NCBI GenBank assembly: GCA_028641055.1
Contig: CM054062.1
Location: 26,532,808-26,596,807 of the forward strand
Length of the DNA stretch: 64,000 nt
Reading direction: 5' to 3'
Source of the DNA: Alopecurus myosuroides
Lineage: Eukaryota > Streptophyta > Magnoliopsida > Poales > Poaceae
The number at the start of each line of letters is the position of its first letter. The first letter of the stretch is position 1. The position numbers and the translations under genes are program-made. Of this stretch, positions 1 to 64,000 are shown piece by piece. The notes beneath the pieces are model-generated. The model searched no databases and had not been told where the DNA came from. It saw only the letters and a list, made by a program, of their open reading frames with translations.

Positions 1-32
1 AACTCGGAGGCCGAACTTTCCTTTATCTTCAT

Positions 33-898
33 ATGAATTTGGATCACCATAAAATAACAAATGATGCTACTTCTCTTCATGCGGGCATGGAGCTGCGGAA
101 CAACCTTTCTGCCACCTCTTATGCCTTCTTCTATAACACCATTTTCACGGGGCTGGTTCCCCCCTTCTCTACCTTCTTCACCGCCATTCTGGGTCACTAC
201 CAGATCCATGCACTTCACCTCCACCTCAACTCCATTCTGACCCTGACAGTCTTCTCCTTATGGTGTGAAGCTTTCTTGGGCGTCATACCCACCGTGCCTT
301 TTATCCGCCACTTCTTCAGCCTCCGCGTGAAAGCGAGTTCATATGGCGATGGGTGCGTCTCCTTCTGTGTGGTCTTGGGTAAGGGAGCCTTGTTCCCCTC
401 CACGGATTTCACAAAGAGGGTGGATGATTTCCCCGTTCGTCGGGTGTATCTGGATAAACATGCCTCTAGTAACTTCTTCAAGACTCCCCAGGCACGGACT
501 AGGAAGCATTCCGGCTGGAGGAAGGAGAAGCTTGGTGGTGGCGCCTCTGATGCAGCGTATGGAGGAGCTGCACAACAAGGGCCTCAAATCTTCCATGGTC
601 ATCGAGGATTTTATTAGCAAACACATCGCCCCCTCTAGCAGCACGAGCGGCTCATGTGCCACTATAGCGGTGTTGACGATCGAATAATGCTCATTAGCTA
701 CCAACTTGATGGCAAGGATCTCAAGGAGGCGTTGCGGACCATTATCGCCACCGACCCCCCCTCCCCTCCCCCCAAATCTCCCTTTCTCCATCGTTCTCCT
801 CTAAGGCCTTAGTGATGCGGAGAGGAGCACCATTATCAATGCGATGTTGCGCTTCAACAGGTGGGGCCCTCTTGTGGAAGGAGAGGAATCGAGGGTGG
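33..898 (+). pseudogene. G0 extra ORF, N-terminal part (putative gypsy-type transposon domain)
   Basis: The + strand encodes a degraded protein of the plant putative gypsy-type transposon family (PF04195-like), an extra protein of unknown function carried by some grass gypsy elements. Family-typical blocks are visible: TGLVPPFSTFF and HALHLHLNSILTLTVF, then LCEAFLGV-like and FRHFF-like segments, a GCVSF block near 350, and further on MEELHNKGLKSSMVIEDF. The first blocks and the last one lie in different frames, so there is a frameshift near 540. The sequence stops matching at 898, where T1 is inserted, and resumes after the duplicated GGTGG at 22649. The upstream part lies outside the window. 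The family is recognised from memory of its conserved blocks; the coding state is clearly broken. Confidence 0.7.
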
Positions 899-1442
899 TG
901 TCGGATATATACCAACTAGGGGTATATCAGATGGTAGTATAAAGTGTCGGATTACCAGGGTGGCCTAAATGGTAATGGGCTATGGTCCGTTAGGCGGCCC
1001 AGTAAGCTGATGCACAGAAGCCGGATTCTAGAAGAACCCGGATCACGGCCCACGTGATCTGGCTTGGAGTAGAAGGCGGATTCCTTACTTTCCAAGTTAA
1101 AGAGTTACCGTAGTCTTCTAGGTTTCCTACTCTGTATGCCCTAATCCGGCTATTATATAAAGCCGGACGGGAGATATGATAGATAGACAAGAAGCTAAAG
1201 GCTAACTCGTCGAGAGGTTGATCCTTGACGAGCAGCCAATAGAACCTCACATTGTACTCTGTATTTCCAGGCTTTAGACCTGAATAGTGAGATTGCAGGA
1301 GTAGGAACGTCGCATTACTGCGCCGTACCGAACCTGGGTAAAAACCCTGTGTCATTGTCCTTCGCACAACCACGTCCCCCCACGTCTCTATCGGTAGTCT
1401 CATGGCACCCCCGTCCATGAAATCTACCACGATGTCTCGACA
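899..1442 (+). repeat. T1 5' LTR
   Basis: This 544-bp LTR begins TGTCGG and ends CGACA, and it is nearly identical to the copy at 22100-22643. It contains a TATA box at 1154-1160 and an in-frame ATG at 1402 in its 3' part. That ATG opens a frame running through the primer-binding site into gag. The left flank GGTGG is the target-site duplication. Confidence 0.96.
1154..1160 (+). promoter_or_regulatory. T1 LTR TATA box inside a short palindrome
   Basis: TATATAA lies between CCGGCT (1147-1152) and AGCCGG (1162-1167), so the core promoter can form a 6-bp stem. The same arrangement occurs in T2's LTRs, where the plus strand reads CCGGCTTTATATAATAGCCGG. Transcription should begin about 25-35 bp downstream, before the ATG at 1402. 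Assignment as the Pol II core promoter is by position and motif only. Confidence 0.65.
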
Positions 1443-2296
1443 GTTGGCGCCCACCGTGGGGCCAGCGACGTCAGGCGTTAAGTTTCGATCTGGGATACTC
1501 GGCGGGATCGGCAGTTCACTGTCGGAAGCTTGGAGTTCGACAACGACGTTGGACGCTTCCTCGACAACGGATCTTACATACCGGCGCAAAATCATCTGGT
1601 AAGTGCTTGCGTATTACCGATTGGATCTGCAAATATCTTTATCGGATTAACCGCAGAGGCCATGGGGTTTTGCGGTGGAAGTAAATTTATCCCACCCGCC
1701 CTATACCCAGTCGAAGATGACTACGATACCGGGTTCTGCTCAGTTCGCCGACATACAAGTGAATCACACTTTATCGGCATGGTGCAATCCGAGATCACCG
1801 AAAACACGGATGAAAGTAATCCCGTGGAAGAGGCAGAAAACAACACTCCCACAACAGAGGTGGAAGATCCGACATCCGTCAACATCACGACGCACTCGGA
1901 AGCTGACTCTGTACTAGCCGCCATTGAGGTGAGATTAGAGTCGGAAACCGGATCGGAGCACTTCGACACGGAAGACGAAGATGAAGACGCTTTCGAAAGA
2001 AAGGTCAAATCCTTCCAAGAGGGATTCCATGAAGTACTGATGGCAAAACCGGCTGAAAACACGGATGCCGACAGTCAGGAAAGCCCTAGAACTCCTCCGC
2101 CAGAGGAAGAGAGAGAAGAAGGAGAAACCTCTCCAAAATTCCCCGATGTCAAAGAATTGACAGAGGAAGAACCAATCAAAAAACCTCCCTCTTCCAAGAA
2201 AAAGCACAAGGCCGCTAAAAAGCTCCAGTACAAACTCCGGAAGAAGAAATTGGCAGTCCAGCCGATGAAAGCCCGGAAGTAGGAGGCGCAAGCGGA
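1402..2296 (+). pseudogene. T1 gag, N-terminal part, cut by the CACTA insertion
   Basis: This is the N-terminal part of a Tat-type gag polyprotein. The frame from the ATG at 1402, inside the LTR, reads through the PBS (RQLAPTVGP) to about 1510. There T1 lacks 4 nt relative to T2 and shifts frame. The rest (1530-2282) matches T2's gag: FLDNGSYIPAQNHLVSACVL, then a long acidic Glu/Asp/Ser-rich linker and a basic KKKHKAAKK stretch. A second frameshift lies just before the CACTA insertion, where the duplicated trinucleotide GGA occurs. Gag resumes at 11937. Homology is judged against T2's intact frame in the same window. Confidence 0.88.
1445..1462 (+). other. T1 primer-binding site
   Basis: TGGCGCCCACCGTGGGGC starts 2 nt after the LTR end. 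It resembles the complement of a plant tRNA 3' end, probably a tRNA-Lys; I am assigning this from memory and the tRNA is uncertain. The same 18-mer follows the 5' LTRs of T2 and T3. It is also translated in frame as LAPTVG within the gag reading frame. Confidence 0.85.
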
Positions 2297-2339
2297 CACT
2301 ACTAGAGATTTGCTTATAGCAGTATATCCTACCACATGC

Positions 2340-2712
2340 GAACAAGAAAGCCTGTGCGCCTGGGTTAATTAGCGCAGGCGAAGCGCCAGCAAGTGCGCCT
2401 GGGGTAGGACTGTTACCCCAGGCGAACAGAAACCGGAAGCGCCTGGGGTAAAGTGTGGCAGGGCCAACCACGGCCGACCCTGGCACGCTTCCTTTACCGC
2501 AGGCGAATAGATTCCCAGTTCGCCTGCGGTATAACAGATACCACAGGCGAGTAAGTAACGAAGCGCCTGGGGTAAAAAGTGGACTGGGGTAGCTCCCTTT
2601 AGCGCAGGCGCACATGTTCGTTGTTCGCCTGGGACAAAGAATAGCCTGGGGTAGCACCACTTAGCGCAGGCGCTTCCCATAGCATATTCGCCTGGGGTAA
2701 TATTTGTCCCCA
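2340..2712. repeat. CACTA left subterminal repeat array
   Basis: About 15-20 copies, in both orientations, of a motif near TTCGCCTGGGGTA (inverted TACCCCAGGCGAA, with variants GCGCCTGCGGTA and TACCACAGGCGA). CACTA transposases of the TNPA type bind such subterminal repeats; binding here is inferred from that knowledge. The same motif recurs at 9100-9265 and 11680-11915. Confidence 0.85.
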
Positions 2713-2966
2713 ATATAAGTGCGGCCAGCCACCCACCACCACCCCTATCCACCCCACTCACTCACTCACTAGTCCAAACTCGAGCCATTAGTGCTCCTAG
2801 CTCAATCCCCCATACCCCTCCACCATTTTTAGCTAATTTAACCAATCATGTTTGTTATATTTTAGCTAGTATGCTACCCCACTTTCCCTCTTCCAAATCT
2901 CTCCACTAGATATACTAACCGGACACTAGATCTCACCACAAATGCACCACTAGCTACTTCTAGATC

Positions 2967-3854
2967 TGTTGGGGGAAAGATAACCTGGTACCCCTAAGGA
3001 CGAAGAAAATATGACCAGCCAGAAGCGAGACCCGGCCAGGAGGCAAAGCCTGGTCTGGGGGTAACTCAGCTTTGGAAGATGCTATAGAAGGAAGATTCTG
3101 GAAGACCCGGAAACCTTGTACAAGTTGGAGACTCAAGACTTGGAGGTCACGCAGGGGACCTAGATTAGGACTCTTAATATGGTATGACCCAGTTTTTACC
3201 TTGTACGACCAGGAGACCAGCCGCCCATATAAGCAGGCTCCTAGGTCATAGAGAGAGAGATTTCGGGTAGAAACCCTAGATTCCAGGTCTCGGCGAGAGT
3301 AAGCACGAGCCAAATTCCAGGTCTCGGCGAGAGTCGGCCAAATTCCAGGTCTCGGCGAGAGTCAGCACGAGCCAAATTCCAGGTCTCGGCGAGAGTCAGC
3401 ACGAGCCAAATTCCAGGTCTCGGCGAGAGTCAGCACGAGCCAAATTCCAGGTCTCGGCGAGAGTCGGCCAAATTCCAGGTCTCGGCGAGAGTCAGCCTGA
3501 GCTAAATTCCAGGTCTCGGCGACATTGCAGTCCGAGCCTCTAGATCGATTGCTAATAAGATCCCAGCTGGAAGTAAGCTATTATCTCCCATGGAGAGGTC
3601 GAACCAGGATAATCCTTGTGTACAAGACAAAGAGATCTAAGAACCCTAGCAATATCGTGTGATATCGAGCATCGAGTGTAATCCCAGAGTTGAGTTATTA
3701 TATCAAGATCGGAGACTCGGCGACTTTGATTGCCGGCTACCAGATCGAATTGCACCATGTTTCCCTCTGAGCTAAACCCTCTCCCAAACGCCTGTGTCGT
3801 CTTGCCCCAAGATCAGTTACCCCAGGTAACATCTGCCGTGATTATCCCACGACA
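2967..3854 (+). repeat. T3 5' LTR
   Basis: This 888-bp LTR has a TATA-like CATATAAGC near 3227. Near 3280-3520 it has eight copies of a core TTCCAGGTCTCGGCG spaced by alternating 34- and 26-bp units. The first ATG of the gag-like frame (3757) lies inside it, upstream of the PBS. Confidence 0.95.
3278..3528 (+). repeat. T3 LTR internal minisatellite
   Basis: Eight tandem units share TTCCAGGTCTCGGCG followed by AGAGTCAGCACGAGCC (34-bp form) or AGAGTCGGCC (26-bp form). The same eight-unit series occurs in the 3' LTR at 5858-6108. It lies just downstream of the presumed transcription start, in the leader. Confidence 0.9.
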
Positions 3855-4119
3855 GTTGGCGCCCACCGTGGGGCCCACGTCCAAGGGTGTTTACATCACG
3901 GGAGAAGCTCGGGAGAACATGAAGAACCTCATCATCGGCAAGATCTACATCAACCCCGAAGGAGAGAAGATGGTGGACGATTTTGGCTGGGGGCCAGAGT
4001 CGGATCTGCTCGAATCCGGATCTGTCATCACAATCGGCCGGGTCAACATCCTCATCGGCATGGTACGTACGTCCGGTTCAATCCCCGATGATTTTGAGTA
4101 TGATTCTATATCAGCTTAG
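3757..4119 (+). pseudogene. T3 gag N-terminal remnant reading through the PBS
   Basis: A 120-codon frame starts at an ATG in the LTR, crosses the PBS at 3857-3874 (RQLAPTVGP) and continues 80 codons into the interior. The segment LESGSVITIGRVNILIGM matches the start of T1/T2 gag (their ACVLPIGSANIFIGL). It ends where the 68-bp tandem array begins. It cannot make a capsid. Either it is a leftover of a deleted parent element, or the short region is kept because it is needed for packaging or translation. The latter is inference. Confidence 0.6.
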
Positions 4120-4905
4120 CCCAAGAGTGCTGCGCAACTTCGGTTAGCATGGCCCGGAGCGCTTCGCAAAAATTTATATCAGCTTAGCCCAAGAGTGCTG
4201 CGCAACTTCGGTTAGCATGGCCCGGAGCGCTTCGCAAAAATTTATATCAGCTTAGCCCAAGAGTGCTGCGCAACTTCGGTTAGCATGGCCCGGAGCGCTT
4301 CGCAATAATTTATATCAGCTTAGCCCAAGAGTGCTGCGCAACTTCGGTTAGCATGGTCCGGAGCGCTTCGCAAAAATTTATATCAGCTTAGCCCAAGAGT
4401 GCTGCGCAACTTCGGTTAGCATGGCCCGGAGCGCTTCGCAAAAATTTATATCAGCTTAGCCCAAGAGTGCTGCGCAACTTCGGTTAGCATGGCTCGGAGC
4501 GCTTCGCAAAAAATTTATATCAGCTTAGCCCAAGAGTGCTGCGCAACTTCGGTTAGCATGGCCCGGAGCTCTTCGCAAAAATTTATATCAGCTTAGCCCA
4601 AGAGTGCTGCGCAACTTCGGTTAGCATGGCCCGGAGCGCTTCGCAAAAATTTATATTAGCTTAGCCCAAGAGTGCTGTGCAACTTCGGTTAGCATGGCCC
4701 GGAGCGCTTCGCAAAAATTTATATTAGCTTGGCCCGAGAGTGCTTCGCAATATTGTAAAATATTCTATTAATATTAGCTTAGCCCAAGAGTGCTGCGCAA
4801 CTTCGGTTAGCATGGCCCGGAGCGCTTCGCAAAAATTTATATTAGCTTGGCCCGAGAGTGCTTCGCAATATTGAGAAATATCCTATTAGTATAAGCTTAG
4901 TCCAA
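4107..4905 (+). repeat. T3 68-bp tandem array
   Basis: About 11 head-to-tail copies of a unit starting AGCTTAGCCCAAGAGTGCTG and containing GGTTAGCATGGCCCGGAGCG. AGCTTAG occurs at 4113, 4181, 4249, 4317, 4385, 4453, 4522, 4590 and 4658, so the spacing is 68 bp with a single 69. The last units (from 4726) degenerate to about 50 bp plus an AT-rich linker. The first units are nearly identical, which suggests recent expansion or homogenisation. Confidence 0.93.
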
Positions 4906-5545
4906 GAGTGCTTCACAACTTCGGTTAGTGTTGCCCAAAGAGTTCTTGGCAACAGTATGTGGATCAATGTGGTAATGTTGCACAATTAAGCCTTTACTTT
5001 ATAAACATTGATCCGGGTCTTGGGGGCTCTTACTTGAATAGTTTGTAGCTGCAATCCTAAGACCTGGCTTTTATGCCGCCAGTATAATCCTTGCCTATCT
5101 TGCTTAAGCTCGATGTGACTCGCACTTATATGGCCTGTTTGCTCTCCTGTAATCTCAATCAGTTATGATGCCCATGGGGACTTAACTGACCCTGTTTTTC
5201 AGAGTGAGTTCAGCAGTGATAATCCATGCGAAAGCCGGCTTACAGTTAAAGGTTTGCAAAAGAGTCATCTAAACCATCGACATATTGAGAGGACCCACCT
5301 CGGTAACCTGGAGGCATAAGAACCCAGGAAGAAACAAGATTTATGGGATGTTATTGAGATAAACCTGGAGGCGTATGAACCCAGGAAGAATAACCGGGTT
5401 TTATCCTTTTATATATTATTTGTCTTATTTCGGGAGTTTAACCTGGATGATCGAGCTTGCTGCTTCACCTGAAACATGACGCCTAAAATCAAGATCATGA
5501 AGGAGAACAAGACCAGCTCGAATCCAGCTTAAACTTGGGGGCTAC
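4906..5545 (+). other. T3 non-coding 3' interior and polypurine tract
   Basis: No ORF is supported here. Two short similar stretches read AACCTGGAGGCATAAGAACCC and AACCTGGAGGCGTATGAACCC (about 5307 and 5364). The tract ends in ACTTGGGGGCTAC (5533-5545), the polypurine primer directly before the 3' LTR. Confidence 0.75.
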
Positions 5546-6433
5546 TGTTGGGGGAAAGATAACCTGGTACCCCTAAGGACGAAGAAAATATGACCAGCCA
5601 GAAGCGAGACCCGGCCAGGAGGCAAAGCCTGGTCTGGGGGTAACTCAGCTTTGGAAGATGCTATAGAAGGAAGATTCTGGAAGACCCGGAAACCTTGTAC
5701 AAGTTGGAGACTCAAGACTTGGAGGTCACGCAGGGGACCTAGATTAGGACTCTTAATATGGTATGACCCAGTTTTTACCTTGTACGACCAGGAGACCAGC
5801 CGCCCATATAAGCAGGCTCCTAGGTCATGGAGAGAGAGATTTCGGGTAGAAACCCTAGATTCCAGGTCTCGGCGAGAGTAAGCACGAGCCAAATTCCAGG
5901 TCTCGGCGAGAGTCGGCCAAATTCCAGGTCTCGGCGAGAGTCAGCACGAGCCAAATTCCAGGTCTCGGCGAGAGTCAGCACGAGCCAAATTCCAGGTCTC
6001 GGCGAGAGTCAGCATGAGCCAAATTCCAGGTCTCGGCGAGAGTCGGCCAAATTCCAGGTCTCGGCGAGAGTCAGCCCGAGCTAAATTCCAGGTCTCGACG
6101 ACATTGCAGTCCGAGCCTCTAGATCGATTGCTAATAAGATCCCAGCTGGAAGTAAGCTATTATCTCCCATGGAGAGGTCGAACCAGGATAATCCTTGTGT
6201 ACAAGACAAAGAGATCTAAGAACCCTAGCAATATCGTGTGATATCGAGCATCGAGTGTAATCCCAGAGTTGAGTTATTATATCAAGATCGGAGACTCGGC
6301 GACTTTGATTGCCGGCTACCAGATCGAATTGCACCATGTTTCCCTCTGAGCTAAACCCTCTCCCAAACGCCTGTGTCGTCTTGCCCCAAGATCAGTTACC
6401 CCAGGTAACATCTGCCGTGATTATCCCACGACA
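5546..6433 (+). repeat. T3 3' LTR
   Basis: This 888-bp copy of 2967-3854 is followed by the target duplication AGATC (6434-6438). The few differences I see (near 5829, 6014, 6078 and 6099) are transitions. Confidence 0.95.
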
Positions 6434-6743
6434 AGATCTATCAATCTCTTATCGGTCGTCTCTTCGGTGATCTTCGACGTCGTCATCGCGTCTATATATT
6501 TTGCATTGTGTGTCATCTTAATATGTGCGTGGGATTGGTCGGTGGATGAGAATTCGTTCTCTTTTTCATTTTATTGTGTTGCCATGAGGATGAGTTGCCA
6601 ATGTTTTGCCGAAATGTTGATTCATTTCCTTTTCGGCAAATTTCTGGCGCTCCGCGTTACACCTTTTGTAGGAAGGTCATGCCGAATTTTTCCGTGAAAA
6701 CCGGATCTAGTTAATGAAACCTCTCTCTCTTGCATTTTGTAGC

Positions 6744-8334
6744 AATGGTCATTGCGATGAGGACAAGCGTGGTGCATAGGTACGTGCGACGCGCGACGGC
6801 CGAGATGCATCGAAACAACCGCACCGAGATAGAGTGTCCGTGTCGGAAATGCAAGCTGGGGTCTTTGTTCAAACCAGATTCTGGTAATGTGGAGAAGCAC
6901 CTGCTCAGGTATAGTTTCATGGAGGGCCACACTAAGTGGATGGATGACGATGAAGACGATGATAACGTCGAGACCAATTGGGCGGCGACATGTGAAGATG
7001 ATCAGGAGGAGTCTGAACATGGCAATGGAGAGGACGAAGAGGCGGCTGTCCACGGAGACGACTATAATGAAGAAGAAGGGAGTCATGGTGATCAGCAACA
7101 TGCAGACGAGGACATGAACACTCCGCTAACTTCAGTCGTGCGGGACCCTCATGTTCAAGATCTTCTTCTCAAGAACACGTCGACCGACGCCAGACGTAAA
7201 TCTAAGATCACGCAACTAGAGATAGACTCTGCAACTCCGTTGTATGACGCAAGTCGCGGGGCGGAGGAGTCACGCTTGAGAGTAGCTCTGGATCTTCTTG
7301 AGATGAAGGCAAAACACGGATGGACCGACACAAGCATGGACGATCTTCTGCGATACCTCAAGACGCACTTACCTGAAGGGAACACATGTGCTAGTAGTCT
7401 ACAGGAGGCCAAGAAAATCGTGTGCCCCCTCGATTTACCGCACACAAAATACCACGCTTGCGTCCGTGACTGCATAATTTACCGTAACGAGCACGCGGAC
7501 CAGATCAAATGTCCGGTGTGCGGTGTTGATCGTTACAAGAGGGGGACGAAGAAAGCTCCTAGGAAAGTTGTGTGGTACTTTCCACTCATTCCCCGTCTGC
7601 AGCGGTACTTCGTGGACCCCAAGGAAGCAAAGCTCATGCGCTGGCACGAGGACAGAAAGAAGGCGGTGCTGAGCGATCCAGAACGTGTTGAAAAACCAGT
7701 GCTAACACACCCTTCGGATGCACGTCAGTGGAAAGCATTAGACGCATTCGATGAGGAATTCGGGAACGACCCAAGGAACATCAGGCTTGGTGCGAGCACC
7801 GACGGTCTCAATCCGTTTGGCAATCAGAGCAGCAAACATAGCACCTGGCCCGTGTTTGTATGGATGTACAACCTCCCCCCGTGGTTGTGTCTGAAGAGGA
7901 AGTACATACACATGAGTATGCTGATTCAAGGGCCGACCCAGCCAGGGAGCGATATCAACCTGTATCTCGAGTTATTGAAGGAGGAGCTAGACACGTTGTG
8001 GGAGGAAGGGGTGGAAACATGGGACGCCTTCAAAGAAGAAACTTTTCGTATGAGAGCCGCACTGATCACGACGGTGCAGGACTATCTCGGATACGGATAT
8101 ATTGCGTGTCAGGTGTGCCATGGACACAAGGCTTGTGTCAGGTGCATGGAATTTACCCCGTTTCTACAGCTACACAAGGATCCCGGATCTTCTAAAACCG
8201 TATACATGAGGCATCGAATGTGGCTACCACTGAACGACCCGTGGAGAAAGCGCGGAGACCTGTTCAACGGTAAAGATGAGCTCGATCTACCTCCACGCAA
8301 GAGAAGAGGAGAAGAGATCAAAACTCGTCTATAA
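6744..8334 (+). pseudogene. CACTA transposase (TNPD/Transposase_21 type), N-terminal two thirds
   Basis: About 530 codons of En/Spm-type transposase, the enzyme that cuts and joins CACTA ends in the nucleus. The first part keeps the transposase-associated region with its CPCRKC cysteine motif and NVEKHLLRYSFM, followed by an acidic linker. Then come TNPD-family blocks: HTKYHACVRDCIIYRN, CPVCGVDRY, KKAPRKVVWYFPLIPRLQRY, LGASTDGLNPFGNQSSKHSTWP, and ACQVCHGHKACVRC. The frame is preceded by a plausible splice acceptor (TTTTGTAG at about 6733-6740), so an upstream exon is likely. It ends at 8334 after RKRRGEEIKTRL, hundreds of residues short of a full protein, and the next block is the far C-terminal domain. 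An internal deletion is therefore likely. Confidence 0.85.
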
Positions 8335-8336
8335 CG

Positions 8337-8858
8337 ATGGAATCTTACACGGGCGAAGAGGTTAGAAGATACTACGGAAAGATCGAGGAAATCTGGGAGC
8401 TTGACTACGTTGGGGTAAAGCTGCCGATGTTCCATGTCAGATGGGCTACAAACGTCACGAAAGAAGACGAATATTTCACCACTATGTCGATGTCTGAAGC
8501 CAACAAACCCAAGTCCAAGAACCCCACCGCGCAAAATGAGCCCTGGGTATTGGCTAAGCACGTGGAGCAATGCTTCTTCATAACCGACCCGGCAAAGCCT
8601 AGTCGTGTTGTCGTAAGGAGAGGAAAAAGGGCCCTCGTCGGAATGGATGGAGTCGCCGATGAGAAGGACTTCGATGGCTTAGTCGGAGACCCGATGATGG
8701 AAGAACCCGGTGAAGACGATGCACCATACACCACAAGAAGAAGCAGGACCACACTACCTAGGGCAGGTCTTCCATTCACAAGAAGAAGTCACAATATGGC
8801 GGTCACGTATTCAACATCGACCAAGAAAGGCAAGACTAATGTTGTGACGAAAGGTTGA
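8337..8858 (+). pseudogene. CACTA transposase C-terminal domain (DUF4216-like)
   Basis: The 173-codon frame contains YYGKIEEIWELDYVG and FHVRWATN, which match the DUF4216 domain usually at the C-terminus of CACTA transposase proteins. It then reads NEPWVLAKHVEQCFFITDP and a low-complexity tail. It begins 2 nt after the stop of the preceding frame. The intervening family regions are missing, so both fragments are best explained as one gene with an internal deletion. Its own ATG is probably fortuitous. Confidence 0.8.
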
Positions 8859-9094
8859 GAGAGGGAAATACTCGCGATATAACATGCTAATAGCTATATG
8901 TACAATGTGTTTTTAGAGAGAAACACTTGCGGTATCTCGCTAAACCAATCTATTTACGCTCGATGCGACATTAATTTTTTTTGCACATGTTAACTTTCAT
9001 ATGTATGTATTTTTTAAGTGAAAACCAACGTGGGGGAGCCACATATTATAGCATTCGTATTGCTCGATGTGTCCCAGGCCGCGGGGCTGTGTAA

Positions 9095-9265
9095 TTTAGA
9101 AAATCTTAGCACAGGCGCATCATCAAGAAAATGCGCCTGGGGTAATCTTTTTCACAGGCGCTTTTGGTAGGACATGCGCCTGGGGTAATGCCATGTGGGA
9201 CCGCGCAAACCAAAATCCTACGAAATTTAGCGCAGGCGCATTATCTAGGTAACGCGCCTGCGGTG
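9095..9265. repeat. Internal CACTA subterminal-like array
   Basis: Several copies of GCGCCTGGGGTAAT and its inverse (such as CACAGGCGC) lie just after the transposase, far from either end of the element. This could be the original right subterminal region of the autonomous ancestor, now separated from the terminus by about 2.4 kb of acquired DNA. Confidence 0.7.
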
Positions 9266-9478
9266 CCGCAGGCCTTTAGGACCGGTTTGTATCACAAACC
9301 GGTCCTAAAGGCCTGCGGCCATTTGCTGCGGGTAGGTAGGGGGCCCAGGGGACAGATCCTTTAGAACCGGTTGGTACCACAAACCGGTCCTAAAGGCCAT
9401 GAGGCCATTTGCGGCAGGGTGTGGGGCCTAGTGGACAGATCCTTTTCGAACCGGTTTGTATTAGAAACCGGTGCCAAT
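9262..9478. repeat. Three AACCGGTT hairpin repeats
   Basis: The first is a near-perfect inverted repeat: CCGCAGGCCTTTAGGACCGG, a short spacer, and its complement ending GGCCTGCGG (9262-9318). Two weaker copies follow at about 9360-9398 and 9443-9475, each with AACCGGTTTGTA-like arms. Such ACCGGTT hairpins are common subterminal repeats of another grass CACTA/MITE group, so a second transposon's end was probably inserted or captured here. Confidence 0.7.
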
Positions 9479-10374
9479 GTGCCTAGCTCAATGCTTTAGT
9501 ATTCTAAGTGACCAGATCTCACCCGCACCCGCACCCACACGAACCCACACGCCGCCGCCGTCGCCAGTGTCGAGAGGAGCAGAGCAGGTCGTCGCCCACT
9601 CCGTCGTCGCCCACTCCGTCGTCGTCGTCGTCGTTGATCCAGGTCAGCCCCTCTCCCTCCCATCCCCCCTCCATCCCAGCCCACTCCGGCCCTCCCGTCG
9701 TCGTTGTGGAGGATGTGCGCCTGCTTCTGGTGGCCGCGGTGCTCCCGTCGTCGTGGATCCAGAGGAATGTGCATTATATCTCCAGGATTCAGTGCTCTTA
9801 GCGCCCCCCGATTTCATTGAAATCACGAACAGCAAAGTTTTAGCAGGTTCCTTACAAACGGCAAAAGCCGTAGAACAAAACACAGCACCACACACAGGTG
9901 GGCAAGCCGAAAGGCTAAGAAGAAAGCAAGTTTACTTAAGCAATCCAACAACACACACACCCAGGGCTACGGCAACACCACTTGCAGTGCATTATATCTC
10001 CAGGATTCGTCGTGGATCCAGAGAATGTGTATTTCCGTTTAGATGAATACCATAGAGTCAGGTTTCACTAGTAAAAAGGAATGTGAATTGTGAGATTAAA
10101 TAGGAGTAAAAACACGCACAATAACAACATTTCGTGTGTACTGCTGTCAATTGCCTTATTATACTACTAGAGTACTGTGAATTGTGAATTGTGAGATTAA
10201 ATAAGAAAGTGTACTGTTGGAAGTATCACCTAAACTCTCCGACAGGTTCCATTTCGTTTGTACTGCTGTCAATTGCCTTATTATACTACTAGAGGTAGGT
10301 GCTGCCATTTGTCTTTGTTTTGTGATAGCTATGCTCCTCTAACCTCTATGTGTACTTTCTTAATTTAATAGAAC
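9479..10374 (+). other. Upstream region of the CACTA passenger gene
   Basis: CG-rich CCGTCGTCG and CACCCGCACCC runs (9520-9620) look like a grass 5' untranslated region rather than coding sequence. Farther on, a block reading TGTACTGCTGTCAATTGCC occurs twice (about 10137 and 10259). The long open frames here are low-complexity and I do not call them genes. Confidence 0.4.
9769..10008 (-). mobile_element. Short retroposed insertion with 22-bp direct repeats
   Basis: A 196-bp segment (9791-9986) is bounded by two identical 22-bp repeats beginning GTGCATTATATCTCC (9769-9790 and 9987-10008). Long, perfect flanking duplications suggest target-primed retrotransposition. On the minus strand the insert contains TTTGTTCTACGGC and ends CAATGAAATCGGGGGGC, which resembles grass LINE 3' tails, so a severely 5'-truncated LINE is the likeliest source. 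No poly(A) tract is left. Confidence 0.5.
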
Positions 10375-11475
10375 ATGGCTTGCGGCGTATGTCGGTCCCG
10401 ATGTGCCGAAGGACGATTCAGTGGGACTTCTTTTATGCTTCAGCTCCACGACGGTGACGTTGATTCGTTGGTAATTAACAATTCTTTTTATGTTAACTTG
10501 TTCTTTCGTTTTACTATCTAGCTTGAGACTTGTGTTTATTCTTTATATTTCTTTTTTAGATTCTTCCATGCAATATTCGCCAAGAGTTCAACCAGTTAGT
10601 TGGCAATAATGTGGACTTCAATGTTCACGGGACCACCTACATTCTTCGAGTGAAAAAAGAAAGAACGAAGACATACTTCTACGGGGAACAGTTGCAGGCT
10701 ATCATCGCCACGTACAATTTAAGCGGAAGTGATTACATTCACTTCTCAATGGAAGGACCACAACCTCGTATCAAAATTGTGTATATGGGCGGGATTGCGA
10801 GCGAGAATGGCGGGAGTGAGGAGGATATTGGGAACACTAAGGATGATATGGACACTGAGGATGATATGGACGAGGAGGACCCATGGAAACATGTGGTGGT
10901 TGCTCAAAGAGCGAATCTTAGCGAGATTTAGAAGGACCGTGTCCTTCAGAAACTTGCCGAGATAGATAGCTACATCGGTTTTCCTTTCGTGCATCGCATC
11001 ACCAATACTAACATCTCCAATGGACATGTCATGGTATGTTTCTTAACACTTTCTTATTCCTGTAGTTGCTTATGTTATAATGTGGCCGGTATGTGACTTT
11101 GTGCTTTTATTCTATCTTGGAATTGTGTTCTAGAAAATACCCATGGCGGTAGCGGACAGTGCTGGCATGGAGCCCGGTACCATTGGAGTACGCCGTGGAG
11201 AATCCGGACATGTCACCGCAGTTCCGATCACCAGGGATAATGCTGATGGTCGGGTCATCCTCAACTCTCAAGCATGGAGGCAGTTCCATTCCGCAAGAGT
11301 TGGTATGGCGGTTGGACGAGCTATTCTGATCACCATGAGGAATAGTGACGTCCCCAACTTGGACATGATGATGGTCATCCACTACATCAGCCCGCTAGAG
11401 CTGTCGATGACGAGTTTAATTAAATTAGAACAAATAATTATTTCCATCTCACTAGCTAACTCCTGGATTTATTAG
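10375..11475 (+). pseudogene. CACTA passenger gene, possibly two B3-like DNA-binding domains
   Basis: Three exons can be read in one consistent phase: 10375-10470 (ATG, ends before GT), 10560-11033 (after TTTTTTAG, ends before GTATG) and 11134 to the stop at 11475 (after TTCTAG). The only disruption is a TAG at 10929-10931. The first module (FMLQLHDGDVDSL, then TYILRVKKERTKTYF and SDYIHFSMEG) and the second (FPFVHRITNTNISN, then KIPMAVADSAGMEPG, DGRVILNSQAWRQF and AILITM) have the strand pattern of plant B3 domains. An acidic repeat (DDMDTEDDMDEED) separates them. The B3 call is tentative; it rests on pattern, not a database hit. It looks like a captured gene fragment. Confidence 0.45.
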
Positions 11476-11679
11476 TAGCATGGTTCTTTTCGAGACTATG
11501 TAATTTTGTTAAACTATGTGTTGATGATCGAGACTATGTGTTGATGATCGAAAATATTTATGTTATAAAACTTAATTGTGTCATTTTGCTGTTATTCTGT
11601 CAGCTTGATACTTATTCTGTTATTTTCCTGTAATTCTGTTATTTTGGTTTTTCTTTTATTTTTTGATACAGCAAAACCA

Positions 11680-11920
11680 TACCCCAGGCGAACAGTACAC
11701 AGTACCCCAGACGCATCTGTACCCCAGGCGCACAGCGCTTGTTCGCCACAGGTAAGAGTTTTACCCCAGGCGCACAGGGTGTATTCGCCAGGGGTATGCG
11801 AACTTACCACAGGCGCATTGTGTTATTCGCCTGGGGTAAGCCATTACCGCTGGCGATGTGGTCCCAGGCGAACTGAAATTCGCCTGTGGTAGCCTAATTT
11901 GGTGCGCCTGCGGTAGCCTT
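11680..11920. repeat. CACTA right subterminal repeat array
   Basis: Roughly a dozen copies in both orientations of ACCCCAGGCGAA / TTCGCCTGGGGTA mirror the left end. They run up to the terminal CTAGTAGTG at 11925-11933. Confidence 0.85.
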
Positions 11921-11936
11921 TTCCCTAGTAGTGGGA

Positions 11937-14726
11937 ATAAAGCCCGCGGAGAAGAAAACAAAAGAAATCCTTGTTCCGCCAATGACGGAACAAGAAGAAC
12001 AGGAGTTACTGCAAACACCAGTGGGACTGCATGAACCCCCTGAAGTGCTAGAAGCCAGGAGACAAGCTCTCCAGAGGCAACAACAACATCTATTCAGAAC
12101 TCGTGAACACCTCGAAAAAACCCACGACGACATCAAGCTCATGAAGGAAGAAATCGAGGAATACGAGAGAAAGAATAGATCTGGAATTAAACCTACAAGG
12201 TTACCCGGAATTGTAAGACCGGAAGTACTGCCGCCAAAAGAAAGGTTTCACAACCCATCTTGGCAAAAGCAGGTAAACGGCAAAGATGTCAGAGGCGAAC
12301 CAATATACAAAACCGCAGCAGAGAATGCGGAAGCAGCGTTCGCCATCCTCAACAATGATTTGTACTCCAATGGCGAAAAACTTCAAGGGGTGTATGCCTT
12401 CTTAGGAAAAGCATTGCAACAACAACAACGAGGGTAGCAGCGATCAGGGAAGTTGCATGACGACTCAGCCCTATGTAAAACAGCTACATGCGCCGCTGGA
12501 GCACCTGGACCGAAAGAGCCTGGAGATTCAAGCAATTCAAAAGAGAAGAAAGCAGATCCGAGAAAAGACAAGAAAAATCCCGACAACAAGGATGAAGCGT
12601 CTAGAACTGGATCCCATCTCCCGAAAGATGGACTTAATCCTCGCGATCGGGAAGAAAAACTCCGGAATGACGGAAAAGCAATGCCGCCTCCGAGACGCCC
12701 AGCTGAAAAAGCTGGAAGGCAGGATATACCTCACAGACGTGAGAGATCCCGGACACCCCCCAGAAATAAGGAAAGAAACAGGAGTAGAACTCCACCTTAT
12801 CCAAAGGGGCAAGATCTCGGAAGAAACAGAGAGAATCCCGGAAAAGCGCGTTTGCGCCACAATGGAAAAGAAAGGAGCAGATCCCCTTCTGTCCATTCAG
12901 CCGGCGGGTACTCCGCACACATGGATAGAGCGGAAAGAGACGATTTATACTTTGGACCTAAGTGCTTCACAGATACGATCCGAAGGATAACCCTTCATTC
13001 TGGCTTTGACAAAGTTGGTCCAACATACCAAAAAGATACCGGTAGTACAAACCCGGATACCTGGCTCTCAGACTATCATACAGACGTCCAGATCAACAAT
13101 GGGACAGACTTGGAAGCTGTAAAGTTTCTTCCCCTAATGTTACTGGATGGAGTCAGAGATTGGATCAATGGATTACCCTCCAGAACTGTCGACCGCTGGG
13201 ATGATATGGCTCGAGTATTTACTCAGCATTTTCGGGGAACCTACAAACGCCCGAATAGCATCAACCAGCTAAACCGTTGCACCCAATTTGAGGACGAACC
13301 ATACGTGGATTTCATCTCAAGATGGACGGAAATGAAGAATAGTTTCTCTGGAGTAACTGACGTTCAAGCAATGCATGCTTTCATCAATGTCCTAAAACCC
13401 GGACTTGTACCGTTCATGATTGGCTCCAAAAAGCACAAAGATCTCGGATCTATGCTTACAACTGCCAACGAACACGCTGCAGCCGAGGACGACATCAGGG
13501 CAAGAGGAGGCAATATCGATACATTGATACAGGCCAAAAAGAACCCTCGCCCTGAGAAAAAAGGAACTCCAGATGCAGCACAAAAACCCAAAGAGGTAAA
13601 CATAGCCTTTGGAAGGGAAAATGGCAATAGGTGGAAAGGACGCAGTACCGAGCCGATAAACTACACCAAAGAAGAGTGGGAGAAAATAAAGTCGGAAAAT
13701 TGTGTCCACCACTCGCAATTTGGGAAGCCTACCCATACTAACGCACAATGCCGCTTGAACAAGCATATGAAAGGCAGTGCAGGATCCGGAAACAAAGGGA
13801 AGAATTCCAAGAGGAAGTTTTCCAAGCAAAAGCCAGAAGCTGAGAAAGAAGACAGTGAATCGGACACTGACGAAAAAATCCAGGAACAGCAGCGAAAAGG
13901 CGAGCCTAAGTTTCCGAGAGTTGATGGAGAATGCAACCTAACTTTCCTGGCAACTCCCTCAGCAAAGGTGGCAAAGAGAACGCTTCGAGAAATAAACGTG
14001 GTTGTCCCTGCAACCCCAAAATTCTTGAAGTACTCAAACACACCAATTACCTGGGATCAGTCTGATCATCCCGGGAATATCCCTGAACCCGGCACACAAG
14101 CTCTAATCGTAAGTCCTATTGTTCAAAACATTAGGCTAAAAAGAGTGTTGATGGATGGAGGATCCAACATTAACATAATGTACCTGGATACACTGAAGCA
14201 TCTGAAAATTTCCGAGACCCAGCTCAACCACAGCAACATACGTTTTCACGGCATCGTCCCTGGAAGAGAAGCACGATCCCTAGGAGAAATTTCCCTAGAT
14301 GTAACCTTTGGAGACAAAGATCACTTCCGGCAGGAAAAAGTATCCTTCGAGGTTGTGCCGTTCGAAAGCGTGTATCACGCGATACTCAGACGTCCAGCTT
14401 TCGCCAAATTCATGGCAAGATGATGTTATATATATAACAAGCTGAAGATGCCAGGACCTAAAGGAGGAGTAATCACCATATCTGGAGACTTCAAATTGGC
14501 AAATGAGCTAGAAAAAGAAAACGCCCTTTGCGCTGAGAAAGTCATAGCAAAGGAAGAGTTGAAAGACCTGGCAAAAGAGGTATCGCCGACAGAAATGCCG
14601 GCAGGAAAAGAAAGCCGGAAGCCAGCAGATAGCTTCAAGGCTTCCGAGAATACAAGACAGGTAATCCTAGATCCCAAAGATCCGACAAAATTTGTTGTAG
14701 TGGGAACTGGGATGACCGACAAATAG
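11937..14726 (+). pseudogene. T1 gag C-terminal part and protease
   Basis: One reading frame continues gag after the CACTA element and runs to a TAG at 14724-14726, with two internal nonsense codons (12435-12437 TAG and 14421-14423 TGA). In T2 both sites are sense codons. The gag core is seen in DTWLSDYHTDVQINNG, FLPLMLLDGVRDWINGL and FTQHFRGTYKRPNSINQLNR. A knuckle-like CVHHSQFGKPTHTNAQC follows, in place of a CCHC motif. The aspartic protease has VLMDGGSNINIMYLDTL, where DGG replaces the usual D-S/T-G, and later YHAILRRPAF. Function was capsid formation and polyprotein processing in virus-like particles. The copy is inactive. Confidence 0.92.
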
Positions 14727-16143
14727 GAAAGCGAGCTCATCAGGTTCCTCCGTGAGAACTGGGATATTTTTGCTTGGTGTCCAGCGGAGATGCCAGGCGT
14801 ACCCAGGGAAATTGCTGAGCATCAACTCAAGGTGATTCCAGGATCGAAACCCGTCAAACAAGGTCTCCGTCGATTTGACGGAAGAAGACGGAAGGCTATT
14901 GGCAAGGAGATTATCCGGCTTTTGGCAGCAGATTTTATCCGGGAAGTTATACATACTGAATGGTCTGCGAATCCAGTATTAGTCCCGAAGAAATATACCA
15001 CTGCCCTTAGAATGTGTATAGATTACACCGGCCTGAACAAACTATGTCCAAAAGATAGGTTTGCGTTACCGCGAATCGATCAAATAATAGATGCCACTGT
15101 AGGCTCTGAGCTTTTGTGCTTTTTGGATGCATATTCCGGGTATCATCAAATACGCATGAACAAGGAGGATCAAATCAAAACCTCGTTCATAACCCCTTAT
15201 GGGAGGTACTATTACATAACCATGCCATTTGGCCTGAAGAACGCAGGTGCAACGTACCAGCGTTGCATGCAACGGTGTTTGCATAGTCAGATTGGCAAAA
15301 ATGTCCATGTTTACGTGGACGACATTGCTGTCGTTACCAAGGAAAAAGAAACACTCCTTGAGGATTTGCGAGAAACCTTCGAAAATTTGCGCACTTATAA
15401 AATGAAGTTAAATCCATTAAAGTGCGTATTCGGGGTTCCCTCAGGAAAACTTCTGGGTTTTATCGTTTCTCACAGAGGAATAGAAGTAAACCCGGAAAAG
15501 ATCAAAGCAATCTTAAACATCTCCAAGCCTACGTGCGTAAAAGATGTGCAAATATTGACGGGTTCCGCTGCAGCCGTCAGCAGGTTTATTAGCCGGCTGG
15601 GGGATAAAGCCTTGCCATTATACAAATTGTTGAAGAAATCCGACAAATTTGAGTAGACAGAGGAAGCAGATGCAGCGCTAACCCAGTTGAAGGAAACTTT
15701 GATGAAAGCTCCGATTTTGGCATCCCAAAAGACGAAGAACCTATGTTATTGTACCTTACGGCTACAAATCGGGTTATTAGTGCAGTAATTATTGTGGAAA
15801 GGAAGAAAGACGAACAAAGCATACCAGACCAGCATCCGATATATTACATAAGTGAAGTTTTCTCCGAGTCCAAACAAAGGTATCCACACTATCCAAAACT
15901 GGCATATGGCGTATTTTTCGCATCTCGGAAACATCGTCATTACTTCCAAGGATATTCCATAACAGTGGTATGTAAAGCACCGCTAGGGGATATAATAAAC
16001 AACGCGGAAGCAACTGGCCAAGCAGCCAAATGGGGCATCAAGCTAGCAGCATTCGACATTAAGTACCAACCCAGGACGGCAATAAAATCCCAGGTTCTGG
16101 CAGATTTTGTCGCCGACTGGACGGAAGTAATGGAAAAAAACAC
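14727..16143 (+). pseudogene. T1 reverse transcriptase and gypsy-type RNase H
   Basis: RT is in the same frame as gag-PR, separated only by the TAG at 14724. Landmarks: ENWDIFAWCPAEMPGVPREI, a fingers/palm region with FALPRIDQIIDA and CFLDAYSGYHQI, and the catalytic YVDD (HVYVDDIAVVTK) near 15310. A TAG at 15654 and a frameshift near 15735 break the link to RNase H, which continues in another frame: YLTATNRVISAVII, HPIYYISE, and ADFVADWTE near 16115. A run of A7 near 16135 shifts the frame back. RT copies the genomic RNA in particles and RNase H removes the RNA strand. Here both are decayed. Confidence 0.93.
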
Positions 16144-16145
16144 CG

Positions 16146-17681
16146 ATGCCGGAGTCCGAGTACTGGATCATGCACTTTGACGGATTCAAGATTAAGGAGG
16201 GCGCTGGAGCTGGTGTAGTCCTAAAATCCCCTAAAGGAGATACAATGGAGTATGTATTACAAATACACTTCAACGCCAGTAATAACGTGGCAGAATACGA
16301 AGCTCTGCTTCACGGCTTGCATATCACAAAGGAAATAGGTGTCAAGCGCATCCTATGCTATGGCGACTCAGATTTGGTACAACACCAGCTCAACCAAACT
16401 TGGGACGCCAAAAGCCCTATAATGGCCGAATACCGGAGAACGGTTGACGAATTTACCATATGTTTCTTCGGATTCGAAGTACTCCATGTTAAAAGGGAGG
16501 AAAATTGGAACGCGGATGAATTAGCCCGCATGGGATCAGAAAGAGTAAAAATCCTACCTCCAGGTGTATTTGTCCAACATTTGTACGAACCATCGATAAA
16601 AGGTGGATATGTTGATTATCCTTTGGCTTCCGAGTCAATTGAAGTCATGCTCGTTAACCCGGATTGGACAATCCCATATTTAAACTTCTTAGTTGATCAG
16701 AAGTACCCGGATGGAGCAGACGAAGTCTTGCAAAGACAGATTCAGCGTCGATGCAAAGGATACACGGTAATTAATAATTGCCTGTATAAACGCAGCACTA
16801 CCGGAATTTTTCTGCGATGTATTTCACCAGAGGAAGGACGAGAAATCCTGCAAGAAATCCATGCCGGAGATTGCGGACATCATGCTCAATCAAAAAGCAT
16901 AGTCAAAAAAGCATTCCGCGCCGGGTTTTTCAGGCTAACAGCCAAGACAGATGCTGAGCACATAGTAAACACATGTGCAGGGTGTCAATATTACGCCAAG
17001 CAGACAAATATGCCGGCCCAAACACTCAAAACTATCCCCATTACATGGCCGTTTGCGGTCTGGGGGCTAGATATGATGGGACCATTCAAAACTGCCAGAG
17101 GCGGACTTACGCATCTACTCGTTGCAGTGGATAAATATACCAAGTGGGTGGAGGCCAAACCCATCAAAAAGCTTGACGGTGTGACTGCCAGAAATTTCAT
17201 CATTGACGTAGTCATGAGATACGGCGTTCCACACAGCATAATAACCGACAACGGGACAAATTTCTCTATTGGAGAGTTGGCAAAATATTGCCGACAAACG
17301 GGAATTCGCCTAGATCTTGCATCTGTGGCACACCCGCAATCCAATGGTCAGGTTGAAAGAATGAATAGCTCAATCTTACAAGGAATACGCCCAAGACTTG
17401 AATCTCCTCTTCATAGAGCAGCTGGAGCATGGGTAGAAGAGTTACCTTCCGTGCTTTGGAGTATCCGAACAACACCAAATAAGTCAACTGGGCAAACCCC
17501 GTTTTTCCTAGTTTATGGTGCGGAAGCAATTCTCCCAACGGACATGCTCCATGACAGCCCAAGAGTGCAGGATTTCGATGAATCAGATGTCGAAAATGCA
17601 CGAAAGGATGTCGTCGATCTCTTAGAAGAAGAACGAGAATTTGTGCTTCAAAGATCCGCCATCTATCAGCAAGGTTTATGA
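16146..17681 (+). pseudogene. T1 archaeal-type RNase H (aRNH) and integrase
   Basis: The 512-codon frame begins with a second RNase H of the archaeal type, the hallmark of Tat elements. The four acidic positions are visible in MHFDGFKIKEGAG, NNVAEYEALLHGL, YGDSDLVQHQL and NWNADELARMGS. Integrase follows: an HHCC zinc finger (CGHHAQSKSIVKKAF with later CAGCQYYA), then the catalytic D,D,E core in WGLDMMGPFKT, IITDNGTNF and SNGQVERMN. The frame ends at a TGA replacing an Arg codon (17679-17681). The whole segment has been deleted from T2. Confidence 0.93.
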
Positions 17682-17960
17682 CGTTATCATAGTCGGAAAA
17701 TCAGGCATCGTTCTTTTAAACAAGGTGACCTAGTGCTAAGATTGGTGCAGCAAAGAAAGCACAAACTAGCCCCAGTATGGGAAGGACCATTTGTCATCAG
17801 TAAAGCCATGAAGAATGGATCATATTATCTTGTAGACATTCGCGATACGGAAGATGATCCCGAGAAGCCGAATCGCAAAAGAAAGAGAAAGATAGATGAT
17901 GAACTAGGAGAGACAAAGAGGCCCTGGAGTATCCAGCAGTTACGTCCCTTCTATACTTAG
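17682..17960 (+). pseudogene. T1 integrase C-terminus (GPY/F-type module)
   Basis: Same frame as the integrase core beyond one nonsense codon. It has FKQGDLVLRLVQQRKHKLAP, WEGPFVISKA and YYLVD, the GPY/F module that contacts DNA in gypsy integrases, then a basic linker RKRKRKIDDE. The last codons (RPFYT, stop TAG at 17958) are also present at the end of T2's truncated RT frame, which fixes the right edge of T2's deletion. Confidence 0.88.
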
Positions 17961-18100
17961 TTCAATTTCTATGTAAACATCTTTGAGGTCATGAAATAAA
18001 GTTGTCGGAATTTTTACATCCATGTTTTTACAAGCTTATTATAGTACAAAGCATGATTCCGTCTCATCTATTTCCCAATGATCTTACAAAATACTCAATG

Positions 18101-18134
18101 TTAACCCGAATTGTGCCTGCGTGCTCGGCGTTTA
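18101..18134. other. T1 spacer hairpin 1
   Basis: TTAACCCGA pairs with TCGGCGTTTAA across a loop ATTGTGCCTGCGTGC, with a bulge beside the CG. T2 has the counterpart at 37871-37902. Being an inverted repeat, it can form in RNA from either strand. Confidence 0.6.
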
Positions 18135-18170
18135 AAAACTGAATGATTTTCAGCCTACTAAAGGTTAAAG

Positions 18171-18203
18171 GAAACTCGGATTGTGCCTGCGTGCCCGAGT
18201 TTC
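18171..18203. other. T1 spacer hairpin 2
   Basis: GAAACTCGG (18171-18179) pairs perfectly with CCGAGTTTC (18195-18203) across the 15-nt loop ATTGTGCCTGCGTGC, the same loop as hairpin 1. In T2 the stem is GAAACTTG/CAAGTTTC, a C-G to T-A compensatory change. Confidence 0.7.
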
Positions 18204-18590
18204 ATTCAAAAAATTCCTTACTTTTCTCTAAGCATTATCTGATTGTTTATGTGCTGCGTCACTGGAGCTAGTAAGTAAAAATGCCTTTAGTATGATCCAT
18301 GTTTCCAAGTTTAAACTGATCGGTTCTACCCAGTAACTTGGCGTGAAGATTACAGTACTACTGAGCAATTTCAAACGCTAAGGACAGTTAAAGCACACAA
18401 ACCAGAGAACTTGGAAGATAAAGGAATATAAAACCCGGAAAACTTTCAAAGGATTCCATAAAAGTTAAACTGCAAAAGGCGGAGTACTTGTTTATACAAA
18501 AGAATAGAAGCATTACAATATAAATTACATTGTAAAGTGCAGTAATGCTCCTATTTCCTATTTCCACCATCCAGGACAAGGAGAATTTCT

Positions 18591-21567
18591 TCAAGCATCC
18601 GAGTCTTCCTCGCTGCTGTCATCCTCGGGGGCTTCTGGAATTTCTTCTTCCGGATAGGTGATGGAGATGTTCACCATAGAGGCGATCTTGGTGGCGTGAC
18701 CCTTGATCTCATCAAAGATGGTGGTCCGCTGGGTCTCCGTATATCCAACAGGGATACCGGACGCCACACGCCAAGATTTGGCACTGGGATAATGCATACG
18801 CATAAAGCCTAACGCCATGCGTGCACCACCCTGTGCTGCGGAGCGCAAGGTGGATTCCTTGGATTCCGCCACCTCCAGGATAGCTTCCGGAAGTTTCTCA
18901 ACTTCCGAGAACTCCCTAGTTCTTGCGGGATGGTACTTGTTGACCAGCTGCATGCCTGCAGCTCGGATCGTAGTGAACACCTTCCCGAAAGCTCGGATTT
19001 TCTCAATCCGAGTAAGATCTGGGTCATCTCCTGTTTTTTCAAGACAAAATAACCAAAGAGTTAGCGGAAAAGCAGAGAAAAAAGTTAAGACATGGAAAAT
19101 CCGGTAAAAGTTGATAACTTACCGAGAATCTTATCCATCTCGGATCCTTCCTCCAGACGCAGGTTCAAGGCGTTCTCCAAATCTTGGATAGTGGCCTTGT
19201 CTTTGTCCGCTTGTTGGGAGGCCTTGGATTGAGCAATTCCAAGAGCCATATTGCTGGCCTCCAGATCTTTTTGAGCCTTCATAAGTTCCTTATGAAGGTC
19301 CAAGTTCTCCCGGCGGAGATTCTCGGCATTGCCGGCATCTTCAGCTATTTGCTTGGCTTTAGCCAAGGCAGCTGAAAAGCAAGGAAAAAATTCTAGGTTA
19401 AGAAAACTCGGAAAAAAGTACTTAGAAAAAATTATGGACAAGGAACTACAGAGAACTAAAAGTATACCTGTTGTTTCCTTCAGCGCCAGTTGAGATGATG
19501 CCAGCTCCGTTTCCTTAACTTCAAGAATAGAGAGAAGGCTTCTAACCTCCTTATTCTTGACAGTTAGCTTGTTGAAAACTTCCATGTTTATGGTTTCAGC
19601 GGTTTGCTGAAATAAGGAAACGAACCAGAACGCTTAAGTTAGAAACAAGCATGATAAAGATAAAAAGCATTAAGTGAAAATCATACATTCGACTTATTGC
19701 TTGGGGGCTAGAGATAATACCTGGCTCATCCGCTGTAAACCTGCCAAGTTTTCAGTGAACTCTTTTGCGTAGTCGGCAAAAAGAGTCCCAACTGTGCTAA
19801 GGCCCTCGTTGATATCTTTGAATTACTTATAAAAGGTGGGAATCTCCTCCTCAGTTATCCGAGAAGGACCTCCCACCTAAGAGACCGCCCTTTCCCTCGT
19901 GTCCGTTTCCGGCACAATGGGCTGGCTGGTCTGCTGGGACTCGGTGTTGGGGGCTGCAGCATGCTCTTCTGTTGCTGCGATTGGTGTATCTGGAGCGGTA
20001 GCAGGAGAAGGGTGTGGGCCTCTGCTGGCCACAGCCTTGTGCCTCTTCAGCTCTTTCGGCTTCAGAGTAGAAGGAGGCAGGCTAAAAAGGAGAAAAAGCC
20101 GGAAAGTTAAACTCCGAGGTAAAGGAAGAAAATCCCGACAAAGTAGAATAACCCAGATGTTCAAACCTGGAGGTGACGACGGGGACCCTGTCAAGATCAA
20201 TGACTTCCTGGGAAGCGGAAATCTTCTTGCGCTTACGTCCGCCAGCGAAGGCGGCGCGCAATGCTTCCAGATCGGCATCAGAAGCAAGTTCCGACTCAGG
20301 AAGTTCGGCAATCTGTCAAGAAGGCAAAAAATGAGTTGAAAGCATGAAAACCGAGTAAACGACAAGGATTTAAACCCAAAGGGCGAAAAATGTACCTTGG
20401 GAGCCGGATTCGTGGCCGTATACATTGGCCGGCTTTCTTCGTATTGGTCGCGGGATGCGACCAATTGATTTGCGCGTTTCCGCAAATACTTTGCCGACCA
20501 AACCTTGTCGGTTGTCCGCATAGCATCGCCATCTCTCGAGTATTCGCAGAGGAGGCGAGCGCCATGATTCGCCAAAGGCTGAATCCTCCTTTCTAACCAG
20601 CAAAGGACTGTGTCCATGCCGGTTAGAGGCGGATCAGAAGCGACGAGCTTTGCGATGCGCCGCTTGATCCGGAGGAGATCCGGCGGCAGGGTTTGAACTG
20701 CTTCAGTTCCCCAATTTTCTTGGGGAACAACGGCGGTGTTCGAGAAAGGTGGAACCCCGGTGGTTTTCCCAGGAAAGGGAACGTCGGGATGATAAAAGAA
20801 GGAACCCGTCCAAAATTTGACGGATTCTGACGTTTTTATCTTGGGGTACCATTCTTCCCTAAACCTCCTAAGAGTGAAAGAAATGGTCCCACAGATGGGA
20901 AGAACACCCTCAGTGGGGTTACGCTTCACTCCAAAGCAGTATTGCCAAAAATCTAGTCTTGGGGCTATTCCTAAATACCCTTCGAAAAGGGCTTGGAAGC
21001 CGGCTAGATAAAGAATGGAATTTGGGGGAAGGTTGTGAGGCTGGACACCGTAGTGGTGGAGAACTTCTAAGAAAAGGCGGAAGGCGGCAAACCCATACCT
21101 CTCGCCATATGAGAGGTAAGGAGGACGCGTTATCCGTCTTTTGGCATGGGCTCGGTCTCGTCCTCCGGGAGCCGCCACTTCCCCTTCAGCACGAGCCCCT
21201 CCTTCTCCATTGTCGGAAGGAGGGATGGCGGAATACTGCTGGCACTCCAGTTGCCGGCAGTTTCCGCCTCTTCTTCGGCTCCGGCGGCGGCGGACGCAGC
21301 GGCCTCCGCGGCCGCGAGCTCGTCTCCGACGAGCGTGATTTTCTCCTCCACCGTCTCGGGCGCGAACGGTGGGGAAGGCGCGGAGGAAGATCCCGCAAGA
21401 TCCGCGGAGGCGAGAGGGATTTCCTCGCCCTCCGCACCGCCTGCGGCCTTCACCGGCCCGTTGCCGGAGACATGCACTGGGGAATCCAGTTGCGGGTCCA
21501 TTGTGTCGATTATTTCATCTATGTCCTTAGCGACGGTGCGGGCCGGGGAAGATGACGGAGATGCCAT
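18591..21567 (-). pseudogene. T1 antisense gene: putative gypsy-type transposon / coiled-coil protein, six exons
   Basis: Minus-strand exons by GT/AG sites: 21567-20396, 20312-20167, 20081-19721, 19606-19468, 19371-19123 and 19030-18591. Exons 2-6 have the same lengths as in T2, which helped fix the sites. Exon 1 begins MASPSSSPAR after a CTATAAATAG box and encodes an Ala-rich start, then the PF04195-like core (GFQALFEGYLGI, KIKTSESVKFWTGSFFYHP, LCWLERRIQPLANHGARL). Exons 4 and 5 look coiled-coil. Exon 6 has SAKSWRVASGIPVGY and an acidic tail. This copy is broken: a stop near 21130, a frameshift near 21085, and stops near 19877 and 19825. The function of this protein is not known to me. Confidence 0.85.
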
Positions 21568-21700
21568 CGAGGGGCGGTGCTCGATCGCTCCGGTGAGGTC
21601 CTGGGTGCTTCGTGCGCTCGGGAAGGGCTCTGCGAGAACTTGGGCGCTGGAGTGGTGCTGGGAAGTGAGAGCGGAAGGTTTCCGAGGAGGACGAAGACGA

Positions 21701-21710
21701 CTATTTATAG
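21701..21710 (-). promoter_or_regulatory. TATA box of the T1 antisense gene
   Basis: The minus strand reads CTATAAATAG, about 140 bp upstream of the ATG at 21567. The identical decamer precedes T2's antisense gene by about the same distance, supporting a dedicated internal promoter rather than read-through from the LTR. Confidence 0.7.
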
Positions 21711-22099
21711 CCGGAATCTCGTCACGATGCGTGCCAACGGCTCTTTTGACCGTTGGATGATCAACGCGTGTCACTCGCCGGAAATTCCGGGAAATGAAAC
21801 GACGGGTGATTATTGCTATCGCCTCGTTTCCCGAGAGAATGTGTCAGAGATATGTTTCTGGGTTTCCCACCTGTAACCCAAACGTCCCTTACGTCAGCAA
21901 GGTTAAAGCGCTGACGTAGGAAGTTCCTTCTCCGCGAAGATTCGTGGAAGAAAAGCCGAATTTTCTGGATTCCGAGTTTTGCGTTGTAACATCCTTTGAG
22001 GAGAAAAAGAAGAATCAAGACTGCAGGCCGATATTTCCTGGAAGATATGCATTCGGCGAAAGACGGCGAATCCGAGTCTTAATCCTTCTTGGGGGCTAC
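21711..22099. other. T1 region between antisense promoter and 3' LTR, with polypurine tract
   Basis: No supported ORF. It holds the upstream region of the antisense gene (GC-rich, with CGCGTGTCACTCGCC and related motifs near 21765) and ends in CTTGGGGGCTAC (22088-22099). That is the polypurine primer for plus-strand DNA synthesis, the same as in T3 and mirrored in T2. Confidence 0.8.
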
Positions 22100-22643
22100 T
22101 GTCGGATATATACCAACTAGGGGTATATCAGATGGTAGTCTAAAGTGCCGGATTACCAGGGTGGCCTAAATGGTAATGGGCTATGGTCCGTTAGGCGGCC
22201 CAGTAAGCTGATGCACAGAAGCCAGATTCTAGAAGAACCCGGATCACGGCCCACGTGATCTGGTTTGGAGTAGAAGGCGGATTCCTTACTTTCCAAGTTA
22301 AAGAGTTACCGTAGTCTTCTAGGTTTCCTACTCTGTATGCCCTAATCCGGCTATTATATAAAGCCGGACGGGAGATATGATAGATAGACAAGAAGCTAAA
22401 GGCTAACTCGCCGAGAGGTTGATCCTTGACGAGCAGCCAATAGAACCTCACACTGTCCTCTTTATTTCCAGGCTTTAGACCTGAATAGTGAGATTGCAGG
22501 AGTAGGAACGTTGCATTACTGCGTCGTACCGAACCTGGGTAAAAACCCTGTGTCATTGTCCTTCGCACAACCACGTCCCCCCACGTCTCTATCGGTAGTC
22601 CCATGGCACCCCCGTCTATGAAATCTACCACGATGTCTCGACA
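22100..22643 (+). repeat. T1 3' LTR
   Basis: 544 bp, matching 899-1442 with 12 substitutions by eye, followed directly by the target duplication GGTGG (22644-22648). Confidence 0.96.
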
Positions 22644-22648
22644 GGTGG

Positions 22649-25276
22649 ACTGTCACTCACGACACAACCCATGGAGGGGAGTGAAGCGGACTCCGAAGGC
22701 ACGGAGGGCTCCGGCCTTGTCTTGTAAGGAGCGGTGTGAGCGTCAAAAAAGCGCCTGCTTGGAGAGATCGCCTCCGACGGTGAGAAAGAGGGGAAGGGGA
22801 GAGCGAGTCCGTCAAGGACTCAAGCGCCTTGTCCCCGCCGCCTCCACGACCGTGCGACAATGAAGGCCAGGGTGAGGCCCGGAGTGAGTCTCACGAGACG
22901 AAGAGGGCGCGCCACGCGAGTGCGGACATAGACGTAGGCGCCCCTCTCGCGACGAAGAGCCCTGGCACGGCCGTCCCTTCCAAGAAACGCTCAGCGAGGC
23001 AATGGCAGTATACCGGCCAGTGAGTTATCGAGGCGATCTTCCTCGTACTTGCCAGATATGGATACTGACTTCCTTTCCGATGTTTCAGGGCCTCCGCCAA
23101 GAAAGCGAATGTGCCAGGGGCTAGGGACCCCGTCCTTTCCAAGGCCGTGGTGCCGCTAGCACCCGCTTCTGCGACTGGTGAGTGCATGGACTCGGCGCGC
23201 ATTGAGAGGGAGCCTCCCCTCCTAGAGGACAACCCTGTGTCATCGGAGGAGAGATGGGATCCCATACGCTCGCCTCTCACCCGAAGGGGTGATGGAGCCA
23301 CTAATCATGTCGACCCCGCGGCCACGAGGGGGTGGTGGTAGAGATGGCGAAGGAAGCCACCGTCGAGCAGGAGACAAGCGACGAAGAGAGAGACTCGTTG
23401 CCGAGGGGCATTGAAATTCCTCTTGAGACTGCCCCACCTCAAACTCAAGAGGGGTCATCCACGACCCAAGGCGTCGCAGCACAGGAGCGAGCCCCCGAGC
23501 CAACGGATGTCGTGGTGCCCATAGGCCCTAGCGTGAATGCCCCAAAGGTGGGCGCTTCTCCTCCTCCTTCCGCTGGCCCGAAGACGCGTCCCACGACGCT
23601 ATCGCGACCGCCTGCCGCGGCGCCCCGCGAGGGCGATATCGGCACACACCCCATTGAGCTTGGGGATGAGAAGATGGAGATCCTGACGCCTGAGGTGAGG
23701 GCACGCGTCTCTCCTCCTCCGTCCGCAGGTGGTGCTAGTGGTTCTGCTGCGGGCGCCTCTTCCGTTCAGTCGGTGCAGAGTTTCATCGCGGCGGTGAAGA
23801 AAGAGGTCGAGGATGCCCCCGCCTCTGGGCCTGACGGCTCTTTCATTCCCGACGATTTCTTTGAAGACATAATGCAGTGGGACCGCTGGTCCCTGCCGAT
23901 CGGCAGCGGAGGTCCTCCTGATCTCCGTTCTGATTGTACCATGTCTAAGATTGCAAAGGATATCATAGACATGGTCAAGGCCAGCACAGAGGCGCAAATT
24001 GCGCTAGTCACCAAGGAGTGCGAGCGTCTCAAATACCTGGGCGCCCGGTTCCGTGAGACAGTGGAATAGTTCCGCAACAGGGAGGATGCCGCGCTGGCCA
24101 TCCGTCGTCAGATGCTCAAGCAGGCCAAGCGGGAGTGTGAGGACTCTGCTCGAGAATCAGCCGCGCCCCTTGAGGAGGCCAGGAAAAAACTTTCCGCGAC
24201 GGAGGTCCACGACGAGAGGCTCTTTCTCGAGAGAGAAGAGCACCAGCGGGAAGCCAAGGAGTGGCCCTTGCTCGCAAGGAGCAGGAGGAAGCCCTCGCCC
24301 TCTATGAGAAAGAACTGGACTCCCACGCGGAGGGGCTCAACTCCCACAAAGAGGGTCTCACCATCAGAGAGGGGAACACTCAGACCCTTGAGAAAGGGAT
24401 CAAGAAACGCGAGGCGGAGGTCACTAGGCTGGTGGACGAGGTCATCGAGGAATGTGAATGCCCCGAGAAGATGGAACGCGGACTGAAGGCTGCTCAAGAG
24501 AAGCAGCAGAAGATCATCGAGGAGCAAGTTCATGCGGGGCGTGAGACGTGTCGCAAGGAGCTCGATGCGGACTTCGACAGGAAACTCCAGCGCCAGAAGG
24601 ATGAATCCTCCAAGGCCGAGCAAGGACTGCGCTCGGAGATCGAGGGCCTCAAGCGAGACTTTGACAAGCTCCGCCAGCAGCGTGACGAGGAGAGAGGCGC
24701 GGGGAACCGTGTGGTTGCCTAGGCCATGCAATGTAAAGTGGAATCGTTCGCCCTACAGGCACGGCTCACGCCTCTTGCCGAGGAAGACACCGAGCAGGAA
24801 AGGTCAGCAGAGCAGGTGCAGGAGCTTTGGCGCCAGTTCGAGGCGATCTTCCGCCGTGCTATCATCTGCTCCCACTAGGTGGGCGACATACTGCACGTCC
24901 AGCTTCACCCATCCGATACAACATCGTGCACTTCGTCCATTTCTTCGTCCAGTTCCTCGACCTGCTGCAGGAGGAGGCCTGGGGTGTGGACGACATATTC
25001 AACGAGGAGTGTAGTCAACTCCTGGCGGCTACGACGAACCACGCCTTCTCCCGCATCATCCAGCTCCACTCCAACTTCAACCTAGACAGCCTGGTGGATG
25101 ATATCCCTGAAGAGCTTGACTCCTCTCTCGCCCCCCGCGTGAAGGGCGACATGAGTTCCTTCGTGAAGGCTTTCACACCGGAGGCCGCGGACAAGCCTCC
25201 GACACTGATGGCGGAGGAGGGCCGAGAGAGAGTGATTGCGCCGCTTGAGGGTCTGTTCCATCTGCCTGGCTTGTAA
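22649..25276 (+). pseudogene. G0 extra ORF, C-terminal part (coiled-coil)
   Basis: Continuation of the gene interrupted by T1. The early part is Pro/Ala/Ser-rich (frames near 22829-23020 and 23100-24069), typical of the linker after the PF04195-like domain. A possible splice acceptor TTTCAG lies at about 23090. Then comes a long charged stretch rich in Glu, Lys and Arg (24112-24720) that reads as coiled coil. A better-conserved C-terminal block (24827-25276) has AWGVDDIFNEECSQLLAA and DDIPEELDSSLAPRVKGDM. The frame is broken at least at 23340, 24067, about 24260 and 24720. It stands in the same relation to G0 as the antisense genes do to T1 and T2, but its strand relative to G0's own gag-pol cannot be told from this window. 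Confidence 0.65.
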
Positions 25277-25406
25277 TAGATTTCTTGAATGCATGTGAAT
25301 TTTGAGCTTGTAAAGGATATTCTATACTTCCTATTATCATATCTCCTTCGTGTATCTTTGGATGTTTTGTGCGGAAACACTTAGCTTTTTGGGGTATGGA
25401 GTCCTT

Positions 25407-26309
25407 TGTCGAGGCGGAAGTAGTACCTGGGGAGAGTCTCTTGAGAGACTTCCTTCGTGTTCCTCGTAGAGGACGTCTCCTGATCCCTTGTGGAGGACTT
25501 CTCCTAATTCCTCGTGAGGTCTGGTGAGCAAAGCTCGGGGCAAGCAACAATGGTGACACAGTGAGTTTACCCAGGTTCGGGCCACCTTGCGGTGTAATAC
25601 CCTACTCCTGCTTCTGATGGATTGCACTGTGATGGATACAGTACAAGGTGCGAGCTTGTGCTCGGGTTCAGACTAGGGATACTCGGAGTGAATTGAGTTG
25701 TACCTTCCTATGGAGGCCCCCTCCTTCTTATGTACTCCTCCCAGCCCTGTTTCCCGCTCATTCTTGCCAGGAAAGGGTTACCACACGACGAAAGGAAGAG
25801 TCAGATAGTGCTATGCGACGCCTGTTAGTCTTGGTCCTCGGGAGACATCGCCATCGTCCATGGCAGAATAGTGGGGGCTTCCGGTGACACTCCCCTCGTC
25901 TTATAGCGCCATCTTGGTCCTCTTGCATCGAACAGGAAGGTCTTGGGTGGTGCCTTGATGCGGGCAGCTATCGCCTACGCTTTATACACGAGAATGGCAA
26001 TTGTGGCCAAAGGCGCCCTGCTGCGATGTTGTTCTCTCGTCAGCACGTAGAGCAGCGCGCGTCACCCGCACATGGCATGTTTCCTCCCGAGGGGAAAGTT
26101 CTCCGGAGAGGAGCGGAGAGCTCGAGGTAGAGCTCCTCCTCAAGGAAAGGCATTTGCACTCATCTAGAGGGACCAACCACCTTCTAGCCACATCCATAGG
26201 GAGGCGAAAGTCCATGAGGGAGCTTTCCCGCATGAGGCATCCTTGAGGAGGCCTTTAGTGCCCACCAGAGTGGGCCACAACAGACGGGCCAGGATACCCT
26301 GGTATCTAC
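25407..26309. repeat. Probable G0 LTR
   Basis: The start TGTCGAGGCGG and the end near CTAGACCGAAA suggest LTR termini of the TGTCG...CGACA type, with the last CA mutated. It contains TTTACCCAGGTTCGGGCC, a block that T1 and T2 LTRs carry on their antisense strand. Immediately upstream is TTTTGGGGTATGGAG, which could be a polypurine tract. The partner LTR lies outside the window, so the boundaries are tentative. Confidence 0.5.
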
Positions 26310-26702
26310 TAGACCGAAACGGTGGTACCTTCGAGGGATATTCGTCAGGGTGACCCTATCATCCCCTATCTTTTCCTATTATGCACTGAAGGTTTGTCTT
26401 GTCTTCTGCAGCAACAGGAGGCCCAAGGAGAGTTACATGGAATTAAAAATGTCAGACTTCGTCCTTCTATATCACATCTCCTGTTTGAAGATGAGAACAT
26501 CTTCTTTGATAGGAGTGATCGGATAATTTTTGATGCATTACGCCAAGTGTTGACAACTTTCTGTGAAGGCTCGGGTCAGAAATTAACTTGGAGAAGTCTA
26601 CCATCTTCTTCGAAAATGGCTGCCAGGAGGGAGTTAAAGATGTGGTTAAGCAAAATTTATAGGTTCATAATGAATCCCTACAGGACTCTTACCTTGGTAT
26701 GT
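26310..26702 (+). pseudogene. LINE reverse transcriptase fragment (left part)
   Basis: Non-LTR retrotransposon RT: VPSRDIRQGDPIIPYLF, EGLSCLLQQQEAQGEL and SISHLLFEDENIFF, the last corresponding to the catalytic F-A-D-D motif, here FEDE and so probably dead. The frame reaches TYLGM-like codons at 26690-26702, where A0 is inserted; the same LINE resumes at 58383. The 5' part of the LINE is absent, either by truncation or because it lies left of G0, which may itself have inserted in the LINE. Confidence 0.85.
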
Positions 26703-28544
26703 TGATGCATGTAAAATGCATACATGAACTTTGCATTGTATTACTTATATTTAAATCTTATTTGCATCATATAAGGGTTATATCATTGTTTTATATTGAT
26801 TTTGGGAATGTTTCATAGTTTCCCTATTTTTCTTGAATTAACCTTGCACTTGCAGAAAACCCTATTTTCTATATTTTAATTTTTCAGGGACCCAAACGAC
26901 ATCCACATGACCTAATATTTTGTGGGGATCATTTTTTGGATGGAACAAAAGCGTAGGAGCCAAAATACCCTATTTTATATATTTCGATGTTTCAGGAACC
27001 CAAACGACATCCAAATGACCTAATATTTTGTGGGGATCATTTTTTGGAAGGAACAAAGCGTAGGAGCCAATGAAGCACACGAAAGGAAGTCCGACAAGGA
27101 TTTTGGGGGTCCCACGCGGCCAGATTCCCTGGCCGCGTGAGAGCATCTCTCTCTCCCCCATTGTTGCTCCGATGTCGTTTGTTTTCATCTCCGTTCCTTC
27201 GTCTTGACCTAAAAACGACTATAAAAATAACCCCCCAACGACTTTCGGAAGAGAGCACTGCAGAAACACAAAACCACGAAACAGAGACCTGGAGCTGCAG
27301 ATTGGAGGGGGGAAACTCCTACGGAGCGCTGCCGGCGTGGTCTCCATCTTCTCCAATGACTTCTCCACTTTCTCCATGATGAAGAAGGAGTAGTCCACCC
27401 CTGGACTATGGGTTTGTGGAAGTAACTTATGTATCTCTTCTCTCTTTGAGCTTCACTAATTAGCACTGTATGAGCTGCTGAACATGATTACGGTCATCTA
27501 TATAATACCTTTATGGTGGATCTTTTTGTGAGTTAATATATGTTTGAGATTGCAATAGTTTTATTTCGGTTATGAAAGTAGATGCATATTATGTACCCCG
27601 TTCTTGTTTACTTGTTCTGATCGAAGTTGTGTATGAGACCATGTGAGGGGGAACATGTGCATTAGATGGAGTAACGGAGGGGGGGTGGCTCGTGCGGTGA
27701 AAGTGATAGAAGTTCCGCGATCTAGTTGGGTACTTTACCTTACTTTGTTGCCTCACTAGGGATAAAGAAAAATACCTTGCTACCGGAGATGTGGGGGTGA
27801 CCTTGCCACTTCTCCATGACTAGATCTAGCATGTTCTTATTTTAACTTCATGTCATAGAACTTAATGCTACACTCTGATTTATCTTAATACTAGGATGAC
27901 TCTATTTAGTTCACATCTTAGTGGAGTATAAGAGAGATTAATAAACAAAAGATCTCTATGTTAGGACGTGATGCCCATATAATCAGTAACTTATCATGAA
28001 ACCTTTTTGTTGCAATCTCATATGTCAATTCTATTGTTCCATTATCTACCACTTTATTAAAGAGAGAGTGCATTTGTGAAAACATGAACCCCGGTCCATT
28101 TTTAATCATAAGAAACACCTTTCCAACAACTTTTAAGCAATTACCATTTTTTGCCATTTAAAATTCCGAAAATACAAAAACACTTTTACATCTTGCATTC
28201 ACAATACAAAACCCAAGAATATCATCCATCATTGTTTCCACCATCCTTGCATATTTATTTATCATCACTGCATACTTATTTATTGCTTTGCATTTATTAT
28301 CTTTTCATATAGTACTCACACCTTGTGCTTGACAACCACTTGGTGAGGTTGAGGGCACAAAACAATTTACTTTGTTTTGTAGGTTTTCAGGAGAAGGATA
28401 AGAAGATAAATCTTAGACTGCTTGTTCCCCGAGAGTTCGATATAAACCCTCGATTCATACCTCGTGGGGAAAATAGTCTTTCCTATACTATACACTCTGC
28501 ACTTGGAGTCTCAACATAACCCATATTATTTTGACGCAGGTAAC
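26703..28544 (+). repeat. A0 5' LTR, main part
   Basis: 1842 bp before the A1 insertion; the last 17 bp are at 48823-48839. It contains an imperfect duplication of about 110 bp, with GACCTAATATTTTGTGGGGA at 26911 and again at 27018, which is single in the 3' LTR. Small open frames in it are not convincing. Confidence 0.9.
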
Positions 28545-30012
28545 TGATATGTCCATTTTGCATCACTATTTTATAACATAATTTTCTGTTATTCATCGAT
28601 ATATTTCATGTTATGATGCATCCCTTATGTTATTATATCTTATTTTGCATGTTTTATAATTTTTGGAGAGTAAACACTGGGACAAGAAATCTGATGGAAA
28701 AAGCACCGTCAAGATACCATATTTTAGAAGATCAGGAAAAGAAGGGGGACATACGGGGGTTCCTAAAAGTTCAGAGGAGGAACTCAGCCAGAAGGAGAAC
28801 CAAAGGGGGGGCCACCAGGGGCCCACACCTAGGGGTGGTGCCCCCCGGTCGCGCCACCTCGGGGTGTGGCCACCCTGACCCACCTCTGGGGGTCATCTTT
28901 GGCGTGTCTGGCCCCGAGGGAACCCAAAGCCTTATTCCATCCTCGAAGAATTATTCCGCCGCCGCCGCGGGGCGGAAAATACCCGAGAGAGAAAAGCTCT
29001 CTGGCAGGGAGAAATCTGCCGGGGAAATCACCGCCATCGTCACCGTCATCACTCCGGGCATCATCAAGATCGTCATCATCATCATCACCACCACCACCAC
29101 CATCACCCTCATCATCCACCTTCATCCCGCTGTAACAATTAGGGGCCTCTATCATTGTTTTGCATTAGATCTCTCTCCCGGTGTGGATTACTTGTTAGTA
29201 GTTGATGCTTGTGAGATTTATTGGTGTTTGGACTTTATGAACAGATTGTTATCATCCATTAAATCACCTATGATCATGATCCATATGATGTGTTGTGAGT
29301 AGTTCATGTTGTTCTTGAGGACATGGGAGAAGTCAAGTTGTTAGTAGTGAAGTAATGTTGAATAATATTTAATGTTTGATATTTAAGTTGTGGTGTTATT
29401 CTTCTAATGGTGTCATGTGAACGTTGACTACATGATACTTCACCATTTATGGGCCTAGGGATATGCATCGTGTATTTGGATACTAATTTTGGGGTTGCCG
29501 GAGTGATAGAAACCTAAACCCCCTTTAGGAAACCATTACATGAGGGAGCGTAGGATCCCGGAGTTTAAAGCTGTGGTTAGATTTATTTCTTAATTACTTT
29601 CTTGTAGTTGCGGATGCTTGCAAGGGGTATAATCACAAGTATTTATTAGTCTTGGATGGGACGATACATTAGCATAGGTTCACCCACACAACACTTATCA
29701 AAACACCTAAAATTATTCAGCTGCATGGAACAAAAGCACTTGACAGAAACCTCTCGTGTGTCCTCGAGAACATTTGTTAATCATAAGTAAACTCACCGAC
29801 TTGTCCTTTGCTGAAGAAAGGATTATTACTACATTTTATTTACTCGCACTTTATTTATCTGCAATATCAAAAAACCCTACAAATCTATTTTCCAGTATTT
29901 ACACTTATTCCTTCATCGAAACTTCTTGTCAACACCTTCTGCTCCTCGTTGGGTTCAACACTCTTATTTATCAAAAGTACTACGATACACCCCCTATACT
30001 TGTGGGTCATCA
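28545..30012 (+). repeat. A1 5' LTR
   Basis: 1468 bp. Contains a CATCATCACCACC-type trinucleotide microsatellite at 29066-29130, also present in the 3' LTR (47860-47900). Translated frames of this microsatellite give poly-Asp and poly-Ser strings and are not genes. Confidence 0.95.
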
Positions 30013-30023
30013 AGACTATTTTA

Positions 30024-30041
30024 TGGCGCCGTTGTCGGGGA
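30024..30041 (+). other. A1 primer-binding site
   Basis: TGGCGCCGTTGTCGGGGA lies 11 nt after the LTR end. This type is usual for Athila-like elements. A0 has the same type at 48850-48867 (TGGCGCCGTTGCTGGGGA). Confidence 0.85.
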
Positions 30042-30186
30042 GTGAAGCACTATTGGGAAGTGGAATTGACAAAGGAACCTTCTGATGTAAGTGTTGTTTT
30101 TATTTCTGTCTACTTCTTTATTACATTATGTTTGGAACTCCTTTTGAGTCCTTGTTTGCAGGCACTGCTGCCACTGCTAGGGTAGT

Positions 30187-30902
30187 AAGTGACCCACCGC
30201 ATGATTATTTGGATCCTTATAAAATACCTATAAAGATTGTTAAATGAATAACTGCTATTCAGGTGATGGAAATGTCCATCCTGGTGATCATTTGCTCTTT
30301 TTACATGAATTATGCGAGTTTTTCAAGTGTGCAGGTATTACAATGAGCTAAGTGAAGACGAAATTATTCTCTATATCATTGGCAGGCCAAGCCGCTGAAT
30401 GGTTCAAGCTGCTGAAAAATAGCCAGACTATTGAATGGGAGAAAATTGTACCTCTCTTTTATTCTAAATTCTATCCTCCAAGTGAAATCCATAGAGATCG
30501 GAATTATATATATAATTTTTGGCCTCATGACGGAGAGAGTATTGCCCAAGCATGGGGAGATTGAAATTACTAATGCTCAAATGCCCCATTCATGAGCTCC
30601 CTAGTAATATCGTTATTAATAATTTCTATGCAAGGCTTCCTCTTCATAATAAGGATTTATTGGATGCTTCTTGTTCTGGATCATTTACACGTATGAAGGA
30701 TGAAGCTAAATGGGATCTTCTTGACCGTATTCAAGAAAACACTGAAGCATGGGAGAATGAAAAAGGTAGAAAGTCACGTATAAATTATGACTATGAATGC
30801 ATTAAAACCTTTATGTCATCTGAGGATTTTCATAATGTTAGTGTTGTTTATGGTCTTGATTCTCAAGTTGTTGCAAACTTATATAAGGCTTTTGCTTCTT
30901 AA
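30187..30902 (+). pseudogene. A1 gag
   Basis: Fragmentary capsid gene. Recognisable blocks are SLAGQAAEWFKLL, WEKIVPLFYSKFYP and NYIYNFWPHDGESIAQAWGD, then in another frame KCPIHELPSNIVINNFYARL and LLDASCSGSFTRM, typical of plant Athila-type Retrotrans_gag. Stops occur near 30245 and 30350, with a frameshift near 30555. The N-terminal part is shortened relative to usual Athila gag. Confidence 0.85.
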
Positions 30903-31007
30903 ATTGATATTCCTAAAAAGGAATGGGATAAGTACCATGCACCTTATAAATATACTATTGATTGTGTTCCTGCTAGAGATATAGAAGTTCATATTGTTGA
31001 TTCTATT

Positions 31008-31760
31008 GTGCCTGAACCTTATATTGAGAAAATGCCTTTCCCTGCTAAGGTAAAAGAACACTCTATGTTAGCTAGTGTGATTAATAAAAGTGCAAAGAAA
31101 CCTCTAGAACCTGAGGAACAAATAACTGTAGAACCTACAGTAGCAATAGTAAAGGACCTTGTTTCTGAAAATGTAGAAGAGGGACACATTATATTTTGTG
31201 AAGATGCTTCTAATATTTTCTCTCATCCTAGTAAATCTAGGAAACCCAGTGTACCTGTGCTATCTGTTAGGATAGGTGATCATTTTTATTATGGTTTATG
31301 TGATATTGGTTCTAGTTCTAGTGCTATTCCTTATGATCTTTATAAAGAAATTATGCATGAAATTGGTTCTTGTGAACTTGAAGACATTGATGTGATTATT
31401 CAACTAGCTAATAGGGAAACTATTTCTCCAATTGGTATTGTTAGAGATGTGGAGGTCTTATGTGGTAAAACTAAATATCCTGTTGATTTTCTAGTACTAG
31501 GCACTTCTGCTAGTGATACTTGTCCTATTATATTCGGTAGACCTTTCTTAGATACTTGTGGTGTTGTTATAGATTGTAAAAAAGAGAAGATCCTTACAAA
31601 GTTTGATGGAGAATCTTATGAATTTAATTTCTCCAAATTTGCTAAAACACCATATGAAGATGAATTACCTAATGAAATTATAGAATTGAACAATTGGCTG
31701 CTATTGCTCTTGCTCCTAACAATCCTTTGCAGCAATACATGGAAGACCACTAAAGTGATG
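31008..31760 (+). pseudogene. A1 aspartic protease region
   Basis: The frame contains LCDIGSSSSAIPYDLYKEI, where DIGS stands for the D-S/T-G catalytic triad, then VIIQLANRETISPIGIVRDV, YPVDFLVLG and PIIFGRPFLDTCGVVIDCK. That is the protease and its downstream flap/hydrophobic segments in Athila order. A frameshift near 31690 separates it from RT. Confidence 0.85.
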
Positions 31761-33370
31761 TCTTTATGGAAGAAAGGAATGAAATTGATGAGATTTTCCT
31801 ACATCAGCCAGCAATGCTGAAACATAATTTACCTGTGGAAGACTTGGGTACAACATTACCACCCAAGGAAGATCCTGTTTTTGATTTCAAGCCTTTGCCT
31901 AATAATCTTAAATATGCTCATATTGATGATAAGAAATTATATCCTGTTATTATTAGTTCTCAACTTTCTGATAAAGAAGAGGAGAGATTATTGGGGATAT
32001 TGAAGAAACATAGAGGTGCTATTGGTTATACTCTTGATGATTTGAAAGGGATTTCTCCTACTTTTTGTCAGCATGCTATTAATATTGAGCCTGATGCAAA
32101 GCCAGTTGTTGAACATCAACACAATTTAAATCCTAAAATGAAGGATGTGGTAAGAAATGAGGTATTGAAACTCCTTGATGCTGGCATTATTTATCTATTG
32201 CTGATAGTAGATGGGTTGGTCCTGTGCATTGTGTCCCTAAGAAAGGAGGGATGACTGTTGTGCCAAATGAAAATAATGAACTAATTCCTCAAAGAGTATT
32301 AGTTGGTTATAGGATATGCATTGATTTTAGGAAGGTTAACAAAGTCACTAAGAAAGATCATTATACTTTGCCTTTTATTGATCAAATGTTAGAAAGGTTG
32401 TCTAAGAAAACTCATTTCTATTTTCTTGATGGTTATTCTGGGGTTTCTCAAATTGCTGTTAAAAAGCTCGATCAAGAGAAAACAACTTTCACTTGTCCTT
32501 ATGGAACCTATGCTTATAGAGTATGCTTTTTGGTTTATGTAATGCTCCTGGTACATTTCAAAGATGCATGTCTGCTATCTTTCATGGTTTTTGTGAATAA
32601 ATTGTGGAAGTTTTCATGGATGATTTCTCCGTCTATGGAACTTCCTTTGATAATTGTTTGTAGAATCTTCATAAAGTTTTGCAGAGATGTGAGGAGACTA
32701 ATCTTGTTCTTAACTGGGAGGAATGCCATTTTATGGTTAATGAAGGAATTGTTCTTGGACACAAAATCTCTGAAAGAGGTATTGAAGTTGATAGAGCTAA
32801 AGTTGAAGTTATTGAGACAATGCCCTGTCCCAGGGATGTTAAAGGTATTCGTAGTATTATTGGCCATGTTGGTTTCTATAGAAGGTTTATTAAAGATTTC
32901 TCTAAAATATCAAAACCTCTTACTAATCTTCTTCAAAAAGATGTACCATTTGTTTTTGATGAATATTGTAAAGAAGCTTTTGAAATTTTAAAGAAGTCTT
33001 TAATATATGCCCCTATTGTTCAACCACCTGATTGGAATTTACCATTTGAAATTATGTGTGATGCTAGTGATTATGCTATGGGTGTTGTTCTAGGACAACA
33101 GATAGATAAGAAGTTAAATGTTATTCATTATGCTAGTAAAACTCTTGATGCTGCTCAATAGAATTATGCTACCACTGAGAAAGAATTCCTAGCTGTGGTT
33201 TTTGCTTGTGATAAATTTAGGCAGTATATTGTTGATTTTAAAGTTACTATTCATACTGATCATGCTGCTATTAAGTATCTTATGGAAAAGAAAGATGCTA
33301 AGCCTAGGATTATTAGATGGGTGCTTCTCTTACAAGAGTTTGATTTACATATTGTGGATAGGAAGGGTGT
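31761..33370 (+). pseudogene. A1 reverse transcriptase and RNase H, interrupted by T2
   Basis: RT blocks: HRGAIGYTLDDLKGISPTFC, RICIDFRKVNKVTKKDHYTL, FLDGYSGVSQIAV, and a VFMDDFSVYG-type catalytic box near 32615 in a shifted frame. RNase H follows ([55 protein letters not shown]). Frame breaks lie near 32195, 32520 and 33160 (TAG). T2 inserted after codons for DRKG at 33370; the sequence resumes at 43253-43258. Confidence 0.9.
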
Positions 33371-33942
33371 TGTCGAGACATCGTAGTAGTTTTCATAGAC
33401 TGGGGTGCCATGAGACTACGGTAGAGACGTGGGGTAACGGGATAGCGTAGTAACACAGAACACGGGATTTACCCAGGTTCGGTACGTCGCGACAGTACGG
33501 CGTACCTACTCCTGCACTTCTCACTATGTGGGACTAAAGCCCGTATAATAAGGTTACAATGTAAGAGAATAGATCCAGCTACTCGTCGAGGATGAACTTC
33601 CCGGCGAGTTGCGTAAGGCTTGAGCTTGAACCTAGAACCTTGGAACTAAAGGAACTTATGAAATCTATCTCCCGTCCGGCTTTATATAATAGCCGGATTA
33701 GGCTTACAGAACCAGAAACCTAGAAGACTACGTTTTACTTGTAACTTGGAAAGTAAGGAATCCGTCTTCTCCTCCAAGCCAGATCACGCGGGCCGTGATC
33801 CGGGTTCTTCTAGAATCCGGCTTCTGCGCGTCGAACTACTGGGCCGCCCAATGGACCTAAGCCCATTACCATGTAGGCCACCCTGGTAGTCCGGCTCTTT
33901 TGTCTACCATCTTCTATACCCCTATTCAGTATATATCCGACA
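33371..33942 (-). repeat. T2 3' LTR
   Basis: 572 bp. On the plus strand it starts TGTCGAGACATCG and ends ATATCCGACA. The adjacent GTAGCCCCCAGG (33943-33954) is the complement of the polypurine tract. Confidence 0.96.
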
Positions 33943-34334
33943 GTAGCCCCCAGGAAGGATCAAAACTCTGAAACTCCGCCTTTCGTCAAATACATTTTGT
34001 CCGGGAAAACTTGATTCAGCAGTCTTGATTCTTTCTTCTTTCCTTTTGAAGGAGATGGTAACATAAAACTCGGAACTATGAAAATCCGGCTTTTCTTCTC
34101 GCGCTCCTTCGCGGAAAAGGAACTCGTGACATCAGCGCCTCAATCACGCTGACGCAAGCGCCGCTTGGTTTCACGCGGGAAACCCTGCAACGTATCTCTG
34201 ACAGATTCTCACGAGAAACGAGGAGATAGCCATCATTCCTCTGTCGTTCCGTTTCCCGGATTTTCCGGCGAGCGACACGCGTCGAACATCCAACGGTCAA
34301 AAGAGCCGTTGGCGCGTATCTAGAGGTTTTCAGG

Positions 34335-34344
34335 CTATAAATAG
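34335..34344 (+). promoter_or_regulatory. TATA box of the T2 antisense gene
   Basis: CTATAAATAG, 150 bp upstream of the ATG at 34485. It is identical to the box of the T1 antisense gene (21701-21710), whereas much of the surrounding upstream DNA differs. No other initiator motif is obvious. Confidence 0.72.
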
Positions 34345-34484
34345 CCGTCCTCGTCGTCATCGGAAATCTTTCCTCACTCCACACTGCCCACGCCATTGAC
34401 GCAAACGCGAGCACGAGAGCAAGAACGAGACCTTGCCCCGACGAGCCCTTTGCACGCCGGAGCGCTCACTCGCCACCGAAAAAG

Positions 34485-37422
34485 ATGGCCTCTCCATCGT
34501 CCTCACCGGCTCGCGCCTCCATCGACGAGCTTTTGGGCGACCTAGATCCACAGCTGGGGTCGCCCAAGCATGCCGGCGGCGGGCCAGAAAAGACCACTGC
34601 ATCCGCGGCGGGCGGAGGAAACGCTTCCGCCGCCGCGGACGTAGCGGGCCCAAGCGCCACGACAACCCCGCCGTTCGCACCTGAAACGGCGGAGGAGAAA
34701 ATTGAGCTCCTTGGCAAGAAACTTGCCGCCGCGAAGGCCGCCGCCGCCGCCGCCGCCGGAGCAGACGAGGAAGAGGAAACTGCAGGCAACTGGAGTGCCT
34801 GCAGTATTCCCCCGGCTCTCCTTCCCAACTTGGAGAAGGAGGGCTTAGTTCTAAAAAAGAAGTGGCGGCTCCCGGAAGAGGAGACTGAACCCATGCCACA
34901 AGAGGGCGAAAGGGTGCTTCTTACCTCCCACCTTCTACGAGGTATGGGGTTGCCACCTTCCTCTTTCTTCCTCCAGGTTCTGTCACACTACAGCATCCAA
35001 CCTCATAACCTTCCTCCCAATTCTATTCTGTACATGGCCGGCTTCCAGGCCTTGTTCGAAGGTTACCTAGGAATAGAGCCTAGGTTAGATTTTTGGCTGT
35101 ATTGCTTTGGGGTGAAGCGTAACTCTTCGGAGGGCGCACTCCCAAATTGCGGGACCATTTCCTTTACTCTTTGGAGATTCCGAGAGGATTGGTTCCCCAA
35201 AATCAAAACCTCAGAATCCGTCAAATTTTGGACGGGTTCTTTTTTCTATCATCCCGACGTGCCTTTTCCTAAAAAGGCCGTCGGGGTTCCACCTTTTGTG
35301 AACTCCGCCGCCGTTCCCCAGGATAACTGGGTAACAGAGGCCGTCCAAGTTCTGCCTCCAGATCTGCTAAGGATCAAGAGGCGCATCGCCAAGCTCACCT
35401 CCTCCAAACCTCCTTTGACCGGTATGGACACGGTCTTTTGCTGGTTGGATAGGCGGATTCAGCCATTAGCAAATCACGGAGGCCGTCTCCTGTGTGAATA
35501 CACGGGAGCCAAGGATCCAATGCGGACAACCGACAAGGATTGGCCCGCAAAGGAACTTAGGCGGCGCATCAATCAGTTGGTCGCATCACGCGACCAATAC
35601 ACGGAGAGTCGGCCAATGTACACGGCCGACAACCCAGCTCCTAAGGTAAATTTTCCGTCATTTGAGTATAATCTCACTTCCTGGATAATCTACCTTTTGA
35701 CTCTGATTGGTTTTTCCGACAGCTTGTGGATCTTCCAGACTCGGAGTTAGCCTCCGAGGCCGAGCTGGATGCGCTGCGCTCCGCCGCTACGGGTGGGCGC
35801 AAACGCAAGAAGATAATTTCTTCGGATGAAATTATCGACCTTGACGGAATCCCCGTCGCCACTTCCAGGTTATTTTCTTCTGGGTTTTTTCTTTTATGGG
35901 ATCTTTTTCATCCATCTTCGGTGTTTTAACCTTTTCCGGGTTTTTGGTTTTTAGCCTACCCCCCTCCAACTTGAAGCCGAGAAAGTTGAAGAAACTCAGA
36001 GCTTCTTCCAACCGAGGCGGCCAACCATCTCCCGCCGTCGCCCCGGACACGCCGCAGATAATGGCGGAAGAGCCTACTGCAGCCACCACCACCAAGCCCC
36101 CAGAGCCCAGCCAGCCCGTTGTGTTCGAGTCGGACACGAGGGAAAGGGCGGCTCCAGAGGTGGGGAAATCTTCTCGGACCTTCGACGAGGAAATCCCCAC
36201 CTTTGACAAGGATTTTAAGGCTATAAATGACGGCTTGGACGCAGCCGGAAATCACTTCGCGGAATATGCGAAAGAATTCCAAGAAAACTTAGCAGGTTTG
36301 CAGCGCATGAGCCAGGTATGTAACTCTAGCCCCCAAGCATTAAACAAAATGCGTGCTTTTTTGCTTTGATGTTTTTTGTTAACCATACTTTTCCTTGCTG
36401 TGTTTCAGCAAACCTCCGAGGCCATAAACCTGGAAGTTTTCAGGAAGCTCACCATCATGAATAAAGAAGTTCGAAGTCTTCTTTCTATTCTTGAGGAGAA
36501 AGAGGCGGAGCTGGAATCATCTCAGCTCGCTTTGACAGAAACGAAAGGTAAGCTTTTTTCGTTTTGAAATTTCCGATTTAAGACTTTGTCTAAGTTTTTG
36601 CCCGAGGAAATTGATCAACTCGGATTTTCCCTTGCTTTTCAGCTGCCTTAGCTGAGGCTAAACAAGCAGCGGAAGATTCTGGCAACGCCGAAATTCTCCG
36701 CAATGAGAACATTGAGCTTCACAAGAATCTTGTGAAAGCTCAGCAAGACCTGGAAGCCAGCAACCTGGCTCTTGGAATGGCTAATTCCAAGGCTTCCGAA
36801 CAGGCGGAGAAAGACAAATCCACCATTCAGGATTTGACTGAAGCTCTGAACCTTCGCCTGGAGGAAGTTTCCGAGATCGACAAGCTCATCGGTAAATTTC
36901 TTACCCTTTTCCTCATCTTTCCATGTTTTGCTTTCTCTGTTTGTCTTCTTAACCCTTTTGTATGTTTTATTGGATCAAACAGGAGACACCCCAGATGGCA
37001 CTCGGGCTGCAGGCATCCGAGCTTTCGGGGAGACATGGAATTTGGTGAAGGCTGCTGCAACGCAGTTAGTAGGCAAGTTTCTTCCCGATAAATCTGGGGA
37101 ATGCTCGGAGGTTGAAAAGCTTCCGGGTATCATCATGGAGGTGGCGGAGTCCAAGGAGTCTATTCTCCGCTCCGCTGCACGGGGTGGTGCGCGCATGGCC
37201 TTAGGCCTTATGCGCATGCACTATCCTAGTGCCAAATCCTGGCGTGTGGCCACCGGTGTCCCTCAGGGATACACGGATGCGCAACGATCCACCATTTTTG
37301 GTGAAGTTAAGGGCCACGCCACCCAGATTGCCGCCATGGTAAATGTCGCCGTCAACTATCCAGAAGAGGAAGCTCCTCCAATCCCCGATGAAGAAAGTAG
37401 CGAGGAGGAGTCGGATTCTTGA
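34485..37422 (+). CDS. T2 antisense gene: intact putative gypsy-type transposon / coiled-coil protein, six exons
   Basis: Exons 34485-35645, 35723-35868, 35955-36315, 36409-36547, 36643-36891 and 36983-37422 total 2496 nt, an 831-residue protein in one continuous phase. Every intron (77-95 bp) begins GT and ends AG. Exon 1 gives an Ser/Ala-rich start, NWSACSIPPALLP, then the PF04195-like core with YMAGFQALFEGYLGI, VKFWTGSFFYHPDVPFP and FCWLDRRIQPLANHGGRL. Exon 2 carries a basic GGRKRKK, a possible nuclear signal. Exons 4-5 are Glu/Leu-rich and probably coiled coil. Exon 6 has SAKSWRVATGVPQGY and an acidic C-terminus EESSEEESDS. Because it is antisense to the genomic RNA, its introns would not be spliced out during retrotransposition. 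Its molecular role is unknown to me. Confidence 0.88.
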
Positions 37423-38032
37423 AGGGTTACCTGGAACCTGGATAGAAAAATTAGACAATAGGAGCATTACTGTTCTTTCATTTGTAATCCAAAATGTAAT
37501 GCTTCTTATGTATTAACGAAAATTCCGCCTTTTGCAGTTTAAACTATGAAATTACTTTGCAAGTTGTTTAGATCATTCCTTTATCTTCTAAGTTCTCTGG
37601 TGTATATGCTTTAACTGTCCTTAGTGTTTGAAATGGCTCACATAGCATTATGAATCGTTATGCCGAGTAACTGGGGACGAACCAATCAGTTTTGAAACTC
37701 GGAAACATGAATCATGCTAAAGGCATTTTTACTAACTAGTTCCAGTAACCCAGCGTACACACAATCAGATAAGACTTAGAGAAACAAGGAAAGTTTTAAG
37801 TGAAACTTGGGCACGCAGGCAATTCAAGTTTCCTTTAGCCGTTAAAAGGCTGAAAAATCATTCAGTTATGTAACGCCGAGTACGCAAGCACAATTCGGGT
37901 TAACGTTGAGAAATTTGTAAGATCATTGGGAAATAGATGAGGCGGAAACACTTTGCACTTATAAGAAATATGGATGACAGCATTCCGACAACTTTATTTC
38001 ATGATCTCAAAAGATGTTTACATAGATTTGAA
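37423..38032. other. T2 tail-to-tail spacer with two conserved hairpins
   Basis: 610-bp non-coding gap between the antisense gene and the end of the pol frame. Hairpin 2 is GAAACTTG (37802-37809) with CAAGTTTC (37825-37832). Hairpin 1 is TAACGCCGA (37871-37879) with TCGGGTTA (37895-37902), with one bulge. On the minus strand the loops read as variants of ATTGTGCCTGCGTGC, as in T1. Confidence 0.7.
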
Positions 38033-39013
38033 CTAAGTACAGAAGGGGACATAACTTGCTAGACGTTCCCAGGCTTCCGCAATCCACTTGACCTTGTCGA
38101 ACTTCTCCAGCAATTTGTGAAATGGTAAGGTTTTAGCCCCCAGCCAACTAAGAAATCTTTTTATGGCTGTGGCGGAACCCGGCAATTCTGGGACATCTTT
38201 TTCACACGTAAGTTCTGAGATGTTCGAGATTGCCTTAATCTTTTCCGGGTTAACTTCTATTCCTCTATGAGAAACGATGAAACCCAGAAGTTTTCCTGAG
38301 GGAACCCCGAATACGCACTTAGATGGATTCAACTTCATCTTGTAAGTGCGCAAGTTCTCGAAAGTTTCTCGCAAATCCTCAAGGAGTGTATCTTTTTCCT
38401 TGGTTACGACAGCAATATCGTCCACGTAAACATGGACGTTTCTGCCAATCTGACTATGCAAACAACGTTGCATGCAACGCTGGTAGGTTGCACCTGCGTT
38501 CTTCAGGCCAAAAGGCATGGTTACATAGTAATACGTCCCGTACGGGGTTATAAAAGAAGTCTTGATTTGATCTTCCTTTTTCATGCGTATTTGGTGGTAC
38601 CCGGAGTATGCATCCAAAAAGCATAAAAGCTCGGAGCCTGCAGTGGCATCTATTATTTGGTCGATTCGCGGCAGTGCGAACCTATCTTTCGGACATAACT
38701 TGTTCAATCCTGTGTAATCTATACACATTCTGAGGGCAGTTGTGTCTTTCTTCGGTACTAATACCGGATTTGCGGACCAATCAGTATAGATTACTTCCTT
38801 GATAAAATCCGCTGCTAAAAGCCGGATAATTTCCTTGCCAATAGCCTTCCGTCTTCTTCCGTCAAATCGACGGAGACCTTGTTTGACGGGTTTTGATCCG
38901 GGAATAACCTTGAGTTGGTGCTCAGCAAGTTCCCTGGGTACGCCTGGCATGTCAGCTGGACACCTGGAAAAAATATCCCAGTTCTCACGGAGGAACTTGA
39001 TGAGCTCGCCTTC
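38033..39013 (-). CDS. T2 reverse transcriptase, truncated, downstream of an in-frame TAG
   Basis: An open frame follows directly after the gag-PR TAG in the same phase; the first internal ATG is at 38950. It keeps MPGVPRELAEHQL, CFLDAYSGYHQIRMKKEDQ, FGLKNAGATYQRCMQ and the catalytic YVDD (HVYVDDIAVVTKEKDT). Near 38075 it leaves the RT sequence and joins, in frame, the last codons of pol (VPFCT, stop), equivalent to T1's RPFYT. About 2.25 kb (T1 15,670-17,920) is therefore missing: the RT connection region, RNase H, aRNH and integrase. RT palm chemistry may be intact, but the element cannot integrate by itself. Confidence 0.9.
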   Translation of the reverse strand, partial: EGELIKFLRENWDIFSRCPADMPGVPRELAEHQLKVIPGSKPVKQGLRRFDGRRRKAIGKEIIRLLAADFIKEVIYTDWSANPVLVPKKDTTALRMCIDYTGLNKLCPKDRFALPRIDQIIDATAGSELLCFLDAYSGYHQIRMKKEDQIKTSFITPYGTYYYVTMPFGLKNAGATYQRCMQRCLHSQIGRNVHVYVDDIAVVTKEKDTLLEDLRETFENLRTYKMKLNPSKCVFGVPSGKLLGFIVSHRGIEVNPEKIKAISNISELTCEKDVPELPGSATAIKRFLSWLGAKTLPFHKLLEKFDKVKWIAEAWERLASYVPFCT

Positions 39014-42000
39014 CTATTTGTCGGTCATCCCAGTCCCTACAACGACGAATTTTGTCGGATCTTTGGGATCTAGGATTACCTGTCTTGTATTCTCGGATGC
39101 CTTGAAGCTATCTGTTGGCTTCCGAGTTTCTTTTCCTGCCGGCATTTCTTTCGGCGATACCTCCTTGGCTAACTCCTTCAGTTCTTCCTGAGCTATAACT
39201 CTTTGAGCGCAAAGGGCGTTTTGCTTCTCCAACTCGTTTGCCAGCTTGAAATCACCGGCAATGGTGATTACTCCTCCTTTGGGTCCTGGCATCTTCAGCT
39301 TGTTGTAGATATAGCAAGATCTTGCCATAAACTTGGCGAAAGCCGGACGTCCGAGTATTGCGTGATACACGCTCTCGAACGGCACAACTTCGAAGGATAC
39401 TTTTTCCTGCCGGAAGTGATCTTTATCTCCGAAGGTGACATCTAGGGAAATTTCTCCTAGGGATCGTGCTTGCCTGCCAGGAACGATGCCATGGAAGCGT
39501 ATATTGCTGTAATTGAGCTGGGACTCGGATATCTTCAAGTGCTTCAGTGTATCCAGGTACATTATATTGATGCTGGATCCTCCGTCCATCAGCACTCTTC
39601 TTAGCCTAGTGTTTTGAACAATAGGGCTTACAACAAGAGCTTGTGTGCCGGGTTCAGGGATATTTCCGGGATGATCTGACTGATCCCAGATTATCGGTGT
39701 GTTGGAGTACTTCAAGAATTTTGGGGTTGCAGGAACAACCGCGTTTATTTCTCGAAGTGTCCTTTTGGCCACCTTTGCTGACGGGGTTGCTAGGAAAGTT
39801 AACATTGCTTCTCCGTCAACTCTCGGAAATTTGGGTTCGCCTTTTCGCTGCTGTTCCTGGATTTTGTCATCAGTGTCCGATTCACTGTCTTCTTTTTCAG
39901 CTTCTGGCTTTTGTTTGGCAGGTTTCCTTTTGGAACCCTTCCCTTTATTTCCGGATCCTGCATTGCCTTTCATATGCTTGTTTAGCCGGCATTGCGCGTT
40001 TGTGTGGGTTGGTTTCCCAAACTGAGAGTGGTGGACGCAGGGTTCCGACTTAATTCTCTCCCATTCTTCAGGAGTGTAATTGATGGGATCCGGACTGCGG
40101 CCTTTCCACTTGTTCCCTTTTTCTCCTCCAAAGGCTAAGTTAACCTCCTTGGGCTTTGTTGTTGACTCCGGAGTTCCTTTTTTATCAGAACGAGGTGTTT
40201 TCTTGGTCAGTATCAGTGACTCAATATTGCCTCCTCTTGCTCTAATATCATCTTCGGCTGCAGCATGCTCATTAGCGGTTGTAAGCATAGATCCGAGATC
40301 TTTGTGCTTTTTAGAACCAACCATGAACGGTACAAGTCCGGGTTTTAGGCCATTGACGAAAGCATGCATTGCTTGTACGTCAGTTACTCCAGAGCAACTA
40401 TTCTTCATCGCAGTCCATCTGGAGATGAAATCCACGTATGGTTCGTCTTCAAATTGGGTGCAACGGTTCAGCTGGTTGATGCTATTTGGGCGTTTGTATG
40501 TTCCCCTGAAATGCTGGGTAAATACTCTCGCCATATCATCCCAACTGTCGACAGTTCTTGATGGTAAACCATTAATCCAATCTCTGGCTCCGTCTAGCAA
40601 CATTAGGGGAAGAAACTTGACAGCTTCCAGGTCTGTCCCGTTGTTGATCTGGACGGCTGTGTAATAATCTGAAAGCCAGGTATCCGGGTTTGTACTGCCG
40701 GTATATTTTTGGTAGGTTGGACCAACTTTGGTGAAGCCAGAATGCAGGGTTATCCTTCGGATCCTGTCAGTAAAACACTTAGGACCAAAGTATAGATCAT
40801 CCTTTTCTGCTCTATCAATATGTGCAGAATATCTCCCGGCTGAATGGACAGAAGGGGATCTGCTCCTTTCTTTTCCATTGTTACGCGGACGCGTTTTTCC
40901 GAGGTTATCTCTATCTCTTCCGTTGTCACGCCCTCTGGGATTAGGTGGAGTCCTGCTCCTGTACCTTTCCTTATCTTTAGGCGGTGTCCGAGATCTTTCA
41001 CGTCTGTGAGGTGTATCGTATCTTCCAGCTTTTTCAGCTGGGTTTCTCGGAGGTGGCATTATTTTGCCGTCATTCCGGTGTTTGTCTTCCCGATCGTGTG
41101 GTTTATATCCATCTTTCGGGAGATGAGGTCCGGTTCTAGACGCTGCGTCCCGGTTGTCGGGGTTTTTCTTGTCTTTTCTCGGATCCTCTTTTTTATCCGA
41201 ATCTCCGGGTTCTTCCGGTCCAGGTGCTCCAGCAGCGCAAGTAACAGTTTTGCAGAGGGCGGAATTATCATGCAGCCTCCCTGATCGCTCTTGTCCTCGT
41301 TGTTGCTGCTGTAATGCTTTTCCTAGGAAAGCATACACCCCTTGGAGTTTTTCCCCGTTGGAGTACAGATCATTGTTCAGGATGGCGAACGCTGCTTCCG
41401 CGTTTTCTGCTGCGGTTTTGTATATTGGCTCGCCCTTGGCATCTTTGCCGTTTAACTGCTTTTGCCAAGATGGGTTATAGAACCTTTCTTTCGGCGGCAG
41501 TTCTTCCGGTTTTGCAATTCCGGGTAACCTAGTAGGTTTTAAGGCAGATCTATGCTTTCTCTCGTACTCCTCTATTTCTTCCTTCATGATTTTGATGTCA
41601 TTATGGGTTTGTTGGAGATGTTGCCGAGATCTAAGCAGATGTTGCTGTTGCCGTTGGAAAGCTTGTCTCCTGGCTTCCAGCATCTCAGGGGGTTCATTGG
41701 GTCCCACTGGAGTTTGTAATAGTTCTTGCTCTTCCAGTTCTGTCATTGGCGGAGCAGTGATTTCCTTAGATTTCTTTTCCGTAGGCTTTGTGCCACTAAT
41801 ATATCCAACTTCCAGGTTTTCATCAGCGAGATCGGCTGACTTTTTCTTCCGGAGTTTGTACTGGAGTTTTTTAGAAGCACGGTGCTTTTTCTTGGAAGAC
41901 GGAGGTTTTTTGACAGGTTCATCCTCTGTCATCTCCTTGACGTTAGGAAATATCGGAGAAGTTTCTCCGTCTTCCCTCTCTTCTGCTGGCGGAGGGGTTT

Positions 42001-42721
42001 TAGGGCTTTCCTGGCTATCGGCACCCGTTGTATTAGCTGGTTTTGCCATTAGCACTTCATGGAACCCTTCTTGAAAGGACTTAACTTTTCTTACGAAGGC
42101 CTCATCGTCTTCGTCTTCGGATTCGAAGTTATCCGATCCGGTTTCCGACTCCAATCTCGCCTCAATGGCGGCAAGCACGGACTCTGTTTCCGAGTTCATC
42201 GTCTGGTTGACGGATGTCGGATCTTCCGTCTCTGTGACGGGTATTGGTTCTTCCGTCTCTGTGACGGGTGTAATGTTGTTATCTGCCTCTTGCACGGGAT
42301 TTCCGTCATCCGTGTTTTCAGCGATCTCGGATTGCACCATGCCGATAAAGTGCGTACCACTGTTTTGTCGGCGATCTGAGCAAAATCCGGTATCATAGTC
42401 GTCTTCGACTGGGTATAGGGCGGGTGGGAAATAATTGTTTTCACCGCAAAACCCCATTGCTTCCGCGGTTAATCCGATAAAGATGTTAGCAGATCCAATC
42501 GGTAAAACGCAGGCACTTACCAGGTGGTTTTGCGCCGGTATGTAGGATCCGTTGTCGAGGAAGCGCCCGACGTCGTCGTCGAATTCCAAGCTTCCGACAG
42601 TGATCGATCTTCCAATTCCGCCTAGTATCCCAGATCGGAACTTCACGCCTGACGTCGTTTGCCCCACGGTGGGCGCCAACTGTCGAGACATCGTAGTAGT
42701 TTTCATAGACTGGGGTGCCAT
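39014..42721 (-). CDS. T2 gag-protease polyprotein (1235 codons, open)
   Basis: An uninterrupted frame from an ATG inside the 5' LTR (42721) through the PBS (RQLAPTVGQ) to a TAG at 39016-39014. Parts in order: N-terminal FLDNGSYIPAQNHLVSACVL, a long acidic linker with repeated EDPIPVTE-like units, a basic block, a Gln-rich helix (RRQAFQRQQQHLLRSR), an Arg/Ser-rich region (RERSRTPPKDKERYRSRTPP), the gag core (DTWLSDYYTAVQINNG, FTQHFRGTYKRPNS), a knuckle-like CVHHSQFGKPTHTNAQC and protease with VLMDGGSSINIMYLDTL. It forms particles and processes polyproteins. The ATG in the LTR is chosen because it lies after the TATA box and no in-frame stop intervenes. An internal Met remains possible. Confidence 0.9.
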   Translation of the reverse strand: MAPQSMKTTTMSRQLAPTVGQTTSGVKFRSGILGGIGRSITVGSLEFDDDVGRFLDNGSYIPAQNHLVSACVLPIGSANIFIGLTAEAMGFCGENNYFPPALYPVEDDYDTGFCSDRRQNSGTHFIGMVQSEIAENTDDGNPVQEADNNITPVTETEEPIPVTETEDPTSVNQTMNSETESVLAAIEARLESETGSDNFESEDEDDEAFVRKVKSFQEGFHEVLMAKPANTTGADSQESPKTPPPAEEREDGETSPIFPNVKEMTEDEPVKKPPSSKKKHRASKKLQYKLRKKKSADLADENLEVGYISGTKPTEKKSKEITAPPMTELEEQELLQTPVGPNEPPEMLEARRQAFQRQQQHLLRSRQHLQQTHNDIKIMKEEIEEYERKHRSALKPTRLPGIAKPEELPPKERFYNPSWQKQLNGKDAKGEPIYKTAAENAEAAFAILNNDLYSNGEKLQGVYAFLGKALQQQQRGQERSGRLHDNSALCKTVTCAAGAPGPEEPGDSDKKEDPRKDKKNPDNRDAASRTGPHLPKDGYKPHDREDKHRNDGKIMPPPRNPAEKAGRYDTPHRRERSRTPPKDKERYRSRTPPNPRGRDNGRDRDNLGKTRPRNNGKERSRSPSVHSAGRYSAHIDRAEKDDLYFGPKCFTDRIRRITLHSGFTKVGPTYQKYTGSTNPDTWLSDYYTAVQINNGTDLEAVKFLPLMLLDGARDWINGLPSRTVDSWDDMARVFTQHFRGTYKRPNSINQLNRCTQFEDEPYVDFISRWTAMKNSCSGVTDVQAMHAFVNGLKPGLVPFMVGSKKHKDLGSMLTTANEHAAAEDDIRARGGNIESLILTKKTPRSDKKGTPESTTKPKEVNLAFGGEKGNKWKGRSPDPINYTPEEWERIKSEPCVHHSQFGKPTHTNAQCRLNKHMKGNAGSGNKGKGSKRKPAKQKPEAEKEDSESDTDDKIQEQQRKGEPKFPRVDGEAMLTFLATPSAKVAKRTLREINAVVPATPKFLKYSNTPIIWDQSDHPGNIPEPGTQALVVSPIVQNTRLRRVLMDGGSSINIMYLDTLKHLKISESQLNYSNIRFHGIVPGRQARSLGEISLDVTFGDKDHFRQEKVSFEVVPFESVYHAILGRPAFAKFMARSCYIYNKLKMPGPKGGVITIAGDFKLANELEKQNALCAQRVIAQEELKELAKEVSPKEMPAGKETRKPTDSFKASENTRQVILDPKDPTKFVVVGTGMTDK
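42661..42678 (-). other. T2 primer-binding site
   Basis: The minus strand reads TGGCGCCCACCGTGGGGC, 2 nt inside the 5' LTR, identical to T1 and T3. Confidence 0.88.
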
Positions 42722-43252
42722 GAGACTACGGTAGAGACGTGGGGTAACGGGATAGCGTAGTAACACAGAACACGGGATTTACCCAGGTTCGGTACGTCGC
42801 GACAGTACGGCGTACCTACTCCTGCACTTCTCACTATGTGGGACTAAAGCCCGTATAATAAGGTTACAATGTAAGAGAATAGATCCAGCTACTCGTCGAG
42901 GATGAACTTCCCGGCGAGTTGCGTAAGGCTTGAGCTTGAACCTAGAACCTTGGAACTAAAGGAACTTATGAAATCTATCTCCCGTCCGGCTTTATATAAT
43001 AGCCGGATTAGGCTTACAGAACCAGAAACCTAGAAGACTACGTTTTACTTGTAACTTGGAAAGTAAGGAATCCGTCTTCTCCTCCAAGCCAGATCACGCG
43101 GGCCGTGATCCGGGTTCTTCTAGAATCCGGCTTCTGCGCGTCGGACTACTGGGCCGCCCAATGGACCTAAGCCCATTACCATGTAGGCCACCCTGGTAGT
43201 CCGGCTCTTTTGTCTACCATCTTCTATACCCCTATTCAGTATATATCCGACA
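42681..43252 (-). repeat. T2 5' LTR
   Basis: 572 bp, one difference from 33371-33942. The minus-strand TATA box TATATAA (about 42994-43000) is flanked by AGCCGG/CCGGCT as in T1. ATG codons near its 3' end (42721, 42706) are in frame with gag. Confidence 0.96.
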
Positions 43253-43257
43253 GGTGC

Positions 43258-44718
43258 TGAAAATCCTGTTGATGATAATTTGTCTAGATTAGAAAATATC
43301 TCTGATGACCCTATTCCTGTTAATGATAGTTTTCCTAATGAACAGTTAGCTGCAATAAAAGTGAGCTCTCAAGAGAGTCCATGGTATCTGATTATGCTAA
43401 CTTTATTGTTTCCAAGTATTTGCCTCCTACCTTTACAGCTCAGCAAAGAAGAAAATTCTTCTATGATTTGAGGCATTATTTTTGGGATGACCCACACTTA
43501 TATAAAGAAGGTTTTGATGGTATAATGAGAAGATGTGTTCCTGAAAATGAACAACGAGAGATATTGAGAAAATGTCATAGTAGTGCTTATGGAGGACATC
43601 ACGCTGGAGATAGAACTGCACATAAAGTTCTACAATCAGGTTTTTATTGGCCTACTCTCTTTAAAGATGCTAGAAAATTTGTTTTATCTTGCGATCAATG
43701 TCAAATGGTTGGAAATATTTCTAGACGTAATGACATGCCTATGAATTATCCTCTTGTTATTGAACCGTTTGATTATTGGGGTTTTGACTTTCTGGGTCCT
43801 TTCCCTCCTTCGCAAGGCTATACTCATATTCTTGTTGCTGTTGATTATGTAACTAAATGGGTAGAATATATACCTACTAAAAGTGCTGATGGTGAAACCT
43901 CTTTAAAAATGCTTAAAGACATTATTTTCCCTAGGTTTGGTGTACCTAGATATCTTATGACTGATGGGGATTCTCGTTTTATTCATGGTGGTTTTAGAAA
44001 AACCCTTGCTAAATATGATGTTAATCATAGAATTGCTTCACCCTATCATCCTCAAACTAGTGGGTAAGTAGAATTGTCAAATAGAGAAATCAAATCTATC
44101 TTGCAAAAGACTGTTAACAAATCTAGGAAAAATTGGGCTAAGAAATTAAATGATGCTCTGTGGGCTTATAGAACTGCTTACAAAAATCCCATGGGCATGT
44201 CTCCTTATAAGATGGTTTATGGAAAAACTTGTCACTTGCCCCTAGAATTAGAACAAAAAGCTTATTGGACAGTGAAAGACCTAAATAGAGATTTTAAACT
44301 TGCTGGTGAGAAAAGGCTGCTTGACTTAAGTTCTTTAGCTGAATGGAGGAGTGAAGCATATGAAAATTCTAAGCTCTTTAAAGAGAAAGTTAAAAGGTGG
44401 CATGATAAGAGAATTATTAAAAGAGAATTTCATGTTGGTGAGAAAGTGCTATTGTATAGGTCTCGTCTCAGATTTTTTGTAGGAAAATTACTCTCGAGAT
44501 GGGAAGGACGTTTTGTTATCGAAGAGGTATATCGTCCAGGGGAAATTAAAATTGTTTCCCTTGAAGACAACTCTTCACAAGTGGTGAATGGCCAAAGACT
44601 CAAGGATTATATCTCCGGAGATCCTTATAATGAAAATGTTGATTGTATTCAAGCCATGATCCCGGAGGAGTTTATTAAGAAGCATATTTCAGGAACTGCA
44701 GAGTTAGTTTTTGAATAG
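43258..44718 (+). pseudogene. A1 integrase
   Basis: After the T2 insertion pol continues with NPVDDNLSRLENI-type linker codons. A frameshift near 43375 follows, then the integrase zinc finger (YGGHHAGDRTAHKVL, CDQCQMVGNI) and core: DYWGFDFLGPF, LMTDGDSRFIHGG and YHPQTSG, where a TAA (44065-44067) interrupts just before the catalytic Glu. The following frame (44074-44718) has LNDALWAYRTAYKNPMGMSP and a C-terminal GEKVLLYRSRLRFFVGKL with RWEGRFVIEEV. This enzyme inserted cDNA; it is now inactive through at least one stop and one frameshift. Confidence 0.9.
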
Positions 44719-45055
44719 GTAACAGTTTTGGTAAGAAAATGTTCGCGAAACATCTTACAACTTATATTTTTACCGTTTTTAGAAAATATGAAAAATTATG
44801 AGCCGGAAACGAGAGGGAGACGAAGCCCGGAGGCTCCACACCATAGGGTGGCGCGGGCCCACCCCTGGCCGCGCCAGCCCATGGTGTGGGCGCCCCGGAG
44901 CCCCTCTCCGACTGATTTCGACCTGGACTTTACTTTCGTTATGAAACTTTTTGCTATATAATACCCAGACCCCCCGAGGTCCGTATATCGTTTTCTCGTC
45001 GTGTTTCTGTTTCGAGTTGTTTCTGTCAGGATCTGTTTTTGGTTTTAGAAGCATC

Positions 45056-45526
45056 ATGGTCTCCGCCAACAACAACAAGGGGAAGGGACCAGAGGAACAT
45101 GATGTCCAAGACCTGAAGCCGGAGGAGGAGATAGAGAGTGGAGCTGAAGGAGATGTAGAGGAAACCCCACGAGTGCGTCCACGCGCCACCGTCGCAAGCA
45201 TTAGGGTGGTTGCTAACTCCTTGAAGCTCAAAAGAAACGCGCGGATGAGCACCGGAGGGAAGGTTCTACATGACTCCCTAGCTTCGAAGACACCTGTTGC
45301 AGGCGTCAAGAACTACTTCCACTCATTAATTCATGATTATCAGTACAAAAAGGTTCCCAATAGAGATTTTCCCTCTATGTGGGATATGAAGCGTTCTAAC
45401 CGTGCAGATGAAGGAAGCTCTCAACCTAAGGAAGAGTGGGGGGGAAATCTTGGTGGCTGGGATTCACCGTCTGACATGCATGCAAACTGTATTGATCGCA
45501 ATACGGAGGTGATGCGTCGCGATTGA
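45056..45526 (+). pseudogene. A1 3' ORF remnant, position of the Athila third ORF
   Basis: A 157-codon frame from an ATG (MVSANNNKGKGPEEHD), with an acidic then basic N-terminus and the segment GVKNYFHSLIHDYQYKKVPN. It sits between integrase and the 3' non-coding region, where Athila elements carry an additional ORF sometimes called env-like. I see no signal peptide or membrane segment, so I do not call it an envelope. A related tail (MKKSIDKLIEKD) continues in a shifted frame to about 45588. Confidence 0.45.
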
Positions 45527-45588
45527 AGATATGAAGAAATCAATTGATAAGCTCATCGAGAAGGATTCACCACCACCACCGAAGAATT

Positions 45589-47312
45589 GATTCATCATGG
45601 GTATTGGCATCCCTCGGCTTGTTCCAAGCTTGGGGGGAGTGCCATGGTATCATATCACTATCTTTCATCTTTTTCAGTAGAGTCATATCATGAGTAGAGA
45701 AGTTATCATATAGGATGGTTTGCAGTATGGAAGTGTGTCTCCCTAGTTGGTTATTGTTGTATCCGTTGGTGTGAGTTGCCGGTTTGAAATATTAATGAGA
45801 AGTTTCATCATTTACTTTCTATGCACATTATTTCAGTATTCAACTTCTGTCATATGGTTGATCTTGCTATTAGTACTTGGTATCACTCTAGAGATCATCA
45901 AGTTAATCTAGTTGGTTTTGGCAAACTTAGCTTGGGTCAGCAGAAATAATAATTTGAGTTGCTAGTATAAGAAAGAGGAATTTTCCCATTAGATCATAAA
46001 CTTAGTGTTCACAAGTTAAGATCTCTTGTGCTTTCAATAAAGATTGCTTGATTGGTTTCATCATATGTATATTTGTTTGTTTTCCTTCAACTGTTATGCT
46101 TGCTACCCAGCCTTGCTAGCCAAAAACCCTGTACCGAGAGGGAATGCTTCTCGTGCATCCAAACCTTAAACCCCAAAACCTTGCCCATTGTGTCCACCAT
46201 ACCTACCTACATGTGGTATTTCACCGCCACTCCAAGTAAATTGCTCATGTGCTACCTTTGAAACTTTCAAATTACTCTTGTTTTGTGTTCCTGTTTTAGC
46301 TCATGAGGACACAAATAGAGAATCTTTATCTCACTTGTTTATTGTACTCACACACCTAGACTAGTGGCTTCATCCGCTTATACAAATACTAGAAGAGATG
46401 GCAGCGGGGTTCCCAGCCCCAAATAATAATACAAATTCTCTTCACTCTTTTTGCCCCTGATTTATCAGTCATAGCATAATTGTGTAAACAAAAGAGAAAC
46501 AGGGATGAACTTCTATACCAGTTGCATCCTTCTATGGGAGCCGCTCTTGTGAGTCTAGTTGGCTTGTGACGTACTGTATTTTATGTTTGCCATTCGTTGA
46601 CATAAATATACACCTCTCAAAATTTAGACACTCCTCCATGGTTTGTGATTGTTGGCACGCACCCGAGGATTCGGTTAGCCATGGTTTGTGTAAGATGGAT
46701 GGGAGGAGTGTCATGCATTTTATATCTCTGTTTGTTAAAATAAAAGCTCTAGCACATGAGTGGTCAATGCTTCCCTCTGCGAAGGGCCTATGTTTTACAT
46801 TTATGTTGAAGCAGTAAACCCGTTTCCTTATGTCTCCAGCAAGCATTTGAGTTGTTGTGTTATCATCATCTATATGTTGATTTATTCAATCATGTTTTCC
46901 ATCCTTCTTTGTTTAGCACATGCTTTATTATCTGAATGAATATTACTTTGAAAGCTATGAATCACTGTAAAAGAGTTGTTATAATTAAACGTGTTAAGCC
47001 CTACACTATAAACCTTGTTATAAAGACTTCACCTAAGATAAGTATAATTTCATTAAATGTTCTCTGACCAAGAACGAAGTTTTCCATTACCAATTTTGAT
47101 TCTCTCTTTTGCATCTTTGTTTGTGACTCCCTTTACTTGTTTCAAGTTAAGTTATATGAGAGGAAGTTGCTGTTTGTAATGATTGGTGCATAGGTAAATG
47201 TGATGCTTCTTGTCCGTATTTTATTTATCGACTCTTCACTCCATAAACCTGTGGTCATGTTTTCTGAGTTCCGTTTCGCTTGGGGACAAGCGAGGTCTAA
47301 GCTTGGGGGAGT
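45589..47312 (+). other. A1 non-coding 3' region and polypurine tract
   Basis: About 1.7 kb, AT-rich, with no supported gene. It ends in CTTGGGGGAGT (47302-47312), the polypurine tract before the 3' LTR. A similar purine run, GCTTGGGGGGAGTGCC, occurs at about 45629 and could be a secondary tract. Confidence 0.75.
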
Positions 47313-48817
47313 TGATACGTCCATTTTGCATCACTATTTTATACCATAATTTTCTGTTATTCATCGATATATTTCATGTTATGATGGATCTCTTATGTTA
47401 TTTTATCTTATTTTGCATGTTTCATAATTTTTGGAGAATAAACACCGGGACCAGAAATCTGATGGAAAAAGCACCGTTGAGATACCATATTTCAAAAGAT
47501 CAGAAGAAGAAGGGGGACATCCGGGGGTTCCTAAAAGTTCAGAGGAGGAACTCAGCCAGAAGGAGAGCCGGAGGGGGGCCACCAGGGGCCCACACCTAGG
47601 TATGGCGCACCCCCTGGCCGCGCCACCTAGGGGTGTGGCCACCCTGGCCCACCTCTGGGGGTCATCTTTGGCGTGCCTGGCCCCGAGGGAACCCGAAGCC
47701 TCATTCCATCCTCGAAGAATTATTCCGTCGCTGCCGCAGGGCTGAAAACACCCGAGAGAAAAAAAACTCTCTCGCAGGGAGAAATCTGCCGGGGAAATTC
47801 CTCTCCGGAGAGGGGAAATTACTGCCATCGTCACCGTAATCACTCTGGGCATCATCAAGATCGTCATCATCATCATCACCACCAGCACCATCACCCTCAT
47901 CATACACCTTCATCCCGCTGTAACAATTAGGGGCCTCTATCGTTGTTTTGCATTAGATCACTCTCCCGGTGTGGATTACTTGTTAGTAGTTGATGCTTGT
48001 GAGATTTATCGGTGTTTACACTTTATGACCAGATTGTTATCATCCATTAAATCACCTCTGATCATGATCCATATGATGTGTTGTGAGTAGTTCATCTTGT
48101 TCTTGAGGACATGGGAGAAGTCAAGTTGTTAGTAGTGAAGTAATGTTGAATTATATTTAATGTTTGATATTTAAGTTGTGGTGTTATTCTTCTAGTGGTG
48201 TCATGTGAACGTCGACTACATGATACTTCACCATTTATGGGCCTAGGGGAATGCATCGTGTATTTGAATACTAATTGTGGGGTTGCCGGAGTGACGGAAA
48301 CCTAAAACCCCTTTAGGAAACCATTACACGAGGGGGCGTACGATCCCGGAGTTTAAAGTTGTGGTTAGATTTATTTCTTAATTACTTTCTTGTAGTTGCA
48401 GATGCTTGCAAGGGGTATAATCGCAAGTATGTATTAGTCTTGGATGAGACGGTACATTAGCATAGGTTCACCCACACAACACTTATCAAAACACCTAAGT
48501 TTATTCAGCTGCATGGAACAAAAGCACTTGACTGAAACCTCCCGTGTGTCCTCGAGAACGTTTGTTAATCATAAGTAAACTCACCGGCTTGTCCTTTGCT
48601 GAAGAAAGGATTGGGCCACTTGCTGCAATTATTATTACTGCATTTTATTTACTCGCACTTTATTTATCTGCAATATAAAAACCCCCTACAAATCTATTTT
48701 CCAGTATTTACAGTTATTCCTTCATCGAAACTGCTTGTCAACCCTTTCTGCTCCTCGTTGGGTTAGTCTTATTTATCTAAAGTACTACGATACACCCCCT
48801 ATACTTGGGGGTCATCA
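47313..48817 (+). repeat. A1 3' LTR
   Basis: 1505 bp, starts TGATACGTCCATTTTGC, ends GGGGGTCATCA, followed by GTAAC (48818-48822). It is longer than the 5' LTR through small insertions, such as a block near 48606-48640 absent at about 29820. Confidence 0.95.
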
Positions 48818-48822
48818 GTAAC

Positions 48823-48867
48823 TACGTCATCGGGTATCAAGACGTTTTCTGGCGCCGTTGCTGGGGA
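48823..48867 (+). repeat. A0 5' LTR end and primer-binding site
   Basis: After A1's target duplication the last 17 bp of A0's 5' LTR (TACGTCATCGGGTATCA) resume, ending at 48839. TGGCGCCGTTGCTGGGGA at 48850-48867 is the PBS. The same LTR end is seen intact at 58360-58382. Confidence 0.88.
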
Positions 48868-49187
48868 ATCATTGTTGTAAATATTTATCCAACTAATTTC
48901 AAGGCACGCACGACACTTTCTAGTTCTGTTGCCTAAGAACTAGTAAAAGAGTATCTCACAACAAAATCAACTTCATCACCAACTTGTGCAAACGCCTAAG
49001 GTTTGGGAGGTTGCACCTACGTGAGCATCATCTTATCCATCTTTACCTTCAAATCATTCTATTTTGTTGTGTTATTGTCTTGCATATTTTGGTTTGCATT
49101 GTTTAGTATCATTTTATTTTCATTTTTGCATTAAAAATTAAAAACACGCAAAAACTTGCAATCATGATTATTGGAAACAAACAATAA

Positions 49188-49595
49188 GTGAGTCCTCCAT
49201 TAAGTTCCACTTCTAATTTTAAGAAACATCCTGGAGAAACATTAAAAGATGCTTGCGTAAAAAATAATAGGATACACTATGAAGATCCTACACCTTGTGA
49301 AGATGAAAAGCTAGATCTTTATTTTTATTATGGAATAGATCCTTGGTATCAAAATGCTTTAGATGGGGCTACAGGTGGAAGTTTTGTCTTGTCAACACCA
49401 CCTTGTGCAGCCATGACACTTAGAAGAATTTTTGGTAGCTTTGTGGGTAGTAAGAAAAAGGTGGAGGATACCACAGTAGCACTTGCATTAACTAAAGATA
49501 AATTTGAAGCCAAATTAGAGAAACTACTAAATAAAGAGGATTTTGAAAAAATAATATCTTATTCTGAAAAAAATTATTCCCATGATAGACAATGA
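49188..49595 (+). pseudogene. A0 gag fragment
   Basis: A 135-codon frame, with KKHPGETLKDACVKNN and LDLYFYYGIDPWYQNALDGA then TGGSFVLSTPP, resembles the middle of Athila-type gag (its LLRNFYVGI...TGGxF region). The start shown is a GTG, so it is an internal fragment. The rest of gag is lost or scattered over the next 350 bp with multiple stops. Confidence 0.6.
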
Positions 49596-49972
49596 ATTAG
49601 TTAATGGTATGAATAAACTAAGATTATGTGAGAGATAATTTCTTGAAAAATATGTTTACCTCGACAGAATTGAGGAAAAGTTGGTTTGTGTTAGTGATTC
49701 ACTAAGGAAAGACCCATCATTTAAACATGTGAAGGAAGTTCCTGTTAAGAAACAAGTTTGGTTAAAAAGGAGAAAACGTTGAGGAAGTTAAAATGCTTAG
49801 TGAAGTCAAGGAACTATTATTTGACTTAGAGAATTGTAGCATGCATGAATCAATATCTATCTTATAAAAATTTGCAAGTAATCCTTCCATTAATGTTAAC
49901 CAAGCAGGTTTTGGTTCTTATATTGCTAATCATGTTTTAAAATAAAAGATTGCTAGGTAAAACCAAGAAGCT

Positions 49973-50430
49973 ATGATACCACCTATGCTTGGGGATATAT
50001 GGATTCCCAAAGTACTAGTAACCATTGGAAAAGAGACACACCATGCTATATTGGATCTAGAATCTAGTGTCTCTGTTTTGTTTAAAGAATTATATGAAGT
50101 TCTTGAATTAAAGAAGCTTGAAAAATGCTCTATTGAACTTGGACTTGTTGATGATTCCATTAAACATGATTTAGGAAAATTAAGTGATGTTATGGTAGAG
50201 TTGCATATGACATTTGTACCTGTTGATTTTCTAATCATGGATATGGGGAATAAAACCTCTAGTCCAATTATTTTTGGAAGACCTTTTTCTTCGTACCACA
50301 GGTGCTATCATTGATTCAAAAGAAGGGAATGTGAAGTTTAAGTTTCCACACAAGAAGTGCATGGAACACTTCCCAAGGAATAGGGACACATCAATGTTCA
50401 AGCTCCCTCATGAGCTTAGTCCATCATAAA
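49973..50430 (+). pseudogene. A0 protease fragment
   Basis: ILDLESSVSVLFKELYEVL corresponds to the protease active-site region, with DLES replacing D-L-G-A/S, so catalysis is lost. Then SIELGLVDDSIKHDLG, VPVDFLIMDMG and SPIIFGRPF follow family order. A frameshift near 50290 precedes GAIIDSKEGNVKFKF. No RT or integrase follows. Confidence 0.65.
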
Positions 50431-52507
50431 TATCAAGTAAGAAGCCTAGCTACATGGCTATAAAGAAAGCGCTTTACGGGAGGCAACCCGGTTGTTTTTA
50501 TTTTTGATTTTATTTGTGTCCTCTTGTTGTAACAAGAGACTTAGTTTTTAGTTTTGTTTCTGGAATTTTTAATAAAGTGCCAAGTTTTACCGGTTTTGGT
50601 TTGAAAAAGTTGCTATTTGTATTCGGAGATTTTATTCCAGCACTAATCTGTGCGCGGTATGATTTTTCATTTCTATTTTGTAACTCCGAATGAGATAAAA
50701 TCAGAAATTTAGTTGAAAATTTTCATCCTCTGTAAGTGTGAATTGTTTCAGATTTTTTCGACATATTTAAGTGGGTTAAAAAATGCATTATGCTACTGCT
50801 GTTTTTTGGACAGATTCCGTCCCATTTTGTTTTAAGCATTTTTTGAACTTTTAAGTTGAATATTTTTATCTAGTTGAGTTTATGAGAAGGATTACAACAT
50901 TATATACTATTTGGACATGTTTCACACTTTTGTTTAAGGATTTCAAGGAGCAAGCAATTCAATTGTTTTGTGCCTACTAATGTCACCCCACAGAAAAGAG
51001 ATGGGAAAACGGTGTTTTGAAGTTTTTTCACATGGATTAGAGGAGATGACCCAAGAGCTATCCAAGGATGGTGAAGACCATAATATTGGGAATGTGAAGA
51101 CAACCCCATTGGACCAACACACTCTCGGTTTGCACACGTCTAACTTCTATTTTTCGATCAATGCACTTTATCGCATAAACTTGGAGCGTCTTTTATTTTT
51201 ATTATTTCGGTTTGGTTTTTATTTGTGAGACTACCACTTTTAATTTATGTTATGAGAGAGATACTGGAAATTTGGGTTGAATTAAGTTGGATGCTATTAA
51301 AAATATTGGGAAAGTGATGTTTGAGTTGATTCAAAAGATACATATAGTTGCATGATTCATGTGCTTTTTAATGAGTATTAATTTTCAAGTGTTTTATAAA
51401 GAGCTATCTTTTATTCATGTTTTGATGCTGAATGTTACTTTACTTTGTTTAACATGGATTTATTAGTTCTATGGACACTTATGCATGCATTTAGACAGTC
51501 AACTTTCTCCCTCTTGCTAGCACAAAAATTCCAACAAGTAAAAACTTGTTTTCCAACACCTTCAACCAAAGTTTTCTAGTGAGTCCACCATATATACCTA
51601 TTAGATGTATTCTATTATGAGTATGTTTATCATTTTATATTTTATTATCTATGTTTCCAAATTAAAATGCTTATGTTATTGATTATTATGGGAAAAGTTG
51701 GTTAAAAAGCTCTCAGGAACTTGATGCACACTTTACTTTTATTGCACTTAATAAATATGAACCATTGTGATTAAAATTATGAAGTTGTGTGCTTGACAAG
51801 AGTCTTGGTTGTGAGTTATCTCATATGTGATGTCACATGGAAAGCTTTCAACAGTGCTCTTAATTATATTTAGTGGACATCATGTACATTTGTTTATGGA
51901 TGCCTAACATTGAGTGAAATAATTGTGAAAAATTGGTAAATTTGAGGAGTGGGTATAGAGAGACGCTTGGGCCTCTAATCCAAGACATGTGATACATGGT
52001 GTAAATTTACTTACATGCTATAGTGAACCTTTAGTGATGCACCTCACAATAAAAGCTATAGCAATGGTCAATAAAAAAGGTGTTGAGATTGTTCATTTTG
52101 TTTGTTTGTCTTGTCATTTTGACATGGGCTTGTTCCATGTCCTGGGACAAGAGGTACCCCAGTTGACGCTCTTGATGAATCTATTATTACTTCCAATGAC
52201 TTTAACTTGAACTTTCTTTGTGGCCCGAATTGAGTAGCCAGTTGGAGAGGTACTTATATTCACGGGGCATGAGGCATTCAACCCATACTTTGCCAGGCAC
52301 ACTACTCATATTTGCTTTCACTTTCAACTTAACCATTCAAGATGCTATGATAGGGGTAATGAGAGCTCCACAACAATGGATACCACATTGCAAACATTAA
52401 CTTAAGTAGAAGCATTTGGAAACTAGATGAAATTTATTCATGTTTTACCTCTACTTATTTATCTATCTTTCCAAAGTGTCCACCTTTTATATTTAGATTT
52501 ACAATAA
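50431..52507 (+). other. A0 non-coding interior, left
   Basis: No gene supported. AAGCGCTTTACGGGAGGCAA at 50467 resembles a conserved block found downstream of gag-pol in Athila-like non-autonomous grass elements. The small frames at 50968-51228 and 51989-52210 have no recognisable features. AT-rich throughout. Confidence 0.6.
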
Positions 52508-54640
52508 CTAGTTATCAACCCGTGCATCGCACGGGCTAGCAATTTTTAAATTTCATGAAACAGGAATTGTGTTAACTCTATTTTGTGGAATTTGAAATAA
52601 ATGATAAAATTAGTCATTCTTTATGGTAGATATGTCATTTTATTTCTATGGTAGATATGTTATATTTTTTAATATTTAAATTTAAATAATTGATTGATTC
52701 GACCCTATAGTTTAAGTTGGTATTAACCTTAATAGCTAAGATATGAGTTCAGCATATATATTAGACATGATGAAGATCTACACTTAATTACCAAGCACGA
52801 AGTTCTTTCTGTCCCTAGTACAAATGCGTGATACTAAGATATACATAATCATGTATGTACAATCCAATACATTCTTGATATATGTATACATTTTTTTTGT
52901 TATGATACGGTTTTTACGACTTTGGTTATCATACAAAAATTGCCAAAAACATATATATGTGTTTACGGGTCTACACTATTAAAGTCTATAATTCCCTTTG
53001 ACTAAAATATATGGTCCAGTTTTTTTTGTAGCAACCCTGTAACATTAATCTATTGTTGGTTTCTATTATATATGGTAGTATACCGGTCTAACCTGTCCTA
53101 TCTCTATCATTGGCTTAATTGTTTTTGTCCATAATGCTGAATTCCAAGCATCCGATCAATTATACCACATAATTATGTTGACTTAGAATTTTTGTGCTAA
53201 AGTATGTCGTGCCTTTTTCTCCTATGTTTGGTGAAAATGTAGTTTCAAAAGGGTAAACTAATCATTACTGCTAACAAAACCAACATGCAAAATTCTGTTA
53301 CAAATCATATTGATTCCACGGTATATTATAGTCATTAATGCAATACTGAATATGTGGGTTTTTCTCGGTTTTCCAAAATGAATAGAGCTCATGTATGTGT
53401 TTAGAGAATATTTTCTACACTCTGAAAATAAGAAGGTGCTATGTAGCATGATGGAATAGGTATGTCAATGGCATGCCTTGTTGTTTGAGAGATAAAATGC
53501 CATAGGGGTTTGCTAGCCACAGCCTTATATCGATGTGTTAGTCTAAACAATGGCATGCGTGCGTGACGTTATTTTTGTTCGACAATTGAGCTGATTATAT
53601 ACCGGTTGTGAGTTGAAAATATACGATCTACAAATTTAATTGGAAAATTATAGATATTAATTGTGTGGATCTATGCACAGATATTTTATGGCGATTATTT
53701 TCTACATATTAGTGGAGTTTGACGTTATTTTATTTTCGCGGAAATTTTCATGGCTCTAGTTGCCTAGCTTTACATAAACACTGAAATATGCAGGTGTCCA
53801 TGCTTAGTTCCTTGATTTTGCTTTTAACAGATAGATCATATGTATTTAATGGAAAGATTTTTCTTGCAGAAACCAAATCCATACATCCGGTTGTCAGAGT
53901 TCATGTATGGTTGGAGAGGATTTAGTGTGTTGCCGCTGACGCAAGCATAGTTTCTGCGTACGGCCGGAGTCATCGGTTCAGAACTACTGACCTTGATGAA
54001 CTGCTAGTTACTGAAATTGGTTTCCCGCAAAATAAAATAAAAATTGATTAGACTGGTGGAAAATTCTACCATGATCCAGACCGACAAACAAAATTCTCTT
54101 TATGAACCTAAAAAAAAAATAGGAGCGACAGTGCAATTACGTTGCTTAATTACTGGACGAAGGCCAAGCGGGAAATATACTTGGATGACGACATGGCCGG
54201 CGGAAGCCTTTCCAAACGACGCCCTTGCCAATCTATTGAAGTGTTGAGAGAACCTCAAGTCAGGGGATCAGCTCGGATCTCTACCTGCAGGCATGAATTA
54301 TTTTAAAAATCAAAAATGCAAGCGTGAATATGTCAGACTATTAACAAACTAAGGACCACGGACATGATACGGATTCTTGCATGCATGCTTCTAGAGACAT
54401 GTTACCGAAAGTTATCCCTCGCTCTCCTTTTATTTTATTTGAGGGTAAAAGATTCGAACCAGCTACCTTAGAGGTCGTTGGTGGTATCCCCGTGTTCTCC
54501 AAGTACGTTGGATTGACACAAAATAAATTAGAATCCTGACCGTACATGATTGAGGTTAACGCTTTATATTTTGTTTCGTTGGCTTTCCTTACGGATTAAC
54601 GTGGAGCCTCTAATGATGCCTCCAATTAGTAGATATAAGA
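52508..54640 (-). mobile_element. Non-autonomous Helitron
   Basis: On the minus strand the element starts TCTTATATCTACTAATTGG (54640 down) and ends in a hairpin CCCGTGC-GAT-GCACGGG, then TTGATAA and CTAG (52508). The flanking host bases are A on the 5' side and T on the 3' side, as expected for insertion between A and T with no duplication. There is no Rep/helicase ORF in its 2.1 kb. Removing it restores continuous AT-rich A0 sequence. It is assigned from terminal structure alone. Confidence 0.8.
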
Positions 54641-54934
54641 TACTCTATGACAATTTTTAGGATATTTTTACTTTTCATTATGCATACTTTTGGTCCATAG
54701 TAATTTCTTATATGTTACACTTTGTGATTTATCATTGAACATCCTTACATTGAATATTTGATATTGCTTCATAATCTATCTTGTATATTGCTACTCCTTA
54801 GAGAATGAATCATTTGACTCTATGTAGCAATAGTAATCATCTTTGATATCCATTGATAGTATTAAAAAGCAAAGTCCATGTTAGTTTTATCACCTTCATA
54901 CTCGAGGCCGATTATAGGTTAAGCTTGGGGATGG
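54641..54934 (+). other. A0 non-coding interior, right, with polypurine tract
   Basis: No gene. Ends in TTAAGCTTGGGGATGG (54919-54934), the polypurine tract immediately before the 3' LTR. Confidence 0.75.
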
Positions 54935-57900
54935 TGATGCATGTAAAATGCATACATGAACTTTGCATTGTATTACTTATATTTCAAACATATTTGCATC
55001 ATATAAGGGTTATATCATTATTTTATATTGATTTTGGGAATATTTCACAGTTTCCCTATTTTTCTGGAATTAACCCTTGATGCATGTAAAATGCATAGAT
55101 TGCATATTTTCACATGGTTTTCTATTACATATTGCATCATATATGGGTATAATTCAATGTTTTATAGTATTTTGGGGTTAAATTACAAAGTCCCCCAACT
55201 TTTATGGAATTAACCCTGCCTGTCAGAAACCCAGTTTTCTATATTTTTGACGTTTCAGGGGGCAAACTTCCGCGAAATCACCTGAAAATCTGTGGGGGTC
55301 ATTTTCTTGGAAGGAGAAGACTTGCGGGCAAAGGATCCACGAGAATTGGGCAAGGAGGCCCAAAAGAGGACCCTCCACGAGGCCAGATTCCTTGGCCGCG
55401 TGAGAGGCCCTCTTTTGGCCCCTGTGGCCCCAATTCCTTCCATCTTCGACTTACCGACTCCGTCTTGACCTAAAACCGACTATAAAAAGGGTCCCCCGTA
55501 CCCTTACGGAGAGGGCGCCGCCGAAACACCGAAACACCAAAACAGAGACTAGAAGTTCCAGATTGGAGGGGGAAAACTCCGGCGGGGCGCCGCCGGTGTG
55601 ATCTCCTACCCCTCCAACGTCATCTCCATCGACATCTCCATGAAGAGGGAGTAGTCCACCCCAGGGCTATGGGTTTGTGGAAGTAGCACTTGTATCTCTT
55701 TCTATGTGCTTTACTAATTAGATCCGTATGAGCTGCCTCACATGATTACGGGCACCGTTGTAATTCCTATGTGGTGGATCTTTTCTATGAGTTATTGAAT
55801 CTGAGATTGCAATTGTTTCTCTTGAGTTATTTGAGTAGATGTATCTTATGTGCCCCGTTCTTATTTGCTAGCTTTGATCAATCTAGTTCTTGAGAGCGTG
55901 TGTAGGGTGATGGGTGCATTAGTTGGAGTAACGGGGGGTGGCTAGTGCTGTGAAAGTGACAGAAGTTCAGCGATCCACTTAGGTTTTGTTAAACATTTCT
56001 TAGTTACCTCACTAGGGATAAAAAGGAGTGCCTTGTTACCGGGGATTTGAAGTGACACTAATCAATCTCCATGACTAGATCTAGCAAGTTCTTACTTCAA
56101 CTTCATGTCATATTGCTTAAAGCTATACTCTGGTTTTTCCTTAATTATCGAGGTGTTATGATTTATTTCGCATCTTGGTGGAGTATAAGAGGGATCAATA
56201 TGACCGTAGAGATCTCTATGCTAGGACGTGATGCCCATATGAAAGTACTCAATGTTAAACATGTTATTGTAATATCACTGTAATTCTTTATGTCCACCAT
56301 CTACCACTTTATTTGAGAGAATGCAAGTGTGAAACCATGAACCCCGGTCCTATTTTAATTATAAGAAAACACTCTAGTTACTTTGCTGCAATTTACTTTA
56401 CTTGCACTTTACTTTACTTACATCTCCAATTCGAATTTACATTATCTCCATCACCACTTGCATCACAAAAATACAAAAACAATCCATTGCATATTTATTT
56501 TCTCATTTGCATTTAGTAGTAGATTTAATTATTGCACATTTACTTTCAGTTTTGTATTGCAATTTAGAAGTCTCACACCTTGTGCTTGACAACCACTTGG
56601 TGAGGTTGAGGACACAAAATTCTCTACTTGTTTGCAGGATCCTGGAGGAAGCTTGGAAGACAACTGCTGAAATACTGGCTCCCCAAGAGTTCGATATAAA
56701 CCCTCGAGTCACCCTCGTGGGAAAGAAGGCTTGCCACTAGCTACACACTCTGCACTTGGAGTCTCAACCTAGCCATCAACCCTGCACTGGCAGAAAACCC
56801 TGTTTTCTATATTTGATGTTTCAGGGACCCAAGCGACGTCCGAATGACCTAATATTTTGCGGGATCATTTTTTGGAAGGAACAAAGCGTAGGAGTAAAAA
56901 AAAGCGCACAAAAGGAAGTCCGAGGAGGATTTTGGGGAATCCCACGCGGCCACATTCCCAGGTCGCGTGAGAGCACCTCTCTCCCCCTTGTTGCTCCTAT
57001 GTCTTCCGTTTTCATCTCCATGCCTTCGGCTTGACCTAAAAACCACTATAAAAATAATCCCCCGACGGCTTTCAGAAGAGAGCGCCGCAGAAACACAAAA
57101 CCATGAAACAGAGACCTGGAGCTGCAGATTGGAGGGGGAAACTCCGGCGGGACACTGCCGGTGTGGTCTCCATCTTCTCCAACGACTTCTCCACCGTCTC
57201 CATCATGAAGAAGGAGTAGTCCACCCCTGGACCATGGGTTTGTGAAAGTAACTTATGTATCTATCGTCTCTTTGAGCTTCACTAATTAGCACCGTATGAG
57301 ATTTTGAACATAATTACGGTCATCTATGTAATACCTTTGTGGTGGATCTTTTTATGAGTTAATATATGTTTGAGATTGCAATAGTTTTATTTCAGTTATG
57401 AAAGTAGATGCATATTATGTACCCCGTTCTTGTTTACTTGGTCTGATCAAACTTGTGTATGAGAGCGTGTGAAGGGGAACGTGTGCATTAGATGGAGCAA
57501 AGGGGGGTGGCTAGTGCGGTGAAAGTGACAGAAGTTCCGCGATCCAACTGGGTACTTTACCTTACTTCGTTACCTCACTAGGGATTAAGAAAAATACCTT
57601 GCTACTGGAGATGTGGGGGTGACCTTGCCACTTCTCCATTACTAGATCTAGCATGTTCTTATTTTAACTTCATGTCATAGAACTTAATGTTATACTCTGA
57701 TTTATCTTAATACTAGGATGACTCTATTTAATTCCCATCTTAGTGGAGTATAATAGAGATTAATAAACAAAAGATCTCTATGTTAGGACGTGATGCCCAT
57801 ATAATTAGTAACTTGTCATGAAACATTTTTGTTGCAATATAATATGTCAATTCTAGTGTTTCATTATCTACCACTTTATTAAAGAGAGACTGCATTTGTG

Positions 57901-58382
57901 AAACCATGAACCCCGGTCCATTTTTAATCATAAGAAACACCTTTCCAACAAATTTTAAGCATTTTCCATTTTCTGCCATTTAAAAATCCGAAAATACAAA
58001 AACAGTTTTACATCTTGCATTCACAATACAAACCCAAAAATATCATCCATCATTGTTTCCACCATCCTTCCATATTTATTTATCATCATTGCATATTTAT
58101 TTATTGCTTTGCATTTATTATCTTTTCATATAATACTCACACCCTGTGCTTGATAACCACTTGGCGAGGTTGAGGGCACAAAACAATTTACTTTGTTTTG
58201 TAGGTTTTCAAGAGAAGAATAAGAAGATAAATCTTTCACTACTAGTTCCCTGAGAGTTCGATATAAACCCTCAAGTCATCCCTCGTGGGGAAAACAGTCT
58301 TTTCTATACTGTACACTCTGCACTTGGAGTCCCAACCTAACCCATATTCTTTTGACGCAGGTAACTACGTCATCGGGTATCA
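54935..58382 (+). repeat. A0 3' LTR, split by a solo LTR
   Basis: 54935-55077 and 56784-58382 together match A0's 5' LTR. In the first 142 bp I count about eight differences. It ends GGGTATCA at 58382 and is followed by TATGC, the target duplication, and then LINE coding sequence. Confidence 0.92.
55078..56778 (+). mobile_element. Solo LTR of an A0-related family
   Basis: 1701 bp, starts TGATGCATGTAAAATGCATAG and ends CTAGCCATCA, with a perfect target duplication ACCCT (55073-55077 and 56779-56783). There is no internal region, so it is a product of LTR-LTR recombination. It shares its first 20 bases and several later blocks with A0's LTR (the ACTATGGGTTTGTGGAAGTA-like region and the CTTGACAACCACTTGG region) but is clearly diverged from it. 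Confidence 0.93.
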
Positions 58383-60202
58383 TATGCCCACACAGATTGG
58401 CCGGTCTCCCATTGTCACATTCATATTTCTCTTTGCTAAGGGTCAATGGTTTATTGGATAGAATGTTATCTAGGGCTGGTGACAAGATTATGCTCAAAGG
58501 TGTGATACAAGCTATTCGACGTATGTCATGAGTTGCTTTCAACTTCCTGGCACTTGTGAAGAGATGAGGAATATTATTGCAAATCATTGGTGGGGCTCAA
58601 AAGATGGAAAAGGAAGATGCATTGTAAGTCTTGGGAGTGGTCGTCCTCTCCAAATAATATTGGAGGTATGGGGTTCCGGGATATGTAGCTGTTTAATCAA
58701 GCAATTGTAGGGAAACATGGCGCCTTGTAACCGAGCCGGAATCTCTGTGTGCTCGGGTCCTAAAAGGCAGGTATTTTCCCGATGGAACCTTTTGGACTGC
58801 GACGTGTCCTTGGTCTTATTCCTATATCCGTAAAAGCATCCTCCATGGCAGGAAACTGCTCAAAACAAGAGCTCTTTGGGGGCATTAGAGACGGCTCTTC
58901 AACTCGGATTATGCATCACAGATGGATTCCTGGTGTTGCCCCTTACCTGATCAATCCTCTGATTGCGTTAACGGAGAGGCAACTGGTGGATTCCCTCCTC
59001 AGTGCCTCGCTATCTTGGGATGAGGAACCGGTACAAGAAGTGTTTGCGAAGGAACTGGCCAACAAGGTTTTGCAGATTCCCATCACTCGTTTCGGTGGAA
59101 ACGTCTTCATCACCTGGCCACATAACAGGCTTGGGATCTACACCATACACTTTGCGTATCATCTGGCACGGAGAGAAAATACCTTGACCTCAAGGAGTAG
59201 TACGGGACGGGGTATGATTTCTAATTCCAACTCTGAAGAGAACTGCTAGAAATCTTTTTGGACAGTCCGGGCATCGGGGAAGATGAATATTACGCTCTGG
59301 CGATTGCGCATGATTGCTTACCAAGTGGCCATCAGCTCCAGCACCACATGGTTCCTACATCGATAGTCTGTGTCCATTGCTCTGTGGAGGAGCGGGTGCA
59401 GCATGCATTCTTGTTCTGTCTATTTTCTCGGGAGGTACGGTCTGAGATCAAGAAGCATGTCAATGTCAGGCTGGATCGCAAGGGTTTCCGGAGTCCGAAA
59501 GATTGGCTATTCGATTTCCTCTTTAGGTGCACTGCCCTAGCCGTGACGGCTTGGCACTTGTGGGATCTAAGGAACAACATCCGAGAGGAAGGAGGGTCCT
59601 GCCATCCAATCTCTCTACCTCTGAAGATCATGACGTATATTGATATGATTGCAAATTTCCTGCACATCCCTGGTGCCATCCGCAGGTGTGAACCTACCCC
59701 TACAGTTCATTGGGTTCCACCAACGGAAGGTTCGCTAATGGTGAATGTTGATGCTGCATTGTTTAGTTCGTTGGGATCAATGGGCGCTAGGATGGTTATC
59801 CGTGATCAAGTGGGGGACTGCATTGAGGCATGTTCTTTCAGCGTTGCCAATGTTTAGTCTCCTGAGCTAGCCGAAACTTTGGAGATCAGGGGAGCTCTCT
59901 CCTTTTCCCAGGAAGAATGACTGGATCAGTTAATCATCGTGACAGACCGATCGATCATTTGTGAGAGACCGATCGATCTGCGCCCCGGTGATTGAAGACA
60001 TCAAGCTCTGCTTACATCCTTTAGATCAGCCTCTATTACTCATATTAGCAGGGTCTGTAATATGATTGCATTATTTTGCTTATTCGGGTGAACTTAAGCC
60101 TAGATCTGTGTGGCGTGGTGAGCCCCGTTTGCATACGGGAGACAATTTGTATTGAATCTTTGTCTGGTTGATTAATAAAGCACACTCGTTTGACTAAAAA
60201 AA
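58383..60202 (+). pseudogene. LINE: RT C-terminus, zf-RVT and RNase H region, 3' end
   Basis: Continues the LINE cut at 26702. It has MSCFQLPGTCEEMRNII and WWGSKDGKG, then FGGIRDGSSTRIMHHRWIPG and a zf-RVT-like HxxC region (HQLQHHMVPTSIVCVHCSVE). An RNase H domain has WVPPTEGSLMVNVDAALF and IRDQVGDCIEACSFSV, near the 3' end. Many frameshifts and stops are present. The element ends with AATAAA (60174-60179) and a short A7 tail at about 60196-60202. It is the oldest layer on this side, since A0 is inserted in it. Confidence 0.88.
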
Positions 60203-60300
60203 GTCCCATGTTTTCCGTTTTCGTCCCCATGCACAGCTTCATGGAGAAACCCTCGATCTGAGTTTCTAGAGACGGCGGCGGCTCCCGTATATATCTTTTT

Positions 60301-62695
60301 GGGACTAGCTAGGTCTCAATCGACTGAGATTAAATCTCAGTCGATCATACCGTGGTTGTGCTGCTGGCTTTCTAATTAGTACCCGTGCGCTGCGTTTGGA
60401 TATTATGCAAGCTTGTGGAGCCAACAGCAAGGCACGGCTTGCCGGCCCAGATACGGCCCACGAAAAACACATCAAACTAGCTCAGCTTCATCAATGTAGA
60501 GAAACGGAATGGCGGTACCAATTGTACGTGTCTCTTTGCAAAACCATATTTTATAAAAAATTATATCTGCTAAATTATACGTCATAAAAATAAATCTCTT
60601 TAAATTTCTAAATTCCTTAAGCCGAGGCCTCCACAACAATGCCACACTTACAAAAAAAAAATTGCAAGATCAAAAAATATTTTTCATACAAAATATATTT
60701 ATAATAGAGTAGACACCAAATATGTTGCCGATCAAAATAATTTCAGATAGTTCACATTTCCATATGTTTTTGTGAATAAGTATGTAAAATAATACACAAA
60801 CCGAAAAAATATACGTTATTTAAAATAGTCAAGAATGATCCAAATGTTATTATATAGAAACTAGGAATATTTTCTACTATCATATTCATAATATAAATTT
60901 GAAAATATAATATTTGTGTAATTATATAGAAACCATAAAATATTTCTCACTTATAAATTGGAAAATCTCCGGTGCAACCCACTTACAACTCACATTCTTA
61001 CATGATTCTCAATGCAAATCTAGCACTCATGAGCAGTTTTTTTCAGTTGTAACTAACCTTCGGTTGGAAAAAACTCAATTGCAACCCCCTTAAAACTATT
61101 TTTTATTTTCAATGCACTTGCAACTCTCATGTTACCATGAATCATGAGGCAAAATCACAATGTTTTTCTCAGCTGCAACCCACTCGCAACTGGGAAAAAC
61201 ACAGTCGCAACCCACTTGCAACTCTCATGTTAGCATGAATCATTACACAAAGTCAAAAATATTTTTTCTCGGTTAGAACCCACTTGCAACTGAAAAAACT
61301 TAACTACAACCCACTTGCAAGTGGAAAAAACTTAACTACAACCCACTTGCAACTGTCATGTTAGCACGAACTATGGCGCAAACTCAAACATATTTTTTTC
61401 TCGGTTTCAACGCACTTGCAACTGAATTAAACTCAGTTGCAACCCAAAATATCAGTTGCACCCCACTTGCAACTCTAATGCTAGAACGAATCGTGACGAA
61501 CACTAAAAAAACTCAGTTACATGTCACTTGCAACTGAAAAAATTGCAACTGGGGTTGCAGTCCACTTGCAACTCCCATGCTAGCACGACTCATATTGCAA
61601 ACTAAAAAAATTAAACTCAATTACAAGTCACTTGCAACCAGAAAAAAACAGTTGCAACCTATGTGCAACCAATAACCTCTCAGCTGCAACACATGCGCAA
61701 CCAGAAAAATTAAAGTTTCAGCCTGTGTGCAACTATGAAAATACTGGTTGCAAAAACGTGCACCTCGAAAATTCTCAGTTGCAACTCATTTGTAACTAGG
61801 GAAATATAAGTTGCAACTCATGTGGAAAAATTAAAATCTCAATTGCTCCTTATATGTAACTTGAGAAATCTCACTTGTAACACATGTGCGACCAGTTTCA
61901 ACCCATGTGCAATTGGGGAAATCTTAGTTACAATTCATATGCAACTAGCAAAATCTCAGTTGCAACTCATATGTAATTGAAAAAAACCTCAGTTGCATTA
62001 CATGTGCCACCAATTGCAACCCTTATGCAACTGGGGAAATCTCAGTTACAATATATCGACAACCAAAAATTCTCAACTAGAAAAATATCACTTTCAATTG
62101 ATTTGCAATTGAGGAAATTCAGTCGGAAACAATATGCAAACATGGATCACGATGTAATCGAACAAAAATGTTGGATGAGGACTAGCAAAACCGTTTTACA
62201 TATATTACGAGAGGTGCCATTTTAGGCGAAAATGTTTTACAAAATACGTGCAACATGATGTGTGACAAAACAAGCAATTTTACAATATATATCGTTGACT
62301 TTAGGCATGGCAAATAATTTTCCTTGAGTGTACATTGCATGTAACTACACAACAAGTACTCGCTTAGAACACATTAGTGATAGTAACATATGGTTGTTTT
62401 TCCAAAAGCTAAACAACTGTGATGTACACAAACAGTAAGAAAAGGTACCACAAAAAAGCAAATCGTCATCTAAAAAACAAATCATAAAAAAAAGCCACAA
62501 ACAGTCTACCACCTACCTCAAAACCCATGCTGCTCATGGGCCAGGAGCGGCCAGCAGCTAAGCAGCACAAGGCCACGGCTGGACAAAAGACACGAAGTCG
62601 CTTGCTGCTTGCACGAATCTCGGCACAAAATTTAATGGCTGATTAGGTGACTGAGATTTAGCTAATTCTCAGGCGACTGAGAATTAGCAAATCTG
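60301..62695. mobile_element. Non-autonomous Mutator-like (MULE) element
   Basis: A perfect 9-bp duplication TATCTTTTT flanks it (60292-60300 and 62696-62704), the size typical of Mutator-like elements. The ends are imperfect inverted repeats of about 48 bp: left GGGACTAGCTAGGTCTCAAT onward, right (complement) CAGATTTGCTAATTCTCAGT onward. Each end itself contains palindromic CTCAGTCG/CGACTGAG units. No transposase ORF; the middle is mostly TTGCAAC-rich degenerate repeats. Confidence 0.78.
60960..62105 (+). repeat. Degenerate TTGCAAC repeat tract inside the MULE-like element
   Basis: TTGCAAC or close variants (TGCAACCCACTTGCAACT, CTCAGTTGCAAC) occur several dozen times at irregular spacing. 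A larger repeated block near CCACTTGCAACTCTCATGTTA (about 61121, 61212, 61343 and 61465) indicates old tandem duplication of about 90-130 bp units. No coding potential. Confidence 0.85.
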
Positions 62696-62809
62696 TATCT
62701 TTTTTTAGGGGTACGTATATTAATCTTCTTGGCGTAGGCAAATCCTAGCTACTCCCGACGATTTGTTATTTGTGTCTTGAGTATGTAGAAAAATTATATG
62801 TAAGTGTAC

Positions 62810-62845
62810 TACTCTCTCCGACCCTTTTTCGGATCGGAGGGAGTA
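62810..62845. mobile_element. Stowaway-like MITE scrap
   Basis: TACTCTCTCCGACC at 62810 and its near-complement GGATCGGAGGGAGTA ending at 62845 face each other across a few bases. These match the terminal repeats of Tc1/mariner Stowaway MITEs (TACTCCCTCCG), with TA at each end. Only 36 bp remain, so nearly all of the interior is deleted. Confidence 0.6.
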
Positions 62846-63484
62846 GCTTCCCAGTCTGTATGGATCCCATCTTCTCCCCATACTGAACTCTTATTGATTG
62901 AGCTTTATTCCTTTCTCTTTTTCTAGCATCTTACTGGTCAATCCACTCTGCAACCAAAACTAAATAGGTGGATCTATTTCGTCAATCACCCTAAAAAAAC
63001 CTACTTCTTCTAGTTCCAAAAATATTTTAACAAAAAAGTCCCCACGAGCCAAAACTATGTCTAAACAAAACTAAATCCGAGATAGCATTGTTCGCCGGGC
63101 CATGCGTCTCGGATCGTTCTTTGATCTTAGTAATGATTGACATCCTCTATCGCAATAGTGGCGCATGCTCCACTATGACCACGACTACGACCTTCGCCTC
63201 CTTCTTGAAGTCGTCCATCACATAGTGTTCCTATTTGAGACATACCCTCTCGCAAATGCCTCCTACATCGATGTTTGGGTCTCTGCTACGTGGAGAAATT
63301 AGCATAGAACTACCACTTTTGAATCGAAATTTACCAAATGGTACCGATTTAGTGATATAGCACATAAATCTACCACATTTTGTCCAGGAATTCGCAGAAA
63401 AGACTGATCCGTTATTGATCGCGAACTGACACCGGAACTGACAGACGGGACCTACTTGTCAGTGCTGATGTGGCAGAAATATGG
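62846..63484. other. Unassigned sequence with a repeated ACCTACTTGTCA motif
   Basis: No gene supported. GACCTACTTGTCAGTGC (63449) and GGTCCTACTTGTCAAAT (63507) are two copies of a motif frequent in grass DNA-transposon ends. I could not find a matching partner or a duplication within the window. Confidence 0.4.
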
Positions 63485-63599
63485 TCAATTTGCTGAGTTG
63501 GACCGGGTCCTACTTGTCAAATAAATTAAAAAAAACATATCAAAAAATAAAAAATAAAAATAGGTCGTCTTCTTCCCCGGAGGAGAAACAGCGCCCTGT

Positions 63600-64000
63600 T
63601 TTGCCCATGGTTGACGCGGCGCCGTACCCGACTCCGCCTGTAGCCGACACGACGAGGACGACGAGTGCTTGGCCGCCACGCTGGGAAGTACCGTCGAGAG
63701 GCGTCGCCGCCGGCCAGTGCTCGCAGGCGACCGTTGCCGCTGCCATGCCGCTTGTCGCGGACGAGCTCCGCGGAGCTCCGTGCCGCGCCGCCGAGCGCCG
63801 TGCAGCCACGATACTGCTCGCGGGCGAGCTCCTCCGAGAGGCGCCGCCGCTAGACGAGCGCCGCCGTGCTCCCTGCCGCGCCGCCGAGCGCCGTGCAGCC
63901 ACGATTCTGCTCGCGGGCGGGCTCCTCCGAGAGACGCCGCAGCCATGCCGCTCGTCGCGGACGAACGCCGCGGAGCTCCGTGTCGCGCTGCCGAGCGCCG
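63600..64000. repeat. GC-rich tandem repeat tract, runs off the window
   Basis: Blocks such as GCCGAGCGCCGTGCAGCCAC (about 63788 and 63885), CGAGCTCCTCCGAGAG (63825) and GCTCCTCCGAGAGACG (63920), and TGCCGCTTGTCGCGGACGAG / TGCCGCTCGTCGCGGACGAA (63745 and 63944) repeat with a period of roughly 100-200 bp. Minus-strand frames translate to SLGGARPRAESWLHGARRRG-type repeats, which I regard as coding shadows of the repeat. A real CpG-rich first exon beyond the window cannot be excluded. Confidence 0.6.

Follow-up and report, generated by a model that had tools for sequence, protein, structure and literature searches.

Two LTR retrotransposons of blackgrass (Alopecurus myosuroides), T1 and T2, carry a gene of six exons that very probably encodes a protein and serves Retand-type (Tat-clade) elements as an accessory gene, lying antisense to gag-pol in the interval between pol and the 3′ LTR. 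Sequence comparison demonstrates the six-exon structure, purifying selection during replication, and the retention of introns in every copy of the T2 gene read. A nuclear accessory protein, whose role we infer, is the best explanation. Positions below are those of the window, i.e., the whole stretch of 64,000 nucleotides analysed, in which the two elements are laid out as follows.

899..1447, plus strand: T1 5′ LTR (97.6% identity to 22100-22648)
14727..17681, plus strand: T1 sense reverse transcriptase (RT), RNase H, second RNase H (RVT_3) and integrase core (Pfam domains)
22100..22648, plus strand: T1 3′ LTR (97.6% identity to 899..1447)
33371..33942, minus strand: T2 3′ LTR, TG...CA; element on the minus strand (blastn, 573 bp with 1 mismatch against 42681-43253)
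38033..39013, minus strand: T2 sense RT frame (PF00078, E 1.1e-32), RNase H and integrase absent downstream
39014..42778, minus strand: T2 sense gag-containing frame, stop to stop, extending into the 5′ LTR (PF03732, E 1.7e-12)
42681..43252, minus strand: T2 5′ LTR (blastn LTR pair; imperfect 5-bp TSD, flanks GGTGT / GGTGC)

Both elements have features of the Retand type. In T1, an additional RNase H lies between RNase H and integrase (RT_RNaseH in 15653-16180, then RVT_3 and rve in 16131-17681), an order given as the mark of the Ogre/Retand group of the Tat clade (PMC6317226). T2 is without this segment: in the comparison of the two elements, no counterpart of T1 15668-17937 was found at T2 37300-38300. 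It does have an antisense PF04195 domain (E 7.6e-17) between RT and the 3′ LTR and a long internal region of about 8.74 kb (33943-42680), about 4.1 kb of it past RT; internal regions range over 7380-12869 in the Retand survey (PMC11963269). With an LTR of 572 and an internal region of about 8738 bp, T2 is close in size to the survey's rows Alopecurus myosuroides 2 and 3b, which have LTRs of 564 and 577, an internal region of 8734 bp, no RH/INT, and TRP28 (PMC11963269).

The exons of the antisense gene were placed from the spliced reading frame (T2 exon 1), by T1/T2 comparison (the other T2 exons and T1 exon 1) and by spliced protein-to-DNA alignment (T1 exons 2-6).

34485..35645, plus strand: T2 exon 1, 1161 bp, ATG start
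35646..35722, plus strand: T2 intron 1, 77 bp, GT-AG, phase 0 (spliced alignment)
35723..35868, plus strand: T2 exon 2, 146 bp
35955..36315, plus strand: T2 exon 3, 361 bp
36409..36547, plus strand: T2 exon 4, 139 bp, possible coiled coil (crude heptad count only)
36643..36891, plus strand: T2 exon 5, 249 bp, possible coiled coil (crude heptad count only)
36983..37422, plus strand: T2 exon 6, 440 bp, SAKSWRVA motif and acidic tail, TGA
20396..21567, minus strand: T1 exon 1, 1172 bp, one frameshift and one stop
20167..20312, minus strand: T1 exon 2, 146 bp
19721..20081, minus strand: T1 exon 3, 361 bp, two stops
19468..19606, minus strand: T1 exon 4, 139 bp
19123..19371, minus strand: T1 exon 5, 249 bp
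18591..19030, minus strand: T1 exon 6, 440 bp

The sequence-only reading had given identical lengths to exons 2-6 of the two elements (146, 361, 139, 249 and 440 bp), with introns of 83, 85, 114, 96 and 92 bp in T1 and 77, 86, 93, 95 and 91 bp in T2; all of these are confirmed, the exons to the base, and the introns are GT-AG in 10/10. The T2 copy is fully open, as had been read, its spliced frame running for 831 aa to a TGA. The spliced frame of T1 is broken by a frameshift of 1 base and by in-frame stops at three codons (142, 504 and 522 in T2 frame numbering). A spliced protein-to-DNA aligner (score 2932, and 62 on the wrong strand) places the T1 introns at the same residues and phases as those of T2 (387/0, 435/2, 556/0, 602/1 and 685/1). 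Between T1 and T2, exons 2-6 contain 0 indels in 1335 bp, with 24 predicted from the intron rate of 8 events in 438 aligned bases (P ~3e-11). Mismatch rates at the three codon positions of the exons are 0.21/0.13/0.44 (chi-square P 3e-47), while introns differ at 0.39 and lack a consistent three-base pattern. Conservation also extends to the protein, in which SAKSWRVA and the acidic tail are both kept, as had been noticed. Exon lengths, phases and GT-AG borders are conserved and the frame is kept only after splicing, which is the behaviour expected of a spliced gene. Divergence between the elements is 0.39 in the antisense introns and 0.44 at third positions, as against 0.27 at gag-RT third positions and 0.20 in the LTRs; because it is greater in the antisense module than in gag-RT and the LTRs, a mosaic origin of the module was considered, and may apply.

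The earlier proposal that the spliced protein was under purifying selection during retrotransposition is supported by two kinds of evidence. Between T1 and T2, dN/dS is 0.178 (95% CI 0.14-0.22; 825 codons, 6 codons dropped), and the values for single exons all lie from 0.12 to 0.31, exon 6 being the least constrained (0.31). Among 40 copies of the T2 gene, T2 included, variants present in at least 4 copies comprise 67 synonymous, 21 non-synonymous and 0 nonsense changes, and private variants 121, 163 and 7, respectively (Fisher P 1.2e-8 versus shared). The neutral spectrum for this test was taken from introns only, replacing a flank-based spectrum because flank ends were misaligned; omega is ~0.13-0.16 for shared substitutions, i.e., strong purification, and 0.56 for private ones. 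Judged from these variants, selection acted within T2's family, which is without RNase H and integrase. The constraint on RT in eight of the same copies looks similar, so the antisense gene is not singled out. Since its sequence has been kept by natural selection, the gene is probably useful to its element; the dN/dS of 0.178 and the purified shared variants support what had been surmised, that the protein probably does something for the element.

The 39 further close copies of the T2 gene located in the genome are the top BLAST matches to it, and are thus biased toward close, complete copies. In these copies, exons 2-6 are exact in 39/39, the introns are kept in 195/195 cases at lengths within 2 bp of those of T2, 38 copies retain all five GT-AG pairs, every exon indel is a multiple of 3, and the spliced frame is intact in 30. 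T2's RNase H-integrase deletion is carried clearly by 39/40 copies of the family, one copy (L067) being left out of the flank/deletion comparison only. Because the 40 copies were found via the gene itself, they cannot show how often it is lost. Antisense orientation had been offered as the explanation for intron survival, and the data fit: 0 introns are lost among the copies read, and the spliced exon 1-exon 2 junction has 0 genome matches at ≤2 mismatches, a count that stands without an unspliced control figure. The introns would outlast retrotransposition because the genomic RNA bears them as reverse complements, unrecognised by the spliceosome. An apparent loss of intron 1 in L035 was rejected, since a deletion that starts in intron 1 and reaches exon 2 seems to account for it.

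There are many antisense TRP28 genes: a PF04195 search of this one genome gave 57,073 first-look candidates, of which 150 were scored. Beyond T1 and T2, the six-exon structure is upheld in part: intron 1 is clearly shared in distant TRP28 families, but the positions of introns 2-5 are not clearly shared, and on present alignments the exact layout belongs to the T1/T2 lineage only. The donor of intron 1 falls at the same residue and phase in 15/19 distant loci (28-36% protein identity) and one codon on in 2 more (L016 and L023); the check took 19 of 30 TRP28 loci, 11 being omitted because their alignment to T2 ended well before the end of exon 1. A common place and phase of intron 1 in TRP28 loci ~30% identical in protein is apparently unreported.

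Two features stand out in the T2 protein.

34917..35117, plus strand: Transposase_28 (PF04195) domain, residues 145-211 (hmmscan E 7.6e-17)
35792..35812, plus strand: basic NLS-like motif GGRKRKK in exon 2, conserved in T1 (NLS judged by eye)

Searched against Pfam, the whole protein yielded PF04195, with no transposase catalytic domain listed and no PMD match. Exon 1 found no solved relative and nothing above noise among PDB sequences, and no homologue in the viral and prokaryote contigs; in a large protein collection, 0 homologues at E 1e-3 were found among 7,993 candidates scored. AlphaFold models of exon 1 (mean pLDDT 34) and exon 6 (62) are unusable and weak, respectively, so that DNA binding is not supported by them. 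Splicing would unite the TRP28 domain of exon 1 and the nuclear signal of exon 2 with exons 4-5, which may form a coiled coil, and with the acidic C-terminal part encoded by exon 6. The nuclear product, of ~90 kDa, might be a regulatory or accessory factor whose targets are the DNA or RNA of the element, or pre-integration complexes.

Upstream of the gene, both elements contain a putative internal promoter.

34287..34313, plus strand: T2 invariant promoter block with inverted MSA-type half-sites (AACGG / CCGTT) (27-mer search of the window)
34335..34344, plus strand: T2 antisense TATA box CTATAAATAG; the CCGTT half-site begins 29 bp upstream
21733..21759, minus strand: T1 copy of the 27-bp promoter block (27-mer search of the window)
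21701..21710, minus strand: T1 antisense TATA box (promoter comparison)

With ≤3 mismatches allowed, the 27-mer has these two sites only in the window, and the block is exact in 34/40 T2-family copies, T2 included. The TATA box with MSA-type half-sites at fixed spacing is present in T1, T2 and 14/30 distant TRP28 loci; CCGTT lies at -28 to -30 from the TATA in T1, T2 and 10 of these 14, and AACGG at +34 to +36 in 13 of them. The box with half-sites is absent in the other 16/30, including L021 and L028 of large families. The scan used the general 11-base MSA consensus. AACGG-core motifs lie near the putative start site, its position assumed from the TATA box, in T1, T2 and 14/30 distant loci, and a position close to the TSS is described for the MSA core (PMC10905365). 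By these comparisons, a TATA box with MSA-type (MYB3R, G2/M) half-sites is conserved inside the element and outside the LTR, ~390 bp from it, and such an arrangement in TRP28 loci is apparently unreported. This promoter would drive transcription of the antisense gene by RNA polymerase II, with dividing (G2/M) cells as the likeliest setting.

For a nuclear accessory protein as the best explanation, one can count the nuclear localisation and own promoter of Grande gene23 (PMC7264820); counted against it are the copies that are not intact, i.e., that of T1 and 9/39 in T2's family. As to its role, a tentative proposal is that the protein aids nuclear import, integration or packaging, like retroviral accessory proteins. 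TRP28 ORFs are found in nearly all recently active Retand clusters (PMC11963269), the protein has a basic motif and an acidic tail, and expression from a G2/M-type promoter would coincide with breakdown of the nuclear envelope; nonetheless, it shows no similarity to a known import or integration factor in Pfam (whole protein) or among PDB sequences (exon 1 only). It is possible, if doubtful, that Retand elements carry a complete nuclear gene, with a MYB3R-type promoter, a first intron shared by deeply diverged families, a spliced multidomain nuclear protein and an intron-safe strand, which times or protects the element in dividing cells. Such a gene would be under selection even where a family has lost RNase H and integrase, and intron 1, which parts the TRP28 exon from the nuclear signal, could act as a switch between one form for the cytoplasm and another for the nucleus.

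VANC proteins of VANDAL transposons are silencing antagonists. A protein acting likewise would keep its own copy transcribed and be needed even by non-autonomous copies, a role that seems rather unlikely here. It would suit the NLS-like motif of exon 2 and a gene under selection in a family without RNase H-integrase, and all Table 1 clusters of the survey without GAG, AP, RH or INT still list TRP28, in Camellia oleifera 1 only in a short ORF (PMC11963269); anti-silencing by VANDAL is mentioned in PMC11728184. However, RT shows about the same constraint in eight copies of T2's family, so the pattern is not gene-specific; the copies were found via the gene, so family-wide retention cannot be read from them; and recombination with complete relatives could equally spread selected alleles.

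An antisense transcript with its main function at the RNA level (sense-antisense duplex, siRNA source or transcriptional interference), with the protein incidental, is improbable. Antisense transcripts of LTR elements can form dsRNA, and the idea has been raised for the same kind of gene (PMC7264820), but it predicts no codon periodicity, no frame keeping and introns constrained like exons, whereas the exons are periodic and keep frame, the introns drift and shared variants are purified at non-synonymous sites. We give still less credence to a host gene that one element recently took up in antisense and that still evolves as a passenger: the gene has host-like introns and a TRP28-bearing, host-like cluster is present in the same genome, yet T1 and T2 have the gene at the same position and it is present in many copies, and a passenger is not expected to be purified in a replicating lineage. 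The host-like cluster also forms a separate group (support 100/100, with a warning of long branches from the tool), its members matching the T2 protein at 28-37% over the domain and L013 not at all; pairs below 55% identity were left out of dN/dS for the host-like loci. That exon conservation is a by-product of sense-strand constraint (a gag-pol strand ORF or RNA structure) is scarcely credible, for although the opposite strand has some open stretches of 100-182 aa, none of its frames is open across exons 2-6 in T1 or T2, and in 6/6 exons the third position of the antisense frame has the most mismatches.

The accessory gene favoured here has known counterparts. That Tat-lineage elements can carry extra antisense ORFs, as had been stated, holds true: antisense Transposase_28 ORFs of Retand are already described, in unspliced form (Vicient 2025, PMC11963269), and the T1/T2 gene has the domain, the orientation and the pol-3′ LTR position of these ORFs. 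ORF Finder was the tool of that survey, which lists 104 separate antisense ORFs in its clusters, whereas those of T1/T2 are exons of one spliced gene; its main text is without "intron", with "splice" and "exon" appearing in references only (PMC11963269). The survey's additional antisense ORFs of Smc-like and similar kinds may represent downstream exons, and we found no description of antisense TRP28 as one spliced gene in the published literature. Maize Grande gene23 is likewise antisense, in the pol-3′ LTR interval, with its own promoter and a nuclear protein, a likeness resting on description, not sequence (PMC7264820). Ogre and EVADE are also plant LTR elements using introns, but in Ogre the intron separates the gag-prot frame from the RT frame (PMC6317226) and the EVADE introns give subgenomic RNAs (PMC12786077), whereas those of T1/T2 are antisense, in a separate gene. 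Ogre, of a sister lineage, has extra ORFs with a plant-specific domain, which is the plant mobile domain (PMD) rather than PF04195 (PMC6317226). HTLV-1 HBZ is another antisense accessory gene for a nuclear protein (PMC11963269), with no homology expected, but in HTLV the antisense promoter sits within the 3′ LTR (PMC7264820), unlike the T1/T2-type TATA.

If antisense TRP28 is one spliced gene, ORF-finder surveys cut it into pieces, and its length, domains and conservation are misjudged. Together, the spliced protein, the promoter and the private-versus-shared test make the role of antisense accessory genes directly testable with existing RNA data. For the gene of T1, 41 genomic matches were located, T1 included.

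The window (C6:26532808-26596807) holds two LTR retrotransposons in opposite orientations, T1 and T2, which are diverged members of the Retand type. Each carries, between pol and the 3′ LTR, a six-exon gene running opposite to gag-pol. The main features are as follows.

899-1447 and 22100-22648, plus strand: LTRs of T1, 97.6% identical
about 2285-11925: insert splitting T1, encoding a CACTA-type tnp2 transposase (Transposase_21)
18591-21567, minus strand: antisense gene of T1
33371-33942 and 42681-43252, minus strand: LTRs of T2, 99.8% identical (one mismatch in 573)
34485-37422, plus strand: antisense gene of T2
residues 145-211 of the T2 antisense protein: profile match to PF04195 (Transposase_28, TRP28), in exon 1

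Assuming 1.3e-8 substitutions per site and year, LTR divergence gives ages of about 0.07 My for T2 and 0.9 My for T1. The T1 insert includes a 68-bp tandem array (about 4032-4818) as well as a 300-bp direct repeat (2966/5545), and other diverged repeats (64-95% identity) connect 27156-29361, 47313-48149 and 55417-58329 with the rest of the window. A TAG lies between the gag and RT frames in T2 (39014-39016, minus strand) and T1 (14724-14726), in the context AAATAGGAA; because it occupies the same place in both elements, it may be a programmed stop, handled by readthrough or splicing, rather than decay.

Antisense TRP28 genes are already known as a kind: among Retand clusters with recent activity, 97% are reported to carry such ORFs, their role being described as unknown (PMC11963269). 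That survey relied on ORF Finder, and its main text leaves introns unmentioned. A 2020 review calls for a look at antisense and spliced transcripts (PMC7264820, in part). Among the titles and abstract openings listed and passages of the closest papers, no report was found of a spliced antisense gene in plant LTR elements or of MSA elements with retrotransposons, and an earlier one is possible. As far as these searches reach, what is new is a single spliced, promoter-bearing gene selected in a family that lacks RNase H and integrase.

Exon and intron lengths in T1 and T2 match exactly those given by the sequence-only reading, and the T2 copy indeed encodes the 831-residue protein it described (about 90 kDa, pI 5.1). 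All 10 introns are GT-AG and T-rich (0.42-0.57 versus 0.16-0.24 in exons), and a spliced aligner whose sole input was the T2 protein recovered T1's five introns at T2's residues and phases; the gene is probably spliced. Exon 2 of T2 encodes a basic motif, GGRKRKK, also conserved in T1, and the protein would probably act in the nucleus. The charged stretch encoded by exons 4-5 may, from a crude heptad count, form a coiled coil, and an acidic tail ends the protein.

The codon-level comparison of T1 and T2 bears out the proposed purifying selection on the spliced protein, with dN/dS of 0.178 (0.14-0.22) over 825 codons, or 0.129, 0.201, 0.228, 0.123, 0.193 and 0.313 for exons 1 to 6; sense gag-RT gives 0.108 (1038 codons). 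Exon mismatches at codon positions 1, 2 and 3 are 0.21, 0.13 and 0.44, and those of introns 0.39. Exons 2-6 show zero indels, introns eight indel events in 438 aligned bases, and exon 1 three indels of 9, 3 and 1 bp; the 1-bp event is the frameshift of T1. Divergence is higher in the antisense-gene introns (0.39) than at gag-RT third positions (0.27) and in LTRs (0.20) (34485-37422 versus 38073-41197 plus LTRs), an excess that suggests module exchange between elements.

T2 is without about 2.27 kb carrying RNase H and integrase (T1 15668-17937 versus T2 38056-38073). The junction is spanned in 39 of 40 family copies, T2 counted, every one retrieved via the antisense gene itself; at locus L043 the match starts 3 bases ahead of it. 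Judged from sequence, T2's family is a deletion derivative from which this segment is gone. PF04195 tops the shared-domain table of blackgrass eccDNA, with 416 versus 36 for PF13456 (reverse transcriptase-like) (PMC10606437, in part), which fits recent activity of T2-like elements.

Among the 39 best further matches to the T2 gene (40 scored of 10,423 first-look candidates), exon structure is constant: exons 2-6 are length-exact in 39/39 and introns are kept in 195/195 cases. Exon indels are all multiples of three and within exon 1; six copies share a 1-bp deletion in intron 4. Splice dinucleotides are complete in 38 copies and the gene is intact in 30, with stops in eight and one splice site missing in one. 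Synonymous, non-synonymous and nonsense variants in the 40 copies number 121:163:7 when private, 45:17:1 when present in 2-3 copies and 67:21:0 when present in at least four. Relative to a neutral reference, the mutation spectrum of introns (76 variants), these give 0.56, 0.16 and 0.13. The non-synonymous share falls from private to shared variants; therefore, changes surviving further copying rounds were filtered for protein sequence, in keeping with the earlier proposal that selection acted during retrotransposition. RT (850 bp, eight copies) is likewise filtered, with 12 synonymous to 1 non-synonymous shared variants and 17:20 plus one stop private; the antisense gene in the same copies gives 7:1 and 30:37. 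At the DNA level, gene structure, selection and intron survival are established for T2's family.

MSA elements follow the consensus YCYAACGGYYA. The window has two exact matches only, one per antisense promoter, both within a 27-bp block identical between T1 and T2, whose CCGTT half-site begins 29 bp (T2) or 30 bp (T1) upstream of CTATAAATAG. This promoter box is internal to the element and outside the LTR; maize Grande gene23 likewise has its own promoter (PMC7264820). AACGG is described as the core of MSA elements, MYB3R-bound in G2/M genes and usually near the start site (PMC10905365, in part), and timed expression of the antisense gene appears likely.

A PF04195 profile search of the genome scored 150 of 57,073 first-look candidates, all of them matches, and 30 of these TRP28 loci form a distant set. 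A TATA box with half-sites at fixed spacing occurs in 14 of the 30 (L024-L027, L029-L038), which represent few families and are non-independent, and was not found in the other 16. CCGTT lies at -28 to -30 in 10 of the 14, and AACGG at +34 to +36, close to the expected start site, in 13. L011 and L014 have single half-sites, located elsewhere. Nineteen distant loci, 28-36% identical to T2, were examined at the exon 1 end: a phase 0 GT donor directly follows residue 387, behind an NPAP motif or near variant, in 15, and lies one codon farther on in L016 and L023; in L018 and L020, alignment to T2 stops at 361-362, before the donor position. L035 has the donor and a deletion extending from intron 1 into exon 2. 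By eye, the distant families have T-rich introns ending in AG downstream of exon 1, with exon 2 and later exons unlike T2's.

A second kind of TRP28 gene comprises 13 loci in a 2-Mb cluster, in which the 12 loci other than L013 are 43-69% identical to its frame; open reading frames there are 291-596 aa long, and the gene has dispersed relatives too. Nine host-like loci were read.

C1:541.67-543.68 Mb: L010, L011, L013, L014, L015, L019 and L022, in the cluster
C1:509.3 Mb: L009, outside the cluster
C626: L017, outside the cluster

The Retand survey states that it found no TRP28 similarity outside TEs (PMC11963269). The nine loci group separately from transposon-type copies (100/100) in a tree that carries a long-branch warning, and their pairwise dN/dS is about 0.3-0.6 (16 pairs above 55% identity). 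The cluster looks like a host gene family, an old element being a possible alternative.
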